Origin: Lactobacillus sp. PV012
GTDB taxonomy: Bacteria; Bacillota; Bacilli; Lactobacillales; Lactobacillaceae
Length of the DNA stretch: 64,000 nucleotides
Reading direction: 5' to 3'
Assembly: GCF_014522325.1 (NCBI RefSeq)
Contig: NZ_CP041983.1
Span: forward strand, 124,001-188,000
Below are positions 1 to 64,000 of the stretch, piece after piece (the first letter of the stretch is position 1; each line of letters starts with the position of its first letter). Under the pieces are notes generated by a model. That model was given only the letters and a program-made list of their open reading frames with translations, made no database searches and was not told where the DNA came from. The translations under genes were made by a program, and so were the position numbers.

Positions 1-67
1 TAGTTTTAAAATTTTCTTTAGACGTTTTCTATGTTAAGCCTCTAGTTTTATTCCAGCCACTTTTGTA

Positions 68-95
68 TTGACAAAAGTTTTTTAAGGCTGATAAT
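68..95 (+). promoter_or_regulatory. sigma-A type promoter for the SLAP protein gene
   Basis: A perfect TTGACA (68-73) is followed after 16 bases by GATAAT (90-95), about 40 bases before the chosen start at 137. The match and spacing fit a strong vegetative promoter. Inference from consensus only. Confidence 0.65.
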
Positions 96-136
96 TAAGT
101 TAAAACTTAGTGGATTTAGGAATGGAGAAATCAATT

Positions 137-1801
137 ATGAAAATAAATAAATTAGTGCTTTTTTCGGGAGTAGCCCTTTTAAGTGCAGGAATATTAAGTG
201 CAAAAAGTGTACAAGCAGATACTACTAATAACCTAGTTACAAAGACAGTAATGCATACCTCTCTTATTTATGATAAAAATGGAAAGAGTACAGGTAAACT
301 TTACAAGGCATATCAACATGTTAAAGTAACCAGTCCAGTTGAGATTAATGGTGCAAAGTACTATAAAATTGGTGACAATCAATATATCAAAGTTTCTAAT
401 GTTGATGGAGTTAGTCGAAAAATAACTCATAATGCTTATATTTATGCTACAAGTACTAAACGTGCTAATAAAGTATTACTAAAAAAAGGACAAATAATTA
501 GCACTTATGGTGGATCTTTTAAATTTAAGAATGGTAAGAGCTACTACAGAATTGGTGGACCAACTAAGTTATATGTAAAGGCTTATAACTTGAGTGGAAT
601 TGTTGCTCAAAAAGACTCTACTTCTTCAAATGAAGAAAAAAGTAATGCTAATAAAAATACCATTACTACAAATTCTCAAACTTCAACAGGAACTATAATT
701 ACTAAAAGCGCCTTAATTTATAACGAGAATGGCAAACCTTTTATGGGAGAAATTAGTGATAGTTCTTCAATAAGTGGAGCCGAAGGGAATAAATTCTTTC
801 GATCTGGAACAAAACTGAGTTTCGAGGGTACAAAAAATATTTCTGGTCAAATTTACTATAATGTTGGTAATGGAATGTACATTAAAAAATCTGAAATTCG
901 AGAAATTGTTGGTCAGGTTTTATTGAAACTAAAAAAAGGTAGTAAAATCTATGATAAAGCTGGAAGTGTAGTTTCAACAAAATTACCAGAAGGAAATGTA
1001 ATCAATTACACAGGTAAAGTAAATAATATTGATAAAGCTACAAAATATTACTTTATTAATAACGAAGGACAACCACAAGAAATTCCATATGTTTCTATTA
1101 AAGGAATTGATTATTATAATCTTGGAAAGTCTCAATATGTCAAAGTATCAGATGTTAATACAGTTAATGGTAATCAGATTTTGACGGATTATCTTACTGT
1201 AACTACTACTAAACAAGCTCCTTTGTATAATATGAAGGGTGAAAAAACTAAAGACACTATAGCAAAGAATAAGAAGATTCAAGTAGAAGACGAAGTAACC
1301 AATCCACAAAATTTGGAAGACATTGATGATACAGGTTGGACTTATTACTTCTATAAATTAAAAGGAGAAGATAAATTAATTAATGTTGGGGATGTGGATA
1401 GGGATAAGCAAAATCCACCATTTCCAGTAATGTATTTTGATGAAAATTCACCAATAGATTTATCAGTAAGTTTTCCAAAAGATACAATTGTTTATAATGA
1501 ACAAGGAGAAGTGAAGTATAAAGGTTGGGTTCTTCCTCATACTAATGGTGGATCATATCATGTTGTTAAATTAATGTACATTTATATTCCAAGTGAACAA
1601 AAAGCAGAACTTTTCTATGAAATGGCATCACATCACTTACGATTAGAAAATCCTGCTGACCATACCGTTATGGCAGGTGAAGATACAGGTACTGTCTATG
1701 TAAAAGCAAGTGATACAAACTACTCTGCTGGAATTGCTATCAAGCCATCCAACACACCAGAACAAGCCAAAGCAGCTTATGGAGTAAGTTTAAATAAATA
1801 G
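137..1801 (+). CDS. secreted SLAP-domain surface protein
   Basis: A 554-residue exported protein that probably binds the cell wall non-covalently. The N-terminus is a typical signal peptide (KINK, hydrophobic stretch, cleavage after VQA near residue 28). Four to five SLAP-type units follow (roughly residues 35-90, 94-155, 185-258, 259-342, 355-425), recognisable by the recurring pattern LIYDKNGK...YYKIGDNQYIKVSNV. SLAP domains in lactobacilli bind secondary wall polymers. The last 120 residues are not SLAP-like and I do not recognise them. ATG at 137 is chosen because GGAG sits nine bases upstream; the GTG at 110 and ATG at 122 lack a spaced ribosome binding site. There is no LPXTG motif. The 3' end carries one copy of a 26-bp repeat that recurs 454 bp downstream, so the present C-terminus may not be the ancestral one. 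Confidence 0.85.
   Translation: MKINKLVLFSGVALLSAGILSAKSVQADTTNNLVTKTVMHTSLIYDKNGKSTGKLYKAYQHVKVTSPVEINGAKYYKIGDNQYIKVSNVDGVSRKITHNAYIYATSTKRANKVLLKKGQIISTYGGSFKFKNGKSYYRIGGPTKLYVKAYNLSGIVAQKDSTSSNEEKSNANKNTITTNSQTSTGTIITKSALIYNENGKPFMGEISDSSSISGAEGNKFFRSGTKLSFEGTKNISGQIYYNVGNGMYIKKSEIREIVGQVLLKLKKGSKIYDKAGSVVSTKLPEGNVINYTGKVNNIDKATKYYFINNEGQPQEIPYVSIKGIDYYNLGKSQYVKVSDVNTVNGNQILTDYLTVTTTKQAPLYNMKGEKTKDTIAKNKKIQVEDEVTNPQNLEDIDDTGWTYYFYKLKGEDKLINVGDVDRDKQNPPFPVMYFDENSPIDLSVSFPKDTIVYNEQGEVKYKGWVLPHTNGGSYHVVKLMYIYIPSEQKAELFYEMASHHLRLENPADHTVMAGEDTGTVYVKASDTNYSAGIAIKPSNTPEQAKAAYGVSLNK
1753..1778 (+). repeat. 26-bp direct repeat, copy 1
   Basis: Perfect 26-base match to 2207-2232. It lies inside the last codons of the SLAP gene and encodes TPEQAKAA. 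Confidence 0.9.
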
Positions 1802-1822
1802 AATGTAATATGTATGATTTGA

Positions 1823-1906
1823 ATGTTAGCAGAAGTGCGCCCTTATAAGGCTGGTAGAGTTTATAAAATTCGTAGTTGGCGTTATGCTGGCTGGCGTTAT
1901 CAATAA
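1823..1906 (+). CDS. putative 27-residue cationic aromatic peptide
   Basis: A short frame between the SLAP gene and a membrane protein gene. It starts at ATG 1823 directly after an in-frame TGA and ends at TAA 1904-1906. The product is strongly basic (seven Arg/Lys, one Glu) and rich in Tyr and Trp; the end reads RSWRYAGWRYQ. No good ribosome binding site is visible. It is either a real small peptide, perhaps antimicrobial or toxic, or the relic of the 3' end of a longer gene. I do not recognise a family. It lies between the two 26-bp repeats. Confidence 0.3.
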   Translation: MLAEVRPYKAGRVYKIRSWRYAGWRYQ

Positions 1907-1921
1907 AAGGAAGGTTTTGAC

Positions 1922-2194
1922 ATGCGTCATGCAATACTCGATGATAATGCATATAAAGTAGTAAAGTATGGTTTGATTATTGCTACACTGATTATTTTAG
2001 TTTTGCCGTGGATTAATAAAAAGCAGCTAAACTACTGGTTAATTGGGACTTATTTACTTATATTTGGAGATTGGCTAGCTACTTTCTTTCAACATCACTC
2101 TGTTAATGTAGTACTAGCATTAGTTCTAGGCTATCTTATTGATATAATTGTATGTGTTGGGCTGCTTTTTTATACTATGATTATTAATGTTTAA
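1922..2194 (+). CDS. small three-helix membrane protein, unknown function
   Basis: A 90-residue protein with a clear ribosome binding site (GGAAGG, nine bases before ATG 1922). Three hydrophobic segments are visible: about residues 16-30, 37-56 and 61-88. The second ends with a WLATFFQHH stretch. No conserved motif suggests catalysis. Size, topology and position directly after a cationic peptide frame resemble bacteriocin immunity or small phage-type membrane proteins, but this is only analogy. The gene sits wholly inside the interval bounded by the 26-bp direct repeats, so it may have arrived with them. Confidence 0.65.
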   Translation: MRHAILDDNAYKVVKYGLIIATLIILVLPWINKKQLNYWLIGTYLLIFGDWLATFFQHHSVNVVLALVLGYLIDIIVCVGLLFYTMIINV

Positions 2195-2206
2195 GTTGGT
2201 TCTAAT

Positions 2207-2232
2207 CACACCAGAACAAGCCAAAGCAGCTT
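2207..2232 (+). repeat. 26-bp direct repeat, copy 2
   Basis: Identical to 1753-1778. The reading frame continues TPEQAKAACEASLAK then stop, an alternative C-terminus to the YGVSLNK ending of the SLAP gene. This looks like the displaced 3' end of an older version of that gene. Confidence 0.85.
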
Positions 2233-2281
2233 GTGAAGCATCCCTAGCAAAGTAGAAAAGTATCTGGGAAAAATATAAAAT

Positions 2282-2332
2282 AAAAATGCTGAATTATCTT
2301 CGTTTATAAAACGTCGATACGTCAGCATTTTT
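2282..2332. terminator. bidirectional terminator
   Basis: AAAATGCTGA and TCAGCATTTTT form the outer stem around a 29-base interior, with A-rich and T-rich flanks on either side. It serves the convergent genes ending at 2194 (+) and 2396 (-). Confidence 0.7.
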
Positions 2333-2395
2333 ATTTCCACCTTTATTCGGAAATTAGACAAAAGTTGTTTTCCCTAGTACTTTTAAGTATCCAGG

Positions 2396-3520
2396 TTAAA
2401 CTGAAATTTTTTCCCGTGGACTAAGAGAAACATGGATTAATTGCAAAGCATTGATTAAAACTACAACAAAACCTGTAATGGCAATCACAGTAAAATGAGG
2501 TACGATAAGGCAGAGAGCAAACCCAAGTAAGGTAGAAACAGAAAAAACTCCAATAGTAAATTTTGAAAGTTTAAATTCTTTCTTATTATATGTAGTTGAA
2601 AGAGCCAAACCAAAGTAAAAGAGTAAAATTCCACCAAATAAGCAACTTACTGCAAACCAAGATAAAGCTTCTTCTTCGTGAATAAACTTCAAGCTGACTG
2701 TAATCAGACTAATTCCAAAAATAATAAAGTAATGTAAATAAATTAGCAAGGTACTGGTGGCATCTGGTTGGTCTTCTTGAATAATCCAATCAAATTGCAG
2801 TACATAAGTTAAAAAGAGCAATGCTACCATAATAAAAAGCAAAACAGAGAAGACAGATAAAGTTTGTGGACGGAAATAATCTGCAATGCCAATTATTGTT
2901 TCACCAAAAATTACAATTACTAAAAGATTTAACCGCTCTAAAAAATGAGGGAAAATAATTGGATGTTTAATGGTAGTTTTATTCATTAAAAGAGGCATCA
3001 GCCAGCTTAGACCTAGACCAACAATTGCGATAATAAATCCCCAAATATTGTCTAAAATACCCCCAATAATTAAACAGATTGCTCTAAAAATAAGAAATCC
3101 AAAGTAGGTTTTAGTGATTTTTTTATCAATTTCACTTTTGACTTGAAAAAATGTGATGAGATAATGCAAAGCTAAGGTACTAGATAAACAACCAGCTGAA
3201 ATAAATAAAACTCGCATTTCAGTTAAATTGTTAGTGTCAAAAGAATTAGACATAAATAAAACAATCATCATATCGACAAAATAAAAGGCAATGTCTAGCC
3301 ACGAAGAATGCCCGTAGCGATTGGTAAAGGTTGTTTGTACCATCCAAGAACTAATGAAAATAAGCATAATAATTACAAATAATCCAAATGAAATTGGATT
3401 CACTAAGCCATGATCTAAATGGTGCATAATTTCTGTTGTTTTGGAAATCATGTAAACAAAAACTAAATCATAAAAAAGAGCTATTTTTGATACTTTTTTC
3501 TCTGGTAAATGATTTAACAT
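2396..3520 (-). CDS. ltrA: LtrA family membrane protein
   Basis: A 374-residue polytopic membrane protein of the low temperature requirement A family. The N-terminal signature KVSKIALFYDLVFVYMISKTTE, with the conserved FxDLVFV core, is typical, as is the later LERLNLLVIVIFGETIIGI segment near residues 195-215. About ten hydrophobic helices are visible. The family is linked by name to growth of Listeria at low temperature, but its biochemical role is unknown. The gene is transcribed alone, divergent from metA, and ends against a shared terminator. Length agrees with the family. Confidence 0.85.
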   Translation of the reverse strand: MLNHLPEKKVSKIALFYDLVFVYMISKTTEIMHHLDHGLVNPISFGLFVIIMLIFISSWMVQTTFTNRYGHSSWLDIAFYFVDMMIVLFMSNSFDTNNLTEMRVLFISAGCLSSTLALHYLITFFQVKSEIDKKITKTYFGFLIFRAICLIIGGILDNIWGFIIAIVGLGLSWLMPLLMNKTTIKHPIIFPHFLERLNLLVIVIFGETIIGIADYFRPQTLSVFSVLLFIMVALLFLTYVLQFDWIIQEDQPDATSTLLIYLHYFIIFGISLITVSLKFIHEEEALSWFAVSCLFGGILLFYFGLALSTTYNKKEFKLSKFTIGVFSVSTLLGFALCLIVPHFTVIAITGFVVVLINALQLIHVSLSPREKISV

Positions 3521-3614
3521 AGTAAATAAACCAACTTTCTATAAGGTTACTTCTCAATTCTAACATTATTCATACTTTAAAAGTTTTCAAATACAAGCAC
3601 TAATTATTTGTAAG

Positions 3615-3623
3615 TGGTATAAT
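3615..3623 (+). promoter_or_regulatory. extended -10 promoter for metA-cysK
   Basis: TGGTATAAT is a perfect extended -10 element (TGn plus TATAAT) 28 bases before the metA start. No convincing -35 box is present, as is common for extended -10 promoters. No S-box or T-box fits in the 130-base upstream gap. Confidence 0.6.
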
Positions 3624-3651
3624 TGAATAAATTGGAAAGGAGGGCAAGTAA

Positions 3652-4479
3652 ATGAAACCAATTAAAATAGGAATCTTGAATTTAATGCATGATAAAGAAG
3701 ATACGCAGAAACGTTTTGAAAAAATATTCAAAAATTCAAAAAATGATATAAAAGTAGAATTCTTTTATCCCAAGACAAAATATCAAGATAAAGAAGTTCC
3801 AGAAAATGTTAAAGCCATTTCACAACCACTAGACTTAACAAAAGTTGCTGATTTTGATGGATTTATTATTACAGGGGCTCCAATTGAGCATTTTGATTTT
3901 AAAGATGTGACCTACATTGAAGAAATTCGATGTTTACTTTCTGAATTGGATCGAAACCACGTGCAACAATTATATTTATGTTGGGGTGCGATGGCAGCTT
4001 TAAATTATTTTTATGGAATTAAAAAAGTACCCCTATCTCAGAAAATTTTTGGTATTTATCCTAATGAAATTTTGAAAGCCCATCCTTTACTAGCTGGGTT
4101 AAGTAAAGACTTTTTAGCGCCTCATGCACGATATGCAGATATGGATATTGAACAAATCGCCCAAGATCCACGATTGGAAATTAACAGTCTATCTAAGAAT
4201 AGAAACTTACTTTTAGTGACTTCGCCTCCATATCCAGAAAGAACATTTTTGTTTGCTCACTTAGAGTATGGAAGAAATGCTCTTAGAAAAGAGTATCAAC
4301 GAGAAATAAATGCTCATCCAGAAAGAAATTATCAAAAGCCTGAAAATTATTTTTCACGTGAAACACCAAATTTACCAGAATTTAAATGGAAAAATACCCA
4401 GGAGCATTTTTTTAAAAATTGGATTAATGAATTAATTAAGGAGAAAAATTATGGCAGAAATTTACAACTCAGTTACTGA
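3652..4479 (+). CDS. metA: homoserine O-acetyltransferase, MetA type
   Basis: Transfers an acyl group to homoserine, the first committed step toward homocysteine and methionine. At 275 residues it lacks about 35 N-terminal residues compared with the E. coli enzyme but keeps the core: LNLM near residue 10, TGAP at 74-77, nucleophile Cys110 in [16 protein letters not shown] near 156, and His203/Glu205 in FAHLEYG. Glu79 follows TGAPI; Glu at this place is known to select acetyl-CoA, whereas Gly selects succinyl-CoA, so acetylation is predicted. An AGGAGG-type ribosome binding site precedes ATG 3652. The 3' end overlaps cysK by 29 bases, implying co-translation. Confidence 0.85.
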
Positions 4480-5383
4480 ATTAGTAGGAAACACTCCCTT
4501 ATTGAAATTGAATAATATTACTGATGACAACATGGCTGACATTTATGTGAAGCTAGAGTCAAAAAATCCTGCAGGATCAGTGAAAGATAGAATTGCCTTG
4601 GCAATGATTGAAAAGGCTGAACGTGAAGGCAAAATCAAGCCAGGTGACACTATTGTAGAACCAACCTCTGGTAATACTGGAATTGGATTAGCCAGCATGG
4701 GAGCTGCTAAGGGCTACAAGGTAATTATTGTAATGCCTGAAAGTATGAGTGTTGAAAGAAGAAAATTGATGAAGGGTTATGGAGCAGAATTAATTTTAAC
4801 TCCTGCTGCTGAAGGGATGAAAGGTTCAATTGCTAAGGCAGAAGAATTAGTTAAAAATCATGGTTACTTTATGCCAATGCAATTTGATAATCCAGAAAAT
4901 CCTAATATTCATGAATTGACCACTGGTCCGGAAATTATTGGCGCATTTCAAGGATTGGGAAAAAAGATTGATGCCTTTGTAGCAGGTGTTGGTACTGGAG
5001 GAACTTTATCAGGAATTGGACGTGCCTTAAAGCAAGCTGATCCTGAAACTAAAGTCTATGCTTTAGAGCCAGCTGAATCACCACTTTTAAAGGATGGTAA
5101 GACTGGAAAACATGGTATTCAAGGAATTTCTGCTGGTTTTATTCCAAAGAATTTAGATCAGGAAGTTTATGATGATGTGGTAGAAATTTCCACTGATCAA
5201 GCAATGAAAACAGCTCGTCAAGTTGGTCGCAAAGAGGGATTTTTGCCAGGAATTTCAGCCGGTGCTAATATTGCGGGTGCAATTGAGCTAGCTAAAAAAT
5301 TAGGCGCAGGTCATACTGTAGTCACTGTTGCTCCAGATGGTGGAGATCGTTATTTATCAACAGCCTTATTTAACGAAGAATAA
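4451..5383 (+). CDS. cysK: PLP-dependent cysteine synthase family protein
   Basis: A 310-residue fold-type II PLP enzyme. The Schiff-base lysine is Lys45 in NPAGSVKDR. The substrate loop TSGNTGIG, the phosphate loop [10 protein letters not shown] and the C-terminal [12 protein letters not shown] are all intact. The family combines O-acetylserine with sulfide to give cysteine. It starts inside metA behind AAGGAG and has no serine acetyltransferase beside it. Since metA should make O-acetylhomoserine, this enzyme may act on that substrate to give homocysteine; the sequence alone does not decide between the two. Length is normal. Confidence 0.9.
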
Positions 5384-5393
5384 ATGAAGATAG

Positions 5394-5437
5394 AAAAAAT
5401 CATAATTTCTCATTGAAAGAGGAATTATGATTTTTTT
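5394..5437. terminator. bidirectional terminator after cysK
   Basis: AAAAAATCATAATT pairs with AATTATGATTTTTTT around a short loop. Overlaps the end of the convergent antitoxin gene. Confidence 0.85.
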
Positions 5438-5748
5438 GTTGCTTTAACGCCTAAGTTTACTTGGAGACCAAATTCTTTCATGGCCTGCTCTTTAGAAAGG
5501 GGGGAAGTTTTTCTTGCTTCACTTTCTAATTCTTCTAAACCAAGAGGTATATTATTTTTCATTAAGCGAAATTGTTTAATGAGTTCATTCCCCTCGTAGC
5601 CTTGACTAATTAAGTCTTTTAATATTTCTTCATCAAAATCAAAAAAGTCATCAGCTTCTACAAATTCATAAAAAATACCCTTTTTAGTTAGTTTAGGTCT
5701 AAGTTTTGTCCCAGATGATATATTGAATGCTTTGGGAATAGCAACCAT
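5425..5748 (-). CDS. AbrB/MazE-type antitoxin, start codon apparently lost
   Basis: The longest frame from ATG (107 residues) begins MVAIPKAFNI, the middle of an AbrB/SpoVT swapped-hairpin DNA-binding domain. Reading further upstream in the same frame gives LQVRKQGNSL directly before it, the expected missing first strand, so the true protein should start near 5787. There GAGGTGA (5794-5800) is followed after six bases by AGG (5785-5787) where ATG is expected; no other good start exists before the in-frame TGA. The gene may therefore be poorly translated or dead, or use a non-standard start. The C-terminal half (about residues 60-107) is acidic then basic, as in antitoxins that wrap a toxin. 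No toxin gene lies on either side. Confidence 0.6.
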   Translation of the reverse strand: MVAIPKAFNISSGTKLRPKLTKKGIFYEFVEADDFFDFDEEILKDLISQGYEGNELIKQFRLMKNNIPLGLEELESEARKTSPLSKEQAMKEFGLQVNLGVKATKKS

Positions 5749-5935
5749 TAATGAATTCCCTTGTTTGCGTACTTGTAAAATTTCCCTTAGTATTCACCTC
5801 ATAATTATTATAATTTTTGCTTTTTATAATTATAAGTAATTACTTTTTAATAAAATAATTTTATTGCTTTTTTAACCTCTACTTAAAAAAATAGTGGTAT
5901 TATCTGAAAAAAGGCTAACATTGAGGAAGAGAATA

Positions 5936-6811
5936 GTGAAAAAAATATCTTTAATCTTAGTATTGTTTCTGGTTTTAGGATTAGCAGCTTGCAGTAAAGC
6001 TAAACCACAAGCTGCTAAAAATCCTGAAACTCAAGTAGCAAAAGTACATTTTTCTAAAAAATATCAAGTAAAATCAACGCCCACACTTATTTTTCATGGT
6101 GCAATGAGCAATTATCATGCAGAAGAAAGTTTAGTAAAAAAAGCTCAACGCTTAGGTTTTACGAATAATGTAATTCGGGCCAATGTTGATCCAGATGGTA
6201 AGGTGACTTTTGTTGGCACCTTGAAGCAAAATGCAATTAATCCAATTGTGGAGGTTAATTATGAAAATAATATTCAATTCAATCTCCCTAAGGCAGGGAT
6301 GTATGCGGTAAATGTTGTAAAGGCACTTAAACAACAATATAGTATTAAAAAAGTAAATATGGTCGCTCACTCTTTAGGAAATATGTCAGTCATGTATTAT
6401 TTACTTGCCAGTCAACGAGAAAAATTACCTACTTTGAACAAACAAGTAGCAATTGCAGGACTATTTGATGGTGTTAACCTTCCGGGAGCAACAGAAGATA
6501 TGGCTGAACCCAAGAATTTAAGGTTGAATGAAGCCGGTAAGCCAAACAAAATGAATTCAACTTACAAACAACTTTTGCAGTTACGTAAATTATATAGCCA
6601 AACCCAACTTCCTGTATTAAATATTGTTGGCAATAAAGCAGATAATTCAGATGGGTTAGTTTCAAATGTATCTTCTGAATCATTAAAATATTTAGTTGGT
6701 AGTGATCCAAATTATCAATTACAAAAATATTATGGCCCTAACGCAGATCATGGACGTCTAACTTATAATTCGCAAGTAACAACAAGGATTACCAATTTTT
6801 TGTGGGATTAA
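5936..6811 (+). CDS. lipoprotein alpha/beta hydrolase, DUF915 family
   Basis: A 291-residue surface lipoprotein. The signal peptide ends in the lipobox LAAC, so Cys19 should be lipidated. The rest is an alpha/beta hydrolase: IFHGAMS oxyanion region, nucleophile elbow AHSLGN, a later NKADNSDGLV segment likely to carry the acid, and His in NADHGRL near the end. This pattern matches the DUF915 family of secreted lactobacillus and listerial hydrolases; the substrate is unknown. GTG at 5936 is chosen because GAGGAAG lies just upstream; the earlier GTG at 5894 adds a charged tail before the signal peptide and lacks a binding site. It is monocistronic and closed by a strong hairpin. Confidence 0.8.
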   Translation: MKKISLILVLFLVLGLAACSKAKPQAAKNPETQVAKVHFSKKYQVKSTPTLIFHGAMSNYHAEESLVKKAQRLGFTNNVIRANVDPDGKVTFVGTLKQNAINPIVEVNYENNIQFNLPKAGMYAVNVVKALKQQYSIKKVNMVAHSLGNMSVMYYLLASQREKLPTLNKQVAIAGLFDGVNLPGATEDMAEPKNLRLNEAGKPNKMNSTYKQLLQLRKLYSQTQLPVLNIVGNKADNSDGLVSNVSSESLKYLVGSDPNYQLQKYYGPNADHGRLTYNSQVTTRITNFLWD

Positions 6812-6829
6812 ATTAAATAAGTAAAAAGA

Positions 6830-6877
6830 AATAGCCAATATATCAAGGTTTTAGAAAACCAAGAATATTGGCTATTT
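6830..6877. terminator. terminator
   Basis: AAATAGCCAATAT pairs with ATATTGGCTATTT; T-rich flank on the + side and A-rich on the - side, so it can serve both convergent genes. Confidence 0.75.
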
Positions 6878-6904
6878 GTGATTTAAGAATTTTAGATTCT
6901 GTTA

Positions 6905-8041
6905 TTACTTGTTAACGAAAGTATTAGCTTTAATGTGATTCAAAATTTCATAACCAGCAGCTTTACTATTATCTTTACCATTGTAAGTTTGGTTTAAGAA
7001 CATAATAATTCCGTTTTGGTTATCATAAGTTAATTGAACCCAACTATTAAAGTGAACCCCGTAGATACTACCAAAGGCAGTCTTTAAATTACCATTGTTG
7101 TAGAGATAGAGACCACCAGAATAATCGCGATCTTTACTCATTGATGCAAGGTGAGTTAAGTAATGGAAATCACTACTACTTAAAATTTGTCCATTCATCA
7201 TCCCTTGTAAGATGCGGTAGTATTCGAGAGGTGTCGTAAATAAATTCCCAGCTCCTACAATTTGAGAGGCAACGGTACTCTTAATGTAGTCGGCATCTTG
7301 ATAGTTTTTATTTTGCCAGATGTAAGAAATAGCATCTGTCTTCCAACTAGGAATATCTTCATAAAGGTAGGTATTAGTTAAGCCTAAACGATTTATAATT
7401 CTGGAATTGAAATTACTTTGATATGATTGGTTAGTTTCTTTACGAATAATTCCTGCCAAAAGCATGTAGTTGGCATTGTTATAGTAGTAACCACCTGGTT
7501 CATTTTCAGGAGTAGTATTAATCTTGTCGATTATCCAATCAATAGCACCTTGTTCTGAATAATTAATGCCACGATTATATTCAGTTCCTGTGGCCACAAT
7601 TCCAGAAGTGTGGGTTAAAAGCTGTCCTACACTAATCTTGTCAGCATTCTTTAAGTTAGGGTACCAACGAGAAATCTTAGTGTATTGAGAAAAACTTTGA
7701 CTAGTATTATTTTTTTCGTTGATTAACTGAACGATCATTGCCCCAGTGATGACCTTTTGTAAGGAAGCGGTAGGGTAAACAATATTTGAGCGTCCATTAC
7801 CATAACGCTTGCCGTACCAAGCATAACCATAATTAATAGGTTGGGCAATTCCATCTTTAACTACTAAGACACTACCACGAACCTTATACTTAGCCATAGT
7901 GGATCTTACAAAAGTTCTCATTTCTGATTGATCATAGCTTGCTGCTTGAACTGGTTGGCTTGTTTTGCTGTTAAATAAAGTAGCTGCAGGACTAAGACCG
8001 AGGGCAAGGGCTGCAGATAAAGCCATAAACTTCTTTTTCAC
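6905..8041 (-). CDS. secreted serine hydrolase, beta-lactamase/DD-peptidase fold (copy 1)
   Basis: A 378-residue exported protein of the class C beta-lactamase-related family. The signal peptide ends near VQA (residue 33). The active-site serine motif is S93-L-Q-K96; a Tyr-x-Asn type motif lies in YYYNNANY, followed by LLAGII as in penicillin-binding relatives. GTG at 8041 is preceded by AAGGG at suitable spacing. Such proteins act on D-amino-acid peptides or esters of the wall; a true beta-lactamase role is not implied. It is about half identical by eye to the next gene upstream and clearly arose by tandem duplication. Confidence 0.8.
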   Translation of the reverse strand: MKKKFMALSAALALGLSPAATLFNSKTSQPVQAASYDQSEMRTFVRSTMAKYKVRGSVLVVKDGIAQPINYGYAWYGKRYGNGRSNIVYPTASLQKVITGAMIVQLINEKNNTSQSFSQYTKISRWYPNLKNADKISVGQLLTHTSGIVATGTEYNRGINYSEQGAIDWIIDKINTTPENEPGGYYYNNANYMLLAGIIRKETNQSYQSNFNSRIINRLGLTNTYLYEDIPSWKTDAISYIWQNKNYQDADYIKSTVASQIVGAGNLFTTPLEYYRILQGMMNGQILSSSDFHYLTHLASMSKDRDYSGGLYLYNNGNLKTAFGSIYGVHFNSWVQLTYDNQNGIIMFLNQTYNGKDNSKAAGYEILNHIKANTFVNK

Positions 8042-8146
8042 TGTTAATATCCCTTCAATATTTACTTATTTACTTCTAAATTAAACTCAATTAACATTGT
8101 ATGCTTAATTTTAGCGAAATAGTTAATCGTAACAGAAATTTAAAGA

Positions 8147-9280
8147 TTATTTTTTACTAAAGTAATTTTTCTTAATATGATTCAAGACCTGATAACCAAC
8201 AGCTTTTTCGGTATTTTTATTATTATTAGTCTGATTTAAAAACATGACAATTCCATTTTTATTGTCATTGCTTAGTTGGACCCAAGTTCCAAAGTGAGTA
8301 TTTTTAATATCACCATAGGCTAATTTAAGCTTGTCGTTTTGCTTAATGTAGAGTCCGCCGGAGTAGGAACCTTTGCGACTACTTAAGTGAGTCATATTAT
8401 AGAATTGGGTCTGGGTAAGAATCTGCCCATTGGTTAAACCAACTTGAATCTTGTAATATTCGCTTGGAGTTGTATAGAGGTTACCAGCTCCTACAATTTG
8501 GGAAGCAACAGTGTTTTTCATTGTAATACCATTTTGGTAATTATGTTTATTCCAATTATAAGAGACTGCTTTAATTTTGCTGGTAGGTACTTGTGAAGCA
8601 ACAAAAGTTCTACTTAAGCCAAGCTTATTACTGATTCGTTCATTGAGGTTAGTTGCATAAGACTTGCCTGTTATTTTAGAAATAAGGCCAGCTAGAAGAA
8701 TGTAGTTAGCATTATTATAGAGAAATTCTTTGTTAGGTTCTTTTAAAGAAGCTGCATTAGCTTGGTTAATTACCCAGTTAACTGCATCTTCTTCAGAATA
8801 ATTGACTCCACGGTTAGTTTCAGTGTTAGCTACATCAATTCCGGAAGTATGAGTTAGGAGGTTGCCAACAGTGATTTTAGTGGAATTTTTAAGTTGAGGA
8901 TACCAACGTGAAACAGGTGTGTTTTGGTCAAATTGTTGGCTGGTATTCTTTTTTTCTTCCATTAATTGCATAACCATGGCAGCAGTAATGACTTTTTGAA
9001 GGGAGGCAGAAGGATAAACAAGTTGAGCGTTATTATTGTTTATCCGATGGCCCCAGTAACCATAACCATAGGTAATATTTTGTGTTTTACCATTTTTAAC
9101 AACCAAAATATCTCCACGAACGTGATATTTTTGCATCACATTTCTAACATAGGTACGCATTGAGGTTTTGCTAGCAGCGTGAACAGTTTGAGCATTAGTA
9201 AAACTGGCAGCTAGTGGAGTAGTAGCTAATCCAATTGAAGCAGCCAGAGTAATTATCTTTTTATATAAAATTTTGAACAT
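8147..9280 (-). CDS. secreted serine hydrolase, beta-lactamase/DD-peptidase fold (copy 2)
   Basis: A 377-residue paralogue of the gene at 6905-8041, sharing layout residue for residue: signal peptide with cleavage near VHA (residue 35), S93-L-Q-K96 serine motif, FLYNNANYILLAGL for the second motif, and the shared ending VMFLNQT...GYQVLNHIK. No transmembrane helix follows the signal peptide, so it is probably released or wall-associated. GGAAGG lies only a few bases before ATG 9280, a tight but workable spacing. The gap of about 100 bases between the copies holds no clear terminator, so cotranscription is possible. Substrate unknown. Confidence 0.8.
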   Translation of the reverse strand: MFKILYKKIITLAASIGLATTPLAASFTNAQTVHAASKTSMRTYVRNVMQKYHVRGDILVVKNGKTQNITYGYGYWGHRINNNNAQLVYPSASLQKVITAAMVMQLMEEKKNTSQQFDQNTPVSRWYPQLKNSTKITVGNLLTHTSGIDVANTETNRGVNYSEEDAVNWVINQANAASLKEPNKEFLYNNANYILLAGLISKITGKSYATNLNERISNKLGLSRTFVASQVPTSKIKAVSYNWNKHNYQNGITMKNTVASQIVGAGNLYTTPSEYYKIQVGLTNGQILTQTQFYNMTHLSSRKGSYSGGLYIKQNDKLKLAYGDIKNTHFGTWVQLSNDNKNGIVMFLNQTNNNKNTEKAVGYQVLNHIKKNYFSKK

Positions 9281-9384
9281 ATCCTTCCACTTATAAGATA
9301 TAAGTTTTCACTATACAAAACCTATTATACTAGTCCCTGTGCTGAAAAGGATATGTTTTCCTTTACAAAAAAATAGTTTTTCTG

Positions 9385-9960
9385 TTACAAAGTTTTTTCA
9401 ATCGCAGTAGCTAAAAGGTCGCTGAGTAATAAATAGCCAGCTTCTCCAAAGTGCAAACCATCATTTTTTAAGCCGTGGCATAACTCTGGTAAGTTGCCAT
9501 GTTCAAGCATTGCTTTAAATAAATCAATATGAGTTAACTGATATTGGTCACACACTTCTATTATTACTTGACTATATTTTTCAACTAATGTATTTGAACG
9601 AACTTCTTGCTTGGTTTCATCAACAGCAGGTGGTGAGACAAAAATGACTCGCTTAGGAGAGTAACGCCAGATAATACTGGAGACTAAAAACTGGAGATTA
9701 GCCTTAAATTGCTCAAGGGGAACTTGTTTATGAGTTGCTAAATCATTGGTGCCAATTAAAATGACTAAATAATCGCATTTTTCTGGTTGTAGAATTCGTT
9801 TATTAGCACTCACGCAAAGTCCCCCACTATTTAGACCAGGGTAAGCGGTATTAATTAGCTTAGCCTGGGGAAACTTTTGAGATAAAAAATGGTTGATTGC
9901 AGGTTCGTCAAATTCTTCATGGCGCGCCAAGATACTGTCGCCAGTTAAAAGTATTTTCAA
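9385..9960 (-). CDS. SGNH/GDSL-type esterase
   Basis: A 191-residue hydrolase of the SGNH superfamily, probably cytoplasmic because no signal peptide is present. All four blocks are visible: block I GDSI with Ser9, block II glycine in NSGGLC, block III GTNDLA, and block V DGLHFGEAGY holding the catalytic Asp and His. Members cleave esters, thioesters or acyl groups on sugars and lipids; the substrate here cannot be told. It is oriented like the two upstream serine hydrolases, with about 100 bases between, and may be expressed independently. Confidence 0.85.
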   Translation of the reverse strand: MKILLTGDSILARHEEFDEPAINHFLSQKFPQAKLINTAYPGLNSGGLCVSANKRILQPEKCDYLVILIGTNDLATHKQVPLEQFKANLQFLVSSIIWRYSPKRVIFVSPPAVDETKQEVRSNTLVEKYSQVIIEVCDQYQLTHIDLFKAMLEHGNLPELCHGLKNDGLHFGEAGYLLLSDLLATAIEKTL

Positions 9961-10196
9961 GATGTTATTCCTTTCAGATTTTGCTAGGTCTTAATTTTTG
10001 GTCACTATCATCATAGAAGCTAACAAGTAATAAAGCAAATTGGAAAAGACCAATTTTAACTAATAATCAAAAATATCTTCTTAATTATTGCTATAAAGGC
10101 AATTATTTTTTTAAAAAAATTAGACCAATTTGTAAAATAGCTCTTAAAGTAGTGTATAATTAGACAACGTTAAGATAATTTTAGGAGGAAATCATC

Positions 10197-11630
10197 GTGA
10201 ACGACAGTAGCGAGACACAGATTAAGTTAGAAGAAGATCAGAAATATAATCGGCTGACAGGACTGAAACTCTTTGCCATGACATCTTCCATGGTTATTTC
10301 AGTTAATGAACTAGCACCCTTTGGTAAAACAGGTCCAACAGCTTTGTTCTATATTCTGTTAGCAGGAATTTTATGGTTTATCCCCATTACTCAGATGGCA
10401 GGAGAAATGGCCTCTGTTAAAGGTTGGGAAAAGGGAGGAATTTTTACCTGGGTAAAGGGAACCTTAGGAGAAAAAACCGGTTGGGTTACCCTCTTTTACC
10501 AATGGATTCACATTACAATTGGAATGAATATGATGATGTATGTCATTATTGGGGCAATGTCAATTACTTTAAATGTTCCAGCCTTTAATACTACCCCATG
10601 GATTCGTTTTGTATTAATGATGATTATCTTATGGAGTATTACTTTAGTAGAATATGTAGGTGTTAAAAAAATTGGCCGGATTGCAGAATGGTTATTTGGA
10701 GTAGGAATTGCCCTGCCAGTTGTTTTATTAATCATTGCTTTCATTATTTACTTAATTCAAGGAAGACCAATTTATTTCCACCTTTCTTTAAGTAATATGA
10801 TCCCTCATGATCTTTCAGGAGCAACTTTAGTAGCATTTGTTCCATTTATATTAGCTTTTTGTGGGGGCGAAGCGAGTGCACCACACGTGCAACATTTACG
10901 TCATCCAAAAGTTTACTCAAAGGTAATGTGGGGCTTAGCTTTAACAGCAATGTGTTTTGACTTACTAGGTAGTTTAGCAATTGGAATGGCTGTACCTAAA
11001 GATCAAATTACAAATAGTACAGGCTTTGTTTATGCATTTGGTAAGATTATTGATTCAATTGGCTTACCAGGGGACTTAATTCAAAAGATTATTGGTGTGC
11101 TTCTAGCATTAGGAATTGTTGGAGAACTTGGTAATTGGTTGTCTGGACCTAGTCAAGGGATGTTTGTGGCAGCTAATGAAGGTTATATGCCTAAGTATTT
11201 TGCGCAATCTACTAAGAGGGATGTACCAATGCGCTTAATTATCCTACAATCATTAATCGTCACAGTTTCAGCAGTAATTTTAACTTTTTCAAGTGGAAGT
11301 AATAGTGATTTTGCCTTTAATGTTTCAATGGCATCAACTACAGCACAATATTTGATTGTTTATATTTTAATGTTGATTGCTTACATGAACTTAAAGATCA
11401 AGCATGATGATTTACCTCGTAGCTACTATATGAGTAAGAATCGTATTTGGAGTATTATTGTTTCAATTGTAGCTTTAATTATTACCATTATTGCTTTCTT
11501 TGTTAGTTTTATTCCAGCAGATGGTACACCAGCTAACTTAAGAATGCTATATATTGGAATAATGGTTGGAATTTGTATTGTGGTAACAATTTTACCGTTA
11601 GTAATTTATCATTATCGAGATAAGTATTAG
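10197..11630 (+). CDS. APC family amino acid permease
   Basis: A 477-residue transporter with about twelve hydrophobic helices. The N-terminal TGLKLFAMTSSMVISV and the GEMASVKGWEKGGIFTWVK stretch match the APC superfamily, in the branch that includes glutamate/GABA antiporter-like permeases. The substrate is not determinable. It starts with GTG behind a consensus AGGAGG. A TATAAT lies at 10155-10160, consistent with a promoter of its own. The gene stands alone and is closed by a strong terminator. No decarboxylase is nearby that would mark it as an acid-resistance antiporter. Confidence 0.85.
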   Translation: MNDSSETQIKLEEDQKYNRLTGLKLFAMTSSMVISVNELAPFGKTGPTALFYILLAGILWFIPITQMAGEMASVKGWEKGGIFTWVKGTLGEKTGWVTLFYQWIHITIGMNMMMYVIIGAMSITLNVPAFNTTPWIRFVLMMIILWSITLVEYVGVKKIGRIAEWLFGVGIALPVVLLIIAFIIYLIQGRPIYFHLSLSNMIPHDLSGATLVAFVPFILAFCGGEASAPHVQHLRHPKVYSKVMWGLALTAMCFDLLGSLAIGMAVPKDQITNSTGFVYAFGKIIDSIGLPGDLIQKIIGVLLALGIVGELGNWLSGPSQGMFVAANEGYMPKYFAQSTKRDVPMRLIILQSLIVTVSAVILTFSSGSNSDFAFNVSMASTTAQYLIVYILMLIAYMNLKIKHDDLPRSYYMSKNRIWSIIVSIVALIITIIAFFVSFIPADGTPANLRMLYIGIMVGICIVVTILPLVIYHYRDKY

Positions 11631-11654
11631 TTAGAAAAGATAACAGAAGAAAGC

Positions 11655-11692
11655 AAAGAGTGATTAGAAAGCAATTCTAATCACTCTTTTTA
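11655..11692 (+). terminator. terminator of the APC permease
   Basis: AAGAGTGATTAGAA and its complement TTCTAATCACTCTT enclose a small loop, followed by a T run. Confidence 0.85.
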
Positions 11693-12274
11693 TGTATAAG
11701 TAGCGGTAATACATAGAAAATAAGCAAAAAACAACAAAAAAATAATGCCTAAACAAAAAAATCTCAAATTCGTATAGAAAATAAGTGTTTTTTAATATAG
11801 AGTGTTATTTTAAAAATAAAATGAGAATAAAGGATCTATATTGAAAAGAAAATAGCAGTTAAAATAAGTAATTAGCGGTCTTATTATACTAAGACATATA
11901 TATTTATATAGTGGAAATTAAATTACTTAAAAATTAAAATTAAAATGTCATTTAATAAAATAGTGTTTTTTATTATATATTTTTATTTTATATAGGTATA
12001 AAATAACAACAAATCGGTAAAATCAGAATAAAAATACAAAAAATCAAAAAATAAAATAATTTATATAAAACGCTGTAAATCGTTGATACCAAAGAATAAT
12101 AAGGGTAAAAATAACTTAAAAAATAAAAAACATTTTGAACAAAATATTTTAAATAACAATCGAAATACTTGAAAAAAATAAAAAAAGGTTTAAAGTAAGA
12201 ACCGTAATGAAATTGATATAACTTTTAAGTCTCTTGGATGTAAGAGAAAGATGAAGAAAGGAAGTTTATTTTAG
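11693..12274. other. 582-bp AT-rich gap before the first large adhesin
   Basis: I see no open frame, RNA gene or hairpin of note. It is dominated by A and T runs, with several TATAAA/TATAAT-like words (for example near 11990-12003 and 12218) but no single convincing promoter. The ribosome binding site AAAGGAAG at 12255-12262 lies a little far from the start. A long untranslated leader or upstream activator sites are possible. Confidence 0.5.
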
Positions 12275-15200
12275 ATGTTATCTAAAAAGAATTATAAAGA
12301 ACGCTTACGCAAGATGGAAGCAAAGAAAGAACGTTTCTCTATTCGTAAGTTTTCTGTAGGTGCTGCTTCAGTATTAATCGGTTTCTTCTTAACAGGAATC
12401 GGTAGTCAACAAGCTCACGCAGCAACTACTGATAATGCTCCAGCAACTGAAAAAGTTGCAGCTAATGCTAATAAGGATGAAAATGTTGCTAGTTCAGCAG
12501 CAGTTAAGTCAGAAGCTCCAGCTTCAAGCGCAGCAAGTTCAGCAACAACTGAAAAAGCAAGTTCAGCTGCTTCAAGCGCAAGCTCATCAGTAGCAAGTGC
12601 AGCTGTTAAGAGTGAAGCAACTTCATCATCAGCAGTTAAGTCAGAAGCTCCAGCCTCAAGTGCTGCAGTAAAATCTGATGCTAAAGTAGCAACTTCAAAC
12701 GCAAGTTCATCAGCAGCTGAAAGTGAAGAACTTAAGTCATTAGCTGCTAAGGGTGCTGTAATTGGTAAGAACGCCCAAGGTACTTACGCAATGTTAGATA
12801 CTACTCAACCTGCTGATCCAGATGCTCCAGTTTACAAGAACTCACAAGATGTTCAAGACTGGGCTGGCTTCATCAGCGCATTGAGCGACGCAAATGTTGA
12901 TCACATCAACATTACTAAAGATATTACTGTTACTGGTCAGGTAAACGGTACTGCTATTCACAGAAGTGCGTTAGGTTTAGAACAAAAAGTATTATATGCT
13001 GGTTCTCAAGATCTCGATGGTAAAGATATTGCTCGTAAAGTTACTATTAGTGGTAATAACAACACCATTGACTTTACTAATCAAAACTTAAACCTTGTTG
13101 ATAAAAACCAAGGTGATAACCACGCAGCTTGGGATATGACTTTTGAAGATGTAACTATTAAGGCTGATGAATTAAAGGCAGCTAAGTCTCAAACTGATTA
13201 CTCTTCATATTCACCAATTTCACTTACCCGTGTTAGTGCAGACAAACAAGCTCTTGATACCATTACTTTCAAGAACGTAACTGCAGAAGTTAACGGTCGT
13301 CCAGTAATTACTGGTATGACTACTAACTCAGCAGCTGCTGCAAACACTGGTTACGAAAAATACACTTTAGTATTAAAGGGTAACAACAACTTAACTAGTA
13401 AAGCCTACACTGGTGGTGCAACCCCAGGTGATGATGGTGATGCTATTTCAGCAGGTTACATTGGAGTTGAAGATGGTACTACTACTGTTAATATGCCACA
13501 AACTAGCAGCTACAACTTACAATACGGTGGTGCTGCAGTTCGTGCTAACGGTGACTATGTAAAAGACAAAGCTACTGGTCAATTTACTAAGTCTCCATTA
13601 GACGTTAAAGAAGGCGCAACTTTAAACATCAAAGGTGGTAAGGATGTTAAGGGTATCGTTGCTTTAGGTACTGGTGCTCAATTAGTTGGTGGTAGTGTTA
13701 ACATCGACGGTAACGTTAACATGGACTTAGCTGACGGTCACTCAATCGCTGTTTACTCAGGTAACTTAATTACTGGTAAGACTGGTAACTTAGACATCAC
13801 TACTAAGATGAGTGCTTACGAAGGCGGTCTTGGACATTTAGCAATGGCTAACTTTAATGGTACCCAATTTGGTGTTCTTTCAATCGGTACTGGTATTCCA
13901 GGTGCTGCAGCCATAATTACTAGTGATAACCGTATTGAAGACAACGGTTCAATTAAGATTGTACGTAACACCACTGATAAGGGTGCTAACCCAATGATTA
14001 CTATGGGTACTGGTGCTTCATCTGGTAACACTACTTTAAGAATTGATGTTAACGAAGGTGCTACCTTAGACTTACAAGATCACGAACAACAAACTGCTCT
14101 TGGTATGATCTTTATGCCAGGTTGGATCGGTGGACCAGCTGGTGAAAACTTAGCAGGTTACGTAAACTTCAACAACCCTGAATACGTAAACTTACAACGT
14201 TTGAACCCAACTCTTCCAGAAATTGGTGGTTCATTCATCTTCAACCAACGTCAAAAACAACAAGATACTATTACTAACACTCCAGTTGCTCAATGGAACA
14301 GAGCTAACTTAAGTGACAACCCTGACTACACTTGGATGATTACCAACTCACAATCACGTGGTCGTGTATCAATGAGTGCTGACGGATTTGCTCCAATCGG
14401 CTTTAACCCACAAGCACTTGCTCCAATTCAAAAGGCTGCTTCATCATACTTAACTTCAAACGGTTCAGTTGTGATGGGTGCAACTCAAGGTGCTGGTCAA
14501 TACAACGGTTCACAAAAGGCTAACGAAAACACTAACCAAGGTACTATTACTGCTGGTGCTAACAGCCAATACTTAAACAGCTTCTTAAACAACTTTAGCT
14601 GGTGGACTCCACAACGTATCGCAATGGGTAGCAAGCTTCTTGAAAAGGATTCTCCAGTTAAGTCATCAGACAAAGACTTATACGATCCAGAAGTTCAAAC
14701 TATCGATGGTACTACCCAACAAAGCTTGAAGAACTTAGATCCTAATAAGGGTATCAAAGATCTTTTAGAAGCTAAGGTAACTACTGACGAAAACGGTAAG
14801 CAAGTAATGGGTTCAACTCCAGTGGCTAACTGGCAAGACCTTGTTTCAAGCGTAACTTGGTACGACTCAGCTAAAGATGCTGCAGAATGGGACAAGGAAA
14901 TGGTTGATGCTGAAGGTAAGCCAGAAGCACAACCTCAAAACCCAACTGGTCAATTAAAGACAACTGATAAATCAGCTTGGGCAAAAGTTACCTACAAAGA
15001 TGGTTCTGTTGACTTTGTTAATATTCCATTAAATATTACTGCTCCTTACGGAAATGTTTACCAACCAAGTTACAAGGATACTACTGTAACTATTGGTAAG
15101 AGTGTTCAAGTTCCTGTAACTATTACTAAGGATGGCAAGACTGTAGATGCTGCTCCAGAAGGAACTAAGTATGCTATTGATCAAACTTACTTAAACGATA

Positions 15201-18200
15201 TTCCAGCTGGAATTAAGGTTGAAGTAAACAATACTACTGGTAAACTTTCTGTTGAAACTACTCCTGATGCAAAACCTATTAACTTAGAAATTCCAGTTGT
15301 TGTAAGTTATCCAGATGGTTCTGCAGATACTACTACTGCTAAGGTAAACGTTGTTCCATCTGATGCTAACGAATACCAACCATCATACAAGCCTGTAAAT
15401 GTAAAACAAGGTGAAAGCGTTGAAACTGGTGTCCCAACTTACACTGACGCAGATGGTAAGACTGCTAAGGCTCCAAAAGGAACTACTTACAAGATTCCAG
15501 AAGGAACTAAATTACCAGAAGGCGTAACTGCTAAGGTAGATCCAAACACTGGTAACGTAACTGTAACTACTAGTTCAAACACTCCAGCAGGTCCTGTATT
15601 TGTACCAGTAACAGTAACTTACCCAGATGGTTCAAGCGAAACTGTTGATGCACCAATCGCTGTAGGTCCTAACACCTTCATCGGTACTGATTACACTGTA
15701 ACTGTTACCCAATCATTAAAGAACCTTCACGAAACTACTGCTAACAGCATGTATCCAGATCCAATGTCAACTGTTGATAGCATTATTTGGTGGAACAACA
15801 ACGATGTACGTAATGGTAAAGATGTAGCTGGTCACAAGATTACTAACTACAGCGATGTTAAAGCTGAATGGATTATTCCAATCAATACTAACGTAGACAA
15901 GGCTTCTATGGAAGCTCCACTTCCAGGTGTTACTGAATTAAGTGCTGATGCATCTAAGAATCCATCAATTAAACTTACATTTGGTCAAAACAGTGAATTA
16001 ATCAAAGAAACTGGTACTAACTTATTTGCAACTCCTGAACACTCATTAACTTTATCAGGTGGTTGGTATGGTCCAGCTATCGAAATGCAAGGTGCTGCTC
16101 CAGTTGCTGATGCCGCTTCTAAGAAGGCTGAATTAGCTCCAGCTAAAGCAGGTGACAAGTTAACTGATGCTGAATTAGCATTAATTAATACTACTAACTT
16201 AGACAAGTTAACTGCTAACAAGCCTGTATCATACACTTGGGCAAACGACCTTAAGGCTGGCGATACTAAGGGTACTGTACGTATCACTTTCCAAGACAAG
16301 GATAAGAATGGTCAACCAACTTACTTAGACGTTGAATTACCAGCAGGTTCACTTAACGTTGTAAATCCTAAGACTGATGCTGACAAGTACACTCCACAAG
16401 GCCAAGATGTTCATACTAAGGTTGGTGGACACCCAGAAGCATCACAAGGTATTGCAAACATTCCATCACTTCCAACAGGTACTAAGTACACTTGGAAAGA
16501 TGGCGAACCAGATACCAAGACTCCAGGAACTAAGCCAGCAACTGTTGTTGTAACTTACCCAGATGGTTCTAAGGATGAAGTTCCAGTTAAGGTTATCGTT
16601 GATCAACCAGGTAAGACTTACTCAGAAAACGCAACTGGTACTCCAATTGTTACTCCTAAGGGTGTAATGCCAAACCCATCACAAGGTATTGGTAACAAGG
16701 GTGATTTAGATCCTGATACTAAGTACACGTGGACTAACGGTGAACCAGATGTTAACAAGATTGGTAAGACTACTGTTTCAATCACTGTAACTTACCCAGA
16801 TGGCAAGACTCAAGTTGTTGATACTCCATTAATCGTTACTGGTACTGAAAAACCAGGTGACCCAGGTATCACTAACCCAGATGATCCTGCTTACTCAGAC
16901 TTGTTCAAGACTGTAACTAGAACTATCGTAACTGAAACCACAAATTCAGATGGTTCTAAGACTGAAGCTACAAGTGTACAAAAGGTAGTATTCGGTAGAT
17001 CTAAGACTGTTGATAACCAAGGTAACACTACTTACAGTGGTTACACTATTTACGACACTACTACTAACAAGTTAACTAATGATAAGACTGGTACCTTTAC
17101 TAAGGTTGTTGTACCTCAACACGATGGTTACGTATCACAAGTTAACGGTGTTGAATCTAAAGAAGTTCCAGAAGTAACTGGTGTTACTGCTGAAACTCCA
17201 AACTCAACTGTAACTATTACTTACGTTAAGGCTGGTTCAGATGCTGCTAAGTACACTCCAGAAGGACAACCTGTAAACACTAAACAAGGTGTAGTTCCTC
17301 CTGCAGAAGATGGTATTAAGAACAAGACTGATTTACCAACAGGTACTAAGTACAGCTGGAAGAAGACTCCAGATGTAACTACTTCAGGTAGCCACCCAGC
17401 AGTAGTTGTTGTAACTTACCCAGATGGTTCACAAGATGAAGTTCCTGTAACTGTTAACGTTCCAGCTCCAGAAGGTCAAAACATCAACACTCCACAAGGT
17501 GTAGTTCCAAACCCAGAACAAGGTATTAAGAACCCACAAGATATGCCAGAAGGTACTAAGTACACTTGGAAGGATACTCCAGATGTAAATACTATTGGTG
17601 AACATCCAGCAGTAGTTGTAGTAACTTACCCAGATGGTAAGACTGAAGAAGTACCAGTAACTGTAACTGTAACTACTCCATCAACTCCAGTTGTAACTCC
17701 AACTGATGCTGATCAATACACTCCACAAGGACAAGATGTACCTACTGTAATTGGTACTGTTCCAAATGCAGCAGATGGTATCAAGAACAAGACTGAATTA
17801 CCAGGTGGTACTACTTACACTTGGAAGGACACTCCAGATGTAAACACTCCAGGTTCACACGATGCAACTATCATCGTAACTTACCCAGATGGTTCACAAG
17901 ATGAAGTTCCAGTTAAGGTTGTTGTAACTGCTCCAGAAGGACAAGATATTCACACTCCACAAGGTGTGGTACCAAATCCAGAAGACGGTATTAAGAATAG
18001 AACTGATTTACCATCAGGTACTAAGTACACTTGGAAAGATACTCCAGATGTATCAACTCCAGGTAACCACCCAGCAGTAGTTATCGTAACTCTTCCAAAT
18101 GGTAAGACTGTTGAAGTACCAGTAACTGTAACTGTAGATAACCCAACTCCAGAAGGACAAGACATCCACACTCCACAAGGTGTACTTCCAAACCCTTCAG

Positions 18201-18664
18201 AAGGTATCAAGAACAAGGATGATATGCCATCAGGTACTAAGTACGAATGGGAAAAGAAACCAGATGTTAAGACACCTGGTAAGCACGAAGGTACTATCCG
18301 TGTAATCTTCCCTAACGGTGAAACTGTTGATGTTCCTGTAACTGTTGTAGTTGCTCCTAAGTCTGACCGCGATGACATTGCTGGTGTTCACGGCCAAGGT
18401 AACGAAAACGGCGATAACAACGGCAACAGCAATGGTAGTGAAGTTGTAGCAGGTGTTAAGGGTACTCACGAAGGTATCTCAACTGGTAACAACGGTAACG
18501 GTAACACTAATGGTAACAACTCAGGTAAGTCATACATGGACTCACGTTCTAAGACTTTACCACAAACCGGTGCTAATGACGGTGCAGCAGCAATGCTTGG
18601 ACTTATGATTGCTAGTGTAGGTGCAATTCTTGGCTTAGCTGTTGAAAAGAAACGTAGAAATTAA
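12275..18664 (+). CDS. LPXTG-anchored adhesin with beta-helix adhesive domain and Rib repeats
   Basis: A 2129-residue wall-anchored protein. Order: YSIRK-type signal (FSIRK at 21-25, cleavage after AHA at 49); Ser/Ala-rich linker 72-152; pectate-lyase-like adhesive beta-helix about 190-775; two long Rib-like units about 930-1145; an unassigned block to 1360; Rib units at about 1370-1443 and 1447-1522; a mucin-binding B2-like module about 1541-1658 (KTVTRTIVTETTNSDGSK onward); five more Rib units to about 2027; an Asn/Gly linker; LPQTG at 2095-2099, hydrophobic helix and KKRRN tail. Sortase A should link it to peptidoglycan. Rib and B2-like modules suggest host or mucus binding. Codons are strongly biased to AAC, GGT and GTA/GTT, more than in neighbouring genes, pointing to high expression. 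It is a paralogue of the proteins at 39500 and 50542. Confidence 0.9.
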   Translation: MLSKKNYKERLRKMEAKKERFSIRKFSVGAASVLIGFFLTGIGSQQAHAATTDNAPATEKVAANANKDENVASSAAVKSEAPASSAASSATTEKASSAASSASSSVASAAVKSEATSSSAVKSEAPASSAAVKSDAKVATSNASSSAAESEELKSLAAKGAVIGKNAQGTYAMLDTTQPADPDAPVYKNSQDVQDWAGFISALSDANVDHINITKDITVTGQVNGTAIHRSALGLEQKVLYAGSQDLDGKDIARKVTISGNNNTIDFTNQNLNLVDKNQGDNHAAWDMTFEDVTIKADELKAAKSQTDYSSYSPISLTRVSADKQALDTITFKNVTAEVNGRPVITGMTTNSAAAANTGYEKYTLVLKGNNNLTSKAYTGGATPGDDGDAISAGYIGVEDGTTTVNMPQTSSYNLQYGGAAVRANGDYVKDKATGQFTKSPLDVKEGATLNIKGGKDVKGIVALGTGAQLVGGSVNIDGNVNMDLADGHSIAVYSGNLITGKTGNLDITTKMSAYEGGLGHLAMANFNGTQFGVLSIGTGIPGAAAIITSDNRIEDNGSIKIVRNTTDKGANPMITMGTGASSGNTTLRIDVNEGATLDLQDHEQQTALGMIFMPGWIGGPAGENLAGYVNFNNPEYVNLQRLNPTLPEIGGSFIFNQRQKQQDTITNTPVAQWNRANLSDNPDYTWMITNSQSRGRVSMSADGFAPIGFNPQALAPIQKAASSYLTSNGSVVMGATQGAGQYNGSQKANENTNQGTITAGANSQYLNSFLNNFSWWTPQRIAMGSKLLEKDSPVKSSDKDLYDPEVQTIDGTTQQSLKNLDPNKGIKDLLEAKVTTDENGKQVMGSTPVANWQDLVSSVTWYDSAKDAAEWDKEMVDAEGKPEAQPQNPTGQLKTTDKSAWAKVTYKDGSVDFVNIPLNITAPYGNVYQPSYKDTTVTIGKSVQVPVTITKDGKTVDAAPEGTKYAIDQTYLNDIPAGIKVEVNNTTGKLSVETTPDAKPINLEIPVVVSYPDGSADTTTAKVNVVPSDANEYQPSYKPVNVKQGESVETGVPTYTDADGKTAKAPKGTTYKIPEGTKLPEGVTAKVDPNTGNVTVTTSSNTPAGPVFVPVTVTYPDGSSETVDAPIAVGPNTFIGTDYTVTVTQSLKNLHETTANSMYPDPMSTVDSIIWWNNNDVRNGKDVAGHKITNYSDVKAEWIIPINTNVDKASMEAPLPGVTELSADASKNPSIKLTFGQNSELIKETGTNLFATPEHSLTLSGGWYGPAIEMQGAAPVADAASKKAELAPAKAGDKLTDAELALINTTNLDKLTANKPVSYTWANDLKAGDTKGTVRITFQDKDKNGQPTYLDVELPAGSLNVVNPKTDADKYTPQGQDVHTKVGGHPEASQGIANIPSLPTGTKYTWKDGEPDTKTPGTKPATVVVTYPDGSKDEVPVKVIVDQPGKTYSENATGTPIVTPKGVMPNPSQGIGNKGDLDPDTKYTWTNGEPDVNKIGKTTVSITVTYPDGKTQVVDTPLIVTGTEKPGDPGITNPDDPAYSDLFKTVTRTIVTETTNSDGSKTEATSVQKVVFGRSKTVDNQGNTTYSGYTIYDTTTNKLTNDKTGTFTKVVVPQHDGYVSQVNGVESKEVPEVTGVTAETPNSTVTITYVKAGSDAAKYTPEGQPVNTKQGVVPPAEDGIKNKTDLPTGTKYSWKKTPDVTTSGSHPAVVVVTYPDGSQDEVPVTVNVPAPEGQNINTPQGVVPNPEQGIKNPQDMPEGTKYTWKDTPDVNTIGEHPAVVVVTYPDGKTEEVPVTVTVTTPSTPVVTPTDADQYTPQGQDVPTVIGTVPNAADGIKNKTELPGGTTYTWKDTPDVNTPGSHDATIIVTYPDGSQDEVPVKVVVTAPEGQDIHTPQGVVPNPEDGIKNRTDLPSGTKYTWKDTPDVSTPGNHPAVVIVTLPNGKTVEVPVTVTVDNPTPEGQDIHTPQGVLPNPSEGIKNKDDMPSGTKYEWEKKPDVKTPGKHEGTIRVIFPNGETVDVPVTVVVAPKSDRDDIAGVHGQGNENGDNNGNSNGSEVVAGVKGTHEGISTGNNGNGNTNGNNSGKSYMDSRSKTLPQTGANDGAAAMLGLMIASVGAILGLAVEKKRRN
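17248..18355 (+). repeat. five consecutive Rib-domain repeats in DNA
   Basis: Units of about 205-222 bp begin near 17248, 17470, 17707, 17935 and 18151. Each encodes the order GQ..T.QG..P....GIKN....P.GTKYTWK..PDV...G...VVVTYPDG...VPVTV. The units are similar but not identical; two more distant units lie at 16381-16838. Confidence 0.8.
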
Positions 18665-18744
18665 TATTCCTTTCTTAAAAATTTCATCTAACAAACTTAC
18701 TCTTTCTAATTAATTTCTATGGAAGATATTAGCGTAGATAACAT

Positions 18745-18778
18745 AAAAAAACGGTTCGCTTAGGCGAACCGTTTTTTT
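18745..18778 (+). terminator. strong terminator of the adhesin gene
   Basis: ACGGTTCGC and GCGAACCGT form a GC-rich stem with TTAG loop, flanked by A7 and T7. Confidence 0.9.
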
Positions 18779-18857
18779 GTATTATTTTTAACTGAAGGCT
18801 ACCCGATAAGGGATTTTTTTGTTAAAATTAAAAAAATAATAAAATTAGGAGGAAATT

Positions 18858-20216
18858 ATGAAAGATAAAGAAAAATTGTCTACTAAACAATATTTAGTAG
18901 TAGCATCAATGATTTTTGCACTATTTTTTGGTGCAGGAAATTTAATTTTCCCCCTTCATTTAGGACAACTTGCGGGTGCTGCTTGGTTACAAGCTGCAGT
19001 AGGTTTTCTTCTAACTGGGGTTGCGTTGCCACTACTTTCGTTGTTAGCAATTGCAATTACTCGTAGTAATGGGGTTTATGATTTAAGTAAACCAGTGGGA
19101 GGATTTTTTGCTTTAGCATTTATGACCCTTATTCAATTGACAATTGGACCTCTGTATGCCACACCACGTTTAGCAACTGTGTCTTACACTGTCGGTGTTA
19201 AAGCACTCTTACCTAAGCAATTTCAAGGAATTGGATTAATTATCTTTGTAGTATTATTTTTTGCGGTTGTTTATGGTATTGCTTTTAAGCAAAGTGACAT
19301 CTTGTCTAGTTTAGGTAAGGTATTAAATCCTATCTTTTTAGTGGCTCTCTTTTTAGTATTTGTAGTAGCATTTGCTAAGCCACTTGGTAACCCAGCTGCA
19401 GCACCTGTAACACCTGAATACGCTCATGGTGCGTTTATTAATGGATTTTTGCAGGGGTATAATACTTTAGATGCATTAGCTGGTTTAGTGTTTGGGGTTG
19501 CAATTGTAACAGCTATTAAAACGATGGGTGTGAAAAAGGAAGCCAAGATTGCAGCAATTACGGTGAAGTCAGGGACAATTGGAATGCTAGCAATTGGAGT
19601 TATCTATGTTGCTTTAGTCTTAATGGGCGCAATGTCTTTAGGACATTTTAAAGTATCTGCTGACGGTGGTCAGGCGTTCTCACAAATTGTTACCTATTAT
19701 GCTGGGGTCTTTGGTCAAGCCTTCTTAGCCTTTTTGATAGTTTTAACTTGTTTAACAACCGCAGTTGGGTTAGTAGCTTCATTTGCAGAAGATTTCCAAT
19801 CTCACTTTGGTGGATTATCTTACCGTGGTTGGTTAACTGTTACTTGCGGATTTTCAGCCTTATTTGCTTGTTTTGGATTAGATGAATTAATCAAGTGGTC
19901 AGTACCTGTTTTAATGTTTCTTTATCCCTTAGCAATCGTAGTTATTGTTTTATCAATGATTTCACCATTAATTAAGAAAGATCATGTGGTTTACAAGATT
20001 ACCATTATTTTAACTTTAATTCCAAGTGTACTAGATTTCATTTATTCTCTTCCAGAACCGCTTAAGAGTAGTAACTTCGTTAAAAGTGTAGATGCCTTCC
20101 GCTTGCACTATTTCCCATTAGCTAATTTGGGAATTACTTGGATGGTACCAGCAATAATTGGAATTATTTTAGGAATTTTGGTTCACATTTATCGACGCAA
20201 AACTTCCCAAATTTAG
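18858..20216 (+). CDS. brnQ: branched-chain amino acid:cation symporter BrnQ
   Basis: A 452-residue membrane protein of the LIVCS family that imports leucine, isoleucine and valine with a cation. The N-terminal block FALFFGAGNLIFPLHLGQLAG is the family hallmark; IGPLYATPRLATVSYTVG and the TLDALAGLVFGVAIV block are also typical. About twelve helices are visible. ATG 18858 follows TTAGGAGGAAATT. Only about 80 bases separate it from the preceding terminator, too short for a T-box leader, so regulation by uncharged tRNA is not indicated. Length is usual. Confidence 0.92.
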   Translation: MKDKEKLSTKQYLVVASMIFALFFGAGNLIFPLHLGQLAGAAWLQAAVGFLLTGVALPLLSLLAIAITRSNGVYDLSKPVGGFFALAFMTLIQLTIGPLYATPRLATVSYTVGVKALLPKQFQGIGLIIFVVLFFAVVYGIAFKQSDILSSLGKVLNPIFLVALFLVFVVAFAKPLGNPAAAPVTPEYAHGAFINGFLQGYNTLDALAGLVFGVAIVTAIKTMGVKKEAKIAAITVKSGTIGMLAIGVIYVALVLMGAMSLGHFKVSADGGQAFSQIVTYYAGVFGQAFLAFLIVLTCLTTAVGLVASFAEDFQSHFGGLSYRGWLTVTCGFSALFACFGLDELIKWSVPVLMFLYPLAIVVIVLSMISPLIKKDHVVYKITIILTLIPSVLDFIYSLPEPLKSSNFVKSVDAFRLHYFPLANLGITWMVPAIIGIILGILVHIYRRKTSQI

Positions 20217-20229
20217 TGATTGTCTTTCT

Positions 20230-20259
20230 TTGAATTTTTTTAGTTTCAGGGCTTATAAT
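20230..20259 (+). promoter_or_regulatory. promoter for the nitroreductase gene
   Basis: TTGAAT (20230-20235) and TATAAT (20254-20259) with an 18-base spacer. The -10 box sits in the loop of a small inverted repeat AGTTTC/GAAACT. Confidence 0.5.
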
Positions 20260-20294
20260 GAAACTGAGAAGATAAAAGAAAGAAGGGATAATCG

Positions 20295-20942
20295 ATGTCA
20301 TTTAAAGAATTGATGGAGAAGCGTCATGCAGTACGTGAATTTTCTGATAAGAAGGTTCGCAAAGAAGACATTGAAGATATCTTAACAGAAGCTAGTTTTG
20401 CTCCTTCCTGGGAGAATGCTCAACCTTGGCATGTACATGTTGCGATAGGTGAAGCTTTAGAAGCAATTAAGAAGGAACACTTGGAATTAGCAGATAAAGG
20501 AACGATTAGTTGGACAGATATTAAGCCAATTACGCCAGATGATATGGATCGCTATTCAAGTGATAATGTTGGTAAATTTACTGAGGAATTGAGTGATTTT
20601 ACCAAGGCAGACTATAGCTTTTTTGAAGACCGTCAAAGACATTTATATAATGCGCAAGCTTTAATTTACATCACAGTAGATGAAAAGGCTGTTCCTTATA
20701 TGTTTTATGACTTAGGAGCATTTGGTCAAAGCATTTTGCTAGCAGCTGCTGAAAAGGGAATTGATTCAATTCCAGCTTATGAAATTGTCCGTTTCCCTGA
20801 TTCAATTAGAAAGCATATTGATATTCCAGAGCATGAGAAGATTTTCATGGGAATTGCATTAGGATATGCTGATGACGAACGTATAAATGAATTTAAGCCA
20901 AGTCGACGTAAGTTAGAAGACTTTGCTAAATTTAGTGAATAA
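20295..20942 (+). CDS. nitroreductase family flavoprotein
   Basis: A 215-residue FMN-dependent oxidoreductase. The N-terminal RHAVREFSDKKV and ASFAPSWENAQPWHVHV blocks carry the usual FMN phosphate and isoalloxazine contacts, and the Gly-rich middle DLGAFGQSILLAAAEKGIDS followed by IFMGIALGYAD closes the fold. Family members reduce nitroaromatics, quinones or flavins using NAD(P)H; the physiological substrate is unknown. AAAGAAAGAAGGG precedes ATG 20295. It is likely monocistronic. Confidence 0.88.
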   Translation: MSFKELMEKRHAVREFSDKKVRKEDIEDILTEASFAPSWENAQPWHVHVAIGEALEAIKKEHLELADKGTISWTDIKPITPDDMDRYSSDNVGKFTEELSDFTKADYSFFEDRQRHLYNAQALIYITVDEKAVPYMFYDLGAFGQSILLAAAEKGIDSIPAYEIVRFPDSIRKHIDIPEHEKIFMGIALGYADDERINEFKPSRRKLEDFAKFSE

Positions 20943-20946
20943 GAGA

Positions 20947-21010
20947 AAGCATTACCTCAATCATATGTCCTAATTTTAGGGTTCATATCAGGAAGGGTAA
21001 TGCTTTTTTA
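20947..21010 (+). terminator. terminator, first of a similar pair
   Basis: AAAGCATTACCT pairs with AGGGTAATGCTTT over a larger interior that itself can pair; T run follows. Confidence 0.7.
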
Positions 21011-21151
21011 TTGGCTGTTAGTGTTTATCGTGGCGATCCATCTAGCGCTCAACTAGTCCCACAATAAATGGTGCGATAACCCATGATAATAATTGAATAA
21101 AAGAGTATAATAAAATTACAATGATATTATATTCGTCTATCATCAGACGTG

Positions 21152-21190
21152 AAGGCATTACCTCAATTTAGTGGAAGGGTAATGCTTTTT
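21152..21190 (+). terminator. terminator-like hairpin, second of the pair
   Basis: GGCATTACCTCAAT...GAAGGGTAATGCTTTTT repeats the stem of the hairpin at 20947-21010 with a shorter loop. The 314-base gap 20943-21256 holds these two hairpins, a TATAAT near 21104 and no open frame I can support. Confidence 0.6.
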
Positions 21191-21256
21191 GCTTTTAGAA
21201 AATGAAGTGCCAATACGTTACAATAGAAGTAAGAAGAATAAGTAAAGGAGAGTTTT

Positions 21257-22171
21257 ATGCAAACAGGTTCAAAAATTATTACCTTAGACAATGGTTATCA
21301 TTTATGGACAAATACTCAAGGTCAAGGGGATATTCATCTTTTGGCACTTCATGGTGGTCCTGGTGGTAATCATGAATATTGGGAAGATGCAGCTGCTCAA
21401 TTAAAGAAACAAGGTCTTGATGTGCAAGTAACGATGTATGACCAATTAGGTTCCTTGTATTCTGATCAACCAGATTATTCTGATCCCGAAATTGCCAAAA
21501 AGTATTTAACTTACGAATACTTTTTAGATGAAGTAGATGAAGTTCGAGAAAAGCTTGGCCTTGATAACTTTTATTTAATTGGTCAAAGTTGGGGTGGACT
21601 TTTAGTCCAAGAATATGCTGTTAAGTATGGCCAACACTTAAAAGGAGCAATTGTTTCCTCAATGGTTGATGAAATTGATGAATATGTTGAAGCAGTTAAC
21701 CGCCGACGTCAAGAAGTCCTTCCTCAAACTGAAATTGATTTCATGCATGAATGTGAAGAAAAAGGTGACTACGATAATCAACGTTACCAAGATGATGTCC
21801 AAATCTTGAATATTAACTTTGTTGATCGTAAGCAACCTTCTAAGCTCTATCACTTAAAAGATCTTGGTGGAACTGCTGTTTATAATGCCTTTCAAGGTGA
21901 TAACGAATTTGTTATTACTGGTAAGTTGAAGGACTGGCACTTTAGAGACCAGTTGAAGAATATTAAGGTACCAACTTTGCTTACTTTTGGTGAAAATGAA
22001 ACAATGCCAATTTCAACTGCTAAGACTATGCAAAAAGAAATTCCAAATTCACGTTTAGTCACTACACCAGATGGAGGTCACCACCACATGGTGGATAACC
22101 CAGATGTTTATTACAAGCACCTAGCTGACTTTATCCGCAGTGTGGAAGATGGAAGTTTTAAAGGCGAATAA
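21257..22171 (+). CDS. pepI: proline iminopeptidase
   Basis: A 304-residue cytoplasmic serine peptidase that removes N-terminal proline from small peptides, part of casein-type peptide use in lactobacilli. Alpha/beta hydrolase marks: HGGPGGNHEYW oxyanion segment (near 33), nucleophile Ser111 in GQSWGG, the acid near LTFGENE, and His in GGHHHMVDNPDVYY. The GGPG and the YDQLGSLYSDQP segments are typical of the PepI/PIP family. AAAGGAG precedes ATG 21257. It ends 18 bases before a transposase remnant of the opposite strand, so it has no obvious own terminator. Confidence 0.9.
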   Translation: MQTGSKIITLDNGYHLWTNTQGQGDIHLLALHGGPGGNHEYWEDAAAQLKKQGLDVQVTMYDQLGSLYSDQPDYSDPEIAKKYLTYEYFLDEVDEVREKLGLDNFYLIGQSWGGLLVQEYAVKYGQHLKGAIVSSMVDEIDEYVEAVNRRRQEVLPQTEIDFMHECEEKGDYDNQRYQDDVQILNINFVDRKQPSKLYHLKDLGGTAVYNAFQGDNEFVITGKLKDWHFRDQLKNIKVPTLLTFGENETMPISTAKTMQKEIPNSRLVTTPDGGHHHMVDNPDVYYKHLADFIRSVEDGSFKGE

Positions 22172-22189
22172 GTCAAAAGCAACTTGAAG

Positions 22190-22357
22190 CTAACCCCTAA
22201 AATTGGACGTTAGTTTTAAATATATTTCTAAGGCAAGATTCCAATATTCCATTGGGGTCTTGTCTTTTAATGTATGGCGAATTCCCTCAAAGTTGTAATA
22301 TCTTAAATATTTTTCATAGTTTCTTATAAATTCAGGAGTAAAGTTAATTTCGGCCAT
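22190..22357 (-). pseudogene. 3' fragment of an integrase-core (IS3-like) transposase
   Basis: Fifty-five codons (ATG-equivalent at 22357, stop 22190-22192). The peptide around YEKYLRYYNFEGIRH followed by LKDKTPMEYWN is the usual end of rve-type DDE transposases: a helix, then the K(D/M)TPxEYW motif. Everything upstream is missing. The sequence TAACCCCTAAAATTGGAC at 22191-22208 resembles the terminal inverted repeat of IS3-family elements such as IS1223; the opposite end is absent. It is a dead remnant. Confidence 0.7.
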
Positions 22358-22359
22358 TT

Positions 22360-22470
22360 TTAATTATCTAATTTTTTAAACAATTCATCAGTAGAGTGGA
22401 CTGTTTGATAATCTCCTCTTGCATACTCTGCTAATGATTTTTCAATACTATTTTCTAACTCAGGACTCAT
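22360..22470 (-). CDS. short antitoxin-like protein, probably truncated
   Basis: A 36-residue product starting at ATG 22470 behind a very good AAGGAGATGG site. The longer frame to 22584 runs backward through a terminator hairpin and is not credible. The peptide, ending in YARGDYQTVHSTDELFKKLDN, resembles the C-terminal, toxin-wrapping half of RelB/DinJ-type or related antitoxins (acidic, with ARG-Y and DELF-like motifs), but the DNA-binding N-terminal half is absent. The toxin position directly downstream is occupied by the transposase fragment, so the toxin may have been deleted. Confidence 0.45.
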   Translation of the reverse strand: MSPELENSIEKSLAEYARGDYQTVHSTDELFKKLDN

Positions 22471-22530
22471 TTTTACCATCTCCTTATATATAAAAGCATA
22501 AAATGTTTTAATTTGTGACCTTTTTGTGAT

Positions 22531-22576
22531 AAAAAATACCTCACAATTGTTAGATTTATGTCTAACAATTATGAGG
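22531..22576 (-). terminator. terminator of the small membrane protein gene
   Basis: CCTCACAATTGTTAGA (22539-22554) pairs over about 16 bp with 22561-22576, then a T run when read on the - strand. Confidence 0.8.
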
Positions 22577-22590
22577 CACTTCATTTTTGT

Positions 22591-22926
22591 TTATTCTTCG
22601 TTTTCATGTTTTCTAATTTCAAAGATAACCGCAATAATCGTTAAAATGATACCGATGATTGCAAAACAAATTGAGATGGGATGATCAGTACCAGCACCAA
22701 AAGGTGATTTAAAGTAACTATCGAACCAGATAGCTGAAATTACACCTTCAAAGATTGCCCAGGCATATTGTCCAGTCCGCATGAAGTAGTAGTAAACTGC
22801 ATAAATGGCAATTAGTAAAATAAGGTTAACTGGGAAGTACCAAACAGATAGTGGAGAAATAAAAATACTAATAATTAATAAGATGGTAAATACTATCCAA
22901 AAAGTGTTCATTGTTTGTCTATTCAT
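22591..22926 (-). CDS. four-helix membrane protein, unknown function
   Basis: A 111-residue membrane protein with four hydrophobic stretches: about residues 9-27, 31-49, 55-66 and 85-102, then a charged tail IRKHENEE. Between helices 3 and 4 lies FDSYFKSPFGAGTDHPIS. I do not recognise a characterised family. GGAGG appears just before the start when read on this strand. It is monocistronic with its own terminator, which argues that it is a real gene. Confidence 0.65.
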   Translation of the reverse strand: MNRQTMNTFWIVFTILLIISIFISPLSVWYFPVNLILLIAIYAVYYYFMRTGQYAWAIFEGVISAIWFDSYFKSPFGAGTDHPISICFAIIGIILTIIAVIFEIRKHENEE

Positions 22927-23100
22927 ATGTGAAGTCCTCCATTAAAATTCTCTACCTTTATCATTGTAACTTTATTTATTAATTTTTGAAAAAATAAGGG
23001 CTTAGATTGGTTAAAATGAATCGTTTATTATATAATAATTATATAGATAAATGTAAGCGGTATATTTAATGGATGATGTTATATAATCAAGGAGAAACCT

Positions 23101-23712
23101 ATGGCAAAAAAATGGACAAAATTAGTTGGTAGCATTACTTTAGCTGGTGCACTTTTGTTAACAGCAACAGCTTGTTCCGATAATTCAAGCTCAGAAACTA
23201 AGAGCTCGCAATCGTCTACTAGCTCAAGTACAAGTAATAAGAGTAGTGCTAAAAAGACAGCTAGCACTGCTGTAAAAACTGCCCAAATTAAGCTTAGTCA
23301 AACTGATGCAATCAATAAGTTCCATGAAAAATATAAGGGAAAAGAAGTTAAAGAAATTTCTCTAGAAAAAGAAAATGGAAGCTATGTTTATAATATTGAT
23401 GGTTTTGATAAAACCCATGAATATGAAGTAAAAGTTAATGCAATTAGTGGAAAAATCCTTTCAAACAAGACAGAAAAAGCTGATTTGGATGAAATGAATG
23501 AAAAAGCTTTAGATGTTGACAACTTAATTAGTCGCAATGAAGCAACTAAGATTGCAGAAAAGAAAGTAAGTGGCACAGCAGATAAGTGGGACTTGAAGCA
23601 AAGTGGTAAAAATACCATTTGGGAAATTGAAGTAGTAGATGGTACTACTAAACATGAAGTTCAAATTAATGCTAAAACTAAAGAAGTACTAAAAGTAGAG
23701 AAGGAAAATTAA
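23101..23712 (+). CDS. PepSY-domain lipoprotein
   Basis: A 203-residue surface lipoprotein. The signal peptide ends in the lipobox TATAC, lipidated Cys near residue 25. A Ser/Thr/Lys linker to about residue 60 is followed by two PepSY modules (about 65-125 and 137-200), each with the pattern helix, KGKEVKEISLE..., Y-NIDGFDKTHEYEVKVNAISGKIL and WEIEVVDG...EVQINAKTKEVL. PepSY domains are thought to inhibit or bind peptidases in the periplasm or wall zone; direct function is unproven here. A good AAGGAG lies ahead of ATG 23101 and a strong terminator follows. Confidence 0.85.
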   Translation: MAKKWTKLVGSITLAGALLLTATACSDNSSSETKSSQSSTSSSTSNKSSAKKTASTAVKTAQIKLSQTDAINKFHEKYKGKEVKEISLEKENGSYVYNIDGFDKTHEYEVKVNAISGKILSNKTEKADLDEMNEKALDVDNLISRNEATKIAEKKVSGTADKWDLKQSGKNTIWEIEVVDGTTKHEVQINAKTKEVLKVEKEN

Positions 23713-23741
23713 TTCTTCCTAGCTAAAATTATTGGTTAACC

Positions 23742-23774
23742 AAAAAGAGCGTTTTGAGGAACGCTCTTTTTTTG
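23742..23774. terminator. bidirectional terminator
   Basis: AAAAAGAGCGTT and AACGCTCTTTTTTT with a short loop between convergent genes. Confidence 0.9.
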
Positions 23775-23796
23775 TAGGCAAAAATTTGATTGAAAT

Positions 23797-24654
23797 TTAT
23801 TTTTTGCGATAACCTGCAATATCAGTATAAGAAAAGTTATAGTCTAATTTTTTTCCATAAGCTTTTTCATAGGCAGCTATTTTTTGCTCATAATCTTTTT
23901 GACACATTAATTTAGCGTTTTGCTCAACACTGAGCTTAGGATTAGGATAAATCGTTGGTAAAACATGTAGAATAGTTTGAGTTTTGAAAAAGTTGGGATC
24001 ACTTTTTTCAATGCTTTTGGTATCTCTAATTTCAGTAAAACAAGAAATAATTGGTACGTTAAGTTTAGCGGCGTAATAGTAGGTACCTTTTTGCATTGGA
24101 CGAGGTTTGCGATAATTGAACCACATTTCTTGCTCAGGATAAATTAAAATCCAATTATTTTTACGTAATACCTCATTTAAATGCTTAGGAAAGTCTCGCC
24201 CTAAATAACGAATGCTGCGACTTAGTGGGATTGTAGGTAAGTGTTTCATGAGAAACCCAATCCAGCTAGGTAAAAGCAAATTGGTGTCTTCAATAACAAA
24301 GTACAAATTTTTATGATTTTTGCTGGCAAGGCGGGCAATTGGCAAGCTATCTAGTTGGTTAAAGTGATTTGAAGTGACAAAAGCCCGAGGAATTTTGCGT
24401 AAATCTTGAGGATTATCAATTTTATCATTTTTGCCTAGCAATTGAGCTACTTGTTTAAAAAATTGCTTGGTAAAAAAGCTGGTCACTTTATCAGTGTTTT
24501 TTTGCTTCGCTTTCCAAAAATCATTCACTAACTTTAAGCTGTCAGCGTTACTAATTTTTGGATCACCAATTTCTGCTTTTGCGTGAAAATCGTTGTTTAA
24601 GACATTTTTTTTGATATTTTCAATAACTTTTTCGCGGTTATCGCCAATAATCAT
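23797..24654 (-). CDS. PlsC-like acyltransferase (last gene of the GT8 operon)
   Basis: A 285-residue enzyme of the glycerol-phosphate/lysophospholipid acyltransferase superfamily. The catalytic HX4D motif is NHFNQLD (near residue 97), a second conserved block is IPLSRSIRYLG, and IYPEQEMW stands for the EGT/EG-type acceptor motif. No signal peptide or clear transmembrane helix is seen, so it likely works at the inner membrane face. ATG overlaps the upstream GT8 stop by four bases (ATGA), strong evidence of co-translation. The acceptor is unknown; in this setting a glycolipid or glycan made by the neighbouring glycosyltransferases is a fair guess. Confidence 0.75.
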   Translation of the reverse strand: MIIGDNREKVIENIKKNVLNNDFHAKAEIGDPKISNADSLKLVNDFWKAKQKNTDKVTSFFTKQFFKQVAQLLGKNDKIDNPQDLRKIPRAFVTSNHFNQLDSLPIARLASKNHKNLYFVIEDTNLLLPSWIGFLMKHLPTIPLSRSIRYLGRDFPKHLNEVLRKNNWILIYPEQEMWFNYRKPRPMQKGTYYYAAKLNVPIISCFTEIRDTKSIEKSDPNFFKTQTILHVLPTIYPNPKLSVEQNAKLMCQKDYEQKIAAYEKAYGKKLDYNFSYTDIAGYRKK

Positions 24655-25610
24655 AGTTTAATTTTTTCTCCTTGTTGTTTCACTTTTGCCCAAGTATTGG
24701 TCTGCTCAATTTCTTTGACACGTTGGGCCATTTTTTCTAAGTCATCACGTTGTTTTTGACGGTCAGCATCAGTAAAATTGGCTAATTCTTGCTTTAATGT
24801 TTCATAAAAAGGAGTTTCTTTTGCGACATCCCAGAAGTAGTTACCATATTGTACATCTTCAAAATGCCATGGCTTAAAGAAAAGATTATAGTGGACAATT
24901 TTGGGATCCTTGATAGGAGGGATACTTTCGTTAGGCATAGTATCCCATTTACCATCTAAGTGATAAATATAATCTTCACAAATTTCATTCATATAAGCTT
25001 GATCAGGATCAAGATTATCAAATTGATATTTGCCTAAGAGATACAAGAATCTGTCGATAAATTTTTTCTCTCTAAAAGCTTTTAAGTTGAACAAAATCAC
25101 ACCGTTATTGATATATTTTTCAGGTGGGAAGATTCCTTGACATTGTTTAATATATTCTTGGAGTAGTGGCATGTAACGGATTGAGAGATCAGGAGCAGAG
25201 CCAAACATGTTATTGCCAAGGTCAGTATCATATAATTCAGCAATATCTGTATTGACAATTGTGTCTGCATCTAAATAGATACTTTTATCATATTGTGGGA
25301 ATAATTCAGGAATAAATAAACGATAAAAAATCGCCATTGTGAAAAATTGTCCCCTTAAGTAGTTTTCTTTGGTATTAGTGATTGGCTTTAACAATTCATC
25401 GTCAATATGAAAGATATTGATATGAACATTATCTGTGGCAAGATTCTTGAGTGCTTGCTTGTGCTCCTCACTAATTTCTTGGACTAAAACATAGATAGTG
25501 TAATCACGGTTAGGGTTTGCATGGTTAATAAGTGATTGAATTGAGACTCCAGCGTAAGGAGTATAGTTATCAGTAATAGTATAAAAAACTGGAATAGTAG
25601 TCATTAACAT
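24651..25610 (-). CDS. glycosyltransferase family 8 protein
   Basis: A 319-residue retaining glycosyltransferase. The opening VFYTITDNYTPYAGVSIQSL, the metal-binding DXD motif in YLDADTIV near residue 116, the NNGVILFNLKAFR block and the final HYNLFFKPWH match family 8 (LgtC/RfaJ type), which moves glucose or galactose from UDP-sugars. The C-terminal 50 residues form a charged helix that could hold the enzyme at the membrane. It is in line with another GT8 gene upstream (85-base gap) and overlaps the acyltransferase gene downstream. Acceptor unknown. Confidence 0.85.
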   Translation of the reverse strand: MLMTTIPVFYTITDNYTPYAGVSIQSLINHANPNRDYTIYVLVQEISEEHKQALKNLATDNVHINIFHIDDELLKPITNTKENYLRGQFFTMAIFYRLFIPELFPQYDKSIYLDADTIVNTDIAELYDTDLGNNMFGSAPDLSIRYMPLLQEYIKQCQGIFPPEKYINNGVILFNLKAFREKKFIDRFLYLLGKYQFDNLDPDQAYMNEICEDYIYHLDGKWDTMPNESIPPIKDPKIVHYNLFFKPWHFEDVQYGNYFWDVAKETPFYETLKQELANFTDADRQKQRDDLEKMAQRVKEIEQTNTWAKVKQQGEKIKL

Positions 25611-25694
25611 TCATCCTTTAATATTAATTATAGTTGGGTCAAGAGTACCAGACTAAGGAAGATTAAGCAAGTAGGCTTAGGATTCTTACTTAGT

Positions 25695-26522
25695 CTATCC
25701 TTTAAGTTTGGGTTTTAAAGCTAGATACTTATTCAAAATATCATCATATTCATAAATATTTAAATCTTTGTGGACTTTTTCAACTTGCCAAGGCTTGATA
25801 GTAACGGTGTGAAAGTAGGGGAAAAAACGAAAACTAGTAGTAAAGTGTTGAATTACAGTATCATTTTGCAGTCGATGTTGTTCATTATATTTTCGAGGTG
25901 CAATTCTTTTTTCAGTAGCAAGTTTATTAATAGCTGCTTGATCAGGTAGTAACATTTCCCGCTTTTTAATTAAGTGACGTACTTTTTCAAAGAGATGAGT
26001 TTTCTTAATTTCAGCCATATTTAAAAGTAAAACGCCAGAGTTAACATAGTCAAAGGCTTTGAATTCATCATGGTAAAACCAGCGACCGTAGTAATCAAGT
26101 ACGCCAACGAATTCTACATTAGTTAAGTCTTGGTTATAGAATTCTGTAATGTCTTTTCGGACAATAATGTCATCATCTAAGTAAAGGATGCGATCAGGTA
26201 AATTAGGAATTTCATCTGCATAGAGACGGATTAAGGCATAAGGAGTAAAGCGAGTATTTTGGTTAGCAAGTGGAGGATTTTTTTGGTAAAGATCTGTAAT
26301 ATCAATTAATTCAATGCTACTTTTATCATTTACTTCTTTAAGTTGTTGGTTAATTACCTTAATTGCTTGCATACTAAAAGGACTAAAAGTTTTAGTATCA
26401 TTTTTAGCTGTCATTGTTAAAACATATAAATGGAGTGGTTTTTGGTAATTTTTTAAAAGAGACAAAGTGGCAATTAAAACTCCGTCTTCGGCATGAGAAT
26501 CACCGCAAAATAAAATATTCAC
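25695..26522 (-). CDS. glycosyltransferase family 8 protein
   Basis: A 275-residue second family 8 enzyme. It opens MNILFCGDSHAEDGVL, has the metal site in YLDDDIIV near residue 118, the VNSGVLLLNMAEIKK acceptor-side block, a DQAAIN motif and the C-terminal HFTTSFRFFPYFHT...KPW closing segment. It is only distantly similar to its neighbour, so it probably adds a different sugar or linkage. The gene begins 13 bases after the upstream acyltransferase stops, consistent with one transcript. Confidence 0.85.
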   Translation of the reverse strand: MNILFCGDSHAEDGVLIATLSLLKNYQKPLHLYVLTMTAKNDTKTFSPFSMQAIKVINQQLKEVNDKSSIELIDITDLYQKNPPLANQNTRFTPYALIRLYADEIPNLPDRILYLDDDIIVRKDITEFYNQDLTNVEFVGVLDYYGRWFYHDEFKAFDYVNSGVLLLNMAEIKKTHLFEKVRHLIKKREMLLPDQAAINKLATEKRIAPRKYNEQHRLQNDTVIQHFTTSFRFFPYFHTVTIKPWQVEKVHKDLNIYEYDDILNKYLALKPKLKG

Positions 26523-26535
26523 TTGAAATCACTTT

Positions 26536-27282
26536 CTAATTTACTTTTTGATAATGATAGTATTGATAGTTACTTGATTTGGCACGCTTTTGCATGACTT
26601 GATAAATTTCATCATGTAATTTAGCTTGTTGAACCTTTTTAGGTAATGAGGTATCTGGGAGAAAAGGCCCATCGATATAGACAATAATTTGAGGCTTTTT
26701 GCCATGTTTAGGCGCTTGATAAGTTGTTGTCATGACAAAACTTGGTGCCTTAAAAGAAACAGGAAAATTCATACTTGTTTCAGGAAAAGGACGAATCTGG
26801 GTATAGTACGGCCAAACATGAGCTTCTGGATAAATGACAATATGATTGCCAGTTTTGATGAGCTTTTTGATAGCATTGATTAATTTAATTGATTGCTTTA
26901 GATCATTGCCAACAGGCAAAGCCCCATAAGGAAGGATATGTTTGCCTAAGATGGGAATTCCCCAGTTTGCTTGGTCAGCAATGGCATAGTATTGCTTTTT
27001 GCCAAAAAGCAAAATTGGCATAAAGGCATCATTCATTGGTTGAGTATGATTTGCAAAAACAAAATACCCTTGATTTTGATAAGGAACTAGTTTTTGACGG
27101 CCAACAATTTTAACTCTTAAATATCCATAGGTTAAAAGAGCTGCAAAATCTTTGGCGAGAGCCCTGACTAATCCATTAGGAAATTTTTGATTAATGATTT
27201 GATAATTATCGCTTAGTTTAAAATTTTGTTTTTTACTTTTAACTAGATCATCAGCTAGAGTATGATAATAAAATTTTTTCAT
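26536..27282 (-). CDS. PlsC-like acyltransferase (first gene of the GT8 operon)
   Basis: A 248-residue member of the same acyltransferase superfamily as the last gene of the operon, but not a recent duplicate. The catalytic motif reads NHTQPMND, where His and Asp are one residue further apart than in the usual HX4D, so either the spacing is relaxed or a different acid is used. Other blocks are ILPYGALPVGND and IYPEAHVWPY. The substrate is unknown. AAGG lies close before ATG 27282. It leads the four-gene operon acyltransferase, GT8, GT8, acyltransferase. Confidence 0.7.
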   Translation of the reverse strand: MKKFYYHTLADDLVKSKKQNFKLSDNYQIINQKFPNGLVRALAKDFAALLTYGYLRVKIVGRQKLVPYQNQGYFVFANHTQPMNDAFMPILLFGKKQYYAIADQANWGIPILGKHILPYGALPVGNDLKQSIKLINAIKKLIKTGNHIVIYPEAHVWPYYTQIRPFPETSMNFPVSFKAPSFVMTTTYQAPKHGKKPQIIVYIDGPFLPDTSLPKKVQQAKLHDEIYQVMQKRAKSSNYQYYHYQKVN

Positions 27283-27345
27283 ATCCTTAATTATAAAGGA
27301 TTTCTAAAGATAAACATAGTATTGTTGCCGAAATGCTCAAAGATA

Positions 27346-27378
27346 ACAAAAAAGAAGCAAAGACATTCTTTGCTTCTA
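27346..27378 (-). terminator. terminator of the NADH oxidase gene
   Basis: AGAAGCAAAG/CTTTGCTTCT stem with T6 on the - strand; A-rich on the other side. Confidence 0.85.
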
Positions 27379-27396
27379 AAAATAAACTAGGCTTGA

Positions 27397-28737
27397 TTAT
27401 TTTTTAGCTTTGGCAACTGCTTGTTGACCTGAAAGATTAATAAAGTTAAATGGACGGTCAAAGTTGGGTTGGAATAACATGTCAACCATTGCCATAAAGT
27501 TAATTGTATTATGGTTTTGAATCATTACAGAAACGGCATTGGCATACATCGAAATATCATAAGTACTCATGAATTGAGCCCCTAAAATTTGGTTGTTACT
27601 CTTATCCCATACTACGGTACCTAACACCTTTTTGTTATTAGGCATAAATTCTGGACGATAGTTATCTTCAAAGGTAACGCTATCAGCATCAAAGCCAGCC
27701 TTAAGTGCGGCTTGGAGAGTCATTCCTGTTGAAGACATTGAATTATCAAAAAGTTGTAAGCCAGAGGTTGATTGAGTTCCCATGTAAACTTCTTGATTGC
27801 CAAAAATATTAGTTCCTACTAAAATACCTTGACGAACGGCATTGGTTGCCAAAGGAACGTAAGCTTCGTGGTTAGTAGGGTTAAAGTGAACCGCTACCGC
27901 ATCACCGGCGCCATAAACATCAGGATTAGAAGTTTGCATATAGCCATTAGTTTTAATTGAACCATCTGGATTAAATTCAAGTTGGTCTTTGAATAAAGCG
28001 GTGTTAGGACGGAAGCCAATGCAAAGAATAGCCATATCAGCGTGATAAGAATTGTTATTAGTTTTTACCGTAATACCTGTTGCGTCATCTTCAAAGCCAG
28101 CAACCATTTCGTTAAATGCTAGTTTAACATTATGTTCTTCAAAATCACGACTTACGATATCGGTGTAACGCTTATCATAGTATTTGCTTAACATGCGATC
28201 TTGGCCATCAATCAAGGTAACATTCTTGCTTTGAGTGCTGTAAGCTTCTACTAATTCGACACCAATGTAACCACCACCAATTACAATAATGTTTTTAGCA
28301 TTTTGAGCTTGTTTAAAGAGCTTTTTAGCATGATTATAATTTTTGCATAGGTAAACATTTTTGCTATTGATTCCAGGTAAATTAGGAATAATTGGCCAAG
28401 AACCAGTAGTAACTACTAATTTATCATATGAATCAGTATGTGTTTGGTTAGTGGTTAAATCAGTGACAGTTAAAGTTTTATTCTTTAAATTAACACTGGT
28501 TACTTCGTGTTTTAATTTAACACTTGCACCAAGCTTAGTTAATACTTCAGGACTGGAATAAAACATGTCATCAATGTTTTTGGTAATACCACCTAAATAA
28601 GTAGCAATTCCACAAGATAGGAAAGAAACATTATCATTTTTTTCGTAAATAGTTACTTCAGTGTCAGGATGATTGGTTAGAATTTGGGTTGCACTGATGG
28701 TTCCAGCATGAGTACAACCAATAATAGCAACTTTCAT
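27397..28737 (-). CDS. nox: NADH oxidase (pyridine nucleotide-disulfide reductase family)
   Basis: A 446-residue FAD enzyme that most likely reduces oxygen to water with NADH. The FAD-binding start is VAIIGCTHAG, the redox cysteine is Cys42 in SFLSCGIA, the NAD-binding motif is VIGGGYIGVE near 152-161, and the second FAD block is VYGAGDAVAV. One active cysteine at position 42 is the pattern of Nox and CoA-disulfide reductases; overall resemblance to lactobacillus Nox favours oxidase. AAGGAGG precedes the ATG. Such enzymes regenerate NAD+ and remove oxygen in these fermentative bacteria. Confidence 0.88.
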   Translation of the reverse strand: MKVAIIGCTHAGTISATQILTNHPDTEVTIYEKNDNVSFLSCGIATYLGGITKNIDDMFYSSPEVLTKLGASVKLKHEVTSVNLKNKTLTVTDLTTNQTHTDSYDKLVVTTGSWPIIPNLPGINSKNVYLCKNYNHAKKLFKQAQNAKNIIVIGGGYIGVELVEAYSTQSKNVTLIDGQDRMLSKYYDKRYTDIVSRDFEEHNVKLAFNEMVAGFEDDATGITVKTNNNSYHADMAILCIGFRPNTALFKDQLEFNPDGSIKTNGYMQTSNPDVYGAGDAVAVHFNPTNHEAYVPLATNAVRQGILVGTNIFGNQEVYMGTQSTSGLQLFDNSMSSTGMTLQAALKAGFDADSVTFEDNYRPEFMPNNKKVLGTVVWDKSNNQILGAQFMSTYDISMYANAVSVMIQNHNTINFMAMVDMLFQPNFDRPFNFINLSGQQAVAKAKK

Positions 28738-28812
28738 AAAAAGCCTCCTTAAGGAAAATCTGATTTACTTTTATTCTAACAACAAAGACTGAAGAAAAAA
28801 ATTAAAAAAGTG

Positions 28813-28842
28813 TAAAATAAAAGCACTACATTCTGTAGTGCT
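28813..28842 (-). terminator. terminator of tRNA-Lys copy 1
   Basis: AGCACTAC/GTAGTGCT stem with a TTTTATTTTA tail on the - strand. Confidence 0.8.
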
Positions 28843-28856
28843 AAAATATGAAGTAG

Positions 28857-28929
28857 TGGGTGGTCAGGGGATCGAACCCTGGACCCACGGATTAAGAGTC
28901 CGTTGCTCTGCCAGCTGAGCTAACCACCC
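28857..28929 (-). tRNA. tRNA-Lys(CTT), copy 1
   Basis: Reads on the - strand as a complete cloverleaf: acceptor GGGTGGT/ACCACCC, D arm TAGCTCAGCTGGCAGAGCA, anticodon stem ACGGA/TCCGT with loop CTCTTAA giving anticodon CTT (codon AAG), T arm CAGGGTTCGATCCCCTG, discriminator A. CCA is not encoded. Identical to the second copy. Confidence 0.97.
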
Positions 28930-28997
28930 AATTGGATAACCAACAAATATTATTATGCCATAAGAAAATAAAAAAGCAAGAAATTTTTGAGTAAAAA

Positions 28998-29029
28998 TAA
29001 AATAAAAGCGTTACCTCAGGTAACGCTTT
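28998..29029 (-). terminator. terminator of tRNA-Lys copy 2
   Basis: AAAGCGTTACCT/AGGTAACGCTT stem with T-rich tail on the - strand, placed between the two tRNA genes. Confidence 0.8.
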
Positions 29030-29037
29030 ATCAAAGA

Positions 29038-29110
29038 TGGGTGGTCAGGGGATCGAACCCTGGACCCACGGATTAAGAGTCCGTTGCTCTGCCAGCTGAG
29101 CTAACCACCC
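29038..29110 (-). tRNA. tRNA-Lys(CTT), copy 2
   Basis: Same 73 bases as copy 1, anticodon CTT, discriminator A, no encoded CCA. It lies divergent from the walR operon with about 130 bases between. Confidence 0.97.
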
Positions 29111-29186
29111 AATTGGATAACCAACAAATATTATTATGCCATAAGAAAATAAAAAAGCAAGAAGTTTTTAAAATTTTTTTACAAAT

Positions 29187-29215
29187 TTCAAAAAAAGTCG
29201 ATAAACCAGTATAAT
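29187..29215 (+). promoter_or_regulatory. candidate promoter of the walR operon
   Basis: TATAAT at 29210-29215 with TTCAAA 17 bases upstream (29187-29192). AGGAGG follows directly ahead of the start at 29245. Confidence 0.5.
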
Positions 29216-29244
29216 AAAAGTAGAAGAAATAGGAGGAAAATCTA

Positions 29245-29952
29245 ATGCCGAAAAAAATTTTAGTGGTAGATGATGAAAAACCAATTTCGGATATCATCAA
29301 ATTTAACCTTACTAAAGAAGGCTTTGAAGTAGAAACCGCTTATGATGGTGAAGAAGCATTAGAGCGTGTTGAAGAGTATAATCCTGATTTAATGATTTTA
29401 GACTTGATGCTTCCTAAAAAAGATGGACTAGAAGTAGCAAGAGAAGTTAGAAAAACACATGATATGCCAATTATCATGGTAACTGCAAAAGATACAGAAA
29501 TTGATAAAGTCCTTGGATTAGAAATGGGTGCAGATGATTATGTAACTAAGCCTTTTTCTAATCGTGAATTAGTAGCACGTGTAAAGGCCAATTTACGGCG
29601 ACGTGATCTTAGTCAAAAAGCAACTGAAGATGACGATAATAAAAATATCACAATTGGTAATTTAGTAATTATGCCTGAAGCCTATATTGCTGAAAAAAAT
29701 GGAGAAAAGATTGAATTGACTCATCGAGAATTTGAATTACTTCATTATTTAGCTCAACATATGGATCAAGTAATGACACGTGAACACTTACTACAAACAG
29801 TTTGGGGCTATGATTATTTTGGAGATGTAAGAACAGTTGATGTAACTGTAAGACGTCTAAGAGAAAAGATAGAAGACAATCCTTCTTCACCAACCATTTT
29901 GGTAACTAGGCGTGGAGTAGGATATTATGTAAAAAATCCAGCTGATGATTAA
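29245..29952 (+). CDS. walR: WalR essential response regulator
   Basis: A 235-residue OmpR-type regulator of cell-wall metabolism. The receiver domain (1-120) has the acidic pair D9/D10, phosphoacceptor Asp53 in LMILDLMLP and Lys in VTKPFS. The winged helix domain (about 130-232) shows [15 protein letters not shown] and [14 protein letters not shown], the usual DNA recognition segment. Order and identity of the following genes (walK, walH, walI, walJ, htrA) leave little doubt. The system controls autolysin and wall remodelling genes in Firmicutes. A symmetrical hairpin separates it from walK. Confidence 0.96.
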
Positions 29953-29959
29953 GGAAGGT

Positions 29960-29983
29960 AAGGTCACTAAATTTAGTGGCCTT
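29960..29983 (+). terminator. intercistronic hairpin between walR and walK
   Basis: AAGGTCACTAA and TTAGTGGCCTT form a nearly perfect stem with almost no loop, followed by CTTTTG. It looks like a weak or partial terminator that could reduce walK relative to walR, or an RNA processing or protection site. Confidence 0.6.
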
Positions 29984-29997
29984 CTTTTGTGGGGAAA

Positions 29998-31848
29998 ATG
30001 AAAAAATTAAAACAAATTGCTAATTCAATAAATTTTAAAATTGCAATGATTTTTATGTTACTGCTGTTAGCCACAATTGAAATAATTGGTGCTTATTTTA
30101 CTAGGCAGCTAGAGCAAAGTTCTATTCAAAACTTTGAAACTTCTATTCAAGTACCAAGTATCATTAGTAATCAAATTGCAAACCAGTTGAGTCGAGCAAA
30201 TACTCAAAGTGCTAACAAGCAACTGAGTAAAATTGTTACAAATTACAATAATGATGCAATTAATCAAATGATAATTGTGGATAATAAACAAGTAATTAGA
30301 GCAGTTTCTAATGTTAATGATCAAGCACGTGTTGGTCAAAGAGATACTAGTAACGAGATTAAAGATGCGATTACCAATGGAAAACAAATTTCACAAGTTG
30401 AAAATGAAAATGGTAATAATATGATTCAAATTACGCCTCTAACTGCAACTAATGGTACTAATACTAATGTGGGGGCAATTTATGTTCGGGCTAGTATGCA
30501 AAGCGTGTTCAATAATATCCGCAATGTATCTTTGACTTTTTTAACTGCTTCTTTGGTGGCGGCGTTATTAGGAGCAATCGTTTCATTAGTAATTTCACGA
30601 GCCATTACACGGCCAATTGAAGAAATTCGCCAGCGGGCGATGCGAATTGCAGATGGTGATTATTCAGGGAAAGTAAAAGTTTATGCAAATGATGAGCTAG
30701 GACAACTTGCTAAAGCATTTAATACATTGTCAGTTAGAATTGAGAAAACGCAAGAAGCAACTGATAGCGAACGTCGGCGCTTAGACAGCGTCTTGTCTCA
30801 TATGACTGATGGCGTAATTGCAACTGATCGTCATGGAAATATTACTATTATTAACGAAACGGCTTTGAATTTTTTGGAAAAGCCTGAATCTGAGGTTATT
30901 GGAAAATCAATTATTAAGGTCTTAGGTTTAAAAGATATCACGATGCAGGATTTAATGAGTAACCAGCAAGAGCTAATGGTAACAATTAATCCTAATAGTC
31001 CTGATGAATTAATCTTGCATGCCAACTTTTCTTTAATTAAAAGAGTAACTGGCTTTGTTTCAGGGATGGTGTGTGTTTTACATGATGTAACAGAACAACA
31101 AAAAAATGAACGTGAGCAGCAACAATTTGTTTCAAATGTCTCACACGAATTAAGAACGCCCCTAACTAGTCTCCAAGCCTATGTAGAAGCTTTGAATGAT
31201 GGAGCTTGGAAAGATCCAAAGATTGCCCCACATTTCTTAAAGGTTATTCAAGATGAAACCCAGCGAATGATTAGAATGATTAATGATTTGCTCAGTTTAT
31301 CACGTATGGATCGTGGAGTAGCTAAGATGGATCTTGAATGGGTCAATATTAATGACTTTGTAAGCCATATTTTGAATCGGTTTGATATGATGATCAAAAC
31401 TGATGAAAAAAATGATCATCATAAAAAATACACAATTAAGCGCGAGTTGAATAATCAAGATCTGTGGGTTGAAATTGATACAGATAAATTAATGCAAGTA
31501 ATTGATAATATTATGAATAATGCAATTAAATATTCACCTGATGGTGGAGTAATTACAGTGCGCTTACTAAAAGCTAAAGATCATATTATTTTAAGTATCT
31601 CTGATCAAGGATTAGGAATTCCACGCAAAGCCTTAAATAAAATTTTTGATCGTTTCTACCGGGTTGATAAGGCTCGTTCAAGAAAGCAAGGAGGAACGGG
31701 CTTAGGATTGGCAATTTCTAAAGAAATTGTTGAAGCTCACAATGGTAGAATCTGGGCTGATAGTGCTGAAGGTCACGGCTCAACTTTCTACATTTCACTA
31801 CCATTTGAATCAATGGCAGAGGAAGGAGACAATTGGGATGAAATCTAA
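29998..31848 (+). CDS. walK: WalK sensor histidine kinase
   Basis: A 616-residue membrane kinase, partner of WalR. Layout: N-terminal helix about 13-30, extracellular PAS-like domain to about 175, second helix near 178-200, HAMP about 201-255, cytoplasmic PAS about 260-370, HisKA with phosphorylated His383 in VSHELRTPLTS, and HATPase with N box NIMNNAIKYS, G1 DQGLGIP and G2 GGTGLGL. ATG 29998 is preferred over GTG 29989 because GGGG lies just before it; the site is weak, which together with the hairpin upstream suggests low translation. It overlaps walH by 11 bases. Confidence 0.95.
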   Translation: MKKLKQIANSINFKIAMIFMLLLLATIEIIGAYFTRQLEQSSIQNFETSIQVPSIISNQIANQLSRANTQSANKQLSKIVTNYNNDAINQMIIVDNKQVIRAVSNVNDQARVGQRDTSNEIKDAITNGKQISQVENENGNNMIQITPLTATNGTNTNVGAIYVRASMQSVFNNIRNVSLTFLTASLVAALLGAIVSLVISRAITRPIEEIRQRAMRIADGDYSGKVKVYANDELGQLAKAFNTLSVRIEKTQEATDSERRRLDSVLSHMTDGVIATDRHGNITIINETALNFLEKPESEVIGKSIIKVLGLKDITMQDLMSNQQELMVTINPNSPDELILHANFSLIKRVTGFVSGMVCVLHDVTEQQKNEREQQQFVSNVSHELRTPLTSLQAYVEALNDGAWKDPKIAPHFLKVIQDETQRMIRMINDLLSLSRMDRGVAKMDLEWVNINDFVSHILNRFDMMIKTDEKNDHHKKYTIKRELNNQDLWVEIDTDKLMQVIDNIMNNAIKYSPDGGVITVRLLKAKDHIILSISDQGLGIPRKALNKIFDRFYRVDKARSRKQGGTGLGLAISKEIVEAHNGRIWADSAEGHGSTFYISLPFESMAEEGDNWDEI

Positions 31849-33133
31849 AAATAAAATTAGTGATCATGCGTTAACAATTGCATTAGTTGTTATGATTCTA
31901 ACTTCACTTGGCTTATCTGGCTATATTTGGAGTTCAGATTCTAGATTTACAAAAATTGAGCAAACTTCTAATCAATCTCCTAATAAACAGGTGGGACAAA
32001 AATCTCTGCGAGAAATTTATATGCCAACAAAGATTATGTACTATAAAGGTAGTCAACTTTATCAAGTATATGCAGGGCGGGGAAATTTACCTTTGCAATT
32101 TTCTAATATGACTCAAAGTCTAAAAAGTGTAATCCCAGAAAAAATTGGAAAATCAAAATCTGAATATGATGACTTACTAAAAAATCAAAATTATGTTCAA
32201 TTAACTTACCCAGATCAAATTACAATTTCTTTATTTTTAACAGGATTAAAGAAGATAAACAATGGCCAATTTAATCGTTTTTTTGTTCCAGTTAATGGTC
32301 AGAAATATATTTATTTAGGTAATGACGCAGATTATTGCTTATATAAAATTCCAGTTAATAAAGTAAAATTTGATAATTTTTATCAAAAGATTCGTGAAAC
32401 GAAAACTCAGTTGCCAGTTAGTCTCTACCGTCTGGATAACATGTATTTAACCTTTTTTGAAAAGTCAACTTCTTTACCAATTTATAGTTATTTGACTGAT
32501 CACCAGGCTGACTCTTATTTTGTCTATCGCTTATTAGGAACAGGCTCAATTAATCAAAGAAATTCTACTAATTCAATTACTTATTCAAATGGAGTTTATG
32601 AACGTTTAATTGCTTCTAAGAAAAATAATGACTACGAATATGTAAACTATGGTGAAACAAAGAGCCCGAAATCGGTGACAGATAAATTGACTTCTAGTTT
32701 ATATTACGTAAGAAAAATTGGCTTGAGTGAACCAGATTTACACTTTTTTGATGCTGATAATAATGTTTTGATTTATCAAAATTATGTTGAAGAATACCCA
32801 GTCTTTTTAACTGGTAAATATAATTCTCGCGCTAAAATTAATTTTGCGACGAATGGTTTAAAAATAAACTTTAATAGTTTAGACTTACAAATTCCAATTC
32901 CAAATGATGGCAGTAAGAAAAAATTACAGCCAACAGCAGAAGCATTAAATCAATTAGAAGCAGCTGGCTATGATAAAAGTAAAATTTCTCGTATTATAGT
33001 CGGTTATACCAGTAAAGTAGATAATGATAAATCTGCCCGGTTGGTAACTTTGACACCAGCATACTACGTTAAGATCAACGGTAAATGGCAGTCAATAAAT
33101 GAATGGATCACTCAAGCTCAAGGAAAGGAGTAA
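31838..33133 (+). CDS. walH: WalH (YycH) regulator of WalK
   Basis: A 431-residue membrane-anchored protein with a short cytoplasmic tail, one helix (about residues 10-30) and a long extracellular part. YycH and YycI form a complex that modulates WalK in Bacillus and Staphylococcus. Similarity is by order, topology and the C-terminal LVTLTPAYYVKINGKW element shared with the two-domain YycH fold. ATG 31838 is chosen since AAGGAG lies about ten bases upstream inside walK; the longer frame starting at 31727 would read through the walK kinase domain in another frame. Confidence 0.9.
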   Translation: MKSKNKISDHALTIALVVMILTSLGLSGYIWSSDSRFTKIEQTSNQSPNKQVGQKSLREIYMPTKIMYYKGSQLYQVYAGRGNLPLQFSNMTQSLKSVIPEKIGKSKSEYDDLLKNQNYVQLTYPDQITISLFLTGLKKINNGQFNRFFVPVNGQKYIYLGNDADYCLYKIPVNKVKFDNFYQKIRETKTQLPVSLYRLDNMYLTFFEKSTSLPIYSYLTDHQADSYFVYRLLGTGSINQRNSTNSITYSNGVYERLIASKKNNDYEYVNYGETKSPKSVTDKLTSSLYYVRKIGLSEPDLHFFDADNNVLIYQNYVEEYPVFLTGKYNSRAKINFATNGLKINFNSLDLQIPIPNDGSKKKLQPTAEALNQLEAAGYDKSKISRIIVGYTSKVDNDKSARLVTLTPAYYVKINGKWQSINEWITQAQGKE

Positions 33134-33139
33134 GAAAGA

Positions 33140-33964
33140 ATGGATTTTAAGCGAATAAAATGGATTTTCTTGATTGTTTTTATTGGAATAAATATCTTTC
33201 TTGGAGTCGAAATTATTCAAGCACCGAAATTACTTTCTAATACTCCTAAGTATAATTTAAAAAATTCAACTACTTTGGCTAAAGAACTGCAAAATAATAA
33301 TATTAAAGTTCCAGCTACTAATAATCAACAGTCAGGTGGCTATTATTTGGCAGCTTCTAGTGATAGTAAATGGATAACTCAAGCTAAAAAGCAACTAGAT
33401 GGTGAAGCTTTGATACTTGCCCCAAATACTAACGAAAAAAGTTTGACAGCAAAGTTGGCTGAACCAATTGAGGTCAGTAAAAATAAAAAAGAAGCTTTAA
33501 AAGAAATAGAAAAATTTAAAGACAATTCTCAGTATGTTTATAATGGGAAAGATTATGTGTATGTAGCTGATTTATCCAGTAAACAAGATTATGTTTTTTT
33601 ACAAAAAACGCCTTATGGAGTTCTTTATGCAAACCGAGCAAGACTTCATATTAACTTAAAAGATAATCAAATTGTTTCCTATTATCAACGCTACACTAAT
33701 AAAGTATTTCCAGTTAGAGAAAGACAAACAACGATTAGTTCTCAAGCAGCGATTCGTTCTTTGTATACATACAGTGAGTTGCCAAATAATTCCAAAGTAT
33801 TGTGGATTAAATTTGCTTATACGAAGTTAGTCCAAGTACGTGGAAGTGTGATTTTTTTACCAAGTTGGGTAGCGGCGATTGAAAATAACGATAATAAATC
33901 AGTTACTTACAAAAAAGTAAACGCCTTTACAGGGGCAATGATTAATGATCAAAAGGGAATGTAG
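33140..33964 (+). CDS. walI: WalI (YycI) regulator of WalK
   Basis: A 274-residue protein with one N-terminal helix (about 7-22, RIKWIFLIVFIGINIFLGVE) and an extracellular domain. The C-terminal SQAAIRSLYTYSELPNNSKVLWIKFAYTKL...LPSWVAAIENNDNK region fits the YycI fold, which resembles the C-terminal domain of YycH. It starts six bases after walH (GGAGTAAGAA precedes ATG) and ends two bases before walJ, so the operon is tightly packed. Confidence 0.9.
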   Translation: MDFKRIKWIFLIVFIGINIFLGVEIIQAPKLLSNTPKYNLKNSTTLAKELQNNNIKVPATNNQQSGGYYLAASSDSKWITQAKKQLDGEALILAPNTNEKSLTAKLAEPIEVSKNKKEALKEIEKFKDNSQYVYNGKDYVYVADLSSKQDYVFLQKTPYGVLYANRARLHINLKDNQIVSYYQRYTNKVFPVRERQTTISSQAAIRSLYTYSELPNNSKVLWIKFAYTKLVQVRGSVIFLPSWVAAIENNDNKSVTYKKVNAFTGAMINDQKGM

Positions 33965-33966
33965 AA

Positions 33967-34764
33967 TTGAAAGTTTCTGTTTTAGCTAGTGGATCAACTG
34001 GCAATGTAAGTTTAATTCAAACTAAGCAGCATAATATTTTGATGGATGCAGGTCTTTCTGGAAAAAAGACAAAACTACTTTTAGAAAAAGTAGGAGTGGA
34101 CATTAAAACAATTGACATGGTATTTCTGAGCCACGATCATCATGATCATTCGGGAGGACTAGGAGTGTTAATGCGCCGTTATCCTCAAATCAATGCTTAT
34201 GCTAATTCTGGGACATGGCAGTACTTAAATGAAACTGGTAAGATTGGGAAATTGCCCGTAAATCAAATTAATGCTTTTGAACCAGGAAAGACCAAAACTT
34301 TTGGGGATCTAGAAGTCACTAGCTTTGCTACAAGTCATGATGCAGCTCAACCTCAATATTATGTTTTTAAAAGTGATGGTAAAAGATTTGCCTGCTTGAC
34401 TGATACTGGTTATGTTTCTAGTAAAGTAAAGAGTGAGATTGCTGCAGCAGATGGTTACCTGATTGAATTTAATTATGATGATGAATTATTACGTAATGGT
34501 CCATATTCATGGGATTTAAAGCATCGAATTTTGTCAGATGTAGGTCATTTATCTAACCAGCAAGCTGGTGAGGCACTTTTAGATGTGGTGAAGCCTAATA
34601 CAGAACACATTTTTTTAGCACACCGCAGTCAGGAGAATAATACAAAGTTTAAGGCTCATGATGCAGCTGAAAAGATCTTAGTTCAGGGGGATGCAAATTT
34701 ACCTGCTGATGTCGAGATTATTGATACAGCTGTAGAAACTCCAACTAACTTAATTGAAATTTAA
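33967..34764 (+). CDS. walJ: WalJ (YycJ/VicX) metallo-beta-lactamase fold hydrolase
   Basis: A 265-residue cytoplasmic metallohydrolase. The metal motif is SHDHHDHSGG (near 55-64), with further ligands in SHDAAQ, TDTGY and the final HRSQENN. Family members are thought to be nucleases linking DNA metabolism and cell division, though the exact role is unclear. Translation probably starts with TTG 33967; GGGA lies about ten bases upstream and ATG alternatives would cut into the first beta strand KVSVLASGSTGN. The end is followed by a separate htrA promoter. Confidence 0.93.
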   Translation: MKVSVLASGSTGNVSLIQTKQHNILMDAGLSGKKTKLLLEKVGVDIKTIDMVFLSHDHHDHSGGLGVLMRRYPQINAYANSGTWQYLNETGKIGKLPVNQINAFEPGKTKTFGDLEVTSFATSHDAAQPQYYVFKSDGKRFACLTDTGYVSSKVKSEIAAADGYLIEFNYDDELLRNGPYSWDLKHRILSDVGHLSNQQAGEALLDVVKPNTEHIFLAHRSQENNTKFKAHDAAEKILVQGDANLPADVEIIDTAVETPTNLIEI

Positions 34765-34792
34765 AAAAATCGGAGAAGAAATTCACTATTTT

Positions 34793-34820
34793 TTCAAATT
34801 TAGTTCTTAAGCTATATAAT
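34793..34820 (+). promoter_or_regulatory. candidate htrA promoter
   Basis: TATAAT at 34815-34820, TTCAAA at 34793-34798 with 16-base spacing, 27 bases before the htrA start. I could not find a clear pair of WalR half-sites. Confidence 0.5.
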
Positions 34821-34846
34821 TAAGAAAAACGAGGAAGAAGATATTT

Positions 34847-36043
34847 ATGACTGAAAAGAAGACAAATAATTTAGTAAAAACAGGAATTATCGGTGTAGTA
34901 GCAGGACTTTTAGGTGGTGGAGTTGCTTATGCTGGGTTATCACAAGTTAATAATGATAGTGCTAGTCAATCTGGTACTCCAATTGTAAAAACTGTTAAAA
35001 ATACTAGTAAAAATTCAGGTGAAATGACAGCGGCTTACAATACAGTTAAAAATACTGTTGTTTCAGTGGTGAATTTAAAGCGTCAAAGTTCTACTAGTAG
35101 TTCAGATCCTTTTGGAATTTTTGGTGATTCTTCAAGTTCTTCTAAATCAAGTTCTAAATCAGATCTTGAAACTTACAGTGAAGGCTCAGGAGTTATCTAC
35201 ATGAAATCTAATGGTAAAGGTTATATTGTAACTAATAATCATGTGGTTTCAGGTAGTGATGCTTTACAAGTAATTTTAAGCAATGGTAAAAAAGTAACTG
35301 CCAAAAAAGTTGGAGCTGATGCTGAAACTGACTTAGCTGTTTTAACAATTGATGGCAAATATGTAACTCAAACTGCTCAGTTTGGTAATTCAAAAAATCT
35401 TGAACCTGGTCAACCTGTAATAGCAGTTGGTTCTCCTTTAGGTAGTCAATATGCAAGTAGTGTAACTCAAGGAATTATTTCTGCAAAAAGTAGAACAATT
35501 GATGTAACTAATTCAAATGGTCAAGTTACTAACCAGGCGACAGTAATTCAAACAGATGCTGCGATTAATCCTGGTAACTCAGGTGGTCCTCTTGTTAATG
35601 AATCAGGCCAAGTAATTGGGATTAACTCAATGAAGCTTTCTTCATCAGGCGATGGTACTTCGGTTGAAGGAATGGGTTTTGCAATTCCTAGTGATGAAGT
35701 AGTAACGATTATTAATGAATTAGTTAAAAATGGTAAGATTACCCGTCCGCAATTAGGAATTAGAGTTGCCTCAATCAGTGAGTTAACTGATTATGCTAAG
35801 AAACAACTGGGTGTATCTTCCAATGTAAAAAGTGGTGTTTTAGTAGCTTCAGTGACCAAGAATGGCACTGCTGCTAAAGCAGGGATTAAAGCTGGAGATG
35901 TAATTACTAAGGTTGATAATAAAAATATTAGTGATGTAGCAAGTCTTCACACTGTGCTTTATGCCCATAAAGTTGGCGATCATGTTACAGTACAAGTTAT
36001 TCGTGATGGTAAAAATAAAGATATTAATGTAACCTTAAATTAG
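34847..36043 (+). CDS. htrA: HtrA/DegP serine protease
   Basis: A 398-residue membrane-anchored protease for misfolded exported proteins. An N-terminal helix (about 10-32) anchors it; a Ser-rich linker (about 85-108) precedes the trypsin-like domain with His132 in NNHVVSG, Asp162 in ETDLAVL and Ser245 in NPGNSGGPL. A single PDZ domain runs from about 300 to the end. In lactic acid bacteria HtrA is the main surface quality-control protease, which suits a genome with very large exported adhesins. It follows the wal operon but has its own promoter and terminator. Confidence 0.96.
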   Translation: MTEKKTNNLVKTGIIGVVAGLLGGGVAYAGLSQVNNDSASQSGTPIVKTVKNTSKNSGEMTAAYNTVKNTVVSVVNLKRQSSTSSSDPFGIFGDSSSSSKSSSKSDLETYSEGSGVIYMKSNGKGYIVTNNHVVSGSDALQVILSNGKKVTAKKVGADAETDLAVLTIDGKYVTQTAQFGNSKNLEPGQPVIAVGSPLGSQYASSVTQGIISAKSRTIDVTNSNGQVTNQATVIQTDAAINPGNSGGPLVNESGQVIGINSMKLSSSGDGTSVEGMGFAIPSDEVVTIINELVKNGKITRPQLGIRVASISELTDYAKKQLGVSSNVKSGVLVASVTKNGTAAKAGIKAGDVITKVDNKNISDVASLHTVLYAHKVGDHVTVQVIRDGKNKDINVTLN

Positions 36044-36049
36044 ACAGTT

Positions 36050-36083
36050 AAAAAGCTACAAAGTTTTGCTTTGTAGCTTTTTG
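36050..36083 (+). terminator. htrA terminator
   Basis: AAAAGCTACAAAG pairs with CTTTGTAGCTTTTT around TTTTG. Confidence 0.85.
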
Positions 36084-36114
36084 TATAAATTTTTAAAGAA
36101 GGAAAGAAGAAAAA

Positions 36115-36594
36115 TTGAATATTAAAATTGTTTGCGTTGGTAAGCTCAAGGAAAAGTACTTTAAAGATGGAATTGCTGAATACTTGAAGCGGATGGATCG
36201 TTATGCCAAGATGCAAATTGTACAAGTGCCGGATGAAAAAGCTCCCGAAAAGTTAAGCCCCGCTGAAATGGAAAAAGTAAAAGAAATTGAAGGAAAGCGA
36301 ATTTTAAGTAAGATTAAGGATAAAGAATATGTTTTTGTAACAGCGATTAAAGGTAAAGAAAGAACTAGTGAAGAATTTGCTAAAGAAATTTCTGATTTAA
36401 CTACCTATGGTCATTCTGATATTACTTTTGTCATTGGAGGAAGTTTAGGCACTAGTAAGGCTGTTAATAAACGAGCAGATCAATTAATTAGCTTTGGTAA
36501 GTTCACGATGCCTCATCAATTGATGCGGTTAGTACTTAGTGAACAAATTTATCGGGCCTTTATGATAAATAACGGTAGTCCGTATCATAAGTAA
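36115..36594 (+). CDS. rlmH: 23S rRNA (pseudouridine1915-N3)-methyltransferase RlmH
   Basis: A 159-residue SPOUT-class methyltransferase that methylates pseudouridine 1915 of 23S rRNA. The start [25 protein letters not shown], the SAM-binding IGGSLGTS segment and the C-terminal [20 protein letters not shown]...GSPYHK are diagnostic. It begins with TTG behind AAGGAAAG. The stop codon overlaps the end of the convergent EcfT gene by ten bases, with no terminator between them. Confidence 0.96.
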
Positions 36595-37268
36595 AATTTT
36601 GTACAAAAAATAAAAAATATTTGGATAAAAAATAAAAAGAAAATAAAAATAAGCCAGTCTTTCCAAGTGAGAGGGATGGTTTTTATTTTGCTACGTTTTG
36701 AATAACGACCAAAGCTGTGAGCTAACATTCCTTCACTTAATTCTTCACTATGAGCTAAGGCAGGTAGGATAGCTTTAAAATATAAACTTGGTGACCACCA
36801 AGAAAGATTTTGCCCCCGCATTAAAGCTGCAACTTTAATTTTTTTGAGTTCTACTTGCATTTGGGGAATAAAGTTGAAAGCAGCTAGCCAGCCATAAACA
36901 AGTTTAGTAGGGAGATGAAAGTTTTGCTCTAATGAACGAGCGAGCGTAAGAGGAGGAGTGGTGTTAATTAGGATAACTCCTAAAAGGATTAAGACATACA
37001 TTCTTGTAAAGAGTGTCCAAGCTGCTATTAAGTTTGGCTCATCACTAAACCAATAAAGGGAGCTAAAGATTGCAAAGGCAGCTGGAAAGGCAAAGACAAT
37101 AATGAGAGCAAGTTTTTTGAGAGAATATTTGCTTATAAAAAGATAAAGTAAAGAACCTACCAAAAAAGTTAGGTTAATAACCAAATTGGGGATAAAAGAT
37201 ATTTCAAGAGAAATTATTAAAAATAAGAAGAATTTTAAACTAGGATTCAAGGTTAAGACTACTTTCAA
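36585..37268 (-). CDS. ECF transporter T component (YkoC-like)
   Basis: A 227-residue membrane protein of the EcfT/CbiQ family with about five helices. It carries the two coupling motifs that contact the ATPases: MRGQ (near 148-151) and HSFGRY near 190, corresponding to the usual A-R-G type motifs. It overlaps the ATPase gene by 29 bases and is the last gene of the ykoE-D-C order. It would form the transmembrane core that couples ATP hydrolysis to the S component. The start is uncertain; TTG 37268 and a later TTG are both possible. Confidence 0.85.
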
Positions 37269-38559
37269 AAACTAAATTTTGATCTTTTAAGTGTAAGTGA
37301 TAGTTGATAATTTCACTTAAAGGACCAACTTGATGACTAATAATTACAATATTTTTAGAGCGAGCACTTTTTTTGAGCCACTTACAGACAAGTTGTTGAC
37401 TATCGCAATCAAGTCCAGTCAAAGGCTCATCTAGCAAAAGAACACGATGATTTTCTAACAACATTAAAAGAATTTGGAGCTTCTTTTTTTGACCGCCTGA
37501 TAAAGTATAAATGGATTGATCTAAATCAGGAAGGTTGAGTTCTTTAATCATTTGGTCAATTTCTTTTTGTGAAAAAAACTTTGTTTTTCGTCTAGCTGTA
37601 GCAATTTCTGCGGCAGCAGTAAGCTTTAAAAATTGAGGAGTGCTATCAGTAAATACTTCACCAACTGTGGTGAGGTATTTTTTTTGCCGTAATTTACGGA
37701 CTTCTTTTTCTTGGTAAAGTAAGTGGCCTTGGTAAGGCATCATTTTAATGAGTGAATTAAAAAATGCTGATTTACCACTACCATTTTCACCTGTGAGAAG
37801 GGTGATTCCCTGCGGGATGTAGTTAGTAACGTTGTTTAAGAGAGTTTTTTGAGATAGGGATAAAGAAAAATTACTTAAGGTAAAAATTTTATTTTTAGGG
37901 GTGGGGAGGGAGAGCGCTTTTTTAGAGAGTTTAGCCACAGGGAGAGCGAAAGGAGTAAAGTGAATGCCTTTGTTTTTGATAGTTAATTGGTGAGTAACGA
38001 GATTTTCATAACCTTGAGTTTGGTGATCAATGGCGACAATTGTCGTTCCTCTTTTTTTGAATTCGAGTAATTGCTTTAAAAGTAGCTTGCGGCTTGAAGG
38101 ATCACAATTACTAAATGCTTCATCAAGTAAGAGTAAGTCAGGTTCCATAATGGCTGCAATCGCAAAACTGACACGTTGCTTTTCCCCAGAAGATAAAGTC
38201 TGTAAAGGTTGGTTAAGTAGGGAAGTAAGATGTAAGGCTGTAGCTACTTGGGTGATCTTTTTTTTAGCATGGGTAGGACTGATATTGAGATTTTCTAAGC
38301 TAAAAATTAATTCTTCTAAAGCAGTTGGCATGACGAAATGACTAGTTGGATCTTGAAAAACCATAGTCCAATTTTTGGGTCGTACAATTGCCTTTCCAGC
38401 CGGTAATAAATGAGCAATTAACTTTAAGAGAGTGGATTTACCACTGCCATTACTACCAGTAAGTAAGGTAAAAGAACCAGTAGGTAAGGAAAAATTAACG
38501 TCTTTGAAGATGTCTTTTTGATGATAAGCAAAATTGAGATTTTTAACTTTAATAGTCAT
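37240..38559 (-). CDS. ECF transporter double ATP-binding protein (YkoD-like)
   Basis: A 439-residue protein with two ABC ATPase domains in one chain. Domain 1: Walker A GSNGSGKST, signature LSSGEKQR, Walker B LLLLDEAFS. Domain 2 from about residue 225: Walker A GENGSGKSA (Ala replaces the usual Thr), signature LSGGQKKK, Walker B VLLLDEPLT. Fusion of the two energising ATPases is typical of YkoD. It overlaps ykoE by 11 bases and ecfT by 29, so the three are translated together. The Ala in the second Walker A is unusual and may weaken that site. Confidence 0.88.
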   Translation of the reverse strand: MTIKVKNLNFAYHQKDIFKDVNFSLPTGSFTLLTGSNGSGKSTLLKLIAHLLPAGKAIVRPKNWTMVFQDPTSHFVMPTALEELIFSLENLNISPTHAKKKITQVATALHLTSLLNQPLQTLSSGEKQRVSFAIAAIMEPDLLLLDEAFSNCDPSSRKLLLKQLLEFKKRGTTIVAIDHQTQGYENLVTHQLTIKNKGIHFTPFALPVAKLSKKALSLPTPKNKIFTLSNFSLSLSQKTLLNNVTNYIPQGITLLTGENGSGKSAFFNSLIKMMPYQGHLLYQEKEVRKLRQKKYLTTVGEVFTDSTPQFLKLTAAAEIATARRKTKFFSQKEIDQMIKELNLPDLDQSIYTLSGGQKKKLQILLMLLENHRVLLLDEPLTGLDCDSQQLVCKWLKKSARSKNIVIISHQVGPLSEIINYHLHLKDQNLVFESSLNLES

Positions 38560-39112
38560 GAATAATATCAGCTTTCTGAACTAATTTGAGGATTTGGCTA
38601 ACTAAGACAGCACTAAATAAAAATAGTGAAAACCAGCGCACAATAAAGTAGATTATTAGCCTGGAAAAAGGGAAGAGGTTATAACCATTTTTGAAATAGT
38701 CATAGACAAAACTAAAAATGGTAGTTGTGGTAGCTGATAGAGTAAGCGTAAAAAAATTGTAGTATTTATAGCCAGTTAAGAAAAATCCTGCTTCACTACC
38801 AGTTGCTTGAACAAAACCAGAAATAATATTTGCCATTCCCCATTGTGCCATAAAAAAAGTTTCCATTAAGCTACTTAAAAATTCTCCTAAAAAGCTACTA
38901 CCAGGTTTTCTAATTAAAAATCCGGTTAAAGGCCCTGCCATACACCAAAGACCGAGCACAATATCGTTAGCTAAAGGCCCAAAACCGACAGGAGTTAGGG
39001 CTAAAGTAAGGAGATTATAAAGGAGATCACTTGAGGTGTAAATAAAACCCCAGATAATTCCTAAAAGACAAATGAAAATGATGTTATTAATAGTATAAAA
39101 TTTAAATTTCAT
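38549..39112 (-). CDS. ECF transporter S component, YkoE family
   Basis: A 187-residue integral membrane protein with five to six helices. The segments GIIWGFIYTSSDLLYN, GPLANDIVLGLWCMAGPLTGFLIRKPGSS and QWGMANIISGFVQATGSE match YkoE, the substrate-binding subunit of the YkoEDC transporter. In other bacteria YkoE systems are linked to thiamine or its precursor HMP, mostly through TPP riboswitches. I looked for one upstream of this gene and found none, so the vitamin assignment rests on family alone. Confidence 0.82.
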   Translation of the reverse strand: MKFKFYTINNIIFICLLGIIWGFIYTSSDLLYNLLTLALTPVGFGPLANDIVLGLWCMAGPLTGFLIRKPGSSFLGEFLSSLMETFFMAQWGMANIISGFVQATGSEAGFFLTGYKYYNFFTLTLSATTTTIFSFVYDYFKNGYNLFPFSRLIIYFIVRWFSLFLFSAVLVSQILKLVQKADIIHDY

Positions 39113-39499
39113 AGTTATAACTCACAAAATAAGGGTAAATTCTAAAAAAATTATGTTGTTAATTATTTATATAATAAAAATAAAACAAAAAATATTAAAT
39201 AACATTAAATTAATGGTATATCAACAAAAATCGAGGTTTTTTAAATTGATAAAAAAGGGATCAAAAATAGTTGATAGTTTAATAAAAAGTGTTATTATAT
39301 TTACGAAGATGAAATTTTGTAATTTAATATATTGACTTTTAATCAACAAAAATTATTTTTTTCCTTAATTTACATTTTTATTAATCACAACTTTAAAATA
39401 ACAAAATATTTCGAATTATAAGTTAATTATTAAAGCCAATTATTTAATTACAATTTGATCTAAATTTGTTGGATTTGTTATAAGAAAGGACGAGAGTGA
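39113..39499. other. 387-bp AT-rich gap between the ECF operon and the giant adhesin
   Basis: Very rich in A and T, without a supportable gene; a short frame at 39153-39335 is low complexity and has no ribosome binding site. TPP riboswitch core words are absent on either strand. AAAGGA at 39484-39489 serves the adhesin start at 39500. Confidence 0.5.
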
Positions 39500-42400
39500 A
39501 TGTTGTCGAAGAATAATTTTCAAGAACGACTTCGCAAAATGGAGAGAAAAGAAGAAAGATTCTCCATTAGAAAATTAACTATTGGTGCTGTATCTGTACT
39601 TATTGGAGTAAGCTTTTTCGCAATGCATCCCCAAGATGTAGCAAAAGCTGATACAGTAACTCCAAATTCTTCTTTAGTTGAAGATGCAAAGATTTCAGTA
39701 ACGCAACCAACGCAAAAGACTGAAGAAACAGTTAAAGTAGCTGAAAGTCAAAGCGAAGCACCCGAAACTACAAAGACTACTGACCAAAAAGCTACTAGCC
39801 TTTCTGATGCAACTGCTACTCAAAGTAGCGCAGCAGAGGTCAAAAATGATAGCAAAGCAAGTTCAGCTAGTGAAAATAGTGTAGCTTCTTCTGCTGTAGT
39901 TGAAAAGCAAACTAAAAGTAAAAATAGCACTGCCCCTACAGTAACTAGTGCAGCTACTAAAGAAAATATTACCACTAATGAAGTGCAACAGTCTTCTGAA
40001 AATGTAGCTCCAGCTTCAGCATCAGTTGCGAATACACAAAGTGTTGCAGCTACTAGTGCACCAACACAAAGTGATACAAATGGAGTAAATTCTAAGAATT
40101 CTAATACTGAAGTAGCAACAACTTCTGCTCTTGAAAATGGTATCAAAAATAGTGATAATTTCACTACCTTAAATCTTGAAAAGGGAGAAAATCTTTTAAC
40201 TTCTGTTAATACTTTAAAGAACACTCCTGTCGTAACTAATGATGAATCTAAAAAGAAGGCTCTTTTAGCATCTGCCTTAAACACTTCTTTGGTACAAGAT
40301 ACTGCTCATACTGCTAATGTAGGAAATTTTGCGGATCTTTCAAAGGCTATCGTAAATAAAGATATTACTACTATTAATCTTACTAATGATATTGACTTAA
40401 CCAATATGACTGAAGCAGAAAGTCAAGTTGATGGTGGATTAGTATCTGGTGGTACTGGTCGGAATGGTGATAACTGGTTACAACCTTATGAATTAGCTGC
40501 TAATAAGACATCAGACAGTCCATACCAAGGAATTGCTCGTGATGTAACTATTAATGGTAATGATCATACCGTTAATATGGGCAAGTGGTTTATTTCACTA
40601 TGGAATCAAAATCAAGATAATAATAATGGTTGGCACTTAACTTTCAATGATATGAAAGTTGAAAATAATTCAACTAGTACCCGTTATACACCAATTTATT
40701 TCGGTAACATGAACGGAACTAATCTTAATAAAGTTAGCCTTACCTTCAATAATTTCCAAGCGGATTTAAATACACCATTGACTAATGATGAAGAACCTGT
40801 AGATGTTATTTTTAAAGGTAAAGATGTAATTAACGTTTCACCTTTAAAAGATAATCTAACTGGGTCAATTCAATCAGGTGCAGATCGAAATATCATTTTT
40901 GCCAAAAATGTTTTAATCGATGATAACGCAGATGTAAGTATTACCGCTTCAATGCTTTCTAGTGGTAGTATTATAAGCTTTGATGGTGTTCAAGATGAAG
41001 AACACAATGTAATTAAGCTGGATAATACCAATGATGCTAATGCCGGAAGTGTAGCAGTTGGTAAAAATGCAAAATTAACTATTGATACTAACGGTATTGA
41101 TGGTAAAGGGAGCACTACTAGCTTACGTGGTATCGCATCACGTAATACAAACGGTACAATGACCTTAAATGAAGGTGCTACTGTTAATATGACCTTAGGT
41201 ACAGGTCACTCATCAGCAGTTCTATTAAGTAATTTAATTTTAGATAAAAATTCAACACTTAATATTGATACTATGCAAGACAACAGTGGCTATAGCCAAC
41301 GTAGTTCGGGTGACTTAGGTGCTAATGGCTGGTTATATGCTCCAATTGGATTAGGGGTTATCAGTTTTGCTCAAACTGATAAGGCTTCATTAAAGGTTGC
41401 TAAAGGTGCTACCTTAAAGATGACTCGTGGCAACGTTAAAACTTCTACACCAATGATTGCCTTAGGTGGATCAAAAGTAGGAAATGGTAACTACGACGTT
41501 GACTTTGAAGACGGGTCAACAGTTGACATTCAAGATGCTTCTCAAAATAGAGCTTTAACTGGTCTTATTCCAACTTCTGCGAGTCAAGCTTATAACCCAT
41601 TAATTTTAGTTTATAAGTCAAATGATGTAATGAAGATTGGACAAATGAAATACCTTAATCTTCAAAGAACTAATCCTAATGGCAATTCAGCTGGAAACAT
41701 GATTAATGCCAGTGCTGGTGTAACATTAAATGCTGGTAATTACGGTGGTGTTGATGTCAAACAATGGGATAAGGGTAATACTGGTGATAATCCAAACTCA
41801 ACTTGGCAAGTAGAAAACTTTGGTTCTGGTTCGAACGGTAAAATGAATACTGTTGGTATGGCACCAGTTGAAGATGACAAACAAAGTGACTTTAAGAGTA
41901 ATTTTAATCTACAAGGCACTGAACAACGCGTTGTAATGACTTCAATGGATCTTGAAGCTTACAACTACGATGCACGTTACCAAGATTCAACTGCTAAAGT
42001 TGGTGAAACTATCAATATTGATACACCTACTTTCTACCAAGTTGGTGAAGATGGCACTCTTAGTCCAGCTAATCCAAATCCTGCTCTAATTGATAACACT
42101 ACTTCAAGTCATCCATATCAATTAGGTTGGGCAAAAACTGGTAACGTAAATATTCCTCAAGGTGCAACTATTGATAGTGCAACTGGTAAGATTACTTTTG
42201 CTGCTAACCAAGGACAAGTTGGTACTGTAGTGAACATTCCTGTAACTGTAACTTATAAGGATGATTCTATTGATGAAGTTATTGCTCCAGTTTATGTAGA
42301 AGGTGATAACTACACTCCACTTTGGCAAAAAGATGCTAATGGTAATACAACTGGTGTAGTAAGTCTTCACTATAATGGAGATAATTTACCAGAAACTACT

Positions 42401-45400
42401 GATCAATCAGCTCAAGTAGCAAACATCGCTAATAATTACTCTTTAACTTATTACAATATTCCAACTGAAGATGATATAGAAGTTGCTCCAGTAGATCTTA
42501 CCAACTACGGTACAGTGACTTGGGCAAAGACTCCTTCTACAGTAGTAGATACTCCAAGTGATGAAACAACTGTTTCAGTTCCTGTAGCTATTAACTTTGA
42601 TTCAAACTCAACAGCAGTTAAGAATGGATATGTAGCAGCTGGTACTCAAAACACTGATTTAAACTTAGATTTAACTGGTGCAGAATCTAAGAAGAATGAT
42701 CCTGGCTTTTCAAAGAAGAGTATTGAAGATGGTTTAACTCAAACTCAATTTAAGCGTTTAGTTGATACCAGTGCTTTAGACAATGCAGGTATTAATTACA
42801 CTTTAAGCTGGGCAGATACACCAACTACTAATGCTCAAAATAATGGTACAGTTCGTGTAACTTATCCATCTGTAATGCAAGGTGATGGTACTACTCCAGC
42901 TTACTTAGATGTTCCAGTTCAATACAAGGTAAATGACCCATCTCAAACTGCAGATGATATTGATGTAACTTATCCAACTACTACAGTTGAAAGCGATAAG
43001 CCAGCAACTATTTCCCCAGTTATTACTGATAATGATGGTAAAACAACTGAAGTACCAGCAGGTACAAAGTTTGAAATTGACGGAACTAATCCAGCTGGTG
43101 CAACTATTGATCCAACTACTGGTGTTGTAACTATTCCAGCTACTAATACTACTGAAGTAACTACTGTTCCTATTAAAGTAACTTACCCAGATGGTTCCAC
43201 AACTGATACCACTGTTAAGAGTGTATCTGTTGCAACTAATGATGATGTGAAGAATCCAACTTCTCCATATGACATTATTAAAGACCCAAGCAATTTACCA
43301 GCAGGTACAAAGGTAACTTGGGCAGATGATAATACTCCTACTGCAGGTGACAATGTTCCAGCTAAAGTTATTGTAAGCGTCCCAGGGTCTACTCCAATTG
43401 AAGTAACTGGTACTGCACATTACGATGATAGTGTGATTTACACTCCTCAAGTTAAGAACCCAGTTCAAGCTACTCCAGAATCATTGCCAGATGCAAGTGA
43501 TCAAATTTTGAATATGAAAGATTTACCATCCGGTACTACTGCAGCATGGCAAGATGGACAACAAGTTCCAGTTACTCCTAACCAAACTATCCCAGGTACA
43601 ATTGTAGTAACTTACCCAGATGGTTCTACTGATACTGTTAAAACAACTATTACCACTTCTGGTATAACTGATGCAGATGAATATACTCCCGAACCTGTTG
43701 CTGATTTAACTACTGAAATTGGTAAGCTTCCAGAGCCAGCAAAGGCAATTAGCAATGCTAGCGAAATGCCAACAGGAACTACTTACACTTGGAGTAAAGA
43801 ACCAGATGTAAATAAGGTAGGCGATACTACTGGTGAAGTAACAGTAACTTATCCAGATGGGACGACTGATACTGTAACAGTACCTGTAGCTGTAAAGGGT
43901 GCTGACAAGACAGATTTACAAAAAGCTGTTGATGAAGCTCCAACTGTAGAAAAGACTCCAGCCTATGAAAATGGTAGTGATGAGGCTAAGAAAGCTTACG
44001 ATGATGCAGTTTCTGCAGGGAAAGAAGTCTTAAATAACCCAGATGCAACACAAGCACAAGTAGATGATGCAACGAAGGCAATTAATGATGCTAAAGCTGG
44101 TTTAGATGGTAAAGTTACTGTAAAACCTTACTACCCAGCAACTTCAAGTTCCGCTTCAGTAGCATCAAGCGCAGCAGATGTAGCTAAGGATAATGCAGAC
44201 AAAGCTAGTTCAGCAGCAAGCAGTGCCGCAAGTGCAGCTAGTGATGCATCAAGTGCTGCAGAAAAGAACTCAGCAGCTAAGAGTGCTGCAGAAAAGGCAA
44301 GCTCAGAAGCAAGCGTAGCAAGTTCTGCAGCTTCAAAAGCATCAAGTGCGGCTTCAGTAGCAAGCAGTGCTGCAAGTGATGCAGAAGTACAAAAGAGTAT
44401 TGCAAGTGAACAAGATTCAATTGCAAGTTCAGCAGCCTCAGCAGGAGATAGCTCAGTAGCAAGTGATGCAGAATCAAAGGCATCAAGCGCAGCTAAGAAA
44501 GCTAGTGAAGATGCAGATATTGCTAAGAATGCCGCAAGTGATTCTTCAACTGCAGCATCAACAGCAAGCTCAGCAGCTAGTGAAGCTTCAAGCGCAGCTA
44601 GCGATGCTAAATCAAAGGCAAGCGAAACACCAAGCTCAGCAACTACCACTCCTTACTACCCAGCTGCATCAAGTTCAGCTTCAGTAGCAAGTAGTGCAGC
44701 AAGTGAAGCAAAGAGCAATTCAGATAAAGCCAGTGAAGCAAACAGCAAGGCACAAAGTGCAGCCAGCGATGCATCAAGTGCTGCAGAAAAGAACTCAGCA
44801 GCTAAGAGTGATGCAGAAAAGGCAAGTTCAGCAGCAAGCGTAGCAAGTTCTGCAGCTTCAAAAGCATCAAGTGCGGCTTCAGTAGCAAGCAGTGCTGCAA
44901 GTGATGCAGAAGTACAAAAGAGTATTGCAAGTGAACAAGATTCAATTGCAAGTTCAGCAGCCTCAGCAGGAAATAGCTCAGTAGCAAGTGATGCAGAATC
45001 AAAGGCATCAAGCGCAGCTAATAAAGCTAGTGAAGATGCAGATATTGCTAAGAGTGCCGCAAGTGAGTCTTCAACTGCAGCATCAACAGCAAGCTCAGCA
45101 GCTAGCGATGCATCAAGTGCAGCCAGCGATGCTAAATCAAAGGCAAGCGAAACACCAAGCTCAGCAACTACCACTCCTTACTACCCAGCAACTTCAAGTT
45201 CCGCTTCAGTAGCATCAAGCGCAGCAGATGTAGCTAAGGATAATGCAGACAAAGCCAGTTCAGCAGCAAGCAGTGCCGCAAGTGCTGCCAGCGAAGCATC
45301 AAGTGCAGCAGAAAAGAACTCAGCAGCTAAGAGTGATGCAGAAAAGGCAAGTTCAGCAGCAAGCGTAGCAAGTTCTGCAGCTTCAAAAGCATCAAGTGCC

Positions 45401-48400
45401 GCTTCAGTAGCAAGCAGTGCTGCAAGTGATGCAGAAGTACAAAAGAGTATTGCAAGTGAACAAGATTCAATTGCAAGTTCAGCAGCCTCAGCAGGAGATA
45501 GCTCAGTAGCAAGTGATGCAGAATCAAAGGCATCAAGCGCAGCTAATAAAGCTAGTGAAGATGCAGATATTGCTAAGAGTGCCGCAAGTGAGTCTTCAAC
45601 TGCAGCATCAACAGCAAGCTCAGCAGCTAGCGATGCATCAAGTGCAGCCAGCGATGCTAAATCAAAGGCAAGCGAAACACCAAGCTCAGCAACTACCACT
45701 CCTTACTACCCAGCAACTTCAAGTTCCGCTTCAGTAGCATCAAGCGCAGCAGATGTAGCTAAGGATAATGCAGACAAAGCCAGTTCAGCAGCAAGCAGTG
45801 CCGCAAGTGCTGCCAGCGAAGCATCAAGTGCAGCAGAAAAGAACTCAGCAGCTAAGAGTGATGCAGAAAAGGCAAGTTCAGCAGCAAGCGTAGCAAGTTC
45901 TGCAGCTTCAAAAGCATCAAGTGCCGCTTCAGTAGCAAGCAGTGCTGCAAGTGATGCAGAAGTACAAAAGAGTATTGCAAGTGAACAAGATTCAATTGCA
46001 AGTTCAGCAGCCTCAGCAGGAGATAGCTCAGTAGCAAGTGATGCAGAATCAAAGGCATCAAGTGCAGCTAAGAAAGCTAGTGAAGATGCAGATATTGCTA
46101 AGAGTGCCGCAAGTGATTCTTCAACTGCAGCATCAACAGCAAGCTCAGCAGCTAGTGAAGCTTCAAGCGCAGCCAGCGATGCTAAATCAAAGGCAAGCGA
46201 AACACCAAGCTCAGCTTCAAGTGATTACGCAAGCCAAGCATCAAGTGCTGCAAGTGAAGCAGGAAGTCATGCAAGTGATGCTTCAAACTCATCAAGTGCT
46301 GCCTCAAGTTCCGCTAGCGAAGCAAAGAGCAATGCAGATAAGGATCCAAACAATTCAACTGCTAGCTCAGCTGCTTCAACTGCATCAAGTGCAGCAAGTG
46401 TTGCAAGTTCAGCTGCATCAACAGCAAGTTCAGCAGCTAGCGATGCATCAAGTGCAGCTTCAGTAGCCTCAAGTGCACAAAGTGCAGCCTCAAGTTATGC
46501 AAGTGAAGGTAACTCAAGTGCAGCAAGTGATGCCGAATCAATAGCTTCAAGTGCTGCAAGCACAGCTAAGAGTGACGATTCAGTAGCCAGCTCAGCTGCA
46601 TCAATAGCAAGTTCAGCAGCAAGTGTGGCATCAAGCGCAGCCTCAGTAGCCTCAAGTTCAGCTAGTGAAGGTTCATCTTCAGCTACTCCAAGCTCAGCTT
46701 CAAGTGACTACGCAAGCCAAGCATCAAGTGCCGCAAGTGAAGCAGGAAGCCACGCAAGTGATGCTTCAAACTCATCAAGTGCTGCCTCAAGTTCCGCTAG
46801 CGAAGCAAAGAGCAATGCAGATAAGGATCCAAACAATTCAACTGCTAGCTCAGCTGCTTCAACTGCATCAAGTGCAGCAAGTGTTGCAAGTTCAGCTGCA
46901 TCAACAGCAAGTTCAGCAGCTAGCGATGCATCAAGTGCAGCTTCAGTAGCCTCAAGTGCACAAAGTGCAGCCTCAAGTTATGCAAGTGAAGGTAACTCAA
47001 GTGCAGCAAGTGATGCCGAATCAATAGCTTCAAGTGCTGCAAGCACAGCTAAGAGTGACGATTCAGTAGCCAGCTCAGCTGCATCAATAGCAAGTTCAGC
47101 AGCAAGTGTGGCATCAAGCGCAGCCTCAGTAGCCTCAAGTTCAGCTAGTGAAGGTTCATCTTCAGCTACTCCAAGCTCAGCTTCAAGTGACTACGCAAGC
47201 CAAGCATCAAGTGCCGCAAGTGAAGCAGGAAGTCACGCAAGTGATGCTTCAAACTCATCAAGTGCTGCCTCAAGTTCCGCTAGCGAAGCAAAGAGCAATG
47301 CAGATAAGGATCCAAACAATTCAACTGCTAGCTCAGCTGCTTCAACTGCATCAAGCGCAGCAAGTGTTGCAAGTTCAGCTGCATCAACAGCAAGTTCAGC
47401 AGCTAGCGATGCATCAAGTGCAGCTTCAGTAGCCTCAAGTGCACAAAGTGCAGCATCAAGTTATGCCAGTGAAGGTAATTCAAGTGCTGCAAGTGATGCC
47501 GAATCAATGGCTTCAAGTGCTGCAAGCACAGCTAAGAGTGACGATTCAGTAGCAAGCTCAGCCGCATCAACAGCAAGTTCAGCAGCTAGTGAAGCTTCAA
47601 GCGCAGCTAGTGAAGGTTCATCTTCAGCTACTCCAAGCTCAGCTTCAAGTGATTACGCAAGCCAAGCATCAAGTGCTGCAAGTGAAGCAGGAAGTCACGC
47701 AAGTGATGCTTCAAACTCATCAAGTGCTGCCTCAAGTTCCGCTAGCGAAGCAAAGAGCAATGCAGATAAGGATCCAAACAATTTAACTGCCAGCTCAGCT
47801 GCTTCAACTGCATCAAGCGCAGCAAGTGTTGCAAGTTCAGCTGCATCAACAGCAAGTTCAGCAGCTAGCGATGCATCAAGCGCAGCTTCAGTAGCCTCAA
47901 GTGCACAAAGTGCTGCCTCAAGTTATGCAAGTGAAGGTAACTCAAGTGCAGCAAGTGATGCAGAATCAATGGCATCAAGCGCAGCAAGCACAGCTAAGAG
48001 TGACGATTCAGTGGCAAGCTCAGCTGCATCAACAGCAAGTTCAGCAGCAAGTGTGGCATCAAGCGCAGCCTCAGTAGCCTCAAGTTCAGCTAGTGAAGGT
48101 TCATCTTCAGCTACTCCAAGCTCAGCTTCAAGTGACTACGCAAGCCAAGCATCAAGTGCCGCAAGTGAAGCAGGAAGTCACGCAAGTGATGCTTCAAACT
48201 CATCAAGTGCTGCCTCAAGTTCCGCTAGCGAAGCAAAGAGCAATGCAGATAAGGATCCAAACAATTCAACTGCCAGCTCAGCTGCTTCAACTGCATCAAG
48301 CGCATCAAGTGTTGCAAGTTCAGCCGCATCAACAGCAAGTTCAGCAGCTAGCGATGCATCAAGTGCAGCTTCAGTAGCCTCAAGTGCACAAAGTGCAGCA

Positions 48401-49297
48401 TCAAGTTATGCCAGTGAAGGTAATTCAAGTGCCGCAAGTGATGCCGAATCAGTAGCTTCAAGTGCTGCAAGCACAGCTAAGAGTGACGATTCAGTAGCCA
48501 GCTCAGCTGCATCAACAGCAAGTTCTGCAGCAAGTGTGGCATCAAGCGCAGCTTCAGTAGCCTCAAGTTCAGCTAGTGAAGGTTCATCTTCAGCTACTCC
48601 AAGCTCAGCTTCAAGTGATTACGCAAGCCAAGCATCAAGTGCTGCAAGTGAAGCAGGAAGTCACGCAAGTGATGCTTCAAACTCATCAAGTGCTGCCTCA
48701 AGTTCAGCAGGCTCAGCCGCAAAATCACAAGCTTCAACTGCTGACACGACTCCATCTACTAAGACAGTTCATACAGAAACTGGATCTCTTCCAAAGGCAA
48801 GTGACACTGTAAGTAATTTACCAGAAGGAAGCTCAGTTAAGTGGGTTAAGAAGCCGGATGTATCAACTCCTGGCACCCATACTGGTGTGGTTGAAATTAC
48901 TTACCCAGATGGTCATACTGAAAAGAAGACTGTTGAAGTAATTGTACGTCCACATGCCACTAATTCAACTAATAGTAAGAGAAACAGTCGTGCAGCATCT
49001 CGGAATAGATATGGTAACAGCAACGCACAACGTATCCAATGGCTTAGAAACCATGGCTATGAAGTAGTTGTAGGACCACATGGAGAAATTATTTCCTATG
49101 CTAAGACAACTAATAATGAAGAAAATGCTACTAAGGATACTAATGGTAAGGATTCTGTAGCTCCTGTTAAGGGTCAACGTTTACCACAAACCGGAGCAAG
49201 TCAATTAGATAACTTAGCTGCAATCTTAGGATTAAGTTTAGCAAGTCTAGGATTTATTTTCGGACTAGCAGCCGATAAAAAGCGCAAAAAGAACTAA
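39500..49297 (+). CDS. giant LPXTG adhesin with Ser/Ala heptad-repeat stalk
   Basis: A 3265-residue wall-anchored protein. Order: YSIRK-type signal (FSIRK 21-25, cleavage after AKA near 50); Ser/Thr/Ala-rich region to about 260; pectate-lyase-like adhesive beta-helix about 275-815; Rib-long and linker modules to about 1245; three Rib-like units about 1250-1465; a FIVAR-like helical module about 1469-1539; Ser/Ala repeats about 1544-3071; one Rib unit about 3084-3152; a short unassigned module with QRIQWLRNHGYEVVVGPHGE; LPQTG at 3228-3232, helix, KKRKKN. The stalk has a seven-residue period SSAASxA, with alanines spaced 4 and 3 as in coiled-coil core positions. Sortase should display the beta-helix far from the wall. 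The Ser content also allows O-glycosylation; no accessory SecA2/SecY2 cluster is in the window. Confidence 0.9.
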   Translation: MLSKNNFQERLRKMERKEERFSIRKLTIGAVSVLIGVSFFAMHPQDVAKADTVTPNSSLVEDAKISVTQPTQKTEETVKVAESQSEAPETTKTTDQKATSLSDATATQSSAAEVKNDSKASSASENSVASSAVVEKQTKSKNSTAPTVTSAATKENITTNEVQQSSENVAPASASVANTQSVAATSAPTQSDTNGVNSKNSNTEVATTSALENGIKNSDNFTTLNLEKGENLLTSVNTLKNTPVVTNDESKKKALLASALNTSLVQDTAHTANVGNFADLSKAIVNKDITTINLTNDIDLTNMTEAESQVDGGLVSGGTGRNGDNWLQPYELAANKTSDSPYQGIARDVTINGNDHTVNMGKWFISLWNQNQDNNNGWHLTFNDMKVENNSTSTRYTPIYFGNMNGTNLNKVSLTFNNFQADLNTPLTNDEEPVDVIFKGKDVINVSPLKDNLTGSIQSGADRNIIFAKNVLIDDNADVSITASMLSSGSIISFDGVQDEEHNVIKLDNTNDANAGSVAVGKNAKLTIDTNGIDGKGSTTSLRGIASRNTNGTMTLNEGATVNMTLGTGHSSAVLLSNLILDKNSTLNIDTMQDNSGYSQRSSGDLGANGWLYAPIGLGVISFAQTDKASLKVAKGATLKMTRGNVKTSTPMIALGGSKVGNGNYDVDFEDGSTVDIQDASQNRALTGLIPTSASQAYNPLILVYKSNDVMKIGQMKYLNLQRTNPNGNSAGNMINASAGVTLNAGNYGGVDVKQWDKGNTGDNPNSTWQVENFGSGSNGKMNTVGMAPVEDDKQSDFKSNFNLQGTEQRVVMTSMDLEAYNYDARYQDSTAKVGETINIDTPTFYQVGEDGTLSPANPNPALIDNTTSSHPYQLGWAKTGNVNIPQGATIDSATGKITFAANQGQVGTVVNIPVTVTYKDDSIDEVIAPVYVEGDNYTPLWQKDANGNTTGVVSLHYNGDNLPETTDQSAQVANIANNYSLTYYNIPTEDDIEVAPVDLTNYGTVTWAKTPSTVVDTPSDETTVSVPVAINFDSNSTAVKNGYVAAGTQNTDLNLDLTGAESKKNDPGFSKKSIEDGLTQTQFKRLVDTSALDNAGINYTLSWADTPTTNAQNNGTVRVTYPSVMQGDGTTPAYLDVPVQYKVNDPSQTADDIDVTYPTTTVESDKPATISPVITDNDGKTTEVPAGTKFEIDGTNPAGATIDPTTGVVTIPATNTTEVTTVPIKVTYPDGSTTDTTVKSVSVATNDDVKNPTSPYDIIKDPSNLPAGTKVTWADDNTPTAGDNVPAKVIVSVPGSTPIEVTGTAHYDDSVIYTPQVKNPVQATPESLPDASDQILNMKDLPSGTTAAWQDGQQVPVTPNQTIPGTIVVTYPDGSTDTVKTTITTSGITDADEYTPEPVADLTTEIGKLPEPAKAISNASEMPTGTTYTWSKEPDVNKVGDTTGEVTVTYPDGTTDTVTVPVAVKGADKTDLQKAVDEAPTVEKTPAYENGSDEAKKAYDDAVSAGKEVLNNPDATQAQVDDATKAINDAKAGLDGKVTVKPYYPATSSSASVASSAADVAKDNADKASSAASSAASAASDASSAAEKNSAAKSAAEKASSEASVASSAASKASSAASVASSAASDAEVQKSIASEQDSIASSAASAGDSSVASDAESKASSAAKKASEDADIAKNAASDSSTAASTASSAASEASSAASDAKSKASETPSSATTTPYYPAASSSASVASSAASEAKSNSDKASEANSKAQSAASDASSAAEKNSAAKSDAEKASSAASVASSAASKASSAASVASSAASDAEVQKSIASEQDSIASSAASAGNSSVASDAESKASSAANKASEDADIAKSAASESSTAASTASSAASDASSAASDAKSKASETPSSATTTPYYPATSSSASVASSAADVAKDNADKASSAASSAASAASEASSAAEKNSAAKSDAEKASSAASVASSAASKASSAASVASSAASDAEVQKSIASEQDSIASSAASAGDSSVASDAESKASSAANKASEDADIAKSAASESSTAASTASSAASDASSAASDAKSKASETPSSATTTPYYPATSSSASVASSAADVAKDNADKASSAASSAASAASEASSAAEKNSAAKSDAEKASSAASVASSAASKASSAASVASSAASDAEVQKSIASEQDSIASSAASAGDSSVASDAESKASSAAKKASEDADIAKSAASDSSTAASTASSAASEASSAASDAKSKASETPSSASSDYASQASSAASEAGSHASDASNSSSAASSSASEAKSNADKDPNNSTASSAASTASSAASVASSAASTASSAASDASSAASVASSAQSAASSYASEGNSSAASDAESIASSAASTAKSDDSVASSAASIASSAASVASSAASVASSSASEGSSSATPSSASSDYASQASSAASEAGSHASDASNSSSAASSSASEAKSNADKDPNNSTASSAASTASSAASVASSAASTASSAASDASSAASVASSAQSAASSYASEGNSSAASDAESIASSAASTAKSDDSVASSAASIASSAASVASSAASVASSSASEGSSSATPSSASSDYASQASSAASEAGSHASDASNSSSAASSSASEAKSNADKDPNNSTASSAASTASSAASVASSAASTASSAASDASSAASVASSAQSAASSYASEGNSSAASDAESMASSAASTAKSDDSVASSAASTASSAASEASSAASEGSSSATPSSASSDYASQASSAASEAGSHASDASNSSSAASSSASEAKSNADKDPNNLTASSAASTASSAASVASSAASTASSAASDASSAASVASSAQSAASSYASEGNSSAASDAESMASSAASTAKSDDSVASSAASTASSAASVASSAASVASSSASEGSSSATPSSASSDYASQASSAASEAGSHASDASNSSSAASSSASEAKSNADKDPNNSTASSAASTASSASSVASSAASTASSAASDASSAASVASSAQSAASSYASEGNSSAASDAESVASSAASTAKSDDSVASSAASTASSAASVASSAASVASSSASEGSSSATPSSASSDYASQASSAASEAGSHASDASNSSSAASSSAGSAAKSQASTADTTPSTKTVHTETGSLPKASDTVSNLPEGSSVKWVKKPDVSTPGTHTGVVEITYPDGHTEKKTVEVIVRPHATNSTNSKRNSRAASRNRYGNSNAQRIQWLRNHGYEVVVGPHGEIISYAKTTNNEENATKDTNGKDSVAPVKGQRLPQTGASQLDNLAAILGLSLASLGFIFGLAADKKRKKN
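44129..46207 (+). repeat. type A Ser/Ala macro-repeats, four copies
   Basis: Units start at 44129, 44654, 45179 and 45704, exactly 525 bp (175 residues, 25 heptads) apart. Each opens with YYPA and includes EVQKSIASEQDSIASSA. The fourth is 504 bp and passes straight into type B; the difference is 21 bp, one heptad. Copies 3 and 4 are nearly identical at DNA level. Confidence 0.92.
46208..48712 (+). repeat. type B Ser/Ala macro-repeats, five copies plus a partial
   Basis: Units begin at 46208, 46691, 47174, 47636, 48119 and 48602. Lengths are 483, 483, 462, 483 and 483 bp, that is 23, 23, 22, 23 and 23 heptads; the sixth is cut after about 110 bp. Each opens SSASSDYASQASSAASEAG and contains NADKDPNNSTASS (DPNNL in copy 4). 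Confidence 0.92.
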
Positions 49298-49307
49298 GCA
49301 ACTTAGT

Positions 49308-49339
49308 TAAAAAGTGATACCGAAAGGTATCACTTTTTT
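49308..49339 (+). terminator. terminator of the giant adhesin gene
   Basis: AAAAGTGATACC/GGTATCACTTTTTT with GAAA loop. Confidence 0.9.
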
Positions 49340-49416
49340 GTTAATCATAAAATTAGATATTGTGAGTTAACAATTTGTAAAATAATAATAAATAAAACAA
49401 ATTAAAGGAATTAGAC

Positions 49417-50304
49417 ATGAAATCAAAATCGACAATAAATATGTTGAAAAAAATCTGGGATACGAGTCCTAAGGATATTAATGGAGAGGTTCCAATTCCA
49501 TCAGCTTCTCAAGATACCTCATTTTATAATATATTTTTAGAAAAAAATTCTTCTTTCCCAGCCAATTATTCTACTCAGCAAGCTACTCTATTAATGGTTG
49601 TGGGAGGAGAAGCGAAAATAGAGGTAGATGGGAAAATACTAAAGATGAAGGCCGGCACGTTGCTGACTTTAAAGCGAAAAATTAAATATCGGATTTTAAA
49701 GTTAGAAACTACCTGCTATTTAGTAAAAATTAAATTTCATATTAGTTTTAAGTGGATAAAATTCATTCATGATTTACATTTAAGGAGTACAAGAGAACAA
49801 AAGTTGGCTGAGATATATTCAAAGCGGATGTTAGATAAGGGCTATTTTTATTTTTTAAATTCGGCTAAGTCTCTTCCAAGTAAACTCTGTGTACAGTTGC
49901 TGCATGAATACTGGGAGTCTAATTTATTTACTTGGAATGTAGGTGTATATTTTACTCAACTAATTTTAGTAAGTTCTTTAGAGCGATTAAGAGCAGATAA
50001 TACTGAATTGCCAGTTTTGAACAAAGAAAATCTAATCGATTACATCGATGAAAATTACGCCAATATCAATCTTACAGTTGCTGCTAGACATTTTGGCTTT
50101 AGTAGTAGTTATTTCTCTAGACAAGTAAAGAAGATAATGGGAACAACCTTTATTCGCTTAGTAGAGAAGCGACGGATTGAAGAAGCAAAAAGACTAAGAA
50201 TAACAAAAAAGTATACAATTAATGAAATAATGCAAGAAGTAGGCTATGCTAGTAAGTCATTTTTTTACAAAAAGCTAAAGGAAGAAATAGATAACATAAA
50301 TTAA
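49417..50304 (+). CDS. AraC family transcriptional regulator
   Basis: A 295-residue regulator. The N-terminal half (about 45-110) has a cupin-like sensor segment: LLMVVGGEAKIEVDGKILKMKAGTLLTL. The C-terminal 100 residues are an AraC double helix-turn-helix: LTVAARHFGFSSSYFSRQVKKIMGTTF and INEIMQEVGYASKSFFYKKLKE. AAAGGA precedes ATG 49417. The gene lies between two adhesin paralogues in the same direction, with terminator hairpins before and after, so it is its own unit and may control one or both neighbours. The ligand is unknown. Confidence 0.88.
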   Translation: MKSKSTINMLKKIWDTSPKDINGEVPIPSASQDTSFYNIFLEKNSSFPANYSTQQATLLMVVGGEAKIEVDGKILKMKAGTLLTLKRKIKYRILKLETTCYLVKIKFHISFKWIKFIHDLHLRSTREQKLAEIYSKRMLDKGYFYFLNSAKSLPSKLCVQLLHEYWESNLFTWNVGVYFTQLILVSSLERLRADNTELPVLNKENLIDYIDENYANINLTVAARHFGFSSSYFSRQVKKIMGTTFIRLVEKRRIEEAKRLRITKKYTINEIMQEVGYASKSFFYKKLKEEIDNIN

Positions 50305-50317
50305 AGTTTAATTTTTA

Positions 50318-50365
50318 AGAGTACTCTTTTTATCCTTCTTACGGTAAAAATAGTACTCTTTTTTG
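50318..50365 (+). terminator. terminator-like hairpin after the AraC gene
   Basis: AAGAGTACT pairs with AGTACTCTTTTTT; TTTTTAT and GTAAAAA inside add inner pairs. A second AGTACT palindrome (near 50425) lies just downstream and might be a regulator site. Confidence 0.55.
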
Positions 50366-50541
50366 CTTTCATAAAAATAAGTAAGCTTGTTATATCAACT
50401 GATAACAACAATATTTTAAGTAGGAGTACTTATTTTTAAGAAGGTCAAATAATTGGTTAAATTCTTTAAATTACCGTACAATTACCAATGATAAGGCTTT
50501 CAAAGTATTTAAATATAGTAATTGTAGAAATTAGGAAAAAT

Positions 50542-52689
50542 ATGCTATCAAATAAAATTGTAAATTTTAATCAATATAAAAATCAACATAGCACTAATCA
50601 CATACTTAAAGTAGCTGACTTTGATCAATTTACTCAAGCTTTGGTAAATCCTAATATAAGCAAAATCATTTTTGTAGATAATGTAAGTTCAGCAACAGGT
50701 CAAACTGCTTTAAATGAAAATTTATTTACTGGTGAATTAAGTGCTAATACATTAAATATTTTTAGTAACCAATATCATAATATTGCCAGAACTCTTGTCA
50801 TTGATTTAAACAATTATGAGTTAAATTTAGACCATAATTATATTAGTTTTGCAGATCGTAATTATGGTGATAAGGCTTGGAATATTACTTTGAAAAATGG
50901 TGAATTAACTGCAAACAGTGAAATGAATAGCTCACCATTTTATTTCAATAATGTGAGTGAAAGTAATCAAGCTAAGACAAAATTTATTTTTGAAGATACA
51001 GTAATAAACCTGGATGGTCCTGAAATTTTTCACGGCGAGTTTGTAGATGTATATTTTGCAGGTGAATCATCATTTGATGTTTCCTTAGCAAAAAGTGGCA
51101 CTAAAGGTTTTCAATCTAAGTATTCAAATGGGTTAGCTGTAGGAAACTTTTTTGTTAAACCAAATGCAGAAATTATGATGAGGGTAAACACTCCAAATTA
51201 TATTGGTGAAAACTTTTCCGATACTCATCTTGAAAAGAATAATAATATGATCTGGCTTCAAGGAAGTAATAAAAAATATGGAAAAACAATTATTGGAGCT
51301 GGAGCAAAAGTTAGCTTAGAATCTACCACAGCTGATATGCGAGGAATAGTAAGTTCTAATTCACATGCTCTTGTTACGCTGCAAAAGGGAGCAAAACTTT
51401 CTTTAAAGCTTGCTACAGGACATTCTATGGCAATTGCAACTGGAGATTTATTACTTGAAGAAGAAGCTAGTTTAAAAGTTATCACTAGCCAAGATAATAA
51501 TGAACAGAATTTGGTTAATAACATTTTAAATATTGATGATTATCACTATGCACCAATTTCACTGGGATTACATGCAGAAATGACTAATCGTATCCATTCA
51601 CTAAAATTAGCAGAAAAAGCTAGTTTAAAAGTTATTCGTCGTCAAGTTAACTCAATTACGCCACTAATTTCATTTGGTTTAGGAAAAAGCAATGAGCAGC
51701 AAGATTATGTACTTGAGCTAGGTAAAGATAGTAGCTTAGAACTAAGAGATGAAGCAGCTGTTAAAAATTACTTAGTAATGGACCAACAAAAGAGTTGCAG
51801 TGGCTTAATTACAATGTATGGTACAGAATCTAGAAACAGAGTCATTTTTAATGAACCTCGATACGTAAGTTTACAAAGAGAAGGTACTTTTGGTGGAAAT
51901 TTATTAAAGCTAGAAGGAAGTAAAAATAGTATCAAATTAAATGGAAATAGGATTGATGGGATGCCAGCTTCTCATTATCAAATTACCCAGACAATGAGTA
52001 ATGGGGTTCAAGATAACTGGGAAGTTGCAGATTTAATTACTGTAGACAAGTTAAGTAGTAAAGTTTTAGTAAGTCCTACTAAGGCAGGAAAGGGTAGTTT
52101 TAGTTATAATGACAAAAAAATCAATACCCAGGCACCTTATAAGACTGGTGGGAACTATTTAGCTGAAACAAAGACCTTAAATGATATATTAGAACACTTT
52201 AATTGGCAAACACCAAATCGTTTAACTTTTGCTAATTACGCTTTAGAAAATAGTAAGTATATACCTCAGTTTGAAACAATGGTAGCTGTTTATAACGCTG
52301 CTGTACCTAATATTTCACAAACAATGGCAGCAATTACTTTTGTAGATAAGAAAAAACAAAATGTTACTGCACCAATCTTGAATGAAAAACTTGGAGATGG
52401 ATTTGTATTAGGACAAGGCGCTCCTAAAAATGCTATTATCAATGCCCAAACAGGGGCTATCACTATTACTCCGACAGCAGCTGAGGTAGGGAAGACAGTT
52501 TTAGTACCAGTGATTGTAAGATTTAGAGATTACTCTCAATTAAGAATAATGGTGCCAATTACTGTAATAGGTGTAGGAGAAGATAGGAAAAAGCAATTAG
52601 GAAAAGTAAGTGAACAAAGTGAAAAAATTATAACTTTTCCAACTTATATTATTAGGATAGAAGAAAAAGACGACGAAAAAGTTGCTTAA
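50542..52689 (+). CDS. adhesin-domain paralogue without signal peptide or anchor
   Basis: A 715-residue protein made almost wholly of the pectate-lyase-like adhesive beta-helix found in the two LPXTG adhesins of this window (compare GAKLSLKLATGHSMAIATGDLLLEEEASLKV with the counterparts). A Rib-long-type module (about 595-690) ends it: FVDKKKQNVTAP...NAQTGAITITPTAAEVGKTVLVPV. Neither start gives a signal peptide: ATG 50542, with AGGA a few bases upstream, yields MLSNKIVNFNQYK; the earlier ATG 50488 adds 18 residues with no exported-type helix and has no binding site. There is no LPXTG, helix or basic tail. It is open throughout, so not an obvious pseudogene. It may be cytoplasmic, exported in a non-standard way, or a silent cassette feeding variation of the other adhesins. 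Confidence 0.75.
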   Translation: MLSNKIVNFNQYKNQHSTNHILKVADFDQFTQALVNPNISKIIFVDNVSSATGQTALNENLFTGELSANTLNIFSNQYHNIARTLVIDLNNYELNLDHNYISFADRNYGDKAWNITLKNGELTANSEMNSSPFYFNNVSESNQAKTKFIFEDTVINLDGPEIFHGEFVDVYFAGESSFDVSLAKSGTKGFQSKYSNGLAVGNFFVKPNAEIMMRVNTPNYIGENFSDTHLEKNNNMIWLQGSNKKYGKTIIGAGAKVSLESTTADMRGIVSSNSHALVTLQKGAKLSLKLATGHSMAIATGDLLLEEEASLKVITSQDNNEQNLVNNILNIDDYHYAPISLGLHAEMTNRIHSLKLAEKASLKVIRRQVNSITPLISFGLGKSNEQQDYVLELGKDSSLELRDEAAVKNYLVMDQQKSCSGLITMYGTESRNRVIFNEPRYVSLQREGTFGGNLLKLEGSKNSIKLNGNRIDGMPASHYQITQTMSNGVQDNWEVADLITVDKLSSKVLVSPTKAGKGSFSYNDKKINTQAPYKTGGNYLAETKTLNDILEHFNWQTPNRLTFANYALENSKYIPQFETMVAVYNAAVPNISQTMAAITFVDKKKQNVTAPILNEKLGDGFVLGQGAPKNAIINAQTGAITITPTAAEVGKTVLVPVIVRFRDYSQLRIMVPITVIGVGEDRKKQLGKVSEQSEKIITFPTYIIRIEEKDDEKVA

Positions 52690-52721
52690 ATAAGAGAAAG
52701 TATTTAATTAAAACAAAGTAC

Positions 52722-52757
52722 AAAAAGAACTTAACGATAAAGTTAAGTTCTTTTTTG
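52722..52757 (+). terminator. terminator of the adhesin paralogue
   Basis: AAAAAGAACTTAAC/GTTAAGTTCTTTTTT stem with short loop. Confidence 0.9.
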
Positions 52758-52773
52758 TTATAAAAAGGTTATT

Positions 52774-52903
52774 AATATAACAATGCTATCGTTATATTAA
52801 TTCGGATAAATGTTGATATAACAATGCTTTTAGCAAAATAAAGAAAATTATAAATTTTTATATAACAGGTGTTGTAATATGTAATTTAAAGTGCTATTAT
52901 AAT
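52774..52903 (+). promoter_or_regulatory. candidate operator array and promoter for the small secreted protein
   Basis: ATATAACAATGCT occurs at 52775-52787 and 52816-52828, 41 bases apart (about four helical turns); ATATAACA recurs at 52860-52867. The first copy is also half of an inverted repeat AATATAAC/GTTATATT (52774-52798). TTGTAA (52872-52877) with TATTAT (52895-52900) at 17 bases, or overlapping TATAAT, makes a promoter. Repeats on one face of the helix suggest binding of a regulator. Confidence 0.5.
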
Positions 52904-52954
52904 AAGTGAAGTGAGAGAGATAAGTAAATTTAAAAGATTGGAAAGAAGATTATT

Positions 52955-53215
52955 ATGAAATTACGTAAAACAGTTATTAGCTTAGTAAGTTTATTATCAG
53001 TTGGAACTATGTTTGCATCAAACGTAGCAAGTGTCCAAGCTGCAACAGTAGAAGAAAGCTACCCAGCATTAGCAAAAGCAGAAGATGCTCCAACTAACCC
53101 AGCAGCAAGCCAAGCTCCCAAGGGTAAACATGTAACAAAGAAGAGTAAAAAGACTACTAAGAAGCACGCTAAAAAGCATGCTAAGAAGACTGTAAAGCGT
53201 AATGTACGTAAGTAA
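52955..53215 (+). CDS. small secreted Lys/His-rich basic protein
   Basis: An 86-residue exported protein. Residues 1-30 form a clear signal peptide (KLRK, hydrophobic core, VQA cleavage). The mature part is about 56 residues: a short mildly acidic start (EESYPALAKAEDAP), a Pro/Ala hinge, then a tail dominated by Lys with His and Arg (KKSKKTTKKHAKKHAKKTVKR). I know no exact family; similar short basic secreted proteins occur in lactobacilli. The tail could bind teichoic acid or nucleic acid at the surface. GGAAAGAAG precedes ATG. The upstream repeats indicate regulation. Confidence 0.75.
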   Translation: MKLRKTVISLVSLLSVGTMFASNVASVQAATVEESYPALAKAEDAPTNPAASQAPKGKHVTKKSKKTTKKHAKKHAKKTVKRNVRK

Positions 53216-53285
53216 GAAATTAACTAAAAAGTAGTAAACCAAGATGGAGAGCTGCAGAACTTAATTTCCAATTTTAGAGAATATG

Positions 53286-53316
53286 AAAAAGCCACTACGA
53301 AAGTAGCGGCTTTTTT
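53286..53316. terminator. bidirectional terminator
   Basis: AAAAAGCCACTAC/GTAGCGGCTTTTTT with GAAA loop, between convergent genes. Confidence 0.9.
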
Positions 53317-53323
53317 GTTGAAT

Positions 53324-54208
53324 TTACATATTCTCTAACCGTTTAATGCGGTCTTCAGTAGGAGGGTGAGTATCAAATAAATGCCCATGTTTATGAAAAG
53401 GATTTTCGATATACATCCCTGCGCTCGAAGAGTCAGCTTTAGTCATCGGCTGGGAATTAGATATTTTTTTTAAAGCTGAAATTAAGCCATGAGGATTTCT
53501 AGTCAATTTGACTGAACTAGCATCAGCAAGGTATTCCCGATTACGTGAAAGAGCCATTTGAGCTAGTGTAGCAGCTAGTGGTCCTAAAATTAGAGTAAAG
53601 ACAATTGCAATAATCTTAAAAGCAATTTCAAAAGGACTAGTATCTTTATCGTCACTTTTTGAAGAGCCACCCCACCAGATAAAACGACTGGCAAAACTTG
53701 AGATAAAAGAAATGACAGCAGCTAAAGCGACCCCGATTGTCGATACTAAAATATCGTAATTTTTTACATGTGATAATTCATGACCAAGTACGCCCTCTAA
53801 TTCTTCCCGGTTAAGTTGCTGACGGATACCTGTTGTCACCGCAACAGCGCTATGTTTAGGATCACGTCCAGTTGCAAAAGCATTGGGAGAAGGATCATCA
53901 ATAATGTAAACTCTAGGCATTGGTACCTGGGCAGCTAAGGCCATATCTTCAACAATATGCCATAATTCTGGATCATCCTGCTCATGAATTTCGGTTGCAT
54001 GATTCAATGACATAACTAGATTAGCAGGGTTACTTAAAGTAATCAAAAGATAGATTGCACTTCCGATTAAGGCCCAAATGATGCCAACATATGGCTTTCC
54101 ACTAATTAAGTATCCTAATCCTGCACCAACTAAAACTAGGATTAGGACAAAGATAATTAATAAAAAAGCTGTTTTGCGTCGATTACGCGCAATTTGTTGG
54201 TAGAGCAT
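53324..54208 (-). CDS. htpX: HtpX membrane zinc protease
   Basis: A 294-residue membrane metalloprotease for quality control of membrane proteins. Two N-terminal helices (about 14-34 and 40-58) are followed by the zinc motif His143-Glu-x-x-His147 in GHELSHVKNYD, then two more helices (about 155-175 and 195-215) and the third ligand in NREYLADASSVKL. The C-terminal LFDTHPPTEDRIKRL is conserved in the family. The start overlaps the lemA stop by one base, a common lemA-htpX pairing. Confidence 0.95.
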   Translation of the reverse strand: MLYQQIARNRRKTAFLLIIFVLILVLVGAGLGYLISGKPYVGIIWALIGSAIYLLITLSNPANLVMSLNHATEIHEQDDPELWHIVEDMALAAQVPMPRVYIIDDPSPNAFATGRDPKHSAVAVTTGIRQQLNREELEGVLGHELSHVKNYDILVSTIGVALAAVISFISSFASRFIWWGGSSKSDDKDTSPFEIAFKIIAIVFTLILGPLAATLAQMALSRNREYLADASSVKLTRNPHGLISALKKISNSQPMTKADSSSAGMYIENPFHKHGHLFDTHPPTEDRIKRLENM

Positions 54209-54765
54209 TAAAATTTAACCTTTGGCACAGCCTTTTCTTCAGTTGGTGTTTGAAGGTATTCAATCTTTTTGAAGCCGTGCATTTTAGCAACAATATTTGA
54301 AGGAAAAGTAAGTAGCTTCTCATCATATAGTGCAGCTGTAGAGTTAAAGAGTTGACGTGAATAAGCGATTTTGTTTTCTGTATTAGTCAATTCTTCTTGT
54401 AAAGCAAGGAAGTTTTGGTTAGCTTTTAAATCTGGATAGTTTTCAGCTAAGGCAAATATACTTTTAAGTCCAGTAGTTAATTCATTAGAAACTTCCATTT
54501 TTTCAGTATGATTACTATTTGGAATTTGGGTTAATTGATTACGTAATTGGACAACTTTTTCAAAAGTTTCACTTTCGTGTTTTGCATATCCTTTAACAGT
54601 TTCAATTAAATTAGGAATCAAGTCGTTACGGCGTTTTAATTGCACATCAATTTGACTCCAAGCTTCTTGTGCATGAACGCGAGCTTTTTGTAAACCATTG
54701 TAAATTCCAATGTAAATGGCAACAAGTAAAATAAGAATTATGATAATAATCCAAAGTAATGACAT
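54208..54765 (-). CDS. lemA: LemA family membrane protein
   Basis: A 185-residue protein with one N-terminal helix (about 3-22) and a helical extracytoplasmic or cytoplasmic domain. The conserved [39 protein letters not shown] and the later [27 protein letters not shown] segments are diagnostic. The molecular role is unknown; it is frequently the partner of HtpX, as here, and may act with it in envelope stress. GGAAAG lies upstream of the ATG. Confidence 0.93.
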
Positions 54766-54867
54766 GAATAAATTCCTTTCTCGATATAAAATTGTATAAT
54801 AATTTTATCAGATTTTTTTGTTTTCGTATAGAAAAAAGCTAACTTTTAATACATTCTTGATAAAGAA

Positions 54868-54895
54868 AAAGAATTAGCTTGTTAAGCTAATTCTT
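54868..54895 (-). terminator. terminator of the permease gene
   Basis: AAGAATTAGCTT/AAGCTAATTCTT stem, T-rich on the - strand; touches the stop codon of the permease. Confidence 0.75.
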
Positions 54896-56000
54896 ATAGG
54901 ACATAGTCTAAAATCAACCATCCCAAAATTGTTAAAATTATTAACCCAATAAATTCTAAAAAGGTAAATACCCAAAAGAATTTACGTTTGGAGACAGATG
55001 CATTTTCAATAAATGTTTTGAAAACTAACATATTTGCCATTGATCCAACAATAGACCCAAAACCACCAATATTTGAACCTAAAAATAGGGCTTCGGCATA
55101 ATTGGTAAATTTACCAACTAAGATAGTTGATGGAACATTTGAGATAAATTGACTTGAAATTATTGAAGTCAAAAATACTGAATGTTCTGAGAACATGGTT
55201 TTAGAAATTAAAGCTACAACTAATGGAATTTGTTGGATATCACTAATAAAAAGAAAGAAACATGTGAATGTTAAAAGCAAAGCGTAGTCAATATGGAGCA
55301 TAATTTTAGGATTAATAATCAAGGCCAGCATGATTGCGACTAAGGCAGGTGCGTATGGTGGCACTAAATTAAAGACCCCAAAGAAAAAGAAGAATGTAAC
55401 TACAATTGTTAAAACTGTTGGTCGAATACTAATTTTAATATCTTTTAATTCAACTTCAGGAATAGGATCAGGTTTAATAAAAAACAAAAAAACCACTAAT
55501 AATAACAAGCTAGCAATTAATAAAGGAATCGACCAAGAGAAAAACTTAACTGGTGAAACGTTATAACGGCTGACCACAAAAATATTATGAGGATTCCCCC
55601 AGGGAGTAAATGCTGCTCCAATATTAGCTCCCATTCCAATCAAGGTGACTGGTAATATTTCAGCGAGGTGATATTTTTTAGCAATTGTTAAGTATAAAGG
55701 AATTAATGTCAAAACAGTAATATCATTTGTTAAAAACATCCCTGAAACAACAGATAAAAACGTAAAAATCGAAGCAAGCCAACGGGTATTTTTAGCGTAA
55801 CTAGTAAGTTTGTATGCCAAAACATCTAACACATGCAAATAAGCAAAAATTTGAATGATAGTTAGCATTGCTAGGATGGAAAAAAGTGTGTGGAAATTAA
55901 TATCTTCCACGCGAGGTCTCCCAAAAAAGAGACTGATGATCGTTATGACGACTGTAATTTGTAAAATCCGGTCTTTAGCGATATTTTTGAAGACGGTCAT
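54894..56000 (-). CDS. ArsB/NhaD superfamily (citrate transporter-like) permease
   Basis: A 368-residue transporter with about ten helices. FLTNDITVLTLIPLYLTIAKK and IGMGANIGAAFTPWGNPHNIFVV are the paired conserved motifs of this ion transporter superfamily; LGSNIGGFGSIVGSMANMLVF is the second half equivalent. It is shorter than arsenite or SLC13 carriers (about 420-480), with fewer residues between the halves. The substrate, an anion or sodium/proton exchange, cannot be told. ATG 56000 with GAGGGGA upstream is preferred over the longer frame from 56030. Confidence 0.82.
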   Translation of the reverse strand: MTVFKNIAKDRILQITVVITIISLFFGRPRVEDINFHTLFSILAMLTIIQIFAYLHVLDVLAYKLTSYAKNTRWLASIFTFLSVVSGMFLTNDITVLTLIPLYLTIAKKYHLAEILPVTLIGMGANIGAAFTPWGNPHNIFVVSRYNVSPVKFFSWSIPLLIASLLLLVVFLFFIKPDPIPEVELKDIKISIRPTVLTIVVTFFFFFGVFNLVPPYAPALVAIMLALIINPKIMLHIDYALLLTFTCFFLFISDIQQIPLVVALISKTMFSEHSVFLTSIISSQFISNVPSTILVGKFTNYAEALFLGSNIGGFGSIVGSMANMLVFKTFIENASVSKRKFFWVFTFLEFIGLIILTILGWLILDYVL

Positions 56001-56184
56001 TGAAAGTCCCCTCTTAAATTTAATCAACAATTACTATTTTGAACTGTTTTTGAGCAATTGGCAACGCTTTTTTTAAGATTAGGACAAATTGAAATAATTT
56101 TGGGCAATAAAATAGCTTTAAACTGTGCAATAGGATATACTAAAAATAGTAAAGGCACTTATTTTTTGTTAGGAGGTTATTCCA

Positions 56185-56595
56185 ATGTTAGATCCAAAAA
56201 ATGTAACTTTAAAAATTAAACCAGAAGCTGAAAAAATTATTGCTAACAAAGTTAAACCTGGACAAGTTGTGATTTTAGCGTTAAATGATGGTTCAAATGG
56301 TTATTCAAAATTAGGTGGAACTTGTACAATTGGAGCAAACTTCCAATTGGTGATCTTAGATAAAAAAGATCCAGAATTTTCAATTCCAGTAAAGAATAAT
56401 CTTGATTTAGAGATGTATACTTCTCCTGCAGAACTTAGCTTTTTAGATGCTGGTTTGATTTTAAATGCACGCAATAGTGTATTAGCCTTATCTGATAATG
56501 AGGGAATTGTAGATGGTGCGGTAACGATTGAAGAATTTACTGGGAAAAAGCTATCTAAAGAAGAAATGGAAAAATTAGGTGGTAAAATTTGCTAA
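56185..56595 (+). CDS. iron-sulfur cluster biosynthesis family protein (HesB/IscA-like)
   Basis: A 136-residue protein related to the A-type iron-sulfur carrier fold, in the lactobacillus-specific form. The start LKIKPEAEKIIANKVKPGQVVILALNDGSNGYSK and the central YTSPAELSFLDAGLILNARNSVLAL fit the fold. The classical three-cysteine signature is incomplete: Cys lies in GGTC (about 52) and at the very end (GGKIC). Function in cluster delivery is therefore uncertain. AGGAGG precedes the ATG. Confidence 0.78.
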   Translation: MLDPKNVTLKIKPEAEKIIANKVKPGQVVILALNDGSNGYSKLGGTCTIGANFQLVILDKKDPEFSIPVKNNLDLEMYTSPAELSFLDAGLILNARNSVLALSDNEGIVDGAVTIEEFTGKKLSKEEMEKLGGKIC

Positions 56596-56608
56596 TTTAC
56601 GATTAGCC

Positions 56609-56638
56609 TTGAAATTACTTGCTTTTTCGTGATATGAT
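56609..56638 (+). promoter_or_regulatory. promoter of the 44-residue protein gene
   Basis: TTGAAA (56609-56614), 18 bases, TATGAT (56633-56638). GAGAGGAAG follows before the start at 56682. Confidence 0.6.
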
Positions 56639-56681
56639 AATAAAAGATTTTCGAAAATTAATTTGAGAGGAAGATAAAGAC

Positions 56682-56816
56682 ATGTCACACAACATTCATA
56701 CTGGTATTAATCCACACCGTAGACCAAAGAACAAGTCTAATTCAAAGGCTCGTGTTGATCACGCTGCAGAAGTTGTAGCTTTCTTAAACAAAGCTAAAGA
56801 AGACGAAAACAAGTAA
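56682..56816 (+). CDS. 44-residue basic hydrophilic protein, unknown
   Basis: A short gene with all the signs of a real transcription unit: promoter at 56609-56638, ribosome binding site GAGAGGAAG ahead of ATG 56682, stop TAA at 56814 and a terminator at once after. The product starts MSHNIHTGINPHRRPKNKSN and ends in a helix EVVAFLNKAKEDENK. Codons are well adapted (AAC, GGT, CGT), which suggests strong expression. No known domain is recognised; a small nucleic acid or ribosome-associated protein is possible. Confidence 0.75.
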   Translation: MSHNIHTGINPHRRPKNKSNSKARVDHAAEVVAFLNKAKEDENK

Positions 56817-56831
56817 TTAAATATTACACTG

Positions 56832-56862
56832 GAAGAAATGCATTTGCATTTCTTCTTTTTTT
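56832..56862 (+). terminator. terminator of the 44-residue protein gene
   Basis: GAAGAAATGCA/TGCATTTCTTC with a two-base loop, then T8. Confidence 0.9.
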
Positions 56863-56932
56863 CAAAAGGCTTGCGAAAACTTTGAAGATTTGCTAATCTA
56901 ATAAAAATTTAGATTTTGAGAGGAGATATATT

Positions 56933-57583
56933 ATGGGATTACATGCTTATATTCAAGGTTTTGATAGTTTAGAATCAATTGATCGTGCGCCAGGATACTT
57001 TAAGTACCAACATCATTCAGTGGCTGATCACAGCTTTAGGACAGCCCAACTTGCTCAGATGATGGGTGATATTGAAGAAGTCGTTGGGAAAAAGAAAGTT
57101 AACTGGAAGGCTCTTTATGAAAAGAGTTTAAATCACGACTATACTGAACGCTTCATTGGTGATATTAAAACACCAGTTAAATATGCAACCCCTCAATTAC
57201 GTAAAATGATTGGGGATGTTGAAGAAAAAATGACGGCTGAGTTTATTAAAGATGAAATTCCCGTAGAATTTCAGGAAATTTACAAAAAACGTCTTAGTGA
57301 AGCAAAAGATGATACTTTAGAAGGTAAAATTTTATCAATTTGTGATAAATTAGACCTACTTTATGAAGCTTACGGTGAGATTGAATTGGGGAATCCTAAC
57401 CCAGTTTATATGCAGATGTTCAAAGAAAGCTTGGAAACAATTAAGAAATTTGATGATTTAGCTTGTGTACAATACTTTATTAAAAAGATCTTGCCAGATT
57501 TATTTAAGGGTGATTTTGCTGGTAAAGACAAGATGCAAAGAATTGCCTTTGATATTTTGCTGACGGAAGAAGGATCAAATTGA
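56933..57583 (+). CDS. HD-domain phosphohydrolase, YfbR-like
   Basis: A 216-residue HD-superfamily enzyme. Metal ligands are visible in HHSVADHSFR (near 30-36), the HD pair in LNHDYTERFIGDIKTPVKYA (about 68-86), and the closing CDKLDLLYEAYGE with its Asp. The HD..ER.IGDI.TP.K pattern is that of YfbR, a 5'-deoxynucleotidase. GAGAGGAG precedes the ATG. Its stop overlaps the start of the HNH gene by four bases, so the two proteins are translated together. Confidence 0.85.
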   Translation: MGLHAYIQGFDSLESIDRAPGYFKYQHHSVADHSFRTAQLAQMMGDIEEVVGKKKVNWKALYEKSLNHDYTERFIGDIKTPVKYATPQLRKMIGDVEEKMTAEFIKDEIPVEFQEIYKKRLSEAKDDTLEGKILSICDKLDLLYEAYGEIELGNPNPVYMQMFKESLETIKKFDDLACVQYFIKKILPDLFKGDFAGKDKMQRIAFDILLTEEGSN

Positions 57584-58500
57584 AATTTGAATGTAGTGCT
57601 TGCGGCTTGCGCCTCAATAGTTTTCACTTCAAAAAAGAGGGACTACTTAATCCACAATTAACAAGTATTTGTGATATTTGTCTAATGCGCAATTTAGACC
57701 CAGAAGATTATGAAAATCCTGTGATACAAGAAATTGCCCAAAATATGCTCTATGGTTTTTTAGGAAAAAAGAGCGAAAAAGTTAATTTAGCAAAAAAGCA
57801 CTATTTGGTAAAAAGTAAATTACGAAAAAACTTTGAAAGTTTAATTCAAGATTTTGATGCTAATGAAGTTGCCCAAAAGCAGATTAGTCGTCAAGATTTC
57901 AATTTAAAAATAATTGCTAGCGAAGATGGAGAAGTTGAGAGACCAATTTTAAATGGAGATTTGGGGGCAAATTTACAAAAGATTGGTCTAGAAGCAGATT
58001 TTTCTCTAAATGAAATAGATTATATAGATCGCGAACGAATTCGTCATAAGTATAAGTATCGCTGTCAATATTGTGGACGTCGTGGTACAAGTGTAGATCA
58101 TAAAGATCCAGTTTCACTCTCAGGGAATAATAATTTAGATAACTTAATTTTGGCATGTGAAGAATGTAATAAAATTAAATCTAATATGTCTTATAAACTA
58201 TTCGAAGAATTAAACCAGGAAGTAACTGTCTTAAATAAAAAATTAGTTGCTTATGAAAATCTTTTAGCAAATCTAAAAGAAAAGTTTGAAAGCAATAAAC
58301 GCTATATTGCTGGGCAAGTCCATCTAAAAGGTATCATTAACGATCCAGAATTAAATGCCTTACGTAAACAAAATAAAAAGCTCCAGGATGCAATTGATGG
58401 GCTAAGTAGTGATTATGCTAGCTTGCGAAAAGTACGCAAATTACACTTTGAAAATGGCTGGAAGTTGCAACAATTACAAGAAGAGCAAGAAATTATCTAA
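57580..58500 (+). CDS. HNH endonuclease with N-terminal zinc ribbon and coiled coil
   Basis: A 306-residue protein in three parts. Residues 1-40 carry two Cys pairs (CSACG and CDICL), a likely zinc ribbon. Residues about 150-205 are an HNH nuclease: YRCQYCGRRGTSVDHKDPVS...NNLDNLILACEECNKIKSN, with both CxxC knuckles, the DH pair and the Asn all present. From about 210 to the end is a long charged coiled coil. It starts with TTG in the TTGA overlap with the HD gene. Substrate and role are unknown; no methylase or other restriction partner is near. Confidence 0.8.
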   Translation: MKFECSACGLRLNSFHFKKEGLLNPQLTSICDICLMRNLDPEDYENPVIQEIAQNMLYGFLGKKSEKVNLAKKHYLVKSKLRKNFESLIQDFDANEVAQKQISRQDFNLKIIASEDGEVERPILNGDLGANLQKIGLEADFSLNEIDYIDRERIRHKYKYRCQYCGRRGTSVDHKDPVSLSGNNNLDNLILACEECNKIKSNMSYKLFEELNQEVTVLNKKLVAYENLLANLKEKFESNKRYIAGQVHLKGIINDPELNALRKQNKKLQDAIDGLSSDYASLRKVRKLHFENGWKLQQLQEEQEII

Positions 58501-58508
58501 TGATAATG

Positions 58509-58541
58509 AAAAAAAAGAGGACCAACTCGGTCCTCTTTTTT
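58509..58541. terminator. terminator
   Basis: AAAAGAGGACC/GGTCCTCTTTTTT around AACTC. Confidence 0.9.
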
Positions 58542-58577
58542 AGTAGAAGAGTTAATTAACTCAATAATAAATATGAA

Positions 58578-58835
58578 TTAGTCGTTCTTGCGGTATCCAA
58601 AGTAAAATTGAATAATTGCAACTACAATGTTAATCCAGTTCATCCAAATGAATACTGTAGCAAGTGCGCCTGGTTGGTGACTTACACCATAGAATACCCA
58701 AAATCCAATAATGATGGCAGCGACGTTGATCCATGCAAAAGTCTTTTGAATGGTTTGGTTATTAAGTACAAACCACATCCAAATTACATTAACAACAAAC
58801 CAAATTGCTAAAATCCAAAATACGAATGAAAACAT
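58578..58835 (-). CDS. small three-helix membrane protein, unknown function
   Basis: An 85-residue membrane protein with three hydrophobic helices (about 3-25, 33-50, 58-78) and a short basic end YRKND. It is unusually rich in Trp (WILAIWFVVNVIWMWFV). GAAAGAATG precedes the start on this strand. I do not recognise a characterised family. It stands alone between a terminator and the ABC transporter operon. Confidence 0.65.
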   Translation of the reverse strand: MFSFVFWILAIWFVVNVIWMWFVLNNQTIQKTFAWINVAAIIIGFWVFYGVSHQPGALATVFIWMNWINIVVAIIQFYFGYRKND

Positions 58836-58946
58836 AATAACACATTCTTTCCAAATTTAAAATCTTTAAAAAAACTTAAATCTTCTACACACTCTTATTG
58901 TGAAACTTTGGCATAAAAAATGCAATTATTTGAACTTAAGAAAAAT

Positions 58947-58973
58947 AAAAAATGATGCCGAAGCATCATTTTA
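58947..58973 (-). terminator. terminator of the amino acid ABC operon
   Basis: AATGATGC/GCATCATT stem with a TTCG tetraloop on the - strand and a T-rich tail. Confidence 0.9.
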
Positions 58974-59726
58974 AAATTCATTTTTTCTAAAGTTACGTAA
59001 GAATTTTTGAGTTTTTTCTTCTTGAGGATTTTGAAAGATTTCTTCTGGAGTTCCTTGTTCAGTGATATAACCATCGCTCATAAAAATTACGTGGTCAGAA
59101 ACATCTCTTGCAAATCCCATTTCATGAGTAACGATAACCATTGTTAACCCAGATTCAGCCAATTTAGTCATCGTATTTAAAACCTCTCCTACCATTTCAG
59201 GATCAAGGGCACTGGTAGGTTCATCAAATAGTAACACTTCTGGATCCATAGAAATTGCTCTAGCAATAGCTACACGTTGTTGTTGACCACCTGATAATTG
59301 TTGCGGTTTGGCAGTTAAGAAAGGATCCATTCCAACTTTTTTCAAATTTTTGATGGCAACTTCTTTAGCTTCTTCTTTTGAACGACCTAAAATTAATTGT
59401 TGACCAATCATGCAGTTTTGTAAGACATTTTTATTATTGAAGAGATTAAACTGTTGAAAAACCATCCCCACTTTAGAGCGGTATTTATTACGGTCATAAG
59501 AGTGTTCTAAAATGTTATCACCATGGAAAAGGATTTCTCCACCAGTTGGTTCTTCAAGCAAATTGATACATCTAAGTAAAGTTGATTTACCACCACCAGA
59601 TGGACCAATGATTGTAATTGCTTCTCCTTGATTGATATCAAAAGAAATATCACGTAAAACTGTGTGATCACCGTAGCTTTTTTGTAAATTTTTTACACGT
59701 AAAATATGTTCTTCTTTATTGCTCAT
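58971..59726 (-). CDS. polar amino acid ABC transporter ATP-binding protein (probably lysine)
   Basis: A 251-residue ATPase of the GlnQ/HisP type. Walker A is [10 protein letters not shown] loop VFQQFNLF, signature LSGGQQQR, Walker [15 protein letters not shown], and the H loop His lies in IVTHEMGFA. It is translationally coupled to the fused binding protein/permease upstream (11-base overlap). Together they form a complete importer. The lysine riboswitch at the head of the operon points to lysine as substrate; sequence of the ATPase alone would only say polar amino acid. Confidence 0.92.
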
Positions 59727-61320
59727 GTTCTAAACCAGCCTCCTTTGGATCTTTAAGTTGTAATTGGTTAGCCATCAAATTGTAATTCTTTGGACCTTCT
59801 AATTTTCTTTCAATAAAGTTAAAGATACGAGTAATTGAGAAAGTTAAGATTAAGTAAATTACTGAAATAATGAAGTAAGTTTGGAAGAACTCGAAGGTTT
59901 GACTTGCGACTGTAGTTCCGACAAAGAATAATTCAGAAACAGAAATAATACTTAAAACAGAAGTATCTTTAATATTTACAATAAATTCGTTAGTAATTGA
60001 TGGTAAACAATTTTTAATAGCTTGAGGTAAAATAATATGCCACATTTGTTGATTATGGCTCATTCCCAAAGCACTAGCTGCTTCAAATTGACCTTTAGGA
60101 GTAGCATTAATCCCACCACGGATAACTTCAGCTAAGTAAGCTCCGGTATTAATAGAAACAATAATTAAGGCAGCTAAGGTACGGTTAATATTTAAATGCC
60201 AGAGTTGGGCAATTCCATAGTAAATTACAGCTGCTTGAACCATCATTGGAGTTCCTCTGAAGATTTCAATATAAGCAGCTAAAATCCAATCGATAATCTG
60301 TAAACCAAACTTCTTGCCTTTTGAACGAGGAGTAGGAATAGTACGAACAACACCAACTAATAAACCAATGAAGAAACCGACAATGGTACCAACTAAGGCT
60401 AAAAGTAAGGTCATACCAACCCCACTCAAAATCATGGAGCCGTAGCGACGCATAATTGAAACAAACCAGTTTTCCTTCTTGGAGTTTGCTTGAGGTTGTT
60501 CTTTGACAGCAGTAGCCATTAATTGGTCACGCTTTTTTTGAGAAATGCCTGCTAATACTTGATTTACTTCATTTAAAAGCTTGGTGTTACCTTTTTTAAC
60601 ACCAATACTTGTAATTGAGTCATTCTTATCAATGTTAAAGCCAGACATTTTATTTAAATTAACCGCAACAATATTTGGATTAACTGTTTTGTAAGATTGA
60701 TATTCAATATCTTCAGCTACATATCCATCAATAGTACCAGATTGGAGACTTTGACGCATAGCAGAGAAACTACGCATAGCAGGTTCACGTTTTGCACCTT
60801 TTAATTGCTTAATTAAGTCATAGTGCAAGGTACCCTGTTGGGCAGTAATCTTTGCATTTTTAAAATCTTTTAAACTAGTGGCTTTGGCATATTTACTGTC
60901 TTTGTTAGTAATAACCACAAAAGTACTTTTACGGTAAGGCTCAGAGAAGTTAATCGCTTTTCTTCTAGCAGCTGTAGGGGTCATTCCAGCAATAATTAAG
61001 TCAATCTTGCCAGATGTTAAAGCAGGTAACAATCCATCCCATTCAGTTTTTTCAACAACTACTTTACGATGGAGTTTTTTACCAATAATTTTAGCAATTT
61101 GAACATCGTAACCATTAGCGTATTGCTTAGAGCCGTCAATTGGAACAGCTCCATTTTCATCGGTAGTTTGTGTCCAGTTGTATGGTGGGTAATTTGCTTC
61201 CATTCCGATTTTTAGAACCGGATTAGCAGCTTGTACTTTTTGATGACTAGTATTTAAACCAATCACCAAAGTTAAAACTAAAGCTAGAAAGGCTGATAGC
61301 CATTTTAATTTTGACTTCAC
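59716..61320 (-). CDS. fused amino acid-binding protein and permease of an ABC importer (probably lysine)
   Basis: A 534-residue membrane protein. Signal or anchor helix about 4-25; substrate-binding domain of family 3 about 32-265 ([46 protein letters not shown]); permease domain about 295-515 with the HisM-type EYIRGTP-like motif [11 protein letters not shown] and the EAA loop [15 protein letters not shown] 61320 is chosen because GGAGG lies nine bases upstream. The fusion is common in lactic acid bacteria (GlnPH type). A lysine riboswitch with terminator precedes it, so import should rise when lysine is scarce. Confidence 0.92.
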
Positions 61321-61361
61321 TTTGAAAATCCTCCAAAAATTAAGCCAACACAATAAAAGCA

Positions 61362-61393
61362 TAATAAAACCTCGCTGTTACAAAACAACGAGG
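61362..61393 (-). terminator. riboswitch-controlled terminator
   Basis: On the - strand ACCTCGTTGTT and AACAGCGAGGT form a stem followed by TTTTATTAT. It sits between the lysine aptamer and the transporter start, as the expression platform. Confidence 0.85.
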
Positions 61394-61415
61394 TGAAAAA
61401 TCATCAGTATTTAAA

Positions 61416-61595
61416 CCAAATCAGATAGCGCTCCCTGAAGCTAAGCCAGGACAGTCTACAAGATATTCTCTTGTAGCCCAACTAATTATTAACACGACTC
61501 AATAACTAATTTCGGCAAATATCCTAAAAGAAATCTTCTTTGCTAGTCGTGAGCTCTTAAATCTTTCGTGATATTTGCAACCTCTATTGTATTGG
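61416..61595 (-). ncRNA. lysine riboswitch (L box)
   Basis: Read on the - strand this leader has the lysine aptamer layout. P1 joins CCAA..ATAG at the 5' side to CTATCTGATTTGG. AGAGGTTGC opens P2, whose GCAAATATC pairs with GATATTTGC ahead of CCGAA. P3 is AATTAGTTATT with AATAATTAGTT. P4 is CTACAAGA with TCTTGTAG, then ACTGTCC; P5 is CCTG with CAGG, then GGAGCGCTATC. The loop of P2 holds CACGACT (61545-61551) and the loop of P3 holds its exact complement AGTCGTG (61493-61499), the L2-L3 kissing contact known for this class. Family knowledge: lysine binding causes termination. Confidence 0.88.
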
Positions 61596-61630
61596 AGATT
61601 ATTTAACTGTGCCAAATAATAACGGATTTT

Positions 61631-62263
61631 TTAACTTTTGTCAAATCCATGGGAAGTTTTGATTTCTTTTTTCTTAATATCTGAGATAAAAGGATTACCT
61701 GCAACGATATAACGTAACTTTTTATTAGCCCATTCAGGATCAGATTGATTAATACCAACTCGGGGTAAAGCGAGGATTTTTTCAATGGGACGCTTAGAGG
61801 TTAGATCAATAGTAAAAGGAGATTCTTCTAAGGAAGCAAGATCCCACTTACGGCTATGGATGCCAAAAGCCTGCATTAATTTTCCTGGGCCATTAGTGAC
61901 TAAGGCACCATTTTTGCCATTACGATTTTTAATCATTGTTGTAAGTCCAGCAGTTGGTTCAATTGCTCGTACTAAAACTCCTTGGGGATTATCCTTTTCT
62001 TGGGTAGCTACATCAAAGAAAAAATATTGGCGTTGGGAATAAATATATAGATGTCCTCCTGGACAATATAAGCCTTCATTTGCTTGACTGCGTCTGCCAT
62101 TATATGAATGGGCAGCGCGATCTTTGGGCCCTAGGTAGGCTTCAGTTTCAACTATTGTGCCAGCTAAAGTTTCTTGGCCATTATCAAAAGAAAGAGTACG
62201 ACCTAGTAGGTCTTGAGCAATTTCTTCGGTTGGACGATTGGTAAAAAACTCACTATAATTCAA
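61631..62263 (-). CDS. DNA-3-methyladenine glycosylase (AAG/MPG family)
   Basis: A 210-residue base excision repair enzyme that removes alkylated purines. The motifs TIVETEAYLGPKDRAAHSYNGRR (catalytic Glu and DNA-contacting residues), LYIYSQRQYFFFDV, GVLVRAIEP and NGPGKLMQAFGI are those of the AAG family. TTG 62263 is taken as start because AAAGGA lies eight bases before it; the longer frame from TTG 62281 runs through that site. No terminator is seen between this gene and the lysine riboswitch. Confidence 0.9.
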   Translation of the reverse strand: MNYSEFFTNRPTEEIAQDLLGRTLSFDNGQETLAGTIVETEAYLGPKDRAAHSYNGRRSQANEGLYCPGGHLYIYSQRQYFFFDVATQEKDNPQGVLVRAIEPTAGLTTMIKNRNGKNGALVTNGPGKLMQAFGIHSRKWDLASLEESPFTIDLTSKRPIEKILALPRVGINQSDPEWANKKLRYIVAGNPFISDIKKKEIKTSHGFDKS

Positions 62264-62316
62264 AGTAAACAGTCCTTTCAATACTGAGATGATTAGATTA
62301 ATTAATGGAAAGAAAA

Positions 62317-62691
62317 ATGAGTGAAATTAAAGTAGTTAGAATTTATGATAAAAATCAGCCAAGCGGTTATCGAATTTTGGTAGATCGACTTTGGCCTCGA
62401 GGAATGAGCAAAGTGCGGGCAAAATTAGATTTATGGGATAAGGAAATTGCCCCTAGCAGTGAATTGCGTAAGTGGTTCAATCATCAAGATGAACGTTGGG
62501 AAGAGTTTTATAAAAAGTATAAATTAGAGTTAAAGAAAAATCCCCACTTTCAGGAATTTACTGAACTTGTAACTGAAAAATTAGCAGCTGGGGATGTTCT
62601 TTTCTTATATGGTGCAAAAAATCTTAAGCATAATCAAGCAATTGCTTTGAAAAAAATAATACTAGAAAATAAGGTTAATGATGACGATTAG
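62317..62691 (+). CDS. DUF488 family protein
   Basis: A 124-residue protein of the DUF488 family. The signature VVRIYDKNQPSGYRILVDRLWPRGMSK, followed by LDLWDKEIAPSSELRKWF and the C-terminal LFLYGAKNLKHNQAIALKKI, is clear. Function is unknown. ATG 62317 with GGAAAG upstream is preferred to the ATG at 62305, which adds MERK. Its 3' end overlaps the convergent TerC gene by 17 bases, with no terminator. Confidence 0.88.
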   Translation: MSEIKVVRIYDKNQPSGYRILVDRLWPRGMSKVRAKLDLWDKEIAPSSELRKWFNHQDERWEEFYKKYKLELKKNPHFQEFTELVTEKLAAGDVLFLYGAKNLKHNQAIALKKIILENKVNDDD

Positions 62692-63454
62692 CTGGACGCA
62701 AGTAGTGAAAAATAATTGTTCCACCCACTGTTGAAAAAACGATTAGCGCAAAGATGCTATCTGGGACTTTAAAATTAAGTGGGGGAAGGGAAACCAAAAG
62801 CTTAAGGGCAATAATTGTAATTAAAAGATAGGCCATGGTTTGGAGTTCAGGAATAATTTTCATTAATTTAATAATGATTTCTGCGACACCACGCATGCAT
62901 AAGATTCCAATCATTCCTCCAATTAAAACAACCACAGGATTATTAGACATTGCTAAAGCCGCTAAAACAGAATCAATTGAAAAAACAATATCCATTGATT
63001 CAATTGAAATCACAGTTCGCCAGAAAAGTGATAAGTGATGTTTATGTTTGCCACTTGCAAGTAATTTCTCTTTTTCCTTTTTTTCAAGAGCTGCTTCTTT
63101 TTGGGCGGTTTCTTTAGGATGTTTAAGTTCATAAAAATATTTATAAACTAAATATAGAAGGTAAAGGCCTCCAAGTAATTTAATTTCCCAAAAGTGGATT
63201 AAATATGTTCCCACACCAATAACGATAAAGCGGAAAAGATAAGCACCCCAAAGGCCATAAATAAGGGACTTTCTTTGCTGCTCTTCATTAGGAAGTGCTT
63301 GAGTTTGAGCAGCAAGGACAACCGCATTATCTACTGAAAGAAGACATTCCATTAAAATTAAAGTTAAAATCATTAGCCAGTCGCGTCCACTGGTTAGGAC
63401 ATGAGCCCAGTTATTTCCATCAAAAAAAGGCTGATAGAGATGTAAAATTTGCAT
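62675..63454 (-). CDS. TerC family integral membrane protein
   Basis: A 259-residue membrane protein with seven to eight helices. The family marks are ECLLSVDNAVVLAAQ (about 37-51) and, in the second half, IESMDIVFSIDSVLAALA, both with membrane-embedded Asp residues. TerC proteins are associated with tellurite resistance and, in recent work on other bacteria, with manganese export for exoenzymes. A charged loop (ALEKKEKEKLLASGKHKH) lies between the halves. A role in metal handling is inferred from family only. Confidence 0.9.
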   Translation of the reverse strand: MQILHLYQPFFDGNNWAHVLTSGRDWLMILTLILMECLLSVDNAVVLAAQTQALPNEEQQRKSLIYGLWGAYLFRFIVIGVGTYLIHFWEIKLLGGLYLLYLVYKYFYELKHPKETAQKEAALEKKEKEKLLASGKHKHHLSLFWRTVISIESMDIVFSIDSVLAALAMSNNPVVVLIGGMIGILCMRGVAEIIIKLMKIIPELQTMAYLLITIIALKLLVSLPPLNFKVPDSIFALIVFSTVGGTIIFHYLRPANRHH

Positions 63455-63618
63455 TTTGGTGTCCTTTCTTTAATTAGTACAGAAATAATTTTAGAGCAAG
63501 TTGTTCCTTGACTCAATCTGAAATTAAAGAATTTTCTTAAAAGTAGAAGATCTTTCTAAAGAAAAAAGCTGTAAATTGTTGTAAGATTATTGATAAAGAA
63601 AATGTCTAAGGAGTTTCT

Positions 63619-64000
63619 ATGAACGAATTTTATATACTTTGTGATCTTGCTGTAATTGTTTATACGATCTATAGCTGGTACTGGCAAGCGATGATTGAAA
63701 CCAGGGCAAAATATCGTTATTCAGGTATTGTCTGGGTAATAATTATTTTAATTATCGGTTATAGCTTTAATTATTTTGCTCAACCAACTTTGATTACTAA
63801 TGTATTTATAGCAGCGATTATTACGATGAGTGTAATTGATGGCTTTTCGGGTTTTGCAAAAAAAAGATTAGTAACAGCTGGCTATTTTAAACGTACTTTA
63901 AAGTATAGTGAGATTGCTCAAATTACTTTAATTAGTGTACCAACAATTGGGAAACCAAGTGTAATGGCAATTTTTCAAACTAAAACGCGCCAAGCATATT
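63619..64000 (+). CDS. membrane protein, cut by the window end
   Basis: The first 127 residues of a gene running off the right edge. AAGGAG lies seven bases before ATG 63619. Three hydrophobic segments (about 5-20, 36-52, 58-76) are followed by a soluble-looking part beginning KKRLVTAGYFKRTLKYSEIAQIT, which resembles the PH-like tail of small membrane proteins with DUF5673-type ends. Family not assigned with certainty. Confidence 0.6.
   Translation, partial: MNEFYILCDLAVIVYTIYSWYWQAMIETRAKYRYSGIVWVIIILIIGYSFNYFAQPTLITNVFIAAIITMSVIDGFSGFAKKRLVTAGYFKRTLKYSEIAQITLISVPTIGKPSVMAIFQTKTRQAY

Follow-up and report, generated by a model that had tools for sequence, protein, structure and literature searches.

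The stalk gene and its genomic setting

The analysed window, a stretch of 64,000 nucleotides from the genome of Lactobacillus sp. PV012 (1.54 Mb in 2 contigs, 96% complete), contains one intact open reading frame at 39500–49297 that encodes a surface protein of 3265 residues, from a YSIRK signal to an LPQTG anchor. This gene and all of its features described below lie on the forward strand. Its layout was established from domain matches and included a YSIRK-type signal peptide (residues 17–40; 39548–39619; PF04650, 37.9 bits) and a Pectate_lyase_5 putative adhesive domain, likely the tip of the protein (residues 271–420; 40310–40759; 72 bits). The domain search further gave three RibLong stretches, the best at residues 1151–1240 (42950–43219), and three Rib stretches, the best at residues 1391–1466 (43670–43897). 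A short three-helix FIVAR/Ebh-like module (residues 1478–1540; 43931–44119) directly precedes a Ser/Ala stalk, delimited by composition and periodicity (residues 1542–3092; 44123–48775), and the protein ends in the LPQTG sortase anchor region (residues 3228–3264; 49181–49291; TIGR01167, 20.6 bits with a cut-off of 15.9). Ten YSIRK matches were found in the host genome.

The closest proteins over residues 271–1540 (77% identity) came from L. agrestimuris (P0001), L. rodentium (P0002), and Lactobacillus sp. PV034 (P0003), the first two being partial records and the third full length. A homology search with the stalk alone scored 7971 candidates, four of which reached E ≤ 0.001, namely three known orthologues and a Lactococcus lactis protein with a KxYKxGKxW signal; a scan of genome contigs yielded one locus, in L. 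rodentium. An AraC-type regulator gene lies directly 3′ of the stalk gene, followed by a gene for a 733-residue protein with Pectate_lyase_5 and RibLong matches (49417–52689). The window also encodes a further YSIRK surface protein (2129 residues; 12275–18664) that combines seven Rib stretches with a Pectate_lyase_5 domain of the same type and in which the profile search found no match to the Ser-Ala-175 repeat family TIGR04319. The G+C content of the stalk (44123–48679) was 48%, compared to 35% in the window, plausibly as a result of the GCN codons of Ala.

A second Ser/Ala protein of the host, hereafter the sister protein, has 4085 residues, a YSIRK signal, and an LPQTG anchor (G000:C1:501050-513307; positions 7051–19308 of locus L021). 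Its units are longer, more varied, and more diverged than those of the window gene. Tandem glycosyltransferase genes (L021 3892–6939) lie directly upstream of it, and the same gene order was shared by three related genomes (G005, G009, and G026). The best NCBIfam matches of this pair, near full length, were SdgA and SdgB, with scores of 257.5 and 170.4 bits that remain below the family threshold of 800; relatives in the PDB were 7ec1, 7ec3, and 7ec7. The first enzyme occurred at ≥80% identity in 5 of 61 genomes of the genus, which were exactly the five with stalk repeats, and nine further genomes had relatives of the enzyme at 34–37% identity and no stalk match. In genome G041, enzyme and repeat were located on different contigs.

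Unit structure and alanine periodicity

The initial annotation had placed a Ser/Ala tract at 44129–48712. This interval is in frame and corresponds to residues 1544–3071 (1528 residues, including 565 Ser, or 37%, and 501 Ala), and the tract was found to extend slightly beyond it, over residues 1542–3092. The coiled-coil-like a/d spacing claimed for its alanines was borne out, with autocorrelations of +0.27, +0.29, and +0.54 at lags of 3, 4, and 7 residues and an amplitude at period 3.5 of 3.28, where none of 1000 shuffles exceeded 2.55.

Anchor spacing resolved the stalk into four A units and five complete B units, and AlphaFold models also supported A1, A2, B1, and B2. Units A1 (44126–44650) and A2 (44651–45175) each consist of 175 residues in the order helix, KN, helix, GD, helix, Pro linker; A3 (45176–45700) is of the same length, and A4 (45701–46207) comprises 168–169 residues up to the A/B junction. 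Units B1 (46208–46690) and B2 (46691–47173), each of 161 residues, run helix, DPNN, helix, EGN, helix, linker. Unit B3 (47174–47635), for which DNA identity was used in addition to the anchors, lacks one heptad towards the end of helix 3 and so has 154 residues, B4 (47636–48118) and B5 (48119–48601) again have 161 residues, and a truncated B6 (48602–48775) retains only the start of the first helix and runs into the C-terminal region.

Unit spacings were 175, 175, and 175 residues (525 bp), followed by one of 168 (504 bp) where A units give way to B units, and by 161, 161, 154, 161, and 161 (483 or 462 bp). All 23 same-anchor spacings in the window gene, measured with six anchor motifs and amounting to re-measurements of eight unit-to-unit steps, were multiples of seven residues. 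Within one gene, such 21-bp multiples carry little weight, because near-copies inherit one length: DNA identity was 92–99% among A units and 95–99% among B units, and the A/B junction and the 462-bp unit are the sole separate length states. Unit lengths in multiples of 21 bp were therefore not accepted as evidence of selection, given the similarity of the copies and the departures from this rule in relatives. The 21-bp arrays that were detected were short and weak (2.0–3.9 copies, 66–80% matches).

The seven-residue phase, proposed earlier to be strict, did not hold along the chain. In a sliding fit, the best register of the SSAASxA pattern changed within every unit and at matching places. The main register blocks followed the order 0, 4, 6, 0 in A units and 1, 2, 4, 1 in B units, with short transitional stretches between them, and the jumps were located at the KN, GD/GN, DPNN, and Pro/Gly linkers. 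Because the register shifts at the same sites in each unit, the phase of the stalk is not continuous.

Comparison with orthologues pointed in the same direction. Unit lengths were 173, 180, and 156 residues in L. rodentium and 171, 163, and 141 in PV034, and none of 23 same-anchor spacings in these two multi-unit orthologues was a multiple of seven. The rule of 21-bp multiples hence applies to the window gene and fails in its relatives; length variants that break it, which the initial annotation had named as contrary evidence with strains in mind, do exist, in this case between species-level relatives. The unit interior was fixed in all four orthologues, with 89, 32, 51, and 29 residues between anchors (in 11/11, 12/12, 11/12, and 11/11 cases, the twelfth unit in the third set being without the second anchor), and the variable part was the stretch with the Pro/Gly/Ser linker. 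The number of A units was 4, 3, 3, and 1. Two proteins were left out of these unit counts: P0001 (1812 residues), whose record stops at the start of the stalk, and P0004 (2130 residues), in which no such stalk was seen. At residues 2349–2400 of the PV034 protein, a B unit is 22 residues shorter and without turn 2 while its heptads continue in phase, so that one long helix possibly replaces two.

Predicted fold, conservation and alternative readings

AlphaFold modelling, applied to two units of each type, predicted three helices per unit, of 42, 58, and 58 residues in A and of 39, 50, and 52 residues in B. The modelled turns coincided with the register jumps, and the linkers had pLDDT values below 50. 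Single units could be superposed on known elongated three-helix bundles at 2.1–2.2 Å over 162–174 residues, and a Foldseek search of the PDB gave no match at E ≤ 0.001 for either model. The likeness to trypanosome surface receptors in superposition was read as a common arrangement rather than as descent.

Replacements avoided the Ala face. Between the sister proteins of the host and G026, they amounted to 0.112 at the face centre and 0.277 on the opposite side (0 of 2000 permutations as high); the corresponding values were 0.040 and 0.076 for the host and PV034 (1 of 2000), 0.038 and 0.084 for G026 and L. rodentium (0 of 2000), and 0.114 and 0.269 for PV034 and L. rodentium (0 of 2000). Comparisons of the window gene with PV034 and L. 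rodentium pointed the same way (0 and 1 of 2000 permutations), with a far side of 0.163 in both that was lower than the outer flank (0.301 and 0.260, respectively). Residues off the pattern may be recent changes, and values for Ala only and Ser only are partly circular; with this proviso, Ser was conserved on the outer side in three of four sister comparisons, the exception being G026 with L. rodentium. Silent changes also leaned slightly off the face, which is expected because fewer Ala codons occur there. Over 3066 aligned residues (residues 800–3870), the sister stalks of the host and PV034 differed by two indels, one of a single residue and one of 4, compared to six indels in the first 200 residues. 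Those of the host and G026 differed in residues 800–3200 by one gap of 1 and another of 65; none of these sister-stalk indels was a multiple of seven.

Helix length was surveyed in 36 Ser/Ala sequences, namely the orthologues and loci from TIGR04319 searches, which covered part of the 35 genomes matching that profile; 22 short loci were read on both strands, and P0002 was dropped as the same protein as L050. At least one interval from turn 1 (a Pro turn) to turn 2 (a Gly turn) was present in 20 sequences, from 16 genomes of seven Lactobacillaceae genera plus P0005. Among the 16 sequences with none, several of about 1,000 residues had a Gly turn within Ser/Ala helices and no Pro turn as defined, and for some (e.g., G212, G264, and G205) the scanned piece was not rich in Ser/Ala. 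The turn-to-turn length, corresponding to helix 2, was 33, 54, 61, 68, or 75 residues in 71 of 74 intervals, all of them 5 mod 7, with single exceptions of 31, 44, and 52 residues; counted as distinct protein–length pairs, 25 of 28 followed the rule. For the eight length classes alone, the chance of five falling in one residue class mod 7 is about 0.016. A looser turn pattern, applied in an earlier survey with short loci read on one strand, gave 61 of 69 (exceptions 30, 38, 44, 58, 62, and 97). The A-type helix 2 had 58 residues (2 mod 7) in 11 of 11 units, with an A turn that lacks Pro in the window gene; we take this length to be one four-residue stutter more than 5 mod 7, and the 4-residue indel of the sister stalk equals the size of such a stutter.

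The reverse distance, which spans helix 3, linker, and helix 1, was distributed across all seven classes mod 7 in 39 intervals, although unevenly, as 17 of the 39 (11 of 26 distinct pairs) were 1 mod 7. From these counts, the earlier idea of heptad-conserving length change is retained for a single helix flanked by two turns and dropped for the stalk as a whole. Less weight was placed on the count of 71 in 74, since the sequences are related by descent, a search profile rich in heptads may select for relatives that are in phase, and steps of seven could arise from 21-bp slippage itself.

Considering these results together, we regard the stalk, with a probability of roughly 0.75, as a wall-anchored spacer of tandem three-helix bundles with Ala cores on flexible linkers. 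Each unit of 154–175 residues would fold alone into three long helices around a small Ala core set by the heptads, with Ser, Asp, Lys, Glu, and Thr coating the outside. The chain would reverse at turn 1 (KN in A, DPNN in B) and turn 2 (G-D/N), and linkers of 12–13 Ser/Thr/Pro/Gly residues would connect successive bundles. If extended, the nine bundles would place the pectate-lyase-like tip and the Rib domains some 75–110 nm away from the cell wall, an estimate that takes four bundles of 8.7 nm and five of 7.8 nm (0.15 nm per residue) and adds the linkers. The reach would most probably be about a third to half of the 230 nm first proposed. With near-identical DNA units, the number of bundles could change by recombination and copy number could act as a length dial. 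The helical and alanine-packed nature of the stalk, as initially annotated, is supported by face-related conservation, the models, and the 7n+5 lengths of helix 2, while its description as one continuous stalk of about 230 nm in a single phase conflicts with the register jumps, the orthologue unit lengths, and the three helices per unit.

That description would correspond to a parallel, alanine-packed coiled coil (dimer or trimer) whose heptad phase is kept by selection throughout, which we consider unlikely. Alanine spacings of 3, 4, and 7 and the window-gene spacings in multiples of seven fit it, the A-unit profile matched the trimeric autotransporter construct 7o23 (E 0.0019), and oligomers are beyond the scope of our monomer models. 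Apilactobacillus kunkeei Giant5 is predicted to contain a single helix of 2,000 residues, although the authors of that study obtained no consistent support for a coiled coil (PMC12863079). However, an unbroken heptad register was not found here: each unit contains register jumps, the linkers are of low model confidence, and the orthologue units depart from multiples of seven.

A disordered, heavily O-glycosylated Ser-rich linker in the style of serine-rich repeat (SRR) or SD-repeat proteins, with heptads as a by-product of 21-bp slippage, was likewise given little credence. The Ser content of 37%, the SdgA/SdgB-like pair directly upstream of the sister gene in the host and three other genomes, and the occurrence of the first enzyme in exactly the five stalk-repeat genomes are in its favour. 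Replacements that track a helical face, the scarcity of indels in the sister stalk relative to the N-terminal 200 residues, and helix-2 lengths of 7n+5 argue against it. Moreover, the co-occurrence of enzyme and stalk may reflect shared descent only, and was not accepted as proof, as the five genomes may just be close relatives. A KxYKxGKxW signal was absent from the domain matches of the window proteins, and no second SecA was found in the genome (96% complete), where the one SecA-type match, at 905.4 bits, fell short of the 930 required for SecA2. With this result and the YSIRK signal, accessory Sec export was rejected.

SdgA and SdgB are described as glycosylating Ser in SD repeats (PMC8561734), and under the bundle reading the related pair may O-glycosylate linkers or outer Ser of either stalk, in which case the likeliest sites would be the Ser/Gly/Asp-rich linkers. 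The proposal of a helical stalk rather than a glycosylated linker is supported in its first half, and its opposition of the two may be a false choice given the SdgA/SdgB-like pair upstream of the sister gene. The G026 sister protein (L052 2034–10172, minus strand) contains Ser/Asp/Glu/Gly runs at about residues 2537–2620 of 2712, shortly before LPQTG, which are a possible substrate of the linked enzymes; similar runs occur in L027 of G041.

Helical units packed otherwise, as two-helix hairpins with a free third helix or as bundles shared between neighbouring proteins, would suit the shorter helix 1 (39–44 residues vs. 50–58 for helices 2 and 3 in both models) and the longer, more varied units of the sister protein, but are highly improbable in view of the three-helix superposition.

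Relation to described surface proteins

Rods of the Embp type and Periscope proteins are the closest described kinds. Embp and Ebh are presented as rods of tandem three-helix bundles on the basis of crystal structures and SAXS (PMC7587433), and share with the window protein the YSIRK signal and, by prediction, this architecture. The module before the stalk matched EbhA (2dgj, positions 2–72, E 9e-6) and 6gv5 (positions 3–65); the only Ebh match beyond the module was weak and extended into the first A unit (4kjm, positions 3–122, E 0.016). The Embp repeat is described as two bundles of together about 70 Å with core residues that include Met, Ile, and Leu (PMC7587433), whereas each window unit is predicted to be one long bundle whose core consists almost entirely of Ala and which is joined to the next by a flexible linker.

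Periscope proteins are described as combining near-identical tandem folded units, the number of which sets their length, with an N-terminal putative binding domain and a C-terminal wall anchor (PMC8201768, PMC9704523), and three-helix bundles are among their listed repeat folds. The window protein has tandem units of high DNA identity between a Pectate_lyase_5 'putative adhesive' domain and an LPXTG anchor. Its rod of folded domains is predicted from monomer models, and A-unit number was compared between orthologues, where it varied; in Periscope proteins, unit number varies among strains.

Further likenesses were more limited. SRR glycoproteins and SD-repeat adhesins (GtfA/GtfB, SdgA/SdgB) resemble the window protein as wall-anchored adhesins with a Ser-rich stalk and a related glycosyltransferase pair, located here at the sister gene. 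They differ from it in the YSIRK signal, the periodic Ala face, the single SecA found, and glycosyltransferase scores far below the cut-offs, and the combination of KxYKxGKxW signal and SecA2 that marks accessory-Sec SRR proteins was not observed. Giant1–3 of A. kunkeei, compared by description rather than sequence, likewise form very long rods of helical repeats in lactic acid bacteria, and four of the five giants are given as Ala-rich; their repeats of 62, 103, or 366 residues are termed 'parallel alpha-helical repeats' and are Asn-rich, with DUF5776 C-termini (PMC12863079). Beyond this paper, a literature search that left most subscription journals outside it found no papers on Ser/Ala heptad stalks.

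The window protein scored 116.3 bits (E 1.6e-33) with TIGR04319 (SerAla_Lrha_rpt), just under the curated cut-off of 120, and is on this score regarded as a near relative and not counted as a member; the sister protein scored 32.5 bits. This family models Ser/Ala heptad repeats as 175 residues, the length of the window A units. Matches were present in 35 of 301 family-level genomes and 12 of 40 genera, and exceeded the cut-off in three genomes (G108, G338, and G299). The G108 protein (1227.5 bits) shares both turn types (YPxN and GD) with the window protein and has turn-to-turn lengths of 61 and 33, as do the G338 and G299 proteins; this shared turn grammar is our own reading and not part of the curated family definition. 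The window B units agree with the three over-cut-off genomes in being 5 mod 7 from turn to turn, in contrast to the A units with 58 residues. The G108 protein differs by its KxYKxGKxW signal, and its turn-1 spacings (179, 180, 180, 180, 187, 167, 183, and 155, then 99–111) included no multiple of seven among 18. The same literature search found no papers naming the family.

More tentatively, these proteins could constitute a distinct class of surface rod, spread over the 16 genomes of seven Lactobacillaceae genera, although we hold this broader proposal to be doubtful. Its members would be tandem three-helix bundles with a core of nearly pure Ala and a Ser coat, to which a dedicated SdgA/SdgB-like pair would add O-glycans in some lineages. 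Bundles would lengthen for the most part by whole heptads (helix 2 of 33, 54, 61, 68, or 75 residues) and linkers would vary freely, giving a length-quantised, sugar-coated rod. A stalk rich in Ser and Ala may be taken for a disordered, glycosylated linker or for one long helix; should such stalks be chains of bundles with Ala cores, their reach per residue would be two- to threefold lower, and domains rather than residues should be counted. The 7n+5 turn-to-turn rule would make it simple to test from sequence for bundles of this kind in low-complexity proteins, which ordinary homology searches barely detect, and the units may serve as a natural system for studying the minimal size of an alanine core and glycans on folded helices. 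In two genomes of one genus (G092 and G126), Ser/Ala-175-like matches occurred in open frames of 3,118 to 16,840 residues, several of which are candidates for giant surface proteins.
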